Virus record (IMG/VR): IMGVR_UViG_3300045120_000380 | Coordinates: 1 to 31,050 of that record | DNA from: a virus | Length of the DNA: 31,050 bases | Strand: one strand, 5' to 3' | Shown: one piece after another, positions 1-31,050 of the stretch | Numbering within the stretch: the first letter of the stretch is position 1 | How the letters are laid out: the number at the start of each line of letters is the position of its first letter | Notes under the pieces: model-generated | Seen by the model: only the letters and a program-made list of their open reading frames with translations | Told to the model about the DNA's origin: nothing | Databases searched by the model: none | Made by a program: the position numbers and the translations under genes

Positions 1-5
1 GAAAT

Positions 6-353
6 TCAGATTCCTGCACCGCCCCCACCCTTCTTCCGACGCCGCTCCCACGTCTTCCGGCTTACCCCCTCAGCCGCCCACGGCTCCCCCTCAATTACCC
101 GCGGCCGCCCACGCTTCCCAACCTTACTCACCGCCGCCCGAGCCCGCTCAAGCCGTTCCTCCCCCGCTAAGAACCGATCCCCTTCGGCCCTAACCGCCTC
201 CTCCCTAACCGTCACAAACCGCCGAGCCCAATTCGAATCCCCCAAAGCAATCTGGTCCTCAAGCCGACCCCCATGCTCCGGCCCATGAAGCTTGAAACGC
301 TCCCCCCTGCCCATGTCGCAAATACCCCATGTCGCAAATATGGCCGCACCCAT
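6..353 (-). CDS. Hypothetical basic phage protein with HTH-like C-terminus
   Basis: 115 residues from ATG at 353 to TGA at 6-8. I do not recognise a named family. The middle (residues about 35-80) is charged and probably helical. The C-terminal part reads GKRGRPRVIEG, then EPWAAEGVSRKTWERRRKK, which looks like a short helix-turn-helix with basic flanks and suggests DNA binding. A second in-frame ATG at 314 would start the protein at MGRGERFKLHG and leave two direct repeats upstream of the gene as possible operators. Neither start has a strong Shine-Dalgarno sequence. The gene points away from the rest of the window and its downstream neighbour lies outside it. A real CDS is likely because the composition is protein-like throughout; the function is unknown. 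Confidence 0.6.
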   Translation of the reverse strand: MGAAIFATWGICDMGRGERFKLHGPEHGGRLEDQIALGDSNWARRFVTVREEAVRAEGDRFLAGEERLERARAAVSKVGKRGRPRVIEGEPWAAEGVSRKTWERRRKKGGGGAGI

Positions 354-365
354 TTATGCGACAAA
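311..365. promoter_or_regulatory. Direct repeats TATTTGCGACATGG, possible operators
   Basis: Two exact 14-bp copies (CCATGTCGCAAATA on the plus strand) lie at 311-324 and 327-340, 16 bp apart. A related inverted half-site, TATGCGACAAA, lies at 355-365. They overlap the 5' end of the minus-strand gene whose start is at 353 or 314. Spacing of about one and a half helical turns and an opposing third copy fit protein binding sites, but no binding protein can be assigned. Confidence 0.4.
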
Positions 366-770
366 CTTGCCACCCTGGCAAGCCTCCGCCCACCCCTCCC
401 AACCCATTACACACTGGCTGATGTGAATTAGGAGAGGAGGGGGCGAGGGTGATGGGGCCCCCCGGCGCTGGTTCCGGTCGAGGGGGTGGTAGGGGGGCCA
501 AATCGTTTCTGGCAGGGGTGGAGACGGTAGGTCTGACCTGCGGCAGCGACACACATGCTATCCACATGCAGCGCGACGATGCGACTGTGACATCAACCAT
601 ATCAATGGCTTAGCTCACGATACACTGTGATGTTTAATCACATGCATGGTGGATTGAGGCTGTATTGCCCAGCCACGGCGCGGAGTTTAATTGGGGCAGG
701 AATGTTTGAGGCGCGGGCAGGTTTTAGGCTGTTTGCCCTGGCGGCGATTAATTAAAGTGGAAATAATATG
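366..770. other. Non-coding stretch, G-rich and with one inverted repeat
   Basis: I see no convincing gene here. Reading frames that cross it have low-complexity, unprotein-like translations. It holds several G-runs on the plus strand (439-443, 447-449, 454-457, 482-486, 492-497) and a 17-bp inverted repeat at 626-642 (TGTGAT, 5-nt spacer, ATCACA). The region separates two minus-strand units, so it could carry the promoter of the gene ending at 6, but no clear -35/-10 pair was found. Confidence 0.4.
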
Positions 771-1049
771 TCAGTTGGAAGAATTAGTTGGAGCGATGAG
801 AGAAGCTCGGTTTGGAGAGCATCGGATGACATGGTCGAGTTTAGAGATAGCGGTAGCGAGACTGTTGGCTCTGAGGCGTTCGTTTTCGAGCATGAGTGCG
901 CTGGCTGCGTTGCGCCAGTAGTCGAGGGCGAAGGAGAGGCGGCGGACTTCGGCCTCGAGTTCAAGCTCGCGCTTGGACTTAGTCGGCTGCTGGCGGATTG
1001 CCTTCAGGGGAATGATCGCCAGGCTGAGGATCAGGCTTGTCAGGCTCAT
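771..1049 (-). CDS. Small membrane-anchored coiled-coil protein
   Basis: 92 residues. Residues 1-20 (MSLTSLILSLAIIPLKAI) form one hydrophobic N-terminal segment. Residues 25-65 are charged and heptad-like (KRELELEAEVRRL, then LMLENERLRAN), predicting a coiled coil. The ATG lies inside the upstream gene, giving an unusually long overlap of 71 bp. An N-terminal anchor plus coiled coil resembles the plan of an inner-membrane spanin (Rz-like), but no lysis gene is adjacent, so this is only a possibility. It is the third gene of a minus-strand operon starting at 1513. Confidence 0.6.
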   Translation of the reverse strand: MSLTSLILSLAIIPLKAIRQQPTKSKRELELEAEVRRLSFALDYWRNAASALMLENERLRANSLATAISKLDHVIRCSPNRASLIAPTNSSN

Positions 1050-1272
1050 GAGCGGCTCCCTTGGGCTCTTGGGATGCGGCGATGGTCTTCGTGGCTTCCG
1101 ATAGGGCGCTGGCGGCTGTGCGCCATCGTATGGCCTCCTCGGGCGGTATTTCGCCAGTGAGGAAAGTGTCAGCTTTGCGCTGGCATTCGCGGCGAAGGGA
1201 TTCGAGGAGGGCTTCCGGTTCGTTGAGCTCGATCAGAAGGCGCGAATGCTCGGCCATCTCTTTGTCATCCAT
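979..1272 (-). CDS. Hypothetical soluble helical protein
   Basis: 97 residues, ATG at 1272, overlapping the end of the upstream gene by 8 bp, which suggests translational coupling. The first two thirds are charged and helical (MDDKEMAEHSRLLIELNEPE at the start), with a central EEAIRWRTAASALSEATKTI segment. The C-terminal 25 residues are rich in Pro, Asp and Gly and probably disordered. No transmembrane segment or known motif was recognised. The operon context is small phage accessory genes only. Confidence 0.6.
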   Translation of the reverse strand: MDDKEMAEHSRLLIELNEPEALLESLRRECQRKADTFLTGEIPPEEAIRWRTAASALSEATKTIAASQEPKGAAHEPDKPDPQPGDHSPEGNPPAAD

Positions 1273-1513
1273 GGGAGTGAGCCTTCGCCCTCTTCATTTG
1301 ATCGAGCGCATAGTCCTCAGTCCTATCTGGACGCCCGTTAGTCGACTGCATGACGAGAGCGTAGCCGACGGGTTCGCCTATCGTCATGGGGTCGCCGTCG
1401 GGATGGCAGGGGTATGGGTTGTCGAAAGCCCAAAACTCATGCGGGCCGTTCTTCCATAACCATAGTTTCTCATCGGCCATGAAATAGCCCCGGACGGGAT
1501 CAGCTCTTTGCAT
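1265..1513 (-). CDS. Hypothetical phage protein, Trp-rich N-terminus
   Basis: 82 residues. The sequence has a strongly protein-like core, KLWLWKNGPHEFWAFDN followed by PYPCHPDGDPMTIGEP, rich in Trp and Pro, then a charged C-terminus (DYALDQMKRAKAHSHG). ATG at 1513 is used here; an internal ATG at 1480 (MADEKLWLW) is an equally possible start, and neither has a strong ribosome-binding site. It is the first gene of a three-gene minus-strand operon. Its control region at 1514-1600 faces the plus-strand block and contains palindromes that could regulate both directions. Family not recognised. Confidence 0.55.
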   Translation of the reverse strand: MQRADPVRGYFMADEKLWLWKNGPHEFWAFDNPYPCHPDGDPMTIGEPVGYALVMQSTNGRPDRTEDYALDQMKRAKAHSHG

Positions 1514-1548
1514 CCTAACACATTGATAAGACTAAGGCAAAAAAATAA

Positions 1549-1563
1549 TTGCCAGATTGGCAA
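1549..1563. promoter_or_regulatory. Palindrome TTGCC-AGATT-GGCAA, possible operator
   Basis: A perfect 5-bp-arm inverted repeat with a 5-nt spacer in the divergent region between the minus-strand gene at 1513 and the plus-strand promoter at 1572-1600. The arms are identical to those of the 8958-9604 operators, but the spacer there is 4 nt, so whether the same repressor binds is uncertain. Confidence 0.4.
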
Positions 1564-1571
1564 GATTTTGC

Positions 1572-1600
1572 TTGACCAATGGCGAAAGGCCACCTATGTA
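1572..1600 (+). promoter_or_regulatory. Sigma70-type promoter for the tiny-gene block
   Basis: TTGACC at 1572-1577 and TATGTA at 1595-1600 are separated by exactly 17 nt. Transcription would start near 1607 and read the plus-strand small genes from 1643. The 13-bp palindrome at 1580-1592 fills the spacer, so a bound protein would block RNA polymerase. Confidence 0.55.
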
Positions 1601-1625
1601 GGGCGTGTGAGGTGGCGATAGGCCA
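1580..1625. promoter_or_regulatory. Two copies of 13-bp palindrome TGGCGAWAGGCCA
   Basis: TGGCGAAAGGCCA at 1580-1592 lies between the -35 and -10 hexamers. TGGCGATAGGCCA at 1613-1625 lies just downstream of the predicted transcription start and can be extended to GTGGC-GATAG-GCCAC at 1612-1626. The pair is 33 bp apart, about three helical turns, which fits cooperative binding of a repressor. Three further copies occur at 1954, 2171 and 3095. Confidence 0.5.
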
Positions 1626-1642
1626 CTCCAAAGGAGAGCCCA

Positions 1643-1708
1643 ATGATCGAATTCGCAGTCATCATCGCCTTCGCCGCCTTCGCCGCCTTCACCTCATACG
1701 ACGCATAA
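1643..1708 (+). CDS. 21-residue hydrophobic peptide
   Basis: ATG at 1643 is preceded by a good ribosome-binding site (AAAGGAG, 6-nt spacing) and followed by TAA at 1706-1708. The product is MIEFAVIIAF, then AAFAAFTSYDA, essentially a single membrane-spanning helix. It is the first reading frame after the promoter at 1572-1600. A similar 22-residue peptide with an AFAAF core lies at 2654-2722. The strong ribosome-binding site argues that it is translated; the role is unknown. Confidence 0.5.
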   Translation: MIEFAVIIAFAAFAAFTSYDA

Positions 1709-1751
1709 CCAGAGGGGCCAAAAGCCCCTCCCCTCCCAAAGGAACACGCCA

Positions 1752-1937
1752 ATGACCACAGCAAACAGCGCCTTCGCCCTCTACATCGCCCTTCGCCTCC
1801 GCGAACATGCAAGCGCACTCCGCGATGCTGCCTACTTCCGCTGCGACGTTCGCCACCCTGCCTACCTCGCACACGCAGCAAACATCCGCGCCGCTCTCGC
1901 CGCCGACCTCGCCCGCCACAAAACAATGGCGGCCTAA
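1752..1937 (+). CDS. Small helical hypothetical protein
   Basis: 61 residues, ATG preceded by AAAGGAACACGCCA, a usable ribosome-binding site. The sequence is Ala/Arg/His-rich and helical (ALYIALRLREHASALRDAAY, then HPAYLAHAANIRAALAADLA), with two amphipathic helices separated by a CDVRHP turn. No family recognised. It lies 43 nt after the 21-residue peptide in the same transcription unit. Confidence 0.5.
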   Translation: MTTANSAFALYIALRLREHASALRDAAYFRCDVRHPAYLAHAANIRAALAADLARHKTMAA

Positions 1938-1953
1938 ACCTTGCCCCGTAGCG

Positions 1954-1966
1954 TGGCGATAGGCCA
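1954..1966. promoter_or_regulatory. 13-bp palindrome copy (GTGGC-GATAG-GCCAC)
   Basis: TGGCGATAGGCCA, 8 nt after a TTGCCC hexamer at 1941-1946 and directly before the ribosome-binding site of the gene at 1983. The flanking context CTTGCCCCRTAGCGTGGC is shared with the copy at 2171, so a longer cassette is repeated. Confidence 0.45.
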
Positions 1967-1982
1967 CTAAGGAGAACCGCAC

Positions 1983-2153
1983 ATGACAACCAAACACACA
2001 GCCGAAACCTACCGTGACGGCCTACGCGCCGCCATCGATATGCCGCGCGACAAAGCCAACGAACACGCCCACAAACTTCCCGTTGCCCATGGGGACGCGT
2101 TCCTCGCCGGCTATTATGCCGAGCTTCGCCGTCTGTCCCGTCAAAGAGCCTAA
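1983..2153 (+). CDS. 56-residue hypothetical protein
   Basis: ATG at 1983 with AAGGAG 8 nt upstream; TAA at 2151-2153. The product begins MTTKHTAETYRDGLRAAIDM and ends GYYAELRRLSRQRA. It is charged and helical with no membrane segment. The gene has its own palindrome-bearing control region at 1941-1970, in a pattern repeated for several small genes of this block. Family not recognised. Confidence 0.5.
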   Translation: MTTKHTAETYRDGLRAAIDMPRDKANEHAHKLPVAHGDAFLAGYYAELRRLSRQRA

Positions 2154-2170
2154 GCCCTTGCCCCATAGCG

Positions 2171-2183
2171 TGGCCTTTCGCCA
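2171..2183. promoter_or_regulatory. 13-bp palindrome copy in reverse orientation
   Basis: TGGCCTTTCGCCA is the exact reverse complement of the copies at 1580 and 3095 and sits 8 nt after TTGCCC (2158-2163). That it works in either orientation favours a DNA operator over an RNA element. It lies about 45 nt upstream of the gene at 2226. Confidence 0.45.
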
Positions 2184-2225
2184 CATAACGCGGCTGGCCG
2201 GCCGCAACAGAAGGAATCCGACGAC

Positions 2226-2654
2226 ATGAACTATCACTACGATCCGATCGCCGAGCGCGCCGCCGCATGGGAAACCATGCAAGCCAACAACAAGCGGCGC
2301 GAGGATGAAGAGCGCACGCGACCCTTCCGCTTCGAAGACCTGAACGGTAAGCCCGAGCCCGAAGCTTGGGGACCAAAATACTCCAAGCCGCAGAAAGCAA
2401 GGCGTGTGAATGACGAAACCAACATTCCCACAAACTGCGCCAGCGGCCAGAAGGGCGATTTCAGCGCCGCCAAGCACCGCGCCAAGATAAAGGCTGAGTT
2501 TGCAGCCGTCGCCCACGCCGAACGTCGCGCTTGGGCAAATGGCCTTCCACGGCCTGGCTCCTACAACAAGAAAGACACGATTGTTCAGGCTTACGAGCGG
2601 GCAATGGCCGAAAAGCGCGCCCGCCAGGCCTCCACTATCCGCGAGGCCGCCTAA
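2226..2654 (+). CDS. Hypothetical charged phage protein, 142 aa
   Basis: ATG at 2226 follows AGAAGGAATCCGACGAC, with AAGGA well spaced. The protein is hydrophilic, rich in Arg, Lys, Ala and Pro. Residues 1-30 (MNYHYDPIAERAAAWETMQA onward) are helical, residues 35-60 are Pro-rich, and residues 80-142 form basic helices ending KRARQASTIREAA. No catalytic motif or membrane segment is visible. TAA overlaps the ATG of the next gene, so the two are translationally coupled. A nucleic-acid contact is possible from its charge but not demonstrated. Confidence 0.6.
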   Translation: MNYHYDPIAERAAAWETMQANNKRREDEERTRPFRFEDLNGKPEPEAWGPKYSKPQKARRVNDETNIPTNCASGQKGDFSAAKHRAKIKAEFAAVAHAERRAWANGLPRPGSYNKKDTIVQAYERAMAEKRARQASTIREAA

Positions 2655-2722
2655 TGGGCCCGGAAGCGATCGCCGCGGCCATCGCCTTCGCCTTCGCTGC
2701 CTTTGTTTTCAATCTCGTTTGA
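2654..2722 (+). CDS. 22-residue hydrophobic peptide
   Basis: ATG shares its A with the TAA of the upstream gene (TAATG), the usual signature of translational coupling. The peptide is MGPEAIAAAIAFAFAAFVFNLV, one predicted membrane helix. It resembles the peptide at 1643-1708 in size and in its AFAAF core, so the two may be related. Too short for family assignment. Confidence 0.45.
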   Translation: MGPEAIAAAIAFAFAAFVFNLV

Positions 2723-2801
2723 TCGCGAGCTTATGGCCGCCGGCTCAATATCGACGGCCATCGGCGGGCGATCCTGCCCGATAATGAAGGAAACCGACGA
2801 A

Positions 2802-3032
2802 ATGAAACTGCTTATCACAGCCATTGCAGCCCTCCCATTCGCCACGCCAGCCCTCGCTTGGGACAACAACCAGTTCAGCGACGCCCTGCAAACGTATCAG
2901 GTCGACCAGCAACTGAACAACCTCGCAGCGCAAGCGAGGCGCGATAATCAGAACACATTCAACCAGAACCCCATTTTTCACCAACAGCCCAGTAGTGGAT
3001 GTTCCCCCGCCATGTGGGCTTGGTGCCGCTGA
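2802..3032 (+). CDS. Small secreted hypothetical protein
   Basis: 76 residues starting MKLLITAIAALPFATPALAW, a clear Sec signal peptide with likely cleavage after ALA. The mature part is Asn/Gln-rich and helical (QVDQQLNNLAAQARRDNQNT) and ends with CSPAMWAWCR, whose two cysteines could pair in the periplasm. The start is chosen because the signal peptide begins there; an in-frame ATG at 2784 is possible. The gene is followed by a strong terminator at 3052-3080 and is the last of the first plus-strand unit. Function unknown. Confidence 0.65.
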   Translation: MKLLITAIAALPFATPALAWDNNQFSDALQTYQVDQQLNNLAAQARRDNQNTFNQNPIFHQQPSSGCSPAMWAWCR

Positions 3033-3051
3033 TCAAAAGAGGCCTTGTCAG

Positions 3052-3080
3052 AACCCCCAGACTCAAACCTGGGGGTTTTT
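3052..3080 (+). terminator. Rho-independent terminator
   Basis: AACCCCCAG at 3052-3060 pairs with CTGGGGGTT at 3069-3077 (9 bp, 8-nt loop), followed by TTT and then ATTT. It ends transcription of the small-gene unit 1643-3032. Confidence 0.85.
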
Positions 3081-3082
3081 AT

Positions 3083-3111
3083 TTGACAGGCCTATGGCGA
3101 AAGGCCATTGT
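3083..3111 (+). promoter_or_regulatory. Promoter with palindrome copy at 3095-3107
   Basis: A consensus -35 TTGACA at 3083-3088 immediately follows the terminator. A weak -10 (CATTGT, 3106-3111) lies 17 nt downstream. The palindrome TGGCGAAAGGCCA (3095-3107) occupies the spacer as at 1580, here with matched outer bases (ATGGC and GCCAT). It would drive the gene at 3136. Confidence 0.45.
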
Positions 3112-3135
3112 GGGCAGTGACGAAGGAAAATCTAG

Positions 3136-3387
3136 ATGACCGATATAACGATAACGCCCACGGCCGAGCAAAAACAACGCGTTGAATGGGATTTGATCTT
3201 GCGCGACCTCGAATTGCGCGGCGAGCAGATCCGCCAAATGAAAGCTTTCGAAGGCCGGCGATTGGTTATCCAAGCCGTATCGGCCGCCGCCGCTGTGTTC
3301 ATCGCAGGCGCGGCCGTCGGCGGCCTCTTAATTCACTCGTTCAGTCAGACCGCGCCGATCGTCATTCAACTGGACCGGCAAAAATGA
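3136..3387 (+). CDS. Small membrane protein, one C-terminal TM helix
   Basis: 83 residues, ATG preceded by GAAGGAAAATCTAG. Residues 1-45 are hydrophilic and helical (EQKQRVEWDLILRDLELRGE). Residues 47-70 form one transmembrane helix (VIQAVSAAAAVFIAGAAVGG). The last 15 residues, SQTAPIVIQLDRQK, are polar. It has its own promoter with palindrome. The single helix does not allow a holin call. No family assigned. Confidence 0.65.
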   Translation: MTDITITPTAEQKQRVEWDLILRDLELRGEQIRQMKAFEGRRLVIQAVSAAAAVFIAGAAVGGLLIHSFSQTAPIVIQLDRQK

Positions 3388-3477
3388 TGGTGACATGATC
3401 CGCAGCTCAAAACCCCCAGAGAGCCCACAGGGCGGTTTTTGCCTCTGGACAGGCAAAGTCACCTTGAACCGCCTCAA

Positions 3478-3512
3478 GGCCGCCCACGGGCCTCCTATGA
3501 GGCTTGGCGGCC
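3478..3512 (+). promoter_or_regulatory. Nested hairpin covering the start of the HTH gene
   Basis: GGCCGCC (3478-3484) pairs with GGCGGCC (3506-3512), and inside it GCCTC (3490-3494) pairs with GAGGC (3499-3503) around a CTAT loop. The structure ends one base before the ATG at 3514, and no Shine-Dalgarno sequence is seen. It could restrict translation of the following gene or act as a DNA palindrome bound by its product. Confidence 0.4.
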
Positions 3513-3513
3513 C

Positions 3514-3753
3514 ATGACCGGCGCTGAGCTGCAAAAGGCCCGCAACCGCCTCGGCGTCTCCGGGGCCGAGTTCGCCCGCGCCTTCGACGTCTCGGAACGC
3601 ACCTTGCGCTCCTGGGAGGGCGCAATCCATAACGGCAGACGAGTCCCAGTCCCACGCGCGGTTGCAATCCTGACCAAGCTCGCGCTCAAGAACCCCTCCA
3701 TCCGCCGCGAGCTCGGGCTCGCCAAAGCCAGAGTCGATGCCGAGACCCCGTAA
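3514..3753 (+). CDS. XRE/antitoxin-like helix-turn-helix protein
   Basis: 80 residues from ATG at 3514. The core TGAELQKARNRLGVSGAEF, then ARAFDVSERTLRSWEGA, is a typical XRE-type HTH, with the recognition helix near SERTLRSWE (about residues 27-35). PRAVAILTKLA follows as a packing helix. A farther TTG at 3439 would add a Pro/Arg-rich tail that looks untranslated, so the ATG is preferred. It overlaps the zinc-ribbon gene by 17 bp. No toxin gene is adjacent, so a phage regulator or packaging accessory role is more likely than a toxin-antitoxin pair. Confidence 0.7.
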   Translation: MTGAELQKARNRLGVSGAEFARAFDVSERTLRSWEGAIHNGRRVPVPRAVAILTKLALKNPSIRRELGLAKARVDAETP

Positions 3754-4180
3754 GCCACAGCCACAGGCCGCCCGCAGCGATCTGCCCTTCCTCGCCGTCT
3801 GGAGTTTGCGCGCGGGCAAGGTCATCGACCCAACCATGAATGAGGCCGAGGTCGAAGTCGGCGGCCTCAAGCGCAAGGTCGGCCTCTGGCACATGCACTT
3901 CCGCCACAACGGCGGCTCCTGGTCCTATTTCCTCTGCCCGCATTGCGGCCGAAAATGCCAGATCCTGCGCCTCTGTGACGGGCGCATCGTCTGCCGAAGC
4001 TGCGACGGACTCCCCAATGAACGCGTCAAGGACATTGAACGCTTGCGCCAGAAGCTCGCCAAGTCCAGCCTGCATGAGCGCAGCTCGCTCGAAATCTCGC
4101 TCAGGCGCGCCCTGATCGCCGAACGACGCGAAAGACTCAAAGGATGGCCGCCCAAAGGCCCGAAGGGGATCGGTTCTTGA
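3737..4180 (+). CDS. Zinc-ribbon hypothetical protein
   Basis: 147 residues. Two CxxC knuckles are visible, CPHC (about residue 67) and CRSC (about residue 86), the usual four-cysteine zinc-ribbon arrangement. They follow an aromatic strand-rich segment (GLWHMHFRHNGGSWSYF). The C-terminal half is basic and helical (SSLEISLRRALIAERRERLK). It overlaps its neighbours by 17 bp and 37 bp, so it is part of one operon with the HTH genes. Nucleic-acid binding is plausible from the ribbon and charge; no enzymatic motif is seen. Confidence 0.65.
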   Translation: MPRPRKPQPQAARSDLPFLAVWSLRAGKVIDPTMNEAEVEVGGLKRKVGLWHMHFRHNGGSWSYFLCPHCGRKCQILRLCDGRIVCRSCDGLPNERVKDIERLRQKLAKSSLHERSSLEISLRRALIAERRERLKGWPPKGPKGIGS

Positions 4181-4449
4181 CCCTGAAAGACCTTGACCCC
4201 GAACGGATCACGGACGAGCTCGTCAAAGCCGAAGGCTCAGTCTACAAGGCCGCCAGGGCGCTCAACGTCAGGACCGGCGAATTGCGCGCCTTCTGCCTCA
4301 AGGACCATCGCCTGATCGAAGCCGCCCTCGAGGCCTCCGAGCTCGCCCTCGACAAAGCCGAAGCGGGAATCTTTCGCGCTCTCCGTAAGGGCCAGCTCTC
4401 AAACCGCCTGCAGGCCGCAGCCTTTATCGTCAGACGCCGCACGCGCTAA
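4144..4449 (+). CDS. HTH protein, possible small-terminase-like
   Basis: 101 residues. The segment ITDELVKAEGSVYKAARALN followed by VRTGELRAFCLKDHRLIEAA matches a Fis/terminase-small-type HTH, where a residue pattern of G-S-xx-xAA-xxL-xV precedes the recognition helix. The C-terminal helix (DKAEAGIFRALRKGQL, then AAAFIVRRR) is like those of phage DNA-packaging HTH proteins. No large terminase follows: the next gene, 5 bp away, is convergent. The packaging call is therefore tentative; a phage DNA-binding protein is the safer description. Confidence 0.5.
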   Translation: MAAQRPEGDRFLTLKDLDPERITDELVKAEGSVYKAARALNVRTGELRAFCLKDHRLIEAALEASELALDKAEAGIFRALRKGQLSNRLQAAAFIVRRRTR

Positions 4450-4454
4450 GGCAT

Positions 4455-4706
4455 TCACCTATGCTCGAACTTGTCGAGGCTCACTTCTGCCTGAATGCCG
4501 ACTTTGTTCAAGGCATCCCTGACCGCAGACAAAACATCGTCACAGCCCGTTTTGCCAGTAAGCCCGTTGTACCATTTGCGGCCATTGGCCGCCTGTATCG
4601 AGCCAGCCTGCTGTCCCGGAATGCCGGTCTGATAACTCGCGTTCTCCGGAAGGGCGTCTTTGATGATGACTCGCAGGCTGTAAGTTGGGTTGAGAACCGC
4701 CAGCAT
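4455..4706 (-). CDS. Hypothetical 83-residue protein
   Basis: ATG at 4706 overlaps the TGA of the upstream gene by one base (TGATG), so translation is coupled. The protein begins MLAVLNPTYSLRVIIKDALP and ends DDVLSAVRDALNKVGIQAEV. The composition is that of a folded domain, with a central IPGQQAGSIQAANGRKWYNG turn-rich part. It is the last gene of the minus-strand unit starting near 8460 and converges with the HTH gene ending at 4449. No family recognised; it could be a partner of the Ig-like protein upstream. Confidence 0.6.
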   Translation of the reverse strand: MLAVLNPTYSLRVIIKDALPENASYQTGIPGQQAGSIQAANGRKWYNGLTGKTGCDDVLSAVRDALNKVGIQAEVSLDKFEHR

Positions 4707-5278
4707 CACGGAACCGCAATCGCATTGGACGGAGGAGCCGCCGTCGAGCCGGTGGCGTTTGTGGCTGTCACCACGGCCGTAATCTGCTTGCCGCCCGTGT
4801 CGGCTGATACCAGCGTATACGTCGCCGCAGTCGCGCCGCCGATCGCCACGCCATTGCGATACCAGGCGTAAGCATAACTGGTCGGTGTTCCAGCCCAGTT
4901 CCCCTGCGTGACCGAACACACCGTCCCCACCACCGGGGGCGAGGCGTTGGCCGAAGCATAGGGCACATCGATGTTGCCGGGAGGCGAAAGCACCCCGATC
5001 ACCCCGTCAATCGCCGCAATCATCGTGGCGGCTGACAGATTGCCGGCCTTGCCGATGTTGACCAGGTTGCAAAGGTCGCGGGTCAAGCGCGACTGGCCCG
5101 GCGCGGCGTCGCTCAACAGGCCGGCCGCCGGAGTCTGAATCGTCCGGTCATGCGTGGTCGCGTCGCTCGCCAGCGCAGTCGATACCGCCTGCATCTCGGC
5201 GCTCAGATTGGTGTTGGCGTAGTGGATCTTGGCCAGAAGAACGACTTCGCCTTGGAAGTCTGGGTAGCGCATGCTCAT
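4706..5278 (-). CDS. Ig-like-domain phage protein
   Basis: 190 residues. Residues 1-95 are mostly helical, starting MSMRYPDFQGEVVLLAKIHY. Residues 105-190 form one bacterial Ig-like domain with the usual pattern: QGNWAGTPTSYAYAWYRNG, then GATAATYTLVSADTGGKQIT and VTATNATGS. Such domains are common as surface-exposed add-ons of phage virion proteins, so a decoration or tail-associated role is likely. It sits between a proline-rich protein (2 bp upstream) and a small coupled gene. No signal peptide is seen. Confidence 0.7.
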   Translation of the reverse strand: MSMRYPDFQGEVVLLAKIHYANTNLSAEMQAVSTALASDATTHDRTIQTPAAGLLSDAAPGQSRLTRDLCNLVNIGKAGNLSAATMIAAIDGVIGVLSPPGNIDVPYASANASPPVVGTVCSVTQGNWAGTPTSYAYAWYRNGVAIGGATAATYTLVSADTGGKQITAVVTATNATGSTAAPPSNAIAVP

Positions 5279-5280
5279 GA

Positions 5281-5943
5281 TCAGCCTCGGAATATCCGCG
5301 GGTCGTTGGGATTCGTGTACGGCGTCCAGGTCGCGCCCCGCGCGTTGCCGGTGGTCGGTTGGTAATAGCCGAGATTCGGCGCCCCAGCTCTGCGCTTCAA
5401 TGGGAAGCGGGCGTCTGAGCCTATGCCGCCCTGGCCAGCAGGCGTAGCCAATGGGCCCGTGGGCGTCGGGGTGATGGGCGCGTTAGCCCGCGTCAAGCCA
5501 TAAGGATCGATCGGCGCAGCGCTCGGCGAACCAGGAGGCGCAGACATCCCCGCCCCCGTGGATGTGAGCCAGTTGAAGGGCGGCGGAGGAGGGGGGGGCG
5601 TCAGGCCATAAGGGTCGATCGGCGCATTGGCGCGCGTCAGGCCATAGGGGTCAGTCGGCGCTGGCGCGAGACGTCGCGGCCCTTCGTTCGCGGGAGGAAC
5701 ACGCCAAGGCACGGGGCCGGCTGGCGGCGGCGCTACAACTTGCGCCCCCTCGTTGGCAGGAGGCACGCGCCAAGACTCAGTCGGCGCATAGACGCCGCCG
5801 CTCGGCCTGGCCCCGCCAGGTCCGGGCCCAACATTTGGCGGCGTCTGCGTGGGGTCGGGCAAAAAGCCATTCACCGGCCCGACATTGCCCGCCCCTGGCC
5901 CCAGAGACTGCAGCCATGCCCAGAGATCGCCAGGGCCGGGCAT
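5281..5943 (-). CDS. Pro/Gly-rich repetitive protein
   Basis: 220 residues, dominated by Pro, Gly and Ala. Two internal repeats are visible: WRVPPANEG occurs twice (about residues 58 and 80) and DPYGLTRANAPI occurs twice, with DPYGLT a third time between them. The N-terminus (MPGPGDLWAWLQSLGPGAG) and the C-terminus (YYQPTTGNARGATWTPYTNP) are the only parts that look folded. Low-complexity linkers of this kind occur in ejection and virion proteins of podovirus-like phages. No enzyme motif. It is followed 2 bp later by the Ig-like gene. Confidence 0.6.
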   Translation of the reverse strand: MPGPGDLWAWLQSLGPGAGNVGPVNGFLPDPTQTPPNVGPGPGGARPSGGVYAPTESWRVPPANEGAQVVAPPPAGPVPWRVPPANEGPRRLAPAPTDPYGLTRANAPIDPYGLTPPPPPPPFNWLTSTGAGMSAPPGSPSAAPIDPYGLTRANAPITPTPTGPLATPAGQGGIGSDARFPLKRRAGAPNLGYYQPTTGNARGATWTPYTNPNDPRIFRG

Positions 5944-6360
5944 TTAGCGCGGCGCGGCTGGATGCTGGGCTGCGCGGGCCGCAGGCGTCGAATTGCCCCG
6001 CGCCTCGTACTCCTCGACCGAACGATGCGCGACGCCCGGCACTACCTTCGGCTTTTCGTCGGGATCGCGCTCGTCGTGCTCAGCCTTCCAGGCGTCAATG
6101 CCCTCGGCCTGCATCGCTTCCGAACGCTCGCGCTGTTCGTCGGCGATTGTCCTCGCCGGCGGCTCAAGCTTGCGATCGCGCGCGCCGCGCTCAGCAAGTT
6201 CAAGCTTCGCTTCTTGGGGGTCCTTCGAGAACGCCTCGGGGGCATGGGCCGCGGCCGGCGGGTGAGGCTCGGGCGGCTTGGGCGGAGCAGGCGGTGGATT
6301 CGACGGCGGCTTCGGAGCGGCCGCGGGCGGCTGGTGTGGCCGGGGCGGTGGATTCACCAT
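5944..6360 (-). CDS. Proline-rich, then charged, hypothetical protein
   Basis: 138 residues from ATG at 6360, chosen because GGGAGAG lies 7-8 nt upstream on the minus strand. A longer frame to 6405 lacks such a site. Residues 1-40 are almost only Pro, Ala and Lys (NPPPRPHQPPAAAPKPPSNP). Residues 45-120 are highly charged helix (DPQEAKLELAERGARDRKLE, then ERSEAMQAEGIDAWKAEHDE). The tail is Ala/Pro-rich. Probably largely extended or helical; function unknown. It precedes the repetitive protein with no gap. Confidence 0.55.
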   Translation of the reverse strand: MVNPPPRPHQPPAAAPKPPSNPPPAPPKPPEPHPPAAAHAPEAFSKDPQEAKLELAERGARDRKLEPPARTIADEQRERSEAMQAEGIDAWKAEHDERDPDEKPKVVPGVAHRSVEEYEARGNSTPAARAAQHPAAPR

Positions 6361-6420
6361 GGAACTCTCCCTGATTTGGGGGCTTCGTCGTTGAGCATAC
6401 ACCATTACTGGGCGTCCGTC

Positions 6421-6975
6421 TCAGGCGGTTTCGTCAAACTCGACGGGTTCCTCGCGCATGCCGTCGAGATATTTTTCCATCACCTGGGTGCTGACCGTGG
6501 GCGGACTGCGGGCGTAGTCGGCGGCGAGCCTCTCAAGCCGGTCCTCAGCCTGCGGCGCCGTCATGTTGCGCCATGTCGGAGCGCGCTGTTCTTTCAGTTC
6601 GTGCTCGGCCACAATTGCACGCAACATGTCGGCGAGCTGCTTGCGGCGCTCAGGTGAGATTGGCGGCGATGGCGTCGTCGCCAATGGAGCCGGCGGAGCA
6701 CTGGCGTCAAACCCAACTGGCCATTCGGTTGGAACCGTGAGTTTTTCGAGGGTCCCAAACGCTGCGGCCTTCTTGCCGCGAGGAGTGGTCTGGTCGTCGA
6801 GCCAAGCAAAATAGGCTATCCAAGCCCGCCATTGCTGCGGCGTTTTGTGCCTGTCCGCCACGAACCACTCGCCGCCGTGAGCTGCGACATGCGCCCTGGC
6901 GAGCTCGTAAAACCCGCGCGGCTCAGATTTCCCTGCGGTTGGAAAAGCGCCAGCCGTTGATTTTATCTTGCCCAT
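6421..6975 (-). CDS. Hypothetical protein next to DUF1376 replication gene
   Basis: 184 residues. The N-terminal half holds an aromatic helical segment (GGEWFVADRHKTPQQWRAWI, then AYFAWLDDQTTPRGK). The C-terminal half is helical and charged (SPERRKQLADMLRAIVAEHE). The ATG overlaps the end of the DUF1376 gene by 13 bp. This place, directly after a DUF1376 replication protein, is often taken by a replication accessory such as a helicase loader, but no Walker A motif is present, so that role is not supported by sequence. Confidence 0.6.
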   Translation of the reverse strand: MGKIKSTAGAFPTAGKSEPRGFYELARAHVAAHGGEWFVADRHKTPQQWRAWIAYFAWLDDQTTPRGKKAAAFGTLEKLTVPTEWPVGFDASAPPAPLATTPSPPISPERRKQLADMLRAIVAEHELKEQRAPTWRNMTAPQAEDRLERLAADYARSPPTVSTQVMEKYLDGMREEPVEFDETA

Positions 6976-7799
6976 TGTCGAGCCTGCGGTTTTGGGGGTT
7001 GAAAATCGAACGAGCCTTCAATCATGTCGGTCATGAAACCCTCCCGCATCAGCTGGTCGAACTTCAGCGGGGCCTTCGGAGAACCCTTGGCAAAAAATGA
7101 CTGCGAGCATTTGTTGAGAAGAAACCGAAAGGCCTCCTCCGGCGTGCCGTGGCCAAATTCCATCAGATCGGCAATTCGGCGTCGGCAGGCGATTGCCCGT
7201 TGATCCGTCAGCCTTCGGACGGGTTTGGAGCCGTGCTGAACGGCCCAATCGTTCCAGATGTCGCTGATCTGGTCGAGCAGCTTCAAGTCGCTGGCAGTTC
7301 GTGCAGTTTTCTTGCTTTCCGGCTTGTTTTCCGGCGGCGCTGCGCCGGCATCGGCGGCCGAGCCGGCCGATGACGAGCCTGCGATAGCAGGCTTATTAGA
7401 TTCTGAACGAAGTGAAGAATCTATAATAGTAGGTGTAGGTGTAGGTGCGAGTTGATGCTCGGCCCTTTCGTTGATTTTATTGCGTTTTTTGGCTCCGTTT
7501 AAGCGTTTTACCTCGCGAACTTTGAAGAGGTAAAACCACTCTTTACTCAATCTTTTTTGCGTCCAACCCCTTTCGGTTCGGGTCCAGAAACCCATTACGT
7601 CAGACCGAATTGCGGCCCACCGGCCGCCGCTGACTCGCGCCATCCTGGCGAGTATCCGGTCGTCGTCTGGCAGCTGCGCGCCCCTGAGCCACGCATGGCC
7701 GAGCAGGTAAAGATAGGCCTTGGCGACCTCTCCCGATACATGCTCAGTGTCGGCAAAAAACTCCGCCCAGAACATTGGCATGGAGTGCAACTCGCTCAT
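6963..7799 (-). CDS. DUF1376 (YdaU-like) replication protein
   Basis: 278 residues from ATG at 7799, whose ATGA overlaps the upstream stop. Residues 5-95 match the DUF1376 winged-helix pattern: MPMFWAEFFADTEHVS, then YLYLLGHAWLRGAQLPDDDR and LARMARVSGGRW. A basic segment (KVREVKRLNGAKKRNKINER) is followed by an Ala/Ser/Pro linker (about residues 120-165) and a C-terminal helical domain (LLDQISDIWNDWAVQHGSKP onward). DUF1376 proteins are replication-initiation-type phage proteins. Position in an operon with a VRR-NUC nuclease supports an early replication role. Confidence 0.75.
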   Translation of the reverse strand: MSELHSMPMFWAEFFADTEHVSGEVAKAYLYLLGHAWLRGAQLPDDDRILARMARVSGGRWAAIRSDVMGFWTRTERGWTQKRLSKEWFYLFKVREVKRLNGAKKRNKINERAEHQLAPTPTPTIIDSSLRSESNKPAIAGSSSAGSAADAGAAPPENKPESKKTARTASDLKLLDQISDIWNDWAVQHGSKPVRRLTDQRAIACRRRIADLMEFGHGTPEEAFRFLLNKCSQSFFAKGSPKAPLKFDQLMREGFMTDMIEGSFDFQPPKPQARQWAR

Positions 7800-8200
7800 A
7801 CCGCGCGTGCTTCGCGCGTCTCGATCCCCCACTCGCGGAACGCCATCCGCACGTCCTGGACGCTGCGCACGATCGCGGCGTCAATCCCCAGCGCGACAAG
7901 CTGATGGAACATTTCCCGCTGCTCGGCGCTAAGGCCGCCGTCGGGCGCTTTGACCTCAAGGAAGAATACCTTGCCGACAGGAGCGAGAACCGCGAGGTCC
8001 GGTATGCCGGCCAATACGCCAGTCCAGCGTAAGCGGGCCGCTTCAGCTTTGCCGCGCAGCCCGCCGTTCGGAATTGCGAACACCACGACCTGGGGGGCGC
8101 ACCAGCGGATCCACTCGACTACTGCAGCCTGAATGCGCGCCTCGGCGTTGCCGTCACGGCGACGCTCGACCGGCTGAGGCTTGAGCGCTGCCTGGCTCAT
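7796..8200 (-). CDS. VRR-NUC domain nuclease
   Basis: 134 residues from ATG at 8200, overlapping the upstream stop by 4 bp. The VRR-NUC signature (PD-(D/E)xK superfamily) is complete: a helical start with E20 and Q24, IPNGG at 43-47, GIPDLAVL at 65-72 with the catalytic Asp, LEVKAP at 81-86 with Glu and Lys, then GGLSAEQREM. Stand-alone phage VRR-NUC proteins are thought to cut branched or replication-intermediate DNA in place of RusA-type resolvases. Context between an XRE regulator and a replication protein agrees. Length is typical for the family. Confidence 0.88.
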   Translation of the reverse strand: MSQAALKPQPVERRRDGNAEARIQAAVVEWIRWCAPQVVVFAIPNGGLRGKAEAARLRWTGVLAGIPDLAVLAPVGKVFFLEVKAPDGGLSAEQREMFHQLVALGIDAAIVRSVQDVRMAFREWGIETREARAV

Positions 8201-8460
8201 GGCAGATCCCACACCGCACGCGCTCGCGCAAACGACGCCTCGTTAAGGCTCTCGAAGCGCTTTTCGTCCGCAGCCCAGATTTTGGAGCCGGGGGCCTTGA
8301 GCGCCTTCGTCCAGCGCATCATCAGATCCCACGACGGATTGCGGGTCCCGCTCTCGACATGGTGGATGTGAGTGCGATTGACGCCAATCAAGGCGCCAAG
8401 CGCCGCCCTGGACAGTCCAGCCCGTTCACGCGCGGCAATGAGTTCGTCGCGCCGGGTCAT
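8197..8460 (-). CDS. XRE-family regulator
   Basis: 87 residues from ATG at 8460 (MTRRDELIAARERAGLSRAA). The HTH is clear: LSRAALGALIGVNRTHIHHV, then ESGTRNPSWDLMMRW, with recognition helix at RTHIHHVE. The C-terminal 25 residues are helical and unassigned. It is the first gene of the minus-strand replication operon and diverges from another XRE gene at 8502 across only 41 bp, so the two probably share a control region. It may regulate its own operon. Confidence 0.75.
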   Translation of the reverse strand: MTRRDELIAARERAGLSRAALGALIGVNRTHIHHVESGTRNPSWDLMMRWTKALKAPGSKIWAADEKRFESLNEASFARARAVWDLP

Positions 8461-8501
8461 GCAGGTTGACCCTGAAGGCCGGCGCTCATTATGTCTACTG
8501 G

Positions 8502-8732
8502 ATGGAGACAATTCCCGAGCCAAGGCTGTATCTCATGAGATGGCGTCACCGACGAGAGTTGACTCGGAAGCAGCTCAGTATGCTCACGGGGATCAGCGAG
8601 AGCGCTATCTGCAGGTACGAGTCCGGCGAGCGGCGCGTGCATATCGGGGTTCTGGTCAAGCTCGCTGCGGCGCTGGGCGTGCGCCCGGGAGCGCTTTTTG
8701 CGCCCCCAAAGCCGCCAAAGCTTAAGGCGTGA
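8502..8732 (+). CDS. XRE-family regulator
   Basis: 76 residues from ATG at 8502 (METIPEPRLYLMRWRHRREL). The HTH core is TRKQLSMLTGISESAICRYE, then SGERRVHIGVLVKLAAALGV. The C-terminus is Pro/Lys-rich. An alternative TTG at 8466 would add a short unconvincing extension. It is an isolated plus-strand gene between two minus-strand XRE genes, converging with the one ending at 8738 only 5 bp away. Confidence 0.75.
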   Translation: METIPEPRLYLMRWRHRRELTRKQLSMLTGISESAICRYESGERRVHIGVLVKLAAALGVRPGALFAPPKPPKLKA

Positions 8733-8737
8733 CGAGT

Positions 8738-8947
8738 TCATGCCGCAGCCTCCCCATGGGGAGGAACGAAATCGTCGAGCGAAGAAACCTCGTTGTTCGT
8801 CGCGCGTGCGATTCGCTGCATGAGAGCAAGGTTCGGAACTCGCTCGCCCTTCAAAATCCGCGTGATAGTCGACGGAGGAGCGGCGATCTGCTCTGCAAGC
8901 TTGCTCGCGGTAATTGCCTCGCGCTTGAGATACGCTGCTAGCTTCAT
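8738..8947 (-). CDS. Cro-like XRE regulator of the switch
   Basis: 69 residues from ATG at 8947 (MKLAAYLKREAITASKLAEQ). The HTH reads ITASKLAEQIAAPPSTITRI, then LKGERVPNLALMQRIARAT. It has Cro-like size with no extra domain. It diverges from the repressor gene at 9041 across 93 bp with four palindromic operators, the arrangement of a cro/cI lysis-lysogeny switch. Which protein acts as Cro and which as CI is an inference from size and direction. Confidence 0.72.
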   Translation of the reverse strand: MKLAAYLKREAITASKLAEQIAAPPSTITRILKGERVPNLALMQRIARATNNEVSSLDDFVPPHGEAAA

Positions 8948-8957
8948 GACAGTCAGC

Positions 8958-9047
8958 TTGCCATAGGGCAAGTCAGGCGTCAACGCGTTTATTGCCGTAC
9001 GGCTTTTGCATATGGGCAAATCTTTGCTACAGCTTGCCCTGTGGCAA
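8958..9047. promoter_or_regulatory. Four operators TTGCC-N4-GGCAA in switch region
   Basis: Inverted repeats with 5-bp arms and 4-nt spacer lie at 8958-8971 (TTGCCATAGGGCAA, perfect arms), 8992-9005 (TTGCCGTACGGCTT, one arm imperfect), 9006-9019 (TTGCATATGGGCAA) and 9034-9047 (TTGCCCTGTGGCAA). The second and third are directly adjacent. The last overlaps the GTG start of the repressor gene, so repressor binding would block its own gene. The minus-strand Cro-like gene starts 11 bp from the first site. Confidence 0.75.
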
Positions 9048-9370
9048 ATCTTGCTATCAAACGAGCCCGCGAAGCCATTGGCATCAACCAAGACGAACTG
9101 GCTGATGATGTGGGCCTGTCGACGTCGCAGATCTCGCGGTTTGAAACTGGCGAGCGTTCGCCTCGCGCTATAGATGTTGTCGCCATAGCGCGAAGGCTCA
9201 AAGTGACCATCGATGAACTGATGGAGCCTTATTTACAAGAAGGCGACAAGGAGCTTCTTCCGCAAGATACGGAAGTCGTAAAGCTTTTTCGTCGGGCGAG
9301 CCCTGAGAAGCAGCTCATCGTCAAGACCATCCTGAGCACGGCTACGGACGGTGAGCAAGCAAGGAACTAG
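9041..9370 (+). CDS. CI-like XRE repressor
   Basis: 109 residues from GTG at 9041 (MANLAIKRAREAIGINQDEL). The HTH core is NQDELADDVGLSTSQISRFE, then TGERSPRAIDVVAIA. The C-terminal 45 residues (about 65-109) are helical (EVVKLFRRASPEKQLIVKTI) and probably mediate oligomerisation. No S24 peptidase domain with Ser-Lys dyad is present, so induction by RecA-stimulated self-cleavage is not expected. No ribosome-binding site precedes the GTG, and a weak promoter (TTGCAT 9006-9011, TACAGC 9028-9033) would start RNA at or next to it, so the message may be leaderless. Confidence 0.78.
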   Translation: MANLAIKRAREAIGINQDELADDVGLSTSQISRFETGERSPRAIDVVAIARRLKVTIDELMEPYLQEGDKELLPQDTEVVKLFRRASPEKQLIVKTILSTATDGEQARN

Positions 9371-9387
9371 GGTAGCCCTAGTTCCTT
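9361..9387. terminator. Perfect 12-bp hairpin over both convergent stops
   Basis: AAGGAACTAGGG (9361-9372), loop TAG, CCCTAGTTCCTT (9376-9387). The CTAG of the left arm supplies the TAG stop of the repressor gene on the plus strand and, read on the minus strand, the TAG stop of the convergent gene. There is no clear T-run after either side, so it is a likely bidirectional terminator or RNA-stabilising stem, not a canonical intrinsic terminator. Confidence 0.65.
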
Positions 9388-9552
9388 AGCTCTCTTCCGA
9401 GCCCAAGCCATTTCCTCGTCCGAGGGACCCCTCGCCCGCGCGTGATCGACGCCGACGGGCACATATAGCCGCGCAGGCTTCTCCTCTCCTCGTGCGACCG
9501 CTATCGCCTCACGAAGACCAGCGGCGATTTTGTCTCGAACATTTTTCGTCAT
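9367..9552 (-). CDS. Small antitoxin-like or regulatory protein
   Basis: 61 residues from ATG at 9552 (MTKNVRDKIAAGLREAIAVA, then RGEEKPARLYVPVGVDHARA). The KIAAGLxEAIxxARGE pattern followed by a short extended segment resembles the N-termini of antitoxin-type regulators found next to addiction toxins, but no toxin is adjacent. It is divergent from the gene at 9614, with two repressor operators between, so it is probably controlled by the lysogeny repressor. It converges with the repressor gene, sharing overlapping stops. Confidence 0.6.
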   Translation of the reverse strand: MTKNVRDKIAAGLREAIAVARGEEKPARLYVPVGVDHARARGPSDEEMAWARKRAKELGLP

Positions 9553-9558
9553 TATAAT
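9530..9558 (+). promoter_or_regulatory. Early promoter TTGTCT-N17-TATAAT
   Basis: TTGTCT at 9530-9535 and a perfect TATAAT at 9553-9558, exactly 17 nt apart. Transcription would start near 9565, inside the operator at 9558-9571, so repressor would shut it. It is well placed to drive the long early operon from 9614. Confidence 0.7.
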
Positions 9559-9604
9559 TGCCATATGGCATTTTGTCCTTGCATCCGCAATTGCCGTATG
9601 GCAA
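9558..9604. promoter_or_regulatory. Two operators TTGCC-N4-GGCAA at the early promoter
   Basis: TTGCCATATGGCAT at 9558-9571 and TTGCCGTATGGCAA at 9591-9604 share arms and spacer with the four switch operators. The first overlaps the -10 end and start point of the promoter at 9530-9558; the second lies in the leader 10 nt before the ATG at 9614. Confidence 0.75.
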
Positions 9605-9613
9605 GCTAGCTTC

Positions 9614-9928
9614 ATGACCACGAAGCAGCCCACCTCCACCATGACCCGCTTCCGCATCTGGTGGGAGGCGATGGACGCCGTACTGGAGCGGCGCGGCGAG
9701 CCTCCGCTCAGCTTCGAGGAGGCGCAGCGCTGGTTCTATTGCGAGATCGAGCCAGAAGACGTTCCCACATTCCCCTCCGCCGCAGTGCACCACGCAGCTC
9801 CGCGCCGCGCTGCTGCGCCACGCAACGCAGCTCAACGCAACGACCCACCCAAGGACGACGTCCCTTGGGACGATAGATTTTACGAAGAAAAATTGCCCAG
9901 AGGGTGGAGGCCAGATGAGCAAAGCTGA
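9614..9928 (+). CDS. First early-operon protein, contains repeat-derived linker
   Basis: 104 residues from ATG at 9614. Residues 10-50 look folded (TRFRIWWEAMDAVLERRGEP, then PLSFEEAQRWFYCEIEPED). Residues about 57-76 (AAVHHAAPRRAAAPRNAAQR) are an Ala/Arg/Pro linker encoded by a stretch of the same CGCNN pentamers that fill intergenic gaps further on. The C-terminus (DDVPWDDRFYEEKLPRGWRP) is normal again. It is the first gene after the operator-controlled promoter. Family and function are not recognised. Confidence 0.65.
   Translation: MTTKQPTSTMTRFRIWWEAMDAVLERRGEPPLSFEEAQRWFYCEIEPEDVPTFPSAAVHHAAPRRAAAPRNAAQRNDPPKDDVPWDDRFYEEKLPRGWRPDEQS
9786..9842. repeat. CGCNN pentamer array R1, inside a coding region
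   Basis: About eleven degenerate five-base units, CGC followed by two variable bases (for example CGCAA CGCAG, CGCAA CGACC), with some phase slips. This stretch is translated as the Ala/Arg/Pro linker of the gene at 9614-9928. It is the shortest of six arrays in 9.8-16.6 kb. Confidence 0.6.
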
Positions 9929-9930
9929 CA

Positions 9931-9997
9931 CCGCAGCGCTCCGCCCCGCGCCACTTCGCTACACCCCGCTCCGCTACGCACCTCCCCGCAACGCAAT
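9931..9997. repeat. CGCNN pentamer array R2
   Basis: Units with five-base period read CAGCG CTCCG CCCCG and so on, equivalent to CGCNN in another phase. It lies between the stop at 9928 and the ATG at 10021. A frame with ATG at 9915 and a good ribosome-binding site (GGTGGAGG) runs through it into the next gene, so it may instead encode an Arg/Pro/Leu-rich N-terminal extension. Confidence 0.65.
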
Positions 9998-10020
9998 ATT
10001 TCACCAAAGTAGGACACTCA

Positions 10021-10514
10021 TGACACCGACTGTAGTCTTTCAGGCTGGCGCAGACGCCATTGCTCTTCATGAGCATCTAATCCTAACCCCCGTTGGAGCC
10101 GTCGCGACCTATGCCCGGCTTGGCGACGCTATTGGTAAGCCCGTCAACGGGTCATGCGGGGCGCTGCGAACCGCACGCCTGATCGCCCAGCGCGAGGATG
10201 GCGCGATCTTCTCCTGCATCAAAGGCGAAGGCCTCAAACGTCTCGACGACGAGGGGATCGTGGCGCTCGCCGGAGTGGAGACGCTATCCGTCCGGCGTCG
10301 CGCTCGCACGGTCGGTCGCAGGCTTGGGGCGGCCGTGTTCGAGAACCTCCGTGAGGCGAGCCGAATGCGCGCCATCGCCATCGCCTCGGTGCTCGCGGTT
10401 GTCAGCGATCTGACGCGCGAGAAATCGGTTTTGCGGGTAACGGCAGCAGCGTCTGGTCGCGCTGCGCAACTGCCGATCCGTGAAACTCTGCAAGCTCTTG
10501 GTTTGCAGATATGA
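10021..10514 (+). CDS. Hypothetical protein preceding first repeat-associated protein
   Basis: 164 residues from ATG at 10021 (MTPTVVFQAGADAIALHEHL). Residues 15-70 look like a winged-helix fold: TPVGAVATYARLGDAIGKPV, a turn, then ALRTARLIAQREDGAIFSCI and GEGLKRLDDEGIV. The second half is basic and helical (SVRRRARTVGRRLGAAVFEN). It may bind DNA or RNA. An upstream ATG at 9915 would add a repeat-encoded 35-residue extension. It is flanked by pentamer arrays R2 and R3. Confidence 0.7.
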
Positions 10515-10706
10515 CCGGCGCTTCGCGCCGCTGCGCATCGCAGCACGCCGCCGCTCTCCGCTGCGCCGCACGTCGCCCCGCTACGCGCCACATCACTTCG
10601 CAACTCTGCGCACCTCTTCGCAACGCAATGCCCTTACTATCTCAGCGCGCTGCAACGCACCGCTACGCAGCACTCCACTCCGCCGCGCCCCGCCTCGCAA
10701 CGCTTT
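10515..10706. repeat. CGCNN pentamer array R3
   Basis: About 38 degenerate units fill almost the whole gap between genes 10021-10514 and 10723-11292, for example CGCTT CGCGC CGCTG CGCAT. Phase is kept for long stretches, with slips around 10580 and an interruption near 10628-10645. All frames are open for long distances because the unit avoids stop codons, but the translations are not protein-like. Confidence 0.85.
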
Positions 10707-10722
10707 TTAGAGGGAGAAACAA

Positions 10723-11292
10723 TTGCCAAAGCTAGTTGAGGTCGATTTCGTCGGCATCTCGCCGTACAGCCAGTCGCGTAAGCACAACACCCCCAAGCTC
10801 GAAAAAGAGACCTGGGAGGACGCTGAGGCGCGCACCTGGCGCGAGAAGTGCACGGCCAACGAGAAAGGCGAGATCGTCATCCCGGCGATGGCGTTCAAGC
10901 AAGCCCTTGATGGCGTCGCCAAGCGGCTGGGCGATCAGATCCCCGGCAAGGGTAAGTCGACTTACACCAAACACTTCGTTGGCGGCGTCATCTGCGAGGA
11001 GGACGTCGTATTGCCGGGCTGCCGTAAGGACGACTGCCCCAGCATCACTATCTCCGCCAACTCCGACGGCGTGCGAGGTAGCGGCAAACGGGTTGATCGC
11101 ACCTTTCCCCAATGGCCCAAATGGAGCGGCAAGGCGAGGTTTGTCGTCATGGACGACACAGTGACGAGCGAGGTTTTCGAGCGGCACTTTCGCGAAGCCG
11201 GGCGGTTCATTGGCGTCGGGCGGTTCCGACCCGAAAAAGGAGGCCTCAACGGACGATTTCAGCCAACCAAGTTCCACTGGCAGGAGATTTAA
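10723..11292 (+). CDS. Repeat-associated protein A (possible RAMP/Cas7-like fold)
   Basis: 189 residues from TTG at 10723, chosen because GAGGGAGAAACAA gives a good ribosome-binding site and VEVDFVGISPYS continues as a first beta strand. Homologous to the protein at 15683-16282: both have a KW or DW site followed by an F-V-V/F-T-V strand, a D-x-x-(V/I)-(T/S) pattern and a shared motif, here IGVGRFRPEKGGLNGRF at 163-179, then HW. A glycine/arginine-rich loop near the C-terminus and a strand-rich N-terminus recall RAMP/Cas7-type RNA-binding folds, but this is inference. Arrays R3 and R4 flank it. It precedes the Erf gene. Confidence 0.75.
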   Translation: MPKLVEVDFVGISPYSQSRKHNTPKLEKETWEDAEARTWREKCTANEKGEIVIPAMAFKQALDGVAKRLGDQIPGKGKSTYTKHFVGGVICEEDVVLPGCRKDDCPSITISANSDGVRGSGKRVDRTFPQWPKWSGKARFVVMDDTVTSEVFERHFREAGRFIGVGRFRPEKGGLNGRFQPTKFHWQEI

Positions 11293-11295
11293 TGG

Positions 11296-11452
11296 CTCTT
11301 CGCACCGCCTCGCACTGCAACGCTCCACTCCGCTGCGCTGCGCCGCGCATCGCAATGCCTCGCACCGCAACGCACTTACCCATCGCCGCGCGGCGCCGCA
11401 CGGCGCAGCGCATTGCTACTCGGCGCGCCTCGCCGCAACGCAACGCCAATCC
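11296..11452. repeat. CGCNN pentamer array R4
   Basis: About 31 units in near-continuous phase directly after the TAA at 11290-11292, for example CTTCG CACCG CCTCG CACTG CAACG. It ends about 17 bp before the ATG of the Erf gene. With R3 it brackets the gene for protein A. Confidence 0.85.
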
Positions 11453-11469
11453 ATAAGAGACAAGACCCG

Positions 11470-12288
11470 ATGAGCAACCACGATCTTCTCATGACAGACA
11501 GCGCCGCAAATTCGGCTGCGGCGCTTAGTCCCGGCGGGGGCCTGATCCCCTCAGCTCCTGCCGGGGCGACCGATCCCTACCTGGCGATGATCGAGCGTGC
11601 GGCGCGCGATCCGACCATCGACATCCTCAAGCTCGAGGGCCTCATGGGCCTGCGCGAGCGGATGGAAGACAGGCGCGCCAAGCAGGCTTTCGACAACGCC
11701 ATTGCGCGGGCCAAGGGCGAAATCGGGCCGATCGTCAAGAACCGCACCGTCGACTTTACGGGCGGCAAGGGGCGCACGAATTACCGCTATGAGGACTTTG
11801 CCGCCGTCGCGGCCGCAGTCGATCCTGTCCTGGCGCGGCATGGCTTGAGCTACCGCTTCCGCAGCGAGCAGAGCGGCAACAGGCTCAAGGTGATCTGCCG
11901 GGTTTCGCATGCCGACGGCTTTGGCGAAGAGACGGCGCTGGAGGCCCAGAACGACGAGAGCGGCAACAAGAACGCCATCCAGTCGGTTGGCTCCGCCGTC
12001 ACCTACCTTCAGAGGTACACGCTGAAGCTCGCGCTTGGCCTCGCCGCCTCGAACGACGACGACGGTCGTCTCGGCAAAGACGAGGACGGCGACGGTGGCA
12101 CGATCGACGGCGATCAGCTCGCCCAAATGCAGCAACTCATCGCCGAAACCAAGAGCAATGTCGGAGTATTTTTCCTGACCCTCAATTGCGTCGGCTTTTC
12201 CGACATGACGGTCGCCCAGTGGAAGCGCGGGATCGCCTTGCTCAACGAGAAGCGGCGCCGCATGGCGACGGCGACGGCGACGCCATGA
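11470..12288 (+). CDS. ERF-superfamily single-strand annealing protein
   Basis: 272 residues from ATG at 11470. The ERF core spans about residues 40-190: IERAARDPTIDILKLEGLMG, then RRAKQAFDNAIARAKGEIGP and TNYRYEDFAAVAAAVDPVLA, followed by GLSYRFRS and the conserved SAVTYLQRYTLKLALGLA with acidic NDDDG. Erf anneals complementary single strands and, with an exonuclease, drives phage recombination and circularisation. The C-terminal 65 residues are variable, as usual. Its ATGA overlap with the exonuclease gene makes a coupled recombination pair. Confidence 0.9.
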   Translation: MSNHDLLMTDSAANSAAALSPGGGLIPSAPAGATDPYLAMIERAARDPTIDILKLEGLMGLRERMEDRRAKQAFDNAIARAKGEIGPIVKNRTVDFTGGKGRTNYRYEDFAAVAAAVDPVLARHGLSYRFRSEQSGNRLKVICRVSHADGFGEETALEAQNDESGNKNAIQSVGSAVTYLQRYTLKLALGLAASNDDDGRLGKDEDGDGGTIDGDQLAQMQQLIAETKSNVGVFFLTLNCVGFSDMTVAQWKRGIALLNEKRRRMATATATP

Positions 12289-12923
12289 CCAGCGATGACC
12301 GCCAAGCCTTTCTGCAGGCGCGCTGTGGATCTGTTGGCTCGTCCGACATGCCAAACATCATCCGGCGGACAAAGGCTGGCTACAGCGCCTCCAGGGCCAA
12401 TTTGATGGCCCTCAAAGTGCTTGAGCGCCTGACCGGGCTCCCGGCTGAAACCTACCAGAGCGCAGCCATGACTGCGGGAGTTGAGCGCGAGCCGCTGGCG
12501 CGGGCGGCTTACGGCTTCATGCAGGACGTCACCGTTGAGCTCGTGCCGGCGCCGGGCGTGGTGCCGCATCCGCTGATCGAGGGAGCTCATGCCTCGCCGG
12601 ACGGAACGATCGGAATGCTTGGGCTTGTGGAGATTAAGTGTCCGCAACCGGCGGCGCATCTCGACACGCTACTGAACGAGAAGATCGACAACGACTACTT
12701 CGTGCAGATGCAGTGGCAAATGGCTGTGACCGGCCGCCACTGGGCGGACTATGTGAGCTGGTCGCCGGACTTTCCGCCGTCGATGCAGTTGTGGTCGGAG
12801 CGCGTGGAGCGCGCGCCGGAAGTGATCGACGAACTTGAGCGAGAAGCGCGCCTGTTCCTGAAGGAACTCGAGGCCAAGGTCGCTGAGCTGCGCAAGCGTT
12901 ACGAACTCAAAGAGGCGGCGTGA
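12285..12923 (+). CDS. YqaJ/lambda-exonuclease-like recombinase partner
   Basis: 212 residues from ATG at 12285 (4-bp overlap with Erf). PD-(D/E)xK motifs are in order: GSSDMPNI at 18-25 with the Ser/Asp start, GVEREPLAR at 65-73, SPDGTIG at 104-110 with the catalytic Asp, LVEIKCPQP at 114-122 with Glu and Lys, and YFVQMQWQM further on. This is the YqaJ viral recombinase family, a 5'-3' exonuclease supplying single strands to the annealase. The C-terminal 40 residues are coiled-coil-like. Length is normal. Confidence 0.9.
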   Translation: MTSDDRQAFLQARCGSVGSSDMPNIIRRTKAGYSASRANLMALKVLERLTGLPAETYQSAAMTAGVEREPLARAAYGFMQDVTVELVPAPGVVPHPLIEGAHASPDGTIGMLGLVEIKCPQPAAHLDTLLNEKIDNDYFVQMQWQMAVTGRHWADYVSWSPDFPPSMQLWSERVERAPEVIDELEREARLFLKELEAKVAELRKRYELKEAA

Positions 12924-12977
12924 CGCCGAACGAAATGGGCGAGCCGACTCTCTCGGCCAAAACTAAAGGTGGGACAA

Positions 12978-13673
12978 ATGAAAAGACTTCTTTTAGCGAC
13001 CGCATTGGCGACCGCATTCGGCGCCCCCGCGATGGCGGCAGATACCGCCATCATCATCTGGAATACGGCAGACCCGCTGGGCGCCGAAACCGCGACCGGC
13101 ACCACGCAGGCGAGTATCCTGTCGTCCAATCTCGACGGCATCACGGTATCGGTAAGTTCGGTGTTGAAGGGGACCAACCCCAACGATCTGACCGAAGCCA
13201 ATATCAACATCGACAATACCACCGGCACAGTACAGACGCTCAAGATCATCGCCGGCGCCAATGGGTACGCGGGTCCGACCACCGGGTTCACGCTGACCGG
13301 CACGATTGGCGCAACCCTTGGCGGCAGCGACTTGGTGGGCCAGTTCTTCGCTGACGCAACCAACTCGCTCAACGGTCAGAGCCTAAGCGTCACCGGCACG
13401 CTTCTCGACAGCTTCAACTCGGGTGCGTTGACCGGGCCGCAGTCGTTCTCGTTCAACGGCGCCGGGCTCGACGCCCTGCTCGCTCCCTATGGGCTGGCGG
13501 AAGAGTTGACGCTGACGCTCCAGCCGGGGGCGAGCGTGTTCGTGCAAGGTGTGTCGATGGATGCGGTCAACGCCGTTCCGGAACCGTCGACATGGGCGAT
13601 GCTGATCGCGGGCTTCGGCCTGATCGGCGCGCTTGGCTGGAAGCGTAAGCGTACCCCGCGTTTCGCGGTCTGA
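12978..13673 (+). CDS. Secreted protein with PEPxWA-CTERM sorting signal
   Basis: 231 residues. It starts with a Sec signal peptide (MKRLLLATALATAFGAPAMA) and has AAAGGTGGGA upstream. The mature part is Thr/Asn/Gly-rich and beta-like, without cysteines. The C-terminus carries the full tripartite signal: VPEPSTWAM, a hydrophobic helix (LIAGFGLIGALGW), and a basic KRKR end. PEP-CTERM proteins are processed by exosortase/archaeosortase-type enzymes during export to the surface; PEPxWA forms are typical of Alphaproteobacteria. A small hairpin (GCCGA-CTCTC-TCGGC, 12943-12957) lies upstream. It is the first gene of a coupled cassette inserted in the recombination operon. Finding it on a phage is unusual. 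Confidence 0.85.
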   Translation: MKRLLLATALATAFGAPAMAADTAIIIWNTADPLGAETATGTTQASILSSNLDGITVSVSSVLKGTNPNDLTEANINIDNTTGTVQTLKIIAGANGYAGPTTGFTLTGTIGATLGGSDLVGQFFADATNSLNGQSLSVTGTLLDSFNSGALTGPQSFSFNGAGLDALLAPYGLAEELTLTLQPGASVFVQGVSMDAVNAVPEPSTWAMLIAGFGLIGALGWKRKRTPRFAV

Positions 13674-13759
13674 TGGACGCCGTCCATCAGGCGCTTGTTT
13701 GGGGAATGATCGTCATCGTTTTCGCGGCGGTGACGATCATCTTCATCGTGGTGATTTGA
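13673..13759 (+). CDS. 28-residue membrane peptide
   Basis: ATG shares a base with the TGA of the PEP-CTERM gene (TGATG), so it is translationally coupled. The product is MDAVHQALVWGMIVIVFAAV, then TIIFIVVI, a single strongly hydrophobic helix from residue 8 to the end. No known family. Its position between two PEP-CTERM genes suggests a role in export or membrane handling of those proteins, or a small holin-like role; neither is demonstrated. Confidence 0.6.
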   Translation: MDAVHQALVWGMIVIVFAAVTIIFIVVI

Positions 13760-13771
13760 CGAGAAAGCAGA

Positions 13772-13891
13772 ATGATCATGGACGCAAATCTGTTCGCCAG
13801 CGACGTCATCTGGAACCTGAATGTCGTTCTGGCCGGCTCGATCACTGTGATCATGATCGCGTTGGGTCTGCTGGCGAGCGAGAAGTCGTGA
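13772..13891 (+). CDS. 39-residue membrane protein
   Basis: ATG at 13772 with GAAAG upstream; a second ATG 6 nt later is also possible. The sequence begins MIMDANLFASDVIWNLNVVL and continues AGSITVIMIALGLLASEKS, one transmembrane helix with a short N-terminal polar part. Its stop overlaps the GTG of the next gene (GTGA). Together with 13673-13759 and 13888-14028 it forms a string of three coupled tiny membrane proteins. Confidence 0.6.
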   Translation: MIMDANLFASDVIWNLNVVLAGSITVIMIALGLLASEKS

Positions 13892-14028
13892 TCGCAGTGT
13901 TTCTGGTGGTCCCCCTGCTCGCCATCATCGGCGTGATGAGCTTGATGCTGGTCGGCATGACCATATTGGTCGCAGTCCTGTGGGGAGCGGCAGGCGATGA
14001 ACAAGAGAACGAAAGGGAAGTCCAATGA
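13888..14028 (+). CDS. 46-residue membrane protein
   Basis: GTG start overlapping the previous TGA. Residues 1-33 are hydrophobic (MIAVFLVVPLLAIIGVMSLM, then LVGMTILVAVLWG), enough for one long or two short helices. The tail is acidic (GDEQENEREVQ). The stop overlaps the ATG of the second PEP-CTERM gene (ATGA). The acidic tail probably faces the cytoplasm. Function unknown. Confidence 0.6.
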   Translation: MIAVFLVVPLLAIIGVMSLMLVGMTILVAVLWGAAGDEQENEREVQ

Positions 14029-14837
14029 AAAAGCACCTATTGACGGCGGCGCTATGCGCGTTCGCCCTGCCCGCATATGCACAAACCGTTCCCGACCCAA
14101 CGATCTACGATCCCCTCCACATGTGCTACACCACCGGGTGCTCGTCATTCGGCGGCGTCACCATCTCGACCGTAGGCGGCTCTGGCCTCGCCAATTGGGG
14201 CGTCAGTTCATCGCCCGCCCCGCAATCAGGCGTGCTGTTCCTCGCCCTCCTCGTCCCCAACAACGAGGCTGAAACGGTGCAACCGACGCTGTCGGGCACG
14301 CTCAACGGCAACCCGCTCACCATCGAGGCCCCGGTCGCTGAGGGCACATTCAGTAGCGGCCTTGACCTGACCGACATCCTCAAAGCGGCGCTTGGCAACG
14401 GCGCGTCGCCGCCCAATCCGTTCTCGGCCTATAGCGGCGCGACGCTGCTGGAAGACCCGACCTTCACCAATTACAGCGTCGAGCTCTTCAAAGTGGACGG
14501 GACCTTCACGACCGGCGCGGACGCCGGCCAGGTCAGCACGCTCGACAATTCGTTTTCGTTCACGGGCGGCGACTATGTGTCGGGCCTGAATACATTGGCC
14601 GGTATCGGCCCGGGCGCGATCATCACCGCGTTCCTGGTTGAGAGCGGCATCGACAAGAAGACGGGTTTGCCGACCATCGACGTCGTCTCGACTGCGCAGT
14701 CGTCGTCGCTGTTGGTCACGCCCTCCAGCGCGCCGCCGGTGCCCGAGGCTTCGACCTGGGCGATGCTGCTGGCCGGCTTTGGCCTGATGGGCCTCTTCGG
14801 ATGGCGGAAGCGCCGTGCGTCTGCGCTGGCCTTCTGA
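14025..14837 (+). CDS. Secreted protein with PEP-CTERM-type signal (PEA variant)
   Basis: 270 residues. Signal peptide MKKHLLTAALCAFALPAYAQ, with GAAAGGGAAG as ribosome-binding site. A Cys pair (MCYTTGCSS) near residue 35 is followed by a beta-rich Gly/Thr/Ser body. The C-terminus reads VPEASTWAM, a hydrophobic helix (LLAGFGLMGLFGW) and basic RKRR. The third residue of the PEP motif is Ala instead of Pro, while WAM, helix and basic tail are kept, so it is probably still a sorting signal. It is not a recent copy of the 12978 protein: the bodies differ while the tails match. Confidence 0.83.
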   Translation: MKKHLLTAALCAFALPAYAQTVPDPTIYDPLHMCYTTGCSSFGGVTISTVGGSGLANWGVSSSPAPQSGVLFLALLVPNNEAETVQPTLSGTLNGNPLTIEAPVAEGTFSSGLDLTDILKAALGNGASPPNPFSAYSGATLLEDPTFTNYSVELFKVDGTFTTGADAGQVSTLDNSFSFTGGDYVSGLNTLAGIGPGAIITAFLVESGIDKKTGLPTIDVVSTAQSSSLLVTPSSAPPVPEASTWAMLLAGFGLMGLFGWRKRRASALAF

Positions 14838-15003
14838 CATCGAAACGATCATGGCCGGCATGGCGGCGCTAGGCGTATCGCTGGTCGCCCGTCATGCCGA
14901 GCCAACCGACGCGATGGTTGTCCTTGCCTGGGCGACGGGCTGGATTGGCTCGATTTTGGTGATCGTCGGCGTCGGCAGGGTGATCTTTCTTACATGCGTC
15001 TGA
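14815..15003 (+). CDS. Two-helix small membrane protein
   Basis: 62 residues from GTG at 14815, with GCGGAAG as ribosome-binding site; ATG at 14851 would give 50 residues. Two hydrophobic segments are seen: IMAGMAALGVSLVA, then MVVLAWATGWIGSILVIVGV, separated by a polar RHAEPTDA turn. It overlaps the second PEP-CTERM gene by 23 bp and NinB by 10 bp, so the cassette is read as one coupled unit with recombination genes. A holin-like shape is possible, but no endolysin is adjacent. Confidence 0.6.
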   Translation: MRLRWPSDIETIMAGMAALGVSLVARHAEPTDAMVVLAWATGWIGSILVIVGVGRVIFLTCV

Positions 15004-15380
15004 GCCGAACGATAACACAAGCTAACCGCGCCGACCTCGTGCGCGCGGTTGAGCAAGCGCCGCTCGGGGCGCAGCTCGATCTCGTCGACGATCCGCGCAC
15101 CACTGCTCAGAACCGGCTCATGTGGGCGCTGCTCAACGATATATCCGACCAACTGAGACACGGCGGCGAAAAGTGGGAGCCCGAGGAGTGGAAGTGCGCC
15201 TTCCTCAAGGCGCTCGGGTTCAAGCTCCGCTTCATGCCGGCGCTCGACGGCAACGGCGTGGTCGCGCTCGGCTATCGATCGAGCAAACTCGACAAGGAGA
15301 AATTCAGCGAGCTGATCGAGCTCATCTATGCTGAGGGGACGCAGCGCGGCGTCATCTTCCATGGCGAGGCGGTCGCATGA
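14994..15380 (+). CDS. ninB: NinB/Orf family recombination protein
   Basis: 128 residues. Family features: an N-terminal strand (RLSRTITQANRADLVRAVEQ), the QNRLMWALLNDISDQLRHGG helix, EEWKCAFLKALGFKLRFMPA, then a GYRSSKLDKEKFSELIELIY stretch with the S-S-K-L/F pattern typical of NinB. In lambda, Orf (NinB) acts as a recombination mediator that helps load annealase on SSB-coated DNA and can replace RecFOR. Its presence with Erf and YqaJ exonuclease completes a phage recombination set, although the PEP-CTERM cassette separates them. Confidence 0.85.
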   Translation: MRLSRTITQANRADLVRAVEQAPLGAQLDLVDDPRTTAQNRLMWALLNDISDQLRHGGEKWEPEEWKCAFLKALGFKLRFMPALDGNGVVALGYRSSKLDKEKFSELIELIYAEGTQRGVIFHGEAVA

Positions 15381-15381
15381 G

Positions 15382-15667
15382 AAAGGCTTGGCGAGGCCTG
15401 GCTCTGCTGGGCATGGCCGGGCAATGCGCGGCAAGGCAAGGACCGGCGCTGCAGGGCCCGGCTGGGCCTGGCAAAGCAATGTGGGGCGCAGCGAGGCGGC
15501 GCGTGGCAAGGCAAGGAAATTACAACATGAGACGCTGTGAGGCAGTGCCAGGCTCGGCCCAGCACGGCTCTGCGAGGCTGGGCACGGTCGGGCAATGCCC
15601 GGCGAGGCCAGGCTTGGCGATGCGCGGCGGCGCTCGGCCCGGCGCGGCAAGGCAAGGACTTTCTTAG
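15382..15667. repeat. GGCNN pentamer array R5
   Basis: About 57 units in the gap after NinB, for example GGCTT GGCGA GGCCT, GGCAA GGCAA GGACC. One interruption (about 15519-15546) is AT-richer. The unit differs from R1-R4 at its first base (GGC, not CGC) on the same strand. Long open frames run through it, but their translations are only Ala/Arg/Gly/Gln-type low complexity. Confidence 0.88.
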
Positions 15668-15682
15668 CAAGGGAGGAAACCG

Positions 15683-16282
15683 ATGGAAATCAGCATTGTT
15701 ATCGAGGGTAGGACGCCGTTAATCTGTAACCGCTTCACAGACGAGCAGGCGCAGAAGTCAACCGGAGGAAGCGGTAGCTCAAGCGCCGCCGCTGAACGTG
15801 GAACGCCGCAGGATATCGCGCAGAGCAAGCTCTATATCGTCAACGGCAAACCGGTCATTCCCCAGCCCAATTTGTTGCGCTGCTTGATCGATGGCGGCCA
15901 GTTCCACAAAAGCGGCAAGAAGCAGATCACGACGAAAAAAGAGTCGATGCTCTACGCCTGTGTCGACATCGAAGGCGTCGCCATCGAGATCATTCATAAG
16001 CAGCCATGGAAGGTCGATACGCGCCCGGTGGTCATTCCATCGACTGGCGGCCGCATCCTCTGTCATCGGCCGATGTTCGATGACTGGCGGCTCGAGTTCA
16101 CCGTGCATCTAGACACGACGATCGTGTCAAAGAGCCTCTTCCGATTGATCGTTGACGACGCCGGAAATCGTGTTGGGCTCGGCGACTATCGGCCTAGCAA
16201 GAAAGGCCCCTATGGGCGCTTCCATGTCGTCCACTGGGAGGAGGTTGAACAGGAGGTTCTTCTTCCACTTGCTGCCGAATGA
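15683..16282 (+). CDS. Repeat-associated protein B, homolog of protein A
   Basis: 199 residues from ATG at 15683 with GGGAGGAAACCG upstream. It shares with protein A (10723-11292) an N-terminal strand (ISIVIEGRTPLICNRF), a KPVIPQPNLLRCL segment matching GEIVIPAMAFKQAL, a DW...F-T-V strand, D-x-x-IVS-x-x-LFR, and the motif VGLGDYRPSKKGPYGRF at 164-180 followed by HW. Overall similarity is low but collinear. Residues 25-45 are a Gly/Ser/Ala linker. Arrays R5 and R6 (GGCNN) flank it on both sides, as R3 and R4 (CGCNN) flank protein A. Nucleic-acid binding is inferred from context, not shown. Confidence 0.75.
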   Translation: MEISIVIEGRTPLICNRFTDEQAQKSTGGSGSSSAAAERGTPQDIAQSKLYIVNGKPVIPQPNLLRCLIDGGQFHKSGKKQITTKKESMLYACVDIEGVAIEIIHKQPWKVDTRPVVIPSTGGRILCHRPMFDDWRLEFTVHLDTTIVSKSLFRLIVDDAGNRVGLGDYRPSKKGPYGRFHVVHWEEVEQEVLLPLAAE

Positions 16283-16560
16283 GCCTGGCATGGCGAGGCG
16301 CGGCGGTGCATGGCGAGGCTGTACTGGGCAAGGCGAGGCATGGATCGTTTGTCAATTTCCAGAGCCCGGCGCTGCGAGGTTAGGCATGGCGATGCGGGGC
16401 GCGGCACGGTTCGGCCGAGCGAGGCGAGTCCGGGCGGCGCGTGGCACGGCCAGGCATGGTCGGGCAAGGCGGGGCAAGGACATGGCAGTGCAAGGTATGG
16501 CCCGGCCCGGCTGGGCATGGCGGGGTACGGCACAGCGAGGCGATGTGCGGCAAGGCATGG
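16283..16560. repeat. GGCNN pentamer array R6
   Basis: About 55 units immediately after the stop of protein B, for example GGCAT GGCGA GGCGC GGCGG. There is an interruption near 16341-16366 and several phase slips. It runs to about 10 bp before the HNH gene start. Confidence 0.88.
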
Positions 16561-16570
16561 ATTTAATCAC

Positions 16571-16963
16571 GTGAGAAAGATACCGGCGTGGCGTGGATCG
16601 AGCGATGACGCACGTGTCCCCCTGCAGGTCCAGTTGCGCGTCCTGGTGAGGCAAAAAGGCCGCTGCGCCATCACCGGCCACAAGTTCACGCCGGGAGACG
16701 CCAAGCGTCTCGACCATATCATCCCGCTTGCCGACGGCGGCCTGCACGGCGAGGAAAACCTGCAGTGGATCGTCGACATCGAGCATAAAGCCAAGACCAA
16801 GGCGGAAGCCGAAGTGCGCGCCAGGGTGAGGAGCGTCGCCGCCAAGCACGCGGGGCTCGAACGTCCAAAGCGGCGCTCGAACAACTGGGTGCGGCGTAAA
16901 GAGCCGAAGCCGCCGCTCAAGGTCGCCGCGGGCAAATCGGAAATAGCAAGGAGGTTCCAGTGA
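16571..16963 (+). CDS. HNH endonuclease-like protein
   Basis: 130 residues from GTG at 16571, the first start after array R6. The HNH domain is clear: VRQKGRCAITGHKFTPGD, then RLDHIIPLADGGLHGEENLQ and W. It has the DH pair and the Asn, with a His in WIVDIEHKAKT. The loop has one Cys, unlike CxxC-bearing forms. The C-terminus is basic (KRRSNNWVRRKEPKPPLK). Phage HNH proteins act in packaging, recombination or homing; here the place next to recombination genes and an array suggests an early DNA-processing role. Frame extension into R6 is possible but looks untranslated. Confidence 0.8.
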   Translation: MRKIPAWRGSSDDARVPLQVQLRVLVRQKGRCAITGHKFTPGDAKRLDHIIPLADGGLHGEENLQWIVDIEHKAKTKAEAEVRARVRSVAAKHAGLERPKRRSNNWVRRKEPKPPLKVAAGKSEIARRFQ

Positions 16964-17199
16964 GGCTTGCCCTCGCCCTGGCGCTGACACTCGCTGCGGG
17001 TCCGGCCAGCGCGCACTGCTTTACCCGATGGTACTACCCCTGGAAGCAGCATTGCGCGACCTCGTTTCGCGCTCTGCGGCCAGCTCCGGCGCGGGTGGCC
17101 GTTCCCCGTGCGCCCGCGCCGGTTGCGCCCATCGATGAGGGCGCCCTCCGCGCCCAAGCGATCGAGAAGCTCAAGTTGATACTGGGAGAGAATCAATGA
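16960..17199 (+). CDS. Small secreted hypothetical protein
   Basis: 79 residues from GTG at 16960, overlapping the HNH stop by 4 bp, with AAGGAGG upstream. Signal peptide MRLALALALTLAAGPASAHC, with cleavage likely after ASA. The mature part holds two Cys (HCFTRWYYPWKQHC) that could form a disulfide, then a Pro/Ala-rich linker and a helical end (EGALRAQAIEKLKLILGENQ). Family not recognised. It is the second type of secreted product encoded in this early operon. Confidence 0.65.
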   Translation: MRLALALALTLAAGPASAHCFTRWYYPWKQHCATSFRALRPAPARVAVPRAPAPVAPIDEGALRAQAIEKLKLILGENQ

Positions 17200-17546
17200 A
17201 CGAGAGGCCGGCCGTGAATCGCCTTCGTGAAGCCATGCGCAACGCCAATATCGAGGCCCTAGACGAAGTGGAGGAAGTGGCCGAGGAGATTGGCCGCCAC
17301 GCCGTCGCCGCCGCGCTCGCGCCGCCGCCGCAACTCAAGCGCCTCGAGCCCACCGACGAGGAGCGGCAGAGGTTGCTGGATGCAGCGCTGGCTGACGCGA
17401 TCGAGACGGTCTCGCGCCACCGCATACGGATCGGCCGGCGGGTCTGCTCACGCTCCGACGCCACAATCACTCGCCAGGTCTATGAGCTGTTGCGCTCGAT
17501 GGCTGGGGCTGACGGCGGCGCCGATAACGACGCGAGCTTCCAATGA
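17196..17546 (+). CDS. Hypothetical helical protein
   Basis: 116 residues from ATG at 17196, overlapping the previous stop by 4 bp. It is helical throughout: NRLREAMRNANIEALDEVEE, then VAEEIGRHAVAAALAPPPQL and EERQRLLDAALADAIETVSR. The tail is Gly/Asp-rich. No signature is recognised. It is coupled to the excisionase-like gene by a 4-bp overlap, so it is probably an early accessory. Confidence 0.55.
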   Translation: MNERPAVNRLREAMRNANIEALDEVEEVAEEIGRHAVAAALAPPPQLKRLEPTDEERQRLLDAALADAIETVSRHRIRIGRRVCSRSDATITRQVYELLRSMAGADGGADNDASFQ

Positions 17547-17758
17547 TTGAAGGCAATCGCGGTCGCCTCATCGTTCTTCGCGAGGCCGCCGAGCGCGGGC
17601 ATATGCACGTAGAGACCTTACGAAGCCTTTTGCTCGCCGGCAAAGGACCGCCAGCGATTAAGCGGCCAGGCTCGAGCCATTGGCTCTTCTGGACATCGGA
17701 ATTCGACGCTTGGCTCGAGAGCGGCCGAGTTAAGAACCGATCCCCTGCGGGCCTTTAA
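17543..17758 (+). CDS. Excisionase-like small DNA-binding protein
   Basis: 71 residues. LIVLREAAERGHMHVETLRS, then LLLAGKGPPAIKRPGSSHWL and FWTSEFDAWLE, is the winged-helix pattern of MerR/AlpA/Xis-type proteins: a first helix after LREAAE, a recognition helix near VETLRSLL, and a wing with KRPGSS. It is the last gene of the early operon and converges with integrase, the stops overlapping by 4 bp (17755-17758). Size and position support an excisionase (RDF). This is a family-level inference. Confidence 0.72.
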   Translation: MIEGNRGRLIVLREAAERGHMHVETLRSLLLAGKGPPAIKRPGSSHWLFWTSEFDAWLESGRVKNRSPAGL

Positions 17759-18948
17759 GCAGACTGACGCAAGGGCGTGATGTTGGCGCCCATGAGCGTC
17801 GTCAGCTTGGCGGCCCAAGAGTTCAGGGCGTCTCTTTGCTTATGCAACGTAACCGCTCGGTTATAAACCCCTGCAACGCCTCCCCGAACGCCGGATGTAT
17901 GGCCAAGCAAATCCTCAATGACGAGCGAATCGACGCCGGCCTCATAAAGACGGGTTGCAACGGTGCGCCTGATGTCGTGAAGGGTCCAACCCTCTCCCGC
18001 GACAGCGCGCAGCCGATCGGTCGCGACGCCCCAACCCGAGAACGGCGACCTGAATCCCGAACCATCGCCGAAAATATAAGCCTCGTCCCTCTGACCTTCG
18101 GCACGCTCCGCGAGCATCGCAGCGATGGTGTCTATCATCGGAATGACGCGCTCGCTGGTTTTCGCCACTTCGTCCCTGACCTTGATCGTCCGCGCCTCGA
18201 AATCGAGATCGCGCGGTTGCAGATTGGCGACCTCGCCTTTGCGCATGCCGGTGTGCAGCAGGACGCGCACGATGTCAGAAAACGGAGTTCTGTCGGTCGT
18301 CAGGCGAGCGATAGCGCCAAGTTCCGCGTCGGTCAGCACGCGCGTCCGCGCCTTTTCGGCGCCCCTCTTTTTCACGCCAACAAGGGCTACCGCTTGGACA
18401 AGCTCACGCTCATGCAGCCATCCAAGCCAAGCGCGAATTTCAGCTTGGGCGCGATTGCGCGCGACTGGCCCGCTTTCCTTTTCGATCACATCAAGGCGGT
18501 TGATGAGTCCGCCCTTGGTGAGCGACGCAACCGGATCATTGTTGAACGGTTCGACCGCGCGCCGCAGCTTCGCCATGCGCTGGCGTCGCGAAACCTCTTT
18601 GGCTCCGCGAACGAAATCAAGTTCATAGAGTTGAAGCGCTTCGCGGACATTCTTGATGCGGGTTGCTTCAATTCGCAGCGCCGCCCCTGCGGCCTTGCGC
18701 TCGAGGTTCGGGTCGCGCCCTTCGTGAATCATCAGCTTGTGCTTGAGGACAGCGGTGCGCGCATCGGCGAGCGACGTCACTTCGAATGTACTGCGCGCGT
18801 TTTTGCCGGTCACGGGCGAGCGATACTCGAAGCTGAAGGTTCGCTTGCCGGTCGGATAGACCCGCACGACAAGGCCGTGATCGCGCAGTTCCGTAAAGCC
18901 GGTCTTGGGCGTCGGCGTGGTGTCGATAATTCGCTGGGTGAGAGGCAT
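17755..18948 (-). CDS. int: Tyrosine integrase
   Basis: 397 residues from ATG at 18948, chosen because AAGAAGGAACCGACGAA gives a good ribosome-binding site; a longer frame to 19041 would read through the inverted repeat. The N-terminus (GFTELRDHGLVVRVYPTGKR, then FSFEYRSPVTGKNARSTFEV) is the arm-binding DUF4102-like domain. A core-binding helical part follows. The catalytic domain has HTGMRKGEVANLQPRD with the first Arg, HDIRRTVATRL with His and Arg, LGHTSG with His, and VYNRAV with the Tyr. All five main residues except the beta-hairpin Lys (not placed) are seen. It converges with the Xis-like gene. Confidence 0.93.
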   Translation of the reverse strand: MPLTQRIIDTTPTPKTGFTELRDHGLVVRVYPTGKRTFSFEYRSPVTGKNARSTFEVTSLADARTAVLKHKLMIHEGRDPNLERKAAGAALRIEATRIKNVREALQLYELDFVRGAKEVSRRQRMAKLRRAVEPFNNDPVASLTKGGLINRLDVIEKESGPVARNRAQAEIRAWLGWLHERELVQAVALVGVKKRGAEKARTRVLTDAELGAIARLTTDRTPFSDIVRVLLHTGMRKGEVANLQPRDLDFEARTIKVRDEVAKTSERVIPMIDTIAAMLAERAEGQRDEAYIFGDGSGFRSPFSGWGVATDRLRAVAGEGWTLHDIRRTVATRLYEAGVDSLVIEDLLGHTSGVRGGVAGVYNRAVTLHKQRDALNSWAAKLTTLMGANITPLRQSA

Positions 18949-18963
18949 TTCGTCGGTTCCTTC

Positions 18964-18995
18964 TTTGCCCACACGCCCACATACGTGTGGGCAAA
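18964..18995. promoter_or_regulatory. Large inverted repeat upstream of integrase
   Basis: TTTGCCCACA (18964-18973) and TGTGGGCAAA (18986-18995) are perfect 10-bp arms 12 bp apart. Inside, GCCCACA (18975-18981) pairs with TGTGGGC (18986-18992), giving a nested alternative. It lies 16 bp before the int start, so it is a likely operator or an arm site for integrase or excisionase. Confidence 0.55.
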
Positions 18996-19338
18996 AGCGG
19001 GTTATGCCGCCTCCATAGCACACGGTGTAGGAAACTGTCAAACGCAGAAATACCCAGCAAATCCATACATATCAATGATCGAGCGCTTGGGTTTGCGGGG
19101 CTCTGATGTGTGCGTTTTCGGGATGGAGCTACACGCGTAGCGGTGTTCAGTTCACTCACAAGACCCACTTACAATACACTGAAATGAAAGATAAAAAGAC
19201 CAATAACGGGAGGCTCGAAAAAGTGGCCCTCACACACCGCCAGCCCCTAAATGTGTGTTTCATGTGGGCAAGGCGAGACACGTTGCAGGCCCGCTGCGAG
19301 CCGCCTATGTTGTCTACAGGCAACCGACGAAACCGACG
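18996..19338. other. Non-coding region upstream of integrase
   Basis: No gene is supported here. It holds an extra half-site TGTGGGCAA (19263-19271) matching the arm of the int inverted repeat, and a short palindrome GCTAC-ACGC-GTAGC (19128-19141). It is the best place for an attP core because it adjoins int, but no core sequence or tRNA-like segment could be recognised. Confidence 0.4.
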
Positions 19339-19599
19339 ATGACTGATCTGCTATTCGACAAGCTCGCCTATAAGGACAAGCTCACTGCATCCGGCATTCC
19401 CGAGGCACAGGCGCGGGCGCTCGGTGACGCGCTTGACGAAGCGCTGCGGGAAAGCGTGGCGACCAAGAATGACGTCGCCATCTTGCGCAGCGACCTCATG
19501 ACCGAACTCGCCAAGCTTAAGCTTGACCTCACCGTCCGCATGGGCGTGATCGCCGCCGCAGCCGTTGGAATCCTCACTAGCGTGAAATACTTCGGCTAA
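19339..19599 (+). CDS. DUF1640-like coiled-coil membrane protein
   Basis: 86 residues from ATG at 19339 (MTDLLFDKLAYKDKLTASGI). The pattern (D-xx-A-Y-K-DKL-xx-SGI-xx-AQA-xx-xAL-xx-A) followed by SVATKNDVAILRSDLMTELA is that of DUF1640/CCDC90-type proteins: N-terminal helix, coiled coil, and a C-terminal membrane segment (MGVIAAAAVGILTSV). Such proteins are common in alphaproteobacterial genomes and phages with no settled function. It points toward the virion module, opposite to int. The start has only a weak ribosome-binding site. Confidence 0.65.
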   Translation: MTDLLFDKLAYKDKLTASGIPEAQARALGDALDEALRESVATKNDVAILRSDLMTELAKLKLDLTVRMGVIAAAAVGILTSVKYFG

Positions 19600-19619
19600 C
19601 TGACGAAGTGAGATGTGAA

Positions 19620-19706
19620 ATGTATATTCCAACCCATATGATTTTAGCCGCAGTTGGAGCATTCATCTGCGTGCGGATCGCCATGGTGCTGCTGCGCAAG
19701 TTCTAA
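19620..19706 (+). CDS. 28-residue membrane peptide
   Basis: ATG at 19620, TAA at 19704-19706, overlapping the stop of the convergent virion gene by 4 bp. The product is MYIPTHMILAAVGAFICVRI, then AMVLLRKF, a single hydrophobic helix with a basic end. It lies 20 nt after the DUF1640-like gene. The ribosome-binding site is weak (GAAGTGAGATGTGAA), so translation is probable but not certain. Confidence 0.45.
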   Translation: MYIPTHMILAAVGAFICVRIAMVLLRKF

Positions 19707-21331
19707 TACGGCCATCCATTAGCCGCACCCCGCCCATATATTGCTTGTCGCACCGCTTCACGCAGCGGCGTAAGCGGCATGACGGGCGCTTGCGCTTGCC
19801 CGGTTGATATCGCAGAACGTGCGGCGGCAATCGCTCTCTGCTGGGCAGCCTTGTTTACCGCGCCACTCGCGCCGCCATAGGTGCCGCCCGCCATGCCAAT
19901 GCCCGCCCCAATGGCGGCGTCCTCAAGCGCATGCGTCCATGGCGAATGTGGATCGCCGGTCACTGCCCCGAGGGCGCCGCCGCCCGCCGCTCCAATTGCG
20001 GGCGCGATGACGTAATGCTTCATCCACCAAGGGATATAGCCGCCTTTTTCTGATGTCCCCGCAATTGCGTCGAACGCACCATAAGGCGTTGAGCCAGGCT
20101 GTGCGTATACCTGGCCTGGTTTCGACAACAGATACTGTCTCGCCTGGGAGCCGACGTCGGGGCCGCCAGTCACCTGCGACTTCGTAACCATGTCATTAAG
20201 TCGTTCGATGTCGTTTGCACGACCGTGGAAAACATCGCCGGCGTCTCGGGCCGCTGCAGCAGCGCCAGGCGCAAAGCCAGTGCCTCCTAATGTTCCCGCC
20301 GGCATCAAAGACATCCCTTGGCCAGGCGTGAGGTTGCGCCCGTAGGGGTCTGCCTGCATTACGCTTTCAAGCGCGCTTTTGAATTGCGGAGCATATTGTC
20401 TATCGACATCGCCGCCGGTTTTCGCGAGGCCACCAAATAGCTTTTGATATTTCTGGATGTCGGACCCGGTAGTGAGGTTCGTGTCGGCCAGTTTGTTGAC
20501 CTTGGCCATGGTCGATGCAGCGAGGTCTTGTTCAGATTTGGTCATCGTATTCGTGACAGCATCAAGTGCGGGCTTCACTTGGCTGGGCCCGTGAAAAACC
20601 ATTGCATCAAGAGGCGCGTATTCCTGACTCGCACGGGCCCGTAGCGCATCCTCAGACAGCGCCGGCGCCAATGCCCCACCTCTACCGACAACGCCGCCAG
20701 GTACGCCGCCCAACGCCCCAAGACCGCCGCCGACGAGCATTCCTTGATTCGGGTCTTCGTCATGGCCGGCAGCGCCAATCATGCCAGCACCTGCCCCCTC
20801 GATGCCGCTGCCAAGCACTCCCCCCGCCCATTTGCCGATCATCGGGGCTGCAGCTTCACCCAAGCCTTTGGCAATGCCGAGCTCGCCAGGCCCCATGGCG
20901 TACATCGCGCCTTGGACGATCGGAGCCATAGCCCCGAGCCGGCCAGAGGCCGCAGCCGTCTTGGCGCGTTCCTGCTCCAAGGGGTTGCCGGTCAGATAGG
21001 CTTGCAGCCGATCGCCTTGACCGAACGTCGCCGCATCGACCGCCGTCCGTGAATAGTCTTGCGCCGCCTGGTCCGCGCCCTGAAAAGGCTTCGCTAGGTG
21101 CGCCATGAGATATTCGCCCCATGAGGTGTTGGCGGGCTTGTTCCAAAATGCCGTCGTGCCGAGGTCATCATTCGGGCTCGCGGACGATGCGGCCGGTGCT
21201 GACGATACCGGCGACGGAGCGGAGGGCTGATCAAGCGGCTGCGCGCCGCGCCACCCCGATTGCGGCGCTGTCTGGGTCTTGACCTGCGACCGCTGGGTGT
21301 TATCGAGGGGAATTGCGTCTTGCCAGGGCAT
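19703..21331 (-). CDS. Internal-virion/ejection-type protein
   Basis: 542 residues. The N-terminal 60 residues are Ser/Gln/Pro-rich (MPWQDAIPLDNTQRSQVKTQ). Residues 75-240 contain Gly/Ala-rich helical and membrane-active stretches (GAGAGMIGAAGHDEDPNQGM, then GGGLGALGGVPGGVVGRGG). Residues 420-510 hold further glycine zippers (GAAGGGALGAVTGDP, then AAIGAGIGMAGGTYGGASGA). Such glycine-zipper regions are typical of large podovirus ejection proteins that enter the host envelope. No enzymatic motif was found. It is the last gene of the minus-strand virion operon, 2 bp after the next gene. Confidence 0.6.
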   Translation of the reverse strand: MPWQDAIPLDNTQRSQVKTQTAPQSGWRGAQPLDQPSAPSPVSSAPAASSASPNDDLGTTAFWNKPANTSWGEYLMAHLAKPFQGADQAAQDYSRTAVDAATFGQGDRLQAYLTGNPLEQERAKTAAASGRLGAMAPIVQGAMYAMGPGELGIAKGLGEAAAPMIGKWAGGVLGSGIEGAGAGMIGAAGHDEDPNQGMLVGGGLGALGGVPGGVVGRGGALAPALSEDALRARASQEYAPLDAMVFHGPSQVKPALDAVTNTMTKSEQDLAASTMAKVNKLADTNLTTGSDIQKYQKLFGGLAKTGGDVDRQYAPQFKSALESVMQADPYGRNLTPGQGMSLMPAGTLGGTGFAPGAAAAARDAGDVFHGRANDIERLNDMVTKSQVTGGPDVGSQARQYLLSKPGQVYAQPGSTPYGAFDAIAGTSEKGGYIPWWMKHYVIAPAIGAAGGGALGAVTGDPHSPWTHALEDAAIGAGIGMAGGTYGGASGAVNKAAQQRAIAAARSAISTGQAQAPVMPLTPLREAVRQAIYGRGAANGWPY

Positions 21332-21333
21332 GG

Positions 21334-22656
21334 TCAGGGCTTCTTGTGCGGTCTGCCGTCCGGTGCGATGAACACCTTTCCGGACGGTAGCGCGTCATAG
21401 GCCTTGTTCGCGTCGTCGTCGTTCATCTTGCTAAAGTCGGGGATGTCGCGCTTGGGGCCGCCAAATACGTCAGCGTTGGGCGCGACGTATTTGGCGTAGT
21501 CCTCATCCGATAGCCTCGGATCGTCGCCCTTCTGCGCTGCGCCGAACAGATTGCCCCGATGCTGGGCCAGCTGATCGCGGTATTTCTGCACGCCCTTGAA
21601 GAAGTCTTCGGGGTCCTGATTGAGCTGTCCCATCGTGCTTTGCGAGGGCGCGTCCTGGGTGAGCTCCTGCTGGGTGATGCGGCCGGCGCCCTTGAAGTCC
21701 TGCGTGCCGGCGGAGAACTGGGTCGCCATGATCTGCTTATAGAGCGCCCACGCCGCTTTGCCCTTGGCGTCCATTGACGCCACCGGCCGCATCGAGCCGC
21801 CCGTGCCGAGAAATTCCTTGGCGCCCTCCTGCATCTCGGGCGTCATGAACTGGTCGACGAGGCCAATCCCCTTGTCGTAATTCCCGAGCGCCGGGGCGAA
21901 ATTGTGCTGGTCGGCGACCAAGTCGTCCGCCTTCGTCTTTGCCGTGGTGACGGCTTGCCCGGTATTCGCTGCATTCCAGGCGTTGAAAGACGATGGGTCG
22001 CCCGGGGTCCAAGGGATCGGCTTGCCCTGTGCGATCAACGCCTTTTCCGCGCGCTGTTGGGCCATCCAAGCCGGGCCGCCCCCAACGCCGGCTTGCGCCT
22101 CGGCGATCTTGGTCATGAACGACGGGTCGGCCATGGCGAGCGGTGCGTAGCTTTCGTCAATGCCTGCCGCCTTCAACATACCGGGCACGCTCTGCCGATA
22201 AGCCTGAAGGGCCTGGTTCTGCTGCTGGTACTGCTGCAGCTGCACGAGGTTTTGGAACAGCGAGCCCGCGTCTTCGCCGCCGCCACTCATCGCCTTCATG
22301 ATGATGTCCGGCCGGCGCCCCGGATAGGCCGACGCGGCCAATAGCCCGAGGCCGCTGTTGAACTGCTGCCTGGCCTGGTCGCGCTGTTGCAACGCCAAAT
22401 ACATTTGCGCCAGATCGGGTGGGCTTTGGTAGACCTGCGGCTGCGGCGGCGCTTGGGGCGGTGACGGCCCTCCAGAGGGGCTAGGAGGGCCGCCAGGCCC
22501 CGCCGGGCCTGCGGGAGGGCCGTTCTGCCCGGCGAGGGGTTGAGGGCCTTGTGGCGAGCCTGCCTGACCCGGTCCTTGTCCAAGCGCGGCGGCAAGCTGC
22601 TGTGATGGATCCGGATGACCCATCATCGTCTGAAGCGCGTCGAACAGGCCGGCCAT
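21334..22656 (-). CDS. Gln/Pro-rich internal-virion-type protein
   Basis: 440 residues. After a short folded start (MAGLFDALQTMMGHPDPSQQ) comes a Pro/Gly-rich region to about residue 75. Then a helical Gln/Asp-rich body follows (LAQMYLALQQRDQARQQFNS, then FQNLVQLQQYQQQNQALQAY). The end holds charged helices (DDPRLSDEDYAKYVAPNADV) and DGRPHKKP. No known domain is found. Composition and operon position between other ejection-type genes suggest an ejection or scaffold-like virion protein; this is inference. Confidence 0.58.
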   Translation of the reverse strand: MAGLFDALQTMMGHPDPSQQLAAALGQGPGQAGSPQGPQPLAGQNGPPAGPAGPGGPPSPSGGPSPPQAPPQPQVYQSPPDLAQMYLALQQRDQARQQFNSGLGLLAASAYPGRRPDIIMKAMSGGGEDAGSLFQNLVQLQQYQQQNQALQAYRQSVPGMLKAAGIDESYAPLAMADPSFMTKIAEAQAGVGGGPAWMAQQRAEKALIAQGKPIPWTPGDPSSFNAWNAANTGQAVTTAKTKADDLVADQHNFAPALGNYDKGIGLVDQFMTPEMQEGAKEFLGTGGSMRPVASMDAKGKAAWALYKQIMATQFSAGTQDFKGAGRITQQELTQDAPSQSTMGQLNQDPEDFFKGVQKYRDQLAQHRGNLFGAAQKGDDPRLSDEDYAKYVAPNADVFGGPKRDIPDFSKMNDDDANKAYDALPSGKVFIAPDGRPHKKP

Positions 22657-22659
22657 GAC

Positions 22660-23433
22660 CTACCCCCTTCCCTGGATTGCGCCCAAGGCCGACAGAAAGT
22701 TCTGGTTCTTCCCTGGCCTGCCCTGAGCCTGCCCAAGGAAGGCGTTGTTGACCCCGCCCCCCGGCTGGGAGCTTGGGCCAACTGGCACGTTGGCTCCGGG
22801 CGTCGTCACTTTTCCGGGATTGGCCAGCAGCGCCAGGATTTGGGGGTAAGTCAAGCCGCCGGGGGCGGCTGGCGCGGCCTGCTGAGGCGCGGCCTGCCCT
22901 CCCTGCCTCTGCAGCTGCTGAATCTGGCCAAGGTTCAGGGCGATCTGCCCCTGCGCACCTCCGCTCATAACGTTGTTGCCGGCTCCGAACCCGCCTTGGT
23001 TCAGATTGGAGGGATTGCCTGCGATACCCTGGTTCTGCGACCGGATGTAGTTGATCAGCGCGGCATTGGGATTGGCGGCCGCGGCCTGTCCTCCCGGCGT
23101 CGCCAGGTAGGTGTTCTCGAGCTGCGAGACAGCCGGCCCCCATCGACCGAGATTGGAATAGTTGGCCTGTCCTCCCGAACCGGCGCCCGCAGGCATCGAG
23201 TTGAGCGTCGTCCCCGGAGTCGACTGTGCTGGAGCCGCCGAAGGCGCCTGTATCTGCTGGCTCGGCCCTCCGCCGATTGGATTGCCCATGGCGTCGGTCG
23301 GATAGCCAGCATAGGTGCTCGGCCAGAGCAAAGGCTTGCTGTTGAAGTTGCTGAACTGGTTCAGCCATTGATCCGGAGAGAACAAGGCGTCCGGGTTTTG
23401 CGGATCGAACTGGACGTTGCTCAAGTCAGCCAT
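22660..23433 (-). CDS. Asn/Gly/Pro-rich virion-type protein
   Basis: 257 residues from ATG at 23433, chosen because AGGTG lies 7 nt upstream; GTG at 23442 would add three residues. The N-terminus (MADLSNVQFDPQNPDALFSP, then DQWLNQFSNFNSKPLLWPST) looks folded. The body is a low-complexity Ala/Gly/Gln linker, and the C-terminus (GRPGKNQNFLSALGAIQGRG) is short. No domain recognised. The 8-bp overlap with the SleB-type gene shows it is part of the same operon. Confidence 0.55.
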   Translation of the reverse strand: MADLSNVQFDPQNPDALFSPDQWLNQFSNFNSKPLLWPSTYAGYPTDAMGNPIGGGPSQQIQAPSAAPAQSTPGTTLNSMPAGAGSGGQANYSNLGRWGPAVSQLENTYLATPGGQAAAANPNAALINYIRSQNQGIAGNPSNLNQGGFGAGNNVMSGGAQGQIALNLGQIQQLQRQGGQAAPQQAAPAAPGGLTYPQILALLANPGKVTTPGANVPVGPSSQPGGGVNNAFLGQAQGRPGKNQNFLSALGAIQGRG

Positions 23434-24409
23434 AGCTATCACCTGCCATCTGGTTCATCCACGTCGGGTCGCTGAGCATCTGCAATTGCGACATGAGCGA
23501 TGTCCCGTAAACGGGTTGGTTTTGCGGACCATAGCCGGCCCACGGGTTTTGCCCCGGCGAAGCCCCGCCCCATGTCATCGGCTGATTGAGCCCAGCCATC
23601 CGCTGGGCATAGAGCTGGGGGTTGCCGAGCAACGGCGAGATATTGCGCGCGCCGGGCGCAGGCGGGATGTCAGGCTTGATGTCGGGCGGCTTTTGGTCCT
23701 TGTCGTCGTCGGGCAGGCCGAGCGCCTTCTTCAGGTTTCCTGCGAGCTGGCCGATCTGTTGGCCCACGCCGGCGACCGGGGTCGAGTTGATGGTCGTGCC
23801 GGGCGTAGCGGGAATCGGCGGCGAATAACCACCTCGCGCAATGATCGAGGGGTCGATCGGGCCGGGGGCCTGCGTGGGGATGGGCGTGTAGGGCCGCGCT
23901 TGAGCGCCAGGCGCTGGTAATGGCGGCGGTGCCGGCGTCACAGGGCGCGCTGGGCGAGTTGGAGTCGTGGACCCCGCCGTGCCATAGACCTGTGCCCCGA
24001 TAGTAACCGGGTTCTTCATCTCGGCAGCCCAGGACGGTGGCCTGCCGCCCGGCATCCCGCCAGGAGCATAGTAGTTCAGCGCGCCCTTAGTCGGATCATC
24101 CCCCTTGCCAGAGAAGACGTCGTCGACGATCCCGCCGATCTGGTTGTATCGAGACGAGCCGGGCTGCAGATTCGGGCCGGTGTTGGCTCCCGCCCCCCCA
24201 GCAAAGCCAGTAATCTTATTCCAGTCTGAAAACTGTCCAGGAGACAGTACGACCGACCTCGCAGTGTTCCCCCAATTCCCTGCTTCCAGCCGGTTCTTGA
24301 TGACATTGGCGACGGCGGTCCAGCCGGCCGGGTTGCCTTCCTCGCCCGCAAGCGTGCGAATGACATAGTCGCGGTCGATCGGGGAAAGCGGGCCAGAATC
24401 ATCAGCCAC
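23426..24409 (-). CDS. SleB-family cell-wall hydrolase with Pro-rich tail
   Basis: 327 residues. Residues 8-130 are a Hydrolase_2 (SleB-like) domain: DRDYVIRTLAGEEGNPAGW, then TAVANVIKNRLEAGNWGN and SVVLSPGQFSDWNKI, with the catalytic Glu in GEEGN. Such enzymes cut peptidoglycan glycan strands. Residues 150-270 are Pro/Ala-rich linker, and the C-terminus (QMLSDPTWMNQMAGDSYG) is folded again. No signal peptide is present, and the gene lies among virion genes, so it is probably a virion-associated lysozyme used at DNA entry, not the lysis enzyme, though a lysis role cannot be excluded. Confidence 0.82.
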   Translation of the reverse strand: MADDSGPLSPIDRDYVIRTLAGEEGNPAGWTAVANVIKNRLEAGNWGNTARSVVLSPGQFSDWNKITGFAGGAGANTGPNLQPGSSRYNQIGGIVDDVFSGKGDDPTKGALNYYAPGGMPGGRPPSWAAEMKNPVTIGAQVYGTAGSTTPTRPARPVTPAPPPLPAPGAQARPYTPIPTQAPGPIDPSIIARGGYSPPIPATPGTTINSTPVAGVGQQIGQLAGNLKKALGLPDDDKDQKPPDIKPDIPPAPGARNISPLLGNPQLYAQRMAGLNQPMTWGGASPGQNPWAGYGPQNQPVYGTSLMSQLQMLSDPTWMNQMAGDSYG

Positions 24410-25883
24410 CAGCTAGCGCTCCCCTCAGTTGCGGCATGCGCAGGCGGCGCGCTCTCATCGGCTTTGGCCCAGCAAGAGGCCCCATGCCGCCCGTGGCGAT
24501 CGCCGCGAGGTTCGGTCCCGGCATCCGGGGCCCGCCCATTGCAGCAGCAGGAATTGGCGAGGCCATTGCGCCCATCGGGGGCCTTGCGCCAGCGATTGTC
24601 GCCAAGTTGGGGCCGGGCATCCGAGGTCCGCCCATTGACATCGCCGAAACAGGGGGGCCCATCGCCGGCCCTGCAAGCGCGCCCATCACTGCCGGGTGAA
24701 CCGCCATCTTGCCGCCAGAGCCGGGGATCTTCGCCACCGCCGCTGGGCCGAAACGCTTGGCCACGTCCTCAGCCATCGGGCCGACGACCTTCGGATAGCT
24801 CTTCGGGTCGCCCTTGTAGCGGTAGGCATGAATGGCGATGCCCGACGGATGGGTGCCGACCTTGGTGATGTCGGTTTTCATGCGACGATCGGAAAAGATG
24901 CCCAATGCTCCCGCCGCCGCGCTCGTTCCGCCTGCCGGGGCTGAGAACAGGCTGCCCAGCGTCTGCAGTCCGCCGAGCGCCATGCCCATTGGGTTTGCGG
25001 CAGTCTGCGTCTGCGTGGTCGAAGCGCCCTGCGTCCCCTGCTCGTAGGGCGTCATGCCGAGCGCGCTCTGTAGAATCGAGAGCTGCTGGTTAGGATAATT
25101 GGCGGCCTGCTGGAATTTCGCCATCTGCGCGTTGATCTGGTTTTGCGCCTGCTGCTGCTCCATCTGGCCGGCGGTCATCTGCTCGGTGAAATTGCGCGCC
25201 TGGCTGAGCTGCGCCTGGTTGCCGAGATTGGCGAGGCCGCCGGACGCCGCGATGAGCGAATTGATGTTCGCCTGGTCGGCGGCCTGGTTCGCCATCTGCC
25301 CCTGAAGGCCGCGGGTGATGTCGCCGGTCGCCGCCGCCTGCGCCTGGCCGAAATTCGCTTGGTTCAGTTGCGCGGCCATCTGCCCGATGTTCATCGCTCC
25401 CTGCGCTTGGGCGACGCCTTGCTGGATGCCCTGCCGACTGCCTCCAAACGCATTGGCTGAGTTGGCCTGATTGGCGAGCTGGTTCTGCTGCAGGGCGTTC
25501 TGCTGCTGCATCAGCGGCAGGGTCTTGTTGATAACGTCCTGCACGTAGGGCGAGAGGTAGGGGTTGAGGTTGGTCCCGGCCAAGCTCTGCGGCGTCACCT
25601 GGGTCGCTGGCGTTCCGGCCGCCGTGAGATACCCGGCCTGTGCGGCGTTGTATTGGTCCTGGCCGGCGTTGCCCCCAGTCGCCGCCGTGTTCCACGACTG
25701 CTGCATCTGAGGGGAGACATCAGCAACCATCTGACCTTGGTACTGCTGCAAGGGCTGCATTGCGACGTTCTGGGCGAACCCGTAGTTTTGTTGGGCCGCC
25801 TGATTAATCCACGGCGGGAGTTGCTGCACAGATTGGCTTTGCGTGTTCTGTGTCGTGTCAGCACCGCCCATTGCGCCGCCCAT
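24402..25883 (-). CDS. Gln-rich internal virion protein with S74-like motif
   Basis: 493 residues. Residues 1-300 are Gln/Asn/Ala-rich helical sequence (NKTLPLMQQQNALQQNQLAN, then MEQQQAQNQINAQMAKFQQA), typical of podovirus ejection-type proteins. Residues 331-375 read SDRRMKTDITKVG, HAYRYKG and VGPMAEDVAKRFGPAAV, a match to the start of the S74 intramolecular-chaperone domain usually found at the ends of tail spikes. A Met/Gly/Pro tail follows with MGGPRMPGPNLA twice. No full S74 domain follows, so the motif is either a degenerate chaperone or a fold element that marks this protein family. Confidence 0.65.
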   Translation of the reverse strand: MGGAMGGADTTQNTQSQSVQQLPPWINQAAQQNYGFAQNVAMQPLQQYQGQMVADVSPQMQQSWNTAATGGNAGQDQYNAAQAGYLTAAGTPATQVTPQSLAGTNLNPYLSPYVQDVINKTLPLMQQQNALQQNQLANQANSANAFGGSRQGIQQGVAQAQGAMNIGQMAAQLNQANFGQAQAAATGDITRGLQGQMANQAADQANINSLIAASGGLANLGNQAQLSQARNFTEQMTAGQMEQQQAQNQINAQMAKFQQAANYPNQQLSILQSALGMTPYEQGTQGASTTQTQTAANPMGMALGGLQTLGSLFSAPAGGTSAAAGALGIFSDRRMKTDITKVGTHPSGIAIHAYRYKGDPKSYPKVVGPMAEDVAKRFGPAAVAKIPGSGGKMAVHPAVMGALAGPAMGPPVSAMSMGGPRMPGPNLATIAGARPPMGAMASPIPAAAMGGPRMPGPNLAAIATGGMGPLAGPKPMRARRLRMPQLRGALAGG

Positions 25884-25884
25884 C

Positions 25885-26244
25885 TCAACAATCCTTCTGA
25901 TAGACGTAATACCGCGCCTTCACTCGCCAGCCCCGGCGCGCGGCGTCTGGAAGCCAGCCTTTCCGGCCATAGGCGCGGATCACGCCCGCCCCCATCTCGG
26001 CAGCGAAATCGAGAATCCGGTCATGCAAGATGCGGAGGTCGTCAAGATCGCCAATCGCGGCAAAAACATCGAGCACCTTGGCGCGCGGGAAGAGCACGAT
26101 CTGGGTGATGATCCAGCTGTCACCCTCGACGAAGCTCTGCATTCTTCCTTCCGCGATCGCGGTCAGGATGTCGTTGAGCGTATAAAGGCCGGCCATGCGG
26201 TCGAGGACCCGCGCGAGCTTCTGGTGATAGACCGCCGAGGTCAC
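25885..26244 (-). CDS. Small virion-module protein, acetyltransferase-like pattern
   Basis: 119 residues from GTG at 26244, overlapping the previous stop. The sequence MAGLYTLNDILTAIAEGRMQ, then SFVEGDSWIITQIVLFPRAK and HDRILDFAAEMGAGVIRAYG, resembles short GNAT-like phage proteins that lie between head-completion and ejection genes. The end (RKGWLPDAARRGWRVKARYY, then VYQKDC) is the usual C-terminal strand pattern. A catalytic acetyltransferase role is not demonstrated. Confidence 0.65.
   Translation of the reverse strand: MTSAVYHQKLARVLDRMAGLYTLNDILTAIAEGRMQSFVEGDSWIITQIVLFPRAKVLDVFAAIGDLDDLRILHDRILDFAAEMGAGVIRAYGRKGWLPDAARRGWRVKARYYVYQKDC

Positions 26245-31050: not shown

Follow-up and report, generated by a model that had tools for sequence, protein, structure and literature searches.

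VIPR (Viral Interference Programmable Repeat) systems are CRISPR-related systems of viruses, reported in a preprint of April 2026 (PMC13142463). In these systems, a small protein and RNAs composed of five-letter repeats find the DNA of rival phages. They are described from SUSP1 and P. fulva type II, and seven types are recognized. The SUSP1 Vipr protein co-purifies with pentamer-repeat RNAs, and the published arrays have 9–16 units. The main text gives the repeat as GGY/NN "or a related consensus", the latter being unnamed there. CRISPR RAMP systems have been proposed to descend from VIPR, in which GGY serves as the scaffold word (PMC13142463).

The window analyzed here is a 31,050-nucleotide stretch of viral DNA (IMG/VR record IMGVR_UViG_3300045120_000380) in which two small proteins, A and B, lie among pentamer arrays (Table 1). 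This region very probably holds two VIPR systems whose guides read rival genes by a 1-nt-skip code. Protein homology and fold, array anatomy, the link between array class and Vipr clade, and skip-1 target matches in both classes were all obtained directly. The original prediction stated that no known system combines these elements, but VIPR, as set out in the main text of the preprint, does so (PMC13142463). The shared features are a phage-borne RAMP homolog of ∼20 kDa between intergenic pentamer arrays, a fixed triplet alternating with variable NN, tandem vrRNAs with tails, matches to rival-phage genes that skip one base, at the wobble position of the codon, and a subset of guides directed at other VIPR systems. 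In contrast to the systems presented in that main text, this phage has two Viprs and two array classes, one with the triplet C-D-C (possibly the "related consensus") instead of GGY. It also has arrays of 23–26 units, guides that mirror the adjacent gene, a candidate accessory gene beside A that differs from that of SUSP1, and a short U-rich tail. The vrRNAs of VIPR carry an invariable structured 3′ tail.

Table 1. Features of the two putative VIPR loci and their neighbors in the window.
Feature	Position	Strand	Remarks
CGCNN array, 14 units	9781..9850	+	weakest, least certain; overlaps open frame
CGCNN vrRNA guide, 13 units (predicted)	9932..9996	+	target: Enc34-type ssDNA-binding protein gene
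Accessory (vap-like) gene of C-D-C clade, 164 aa	10020..10514	+	homologs L001–L008, L023–L027
CGCNN array, 23 units	10519..10633	+	period-5 signal and unit-level parse
CGCNN array, 13 units	10641..10705	+	immediately upstream of viprA; unit-level parse
viprA, Vipr-family RAMP protein, 189 aa, C-D-C clade	10723..11292	+	phrog_4652, Cas7/Csm3 folds
CGCNN array, 16 units	11296..11375	+	unit-level parse
CGCNN array, 13 units	11384..11448	+	unit-level parse
ERF single-strand annealing protein, recombination module	11413..12288	+	PF04404, E 8.7e-19
NinB, gene immediately upstream of viprB cassette	14994..15380	+	PF05772, E 7e-24
GGCNN array, 26 units	15385..15514	+	unit-level parse; internal GGCAAGGCAAGGA end
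GGCNN array, 23 units	15541..15655	+	immediately upstream of viprB; unit-level parse
viprB, Vipr-family RAMP protein, 199 aa, GGY clade	15683..16282	+	SUSP1 Vipr, phrog_4652, Csm3/Cas7 folds
GGCNN array, 12 units	16282..16341	+	unit-level parse; then U-rich tail GGATCGTTTGTCAATTT
GGCNN array, 23 units	16363..16477	+	unit-level parse
GGCNN vrRNA guide, 16 units (predicted)	16479..16558	+	target: HNH gene start, related phage L046
HNH gene of the window	16574..16963	+	diverged non-matching allele of 16479–16558 target; 23/32 bases match guide

Proteins A and B are homologous, as originally predicted. Both match phrog_4652 (E 7.5e-9 for A and 4.7e-17 for B), and a profile–profile alignment of the two covers 164 columns (E 1.3e-5, probability 80%). 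Protein B matches the SUSP1 Vipr (36pp) with E 4.4e-8, or 5.4e-9 by profile; the match of protein A is marginal by sequence and has a profile E of 1.1. Searches of Pfam yielded nothing meaningful for either protein, and PADLOC gave no match. The AF2 model of protein A (pLDDT 75.8) has the Cas7 of type VII and Csm3 as its best PDB folds (E 7e-8), and the weak model of protein B (pLDDT 60) likewise matches Csm3/Cas7. A C-terminal G-loop in protein A, GxGRFRxExGGxNGRF, is kept across its clade. Profile searches and models therefore place A and B with the Vipr family and the Cas7/Csm3 RAMP subunits, and each qualifies as a Vipr protein, a RAMP homolog with a G-loop.

The RAMP fold and G-loop are shared with the Cas7/Csm3 backbone subunits of class 1 CRISPR-Cas systems. 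Those subunits oligomerize along the guide RNA and leave periodic non-paired positions. Unlike class 1 CRISPR-Cas, the loci described here use a single small protein and a scaffold of pentamers, with two bases paired in each unit. The ∼30-nt direct repeats, unique spacers, and cas1/cas2 of CRISPR loci were not seen: The repeat unit is 5 nt, and no cas genes occur among the ORFs scanned.

Period-5 arrays were recovered where they had been predicted and nowhere else in the window, with no further arrays on either strand of positions 1–9700 and 16600–31050. On the plus strand, CGCNN stretches span 9766–9850, 9916–10010, 10506–10710, and 11291–11455, and GGCNN stretches span 15376–15670 and 16276–16565. 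Their signal is 3.4–4.0 bits, compared with shuffle peaks of 2.0–2.7 bits. As proposed, protein A lies between CGCNN arrays and protein B between GGCNN arrays, and every array is on the strand of the genes. The assignment of the CGC class to the two arrays around A (R3 and R4) was correct but incomplete, since the class occurs ahead of the accessory gene as well and thus is not limited to R3/R4. The two classes were also said to differ only at the first base, which does not hold. The A arrays are C-D-C because C is near-invariant at positions 1 (91%) and 3 (98%), with G, A, or T at position 2 (79%, 12%, and 8%). In the B arrays, G is near-invariant at position 2 (97%), position 1 is G in 79% of units, and position 3 is C (91%) or T (7%). 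The B arrays are therefore tandem GGY/NN pentamers adjoining vipr, as in VIPR, whereas the A arrays share the period and layout of VIPR with a C-D-C triplet, which may fall under its "related consensus".

The array stretches are predicted to be tandem sets of guide RNAs, several of which are separated by a short U-rich tail. This tail motif follows 14 of 46 internal arrays and none of the 55 arrays that precede a gene. Judging from its internal GGCAAGGCAAGGA end, the 26-unit GGCNN array is probably two guides. Tandem Repeats Finder missed the arrays because NN varies. At the gathering threshold, Rfam searches of the window, L001, L013, and L020 gave a single tRNA in L020 and no hammerhead ribozymes; permissive matches in the window were regarded as sub-threshold noise. 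Plain microsatellite, iteron, and CRISPR-array readings of the arrays were considered and rejected.

Array class follows the protein, as anticipated. On a tree of 27 Viprs, class changes twice, against a mean of 9.9 changes after shuffling, and the C-D-C clade has support of 100/99. Flanking arrays occur at every Vipr relative examined, and 14 retrieved phage or prophage loci that contain no Vipr yielded no array. The accessory gene is a conserved neighbor of A; its homologs (E 1e-43 to 1e-4; Table 1) are absent from the B loci, and the gene does not match SUSP1 vap1. No vap-type accessory gene was recognized for B.

Guide targets were sought with the published 1-nt-skip code (PMC13142463). 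An all-against-all scan, run with the arrays masked, gave 50 nine-unit windows with 17 or more of 18 bases matched under skip-1, compared with 0, 1, and 0 under skip-0, skip-2, and skip-3, and 0 for shuffled guides. Scores of at least 16 outside the guide's own locus were reached under skip-1 by 8 of 74 class A guides (0/74 under each other skip, 0/148 shuffled) and by 6 of 33 class B guides (1, 1, and 0 under other skips, 0/66 shuffled), although 3 of these 14 per-guide matches had been selected by pattern scan. The CGC guide at 9932–9996 has matches in seven viral contigs, all seven at identical codons of one ssDNA-binding-protein family (PF10991, E 5.7e-28) with the wobble base skipped. The GGC guide at 16479–16558 matches 31 of 32 bases of the first 16 HNH codons in L046, a sister phage. 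A Paracoccus CGC guide has two exact 20/20 matches in 125 genomes, both wobble-phased in gpA terminase genes; the reversed control has none. Two of the Paracoccus matches with two mismatches (L035 and L038) were discounted because the genes are unrelated. Exact viral targets were not found for the guides at 10641–10705, 15541–15655, and 16282–16341 or for the first guide of 15385–15514, nor was an exact target found for one further Paracoccus guide. Targets in other phages include terminase, ssDNA-binding protein, HNH, vipr, helicase-like, and resolvase-like genes. The targets of both classes obey the 1-nt-skip rule, with the codon wobble as the skipped base, and they lie in competing phages or prophages.

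The original prediction treated NN as filler. Matches all but vanish under other skips or after shuffling; the guide sequence lies in NN, and the triplet would serve as the scaffold that the protein binds. The information is carried by the NN letters, and the arrays are predicted to be guide RNAs. The core idea that the protein recognizes the repeated unit appears to hold, with RNA as the ligand and a five-base step. The arrays would be transcribed together with early genes to give vrRNAs of roughly 9–23 pentamers. One Cas7-like Vipr protomer per unit would grip the triplet, which is C-D-C in the case of Vipr A and GGY in that of Vipr B, and display NN. One after another, the NN doublets would base-pair with double-stranded DNA as NNxNNxNN, skipping one base, usually the codon wobble, so that conserved genes of competitor phages could be found despite synonymous change. 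The complex presumably represses these genes. RNA processing, RNP assembly, DNA binding, and transcriptional repression are carried over by analogy from the SUSP1 work as published in the preprint (PMC13142463), and A and B presumably each use their own array class only.

In one alternative, the arrays are untranslated regulatory or operator sites with NN as filler, and A and B polymerize on mRNA leaders (or DNA) of the phage's early operon to control translation or packaging. Such sites would fit arrays that lie between co-directional genes and often end just ahead of a ribosome-binding site, and Vipr-like RAMPs do bind RNA. However, a single skip rule makes the NN letters fit genes of rival phages, other skips and shuffled guides do not, and the targets are in codon phase within conserved genes; this explanation is strongly disfavored by these matches and is very unlikely. 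In another, the arrays arose by neutral expansion of simple sequence or mark hot spots of recombination between modules of the phage. The arrays do border exchangeable modules, and the colinear relative L046 lacks both cassettes. Against it stand the variable NN beside a conserved triplet, the link of class to clade, the 14 array-free loci retrieved without a Vipr, and the target matches, and we consider it exceedingly improbable.

A third alternative is self-regulation. The vrRNAs would weakly bind neighboring genes of the phage itself (vipr, HNH) in a feedback role, and similarity to sequences of other phages would come from the shared ancestry of those genes. Indeed, 12 of 107 guides match a diverged version of the neighboring gene (controls, 0.2%–0.3%), and several of these resemblances fall within vipr itself. 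Yet the best matches are in other phages, as with the HNH guide (31/32 in L046, 23/32 in the window, the two HNH proteins being 76% identical), and own copies are mismatched, for example with Ser AGC where the guide has TCN. Moreover, the retrieved loci that carry the ssDNA-binding-protein and terminase targets have no Vipr. We therefore judge self-regulation unlikely, and favor guides directed against rivals.

A broader reading seems to us about evenly poised between right and wrong: that Viprs read different scaffold words (GGY, C-D-C, GTC) with one skip-1 code, which would let one phage run two non-interfering VIPR systems, and that guides are partly allelic, directed against rivals' versions of adjacent genes while the phage's own copy is recoded or diverged to escape. 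The guides that match diverged neighbors suggest how guides may originate and how self-hitting is avoided. Relative to the preprint's main text, the pairing of two classes in one phage, the class-specific accessory gene, and these neighbor-matching guides are apparently new, whereas the C-D-C consensus may already be listed in its supplement (PMC13142463). A C-D-C system beside a GGY system in one phage offers a natural pair for mapping the Vipr residues that read the triplet, and could be useful for engineering programmable DNA-binding systems that are orthogonal to each other. Through the target matches, the 1-nt-skip code gains independent support from a second lineage and a second scaffold class. 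The ERF gene next to the A cassette probably starts in the 11471–11500 region and not at the first TTG.

Period-5 arrays in the window, an IMG/VR virus record of 31,050 bases, are confined to 9.8–16.6 kb. The scan bears out the bracketing originally described: CGCNN arrays surround the gene for protein A (viprA) and GGCNN arrays lie at both sides of that for protein B (viprB), in all cases on the strand of the genes. CGCNN arrays also occur upstream of the gene preceding viprA. The neighboring genes encode an ERF annealing protein, a YqaJ exonuclease, NinB, and HNH, and they form a phage recombination module. Two secreted-type proteins with PEP-CTERM tails, one recognized by Pfam and the other from its sequence, are uncommon cargo in such a module.

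Coordinates of features in the window and in loci fetched for comparison
Feature	Record	Position	Strand
CGC array	window	9932-9996	
Gene preceding viprA (likely vap)	window	10020-10514	
viprA	window	10723-11292	+
PEP-CTERM protein (Pfam), between exonuclease and ninB genes	window	12969-13673	
Second PEP-CTERM protein, between exonuclease and ninB genes	window	14025-14837	
viprB cassette	window	15381-16560	
viprB	window	15683-16282	+
GGC array	window	16479-16558	
Viral record with two Vipr-family genes	L013	5680-6261	
GGY/NN arrays in UmaThurman gene 40	L047	3080-3400	
Locus with two Viprs	L056 (G416:C1)	38000-48000	

The profile searches and structure models proposed in the original prediction were run for both proteins. 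Each matches phrog_4652, an unassigned phage family, and their profiles align almost end to end, which upholds the proposed homology of A and B. Protein B matches the solved Vipr of SUSP1 (chain 36pp_D), with E 4.4e-8 by sequence and 5.4e-9 by profile, and it also hits the SUSP1 genome at vipr; the sequence match of protein A is marginal (E 1.1). Folds matching the AlphaFold model of protein A (pLDDT 75.8, pTM 0.74) are Csm3 and the Cas7 of type VII CRISPR (E 7e-8, probability 1.00), and the weaker model of protein B matches the same families.

The original view that no known system combines these elements does not hold, since the VIPR preprint (PMC13142463) describes one, and VIPR is thus a published kind of system. 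According to its main text, Vipr is a phage RAMP protein, and its guide RNAs (vrRNAs) are built of 9–16 GGY/NN pentamers whose NN letters pair with DNA as xNN, one base being skipped (skip-1). The A and B cassettes are very probably two VIPR systems, for which expression, RNP formation, cognate preference, and repression are predicted. The main text contains neither the C-D-C scaffold (D = G, A, or T) nor the accessory gene of that class, and it describes neither a phage with two paired classes nor guides to neighboring genes; on this main-text comparison the window systems would be a variant of the published kind.

A check for relatives lacking arrays found cognate-class arrays in all 11 viral relatives of A recovered (C-D-C; 65–76% identity) and in 9/9 viral relatives of B (GGY). 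Bacterial genome records yielded five further relatives of A (Paracoccus, Devosia, Rhizorhabdus, a Rhodobacteraceae MAG, and a MAG filed as Flavobacteriaceae), and all of these have C-D-C arrays, CTC-dominated in the last. That contig (L024), which is possibly misbinned, carries an A-type Vipr and a vap homolog elsewhere seen in alphaproteobacterial loci. The distant Viprs of SUSP1, Gordonia phages UmaThurman and Trine, Pseudomonas phage LESphi2, and phage DSL-LC04 all have GGY arrays. In UmaThurman such arrays lie within the annotation of gene 40, so that this gene is unlikely to encode a real protein.

On a tree of 27 Viprs, whose long branches leave the deeper order unsure, the C-D-C class is a single clade (support 100/99), and the three array classes need two changes versus 9.9 when shuffled. 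Array class therefore follows protein clade, as anticipated. No arrays were present in 14 loci fetched through a target pattern rather than through Vipr, and no Vipr was found in five viral records searched from them. The pairing of two classes recurs: in G416, a genome of the class-level sample taken around Devosia, GGC arrays follow one Vipr and GTC arrays follow a second; a third scaffold word, GTCNN, may exist. One viral record has two Vipr-family genes, each with E < 1e-17 to phrog_4652.

Homologs of the gene preceding viprA adjoin A-type Viprs in L001–L008 and L023–L027 and occur in none of the B loci, so it is likely an accessory gene (vap) of the C-D-C class. A short U-rich tail, common to both classes, comes after 14 of 46 arrays that another array follows and 0 of 55 where a gene comes next; the motif, picked post hoc with the data already seen, has a background of 0.26% of random 30-mers.

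Guides of the collected loci, the window included, were compared with the collected DNA, arrays masked, at skips of 0–3. Nine-unit windows matching at least 17 of 18 bases numbered 50 at skip-1, 0 at skip-0, 1 at skip-2, 0 at skip-3, and 0 with shuffled guides. Because many of the 50 overlap or stem from near-identical phages, the guide count is the safer measure. Matches outside a guide's own locus (score at least 16) were obtained at skip-1 for 8/74 class A guides (every other skip 0; shuffled 0/148) and 6/33 class B guides (other skips 1, 1, and 0; shuffled 0/66). Three of these 14 guides (Paracoccus and the two window arrays tabulated) match loci pattern-fetched for them, leaving 11.

The Paracoccus guide, of C-D-C class (GA CC CT AT GA CG GT AC CT GT), was set down as a one-nucleotide-skip pattern ahead of the search. 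Among 125 Paracoccus genomes it has two exact matches (∼0.001 expected for random bases, as we estimate from the sizes of the genomes), one with one mismatch and three with two; its reversed control has no exact match and one within two mismatches. Both exact hits and two near ones fall on one segment of a large terminase subunit of gpA type, reading DPLIERVTLV or closely similar, with variation at the wobble bases. The remaining two near hits, which fall in unrelated genes, were set aside.

Within the window, the tabulated CGC array matches seven viral loci at 10 of 11 variable units with wobble skips, in 7/7 antisense to codons VY(D/E)GYKAGD of an Enc34-type ssDNA-binding protein (PF10991). 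Of five further window patterns of this length, four had no hits in the target search. The fifth, the GGC array, had a single hit, in L046, a colinear relative of the window phage: the 16 units of the array agree at 31/32 bases with codons 1–16 of the HNH gene there. Arrays and Vipr are absent from the 11 kb of L046, which carries an unrelated gene between ninB and HNH in place of the viprB cassette. This position is a cassette-exchange site.

The window's own HNH gene, immediately 3′ of the GGC array, matches that guide at just 23/32 bases. Across loci, 12/107 guides, some from related phages and not all independent, show a skip-1 resemblance (score at least 11) to a gene lying no more than 600 nt from the guide's array; the rate was 0.19% with shuffled guides and 0.27% with distant stretches of the guide's locus, and other skips gave 0–1/107. 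We read such guides as aimed at rivals' alleles, with the own copy escaping; in L003 the own vipr copy has the serine codon AGC at the guide's TCN. The main alternative is autoregulation. Several of the 12 guides aim at vipr itself. For related phages (L001, L002), several C-D-C guides point to a single helicase-like gene with the motif AGGTGLTLV, which is carried in the same neighborhood.
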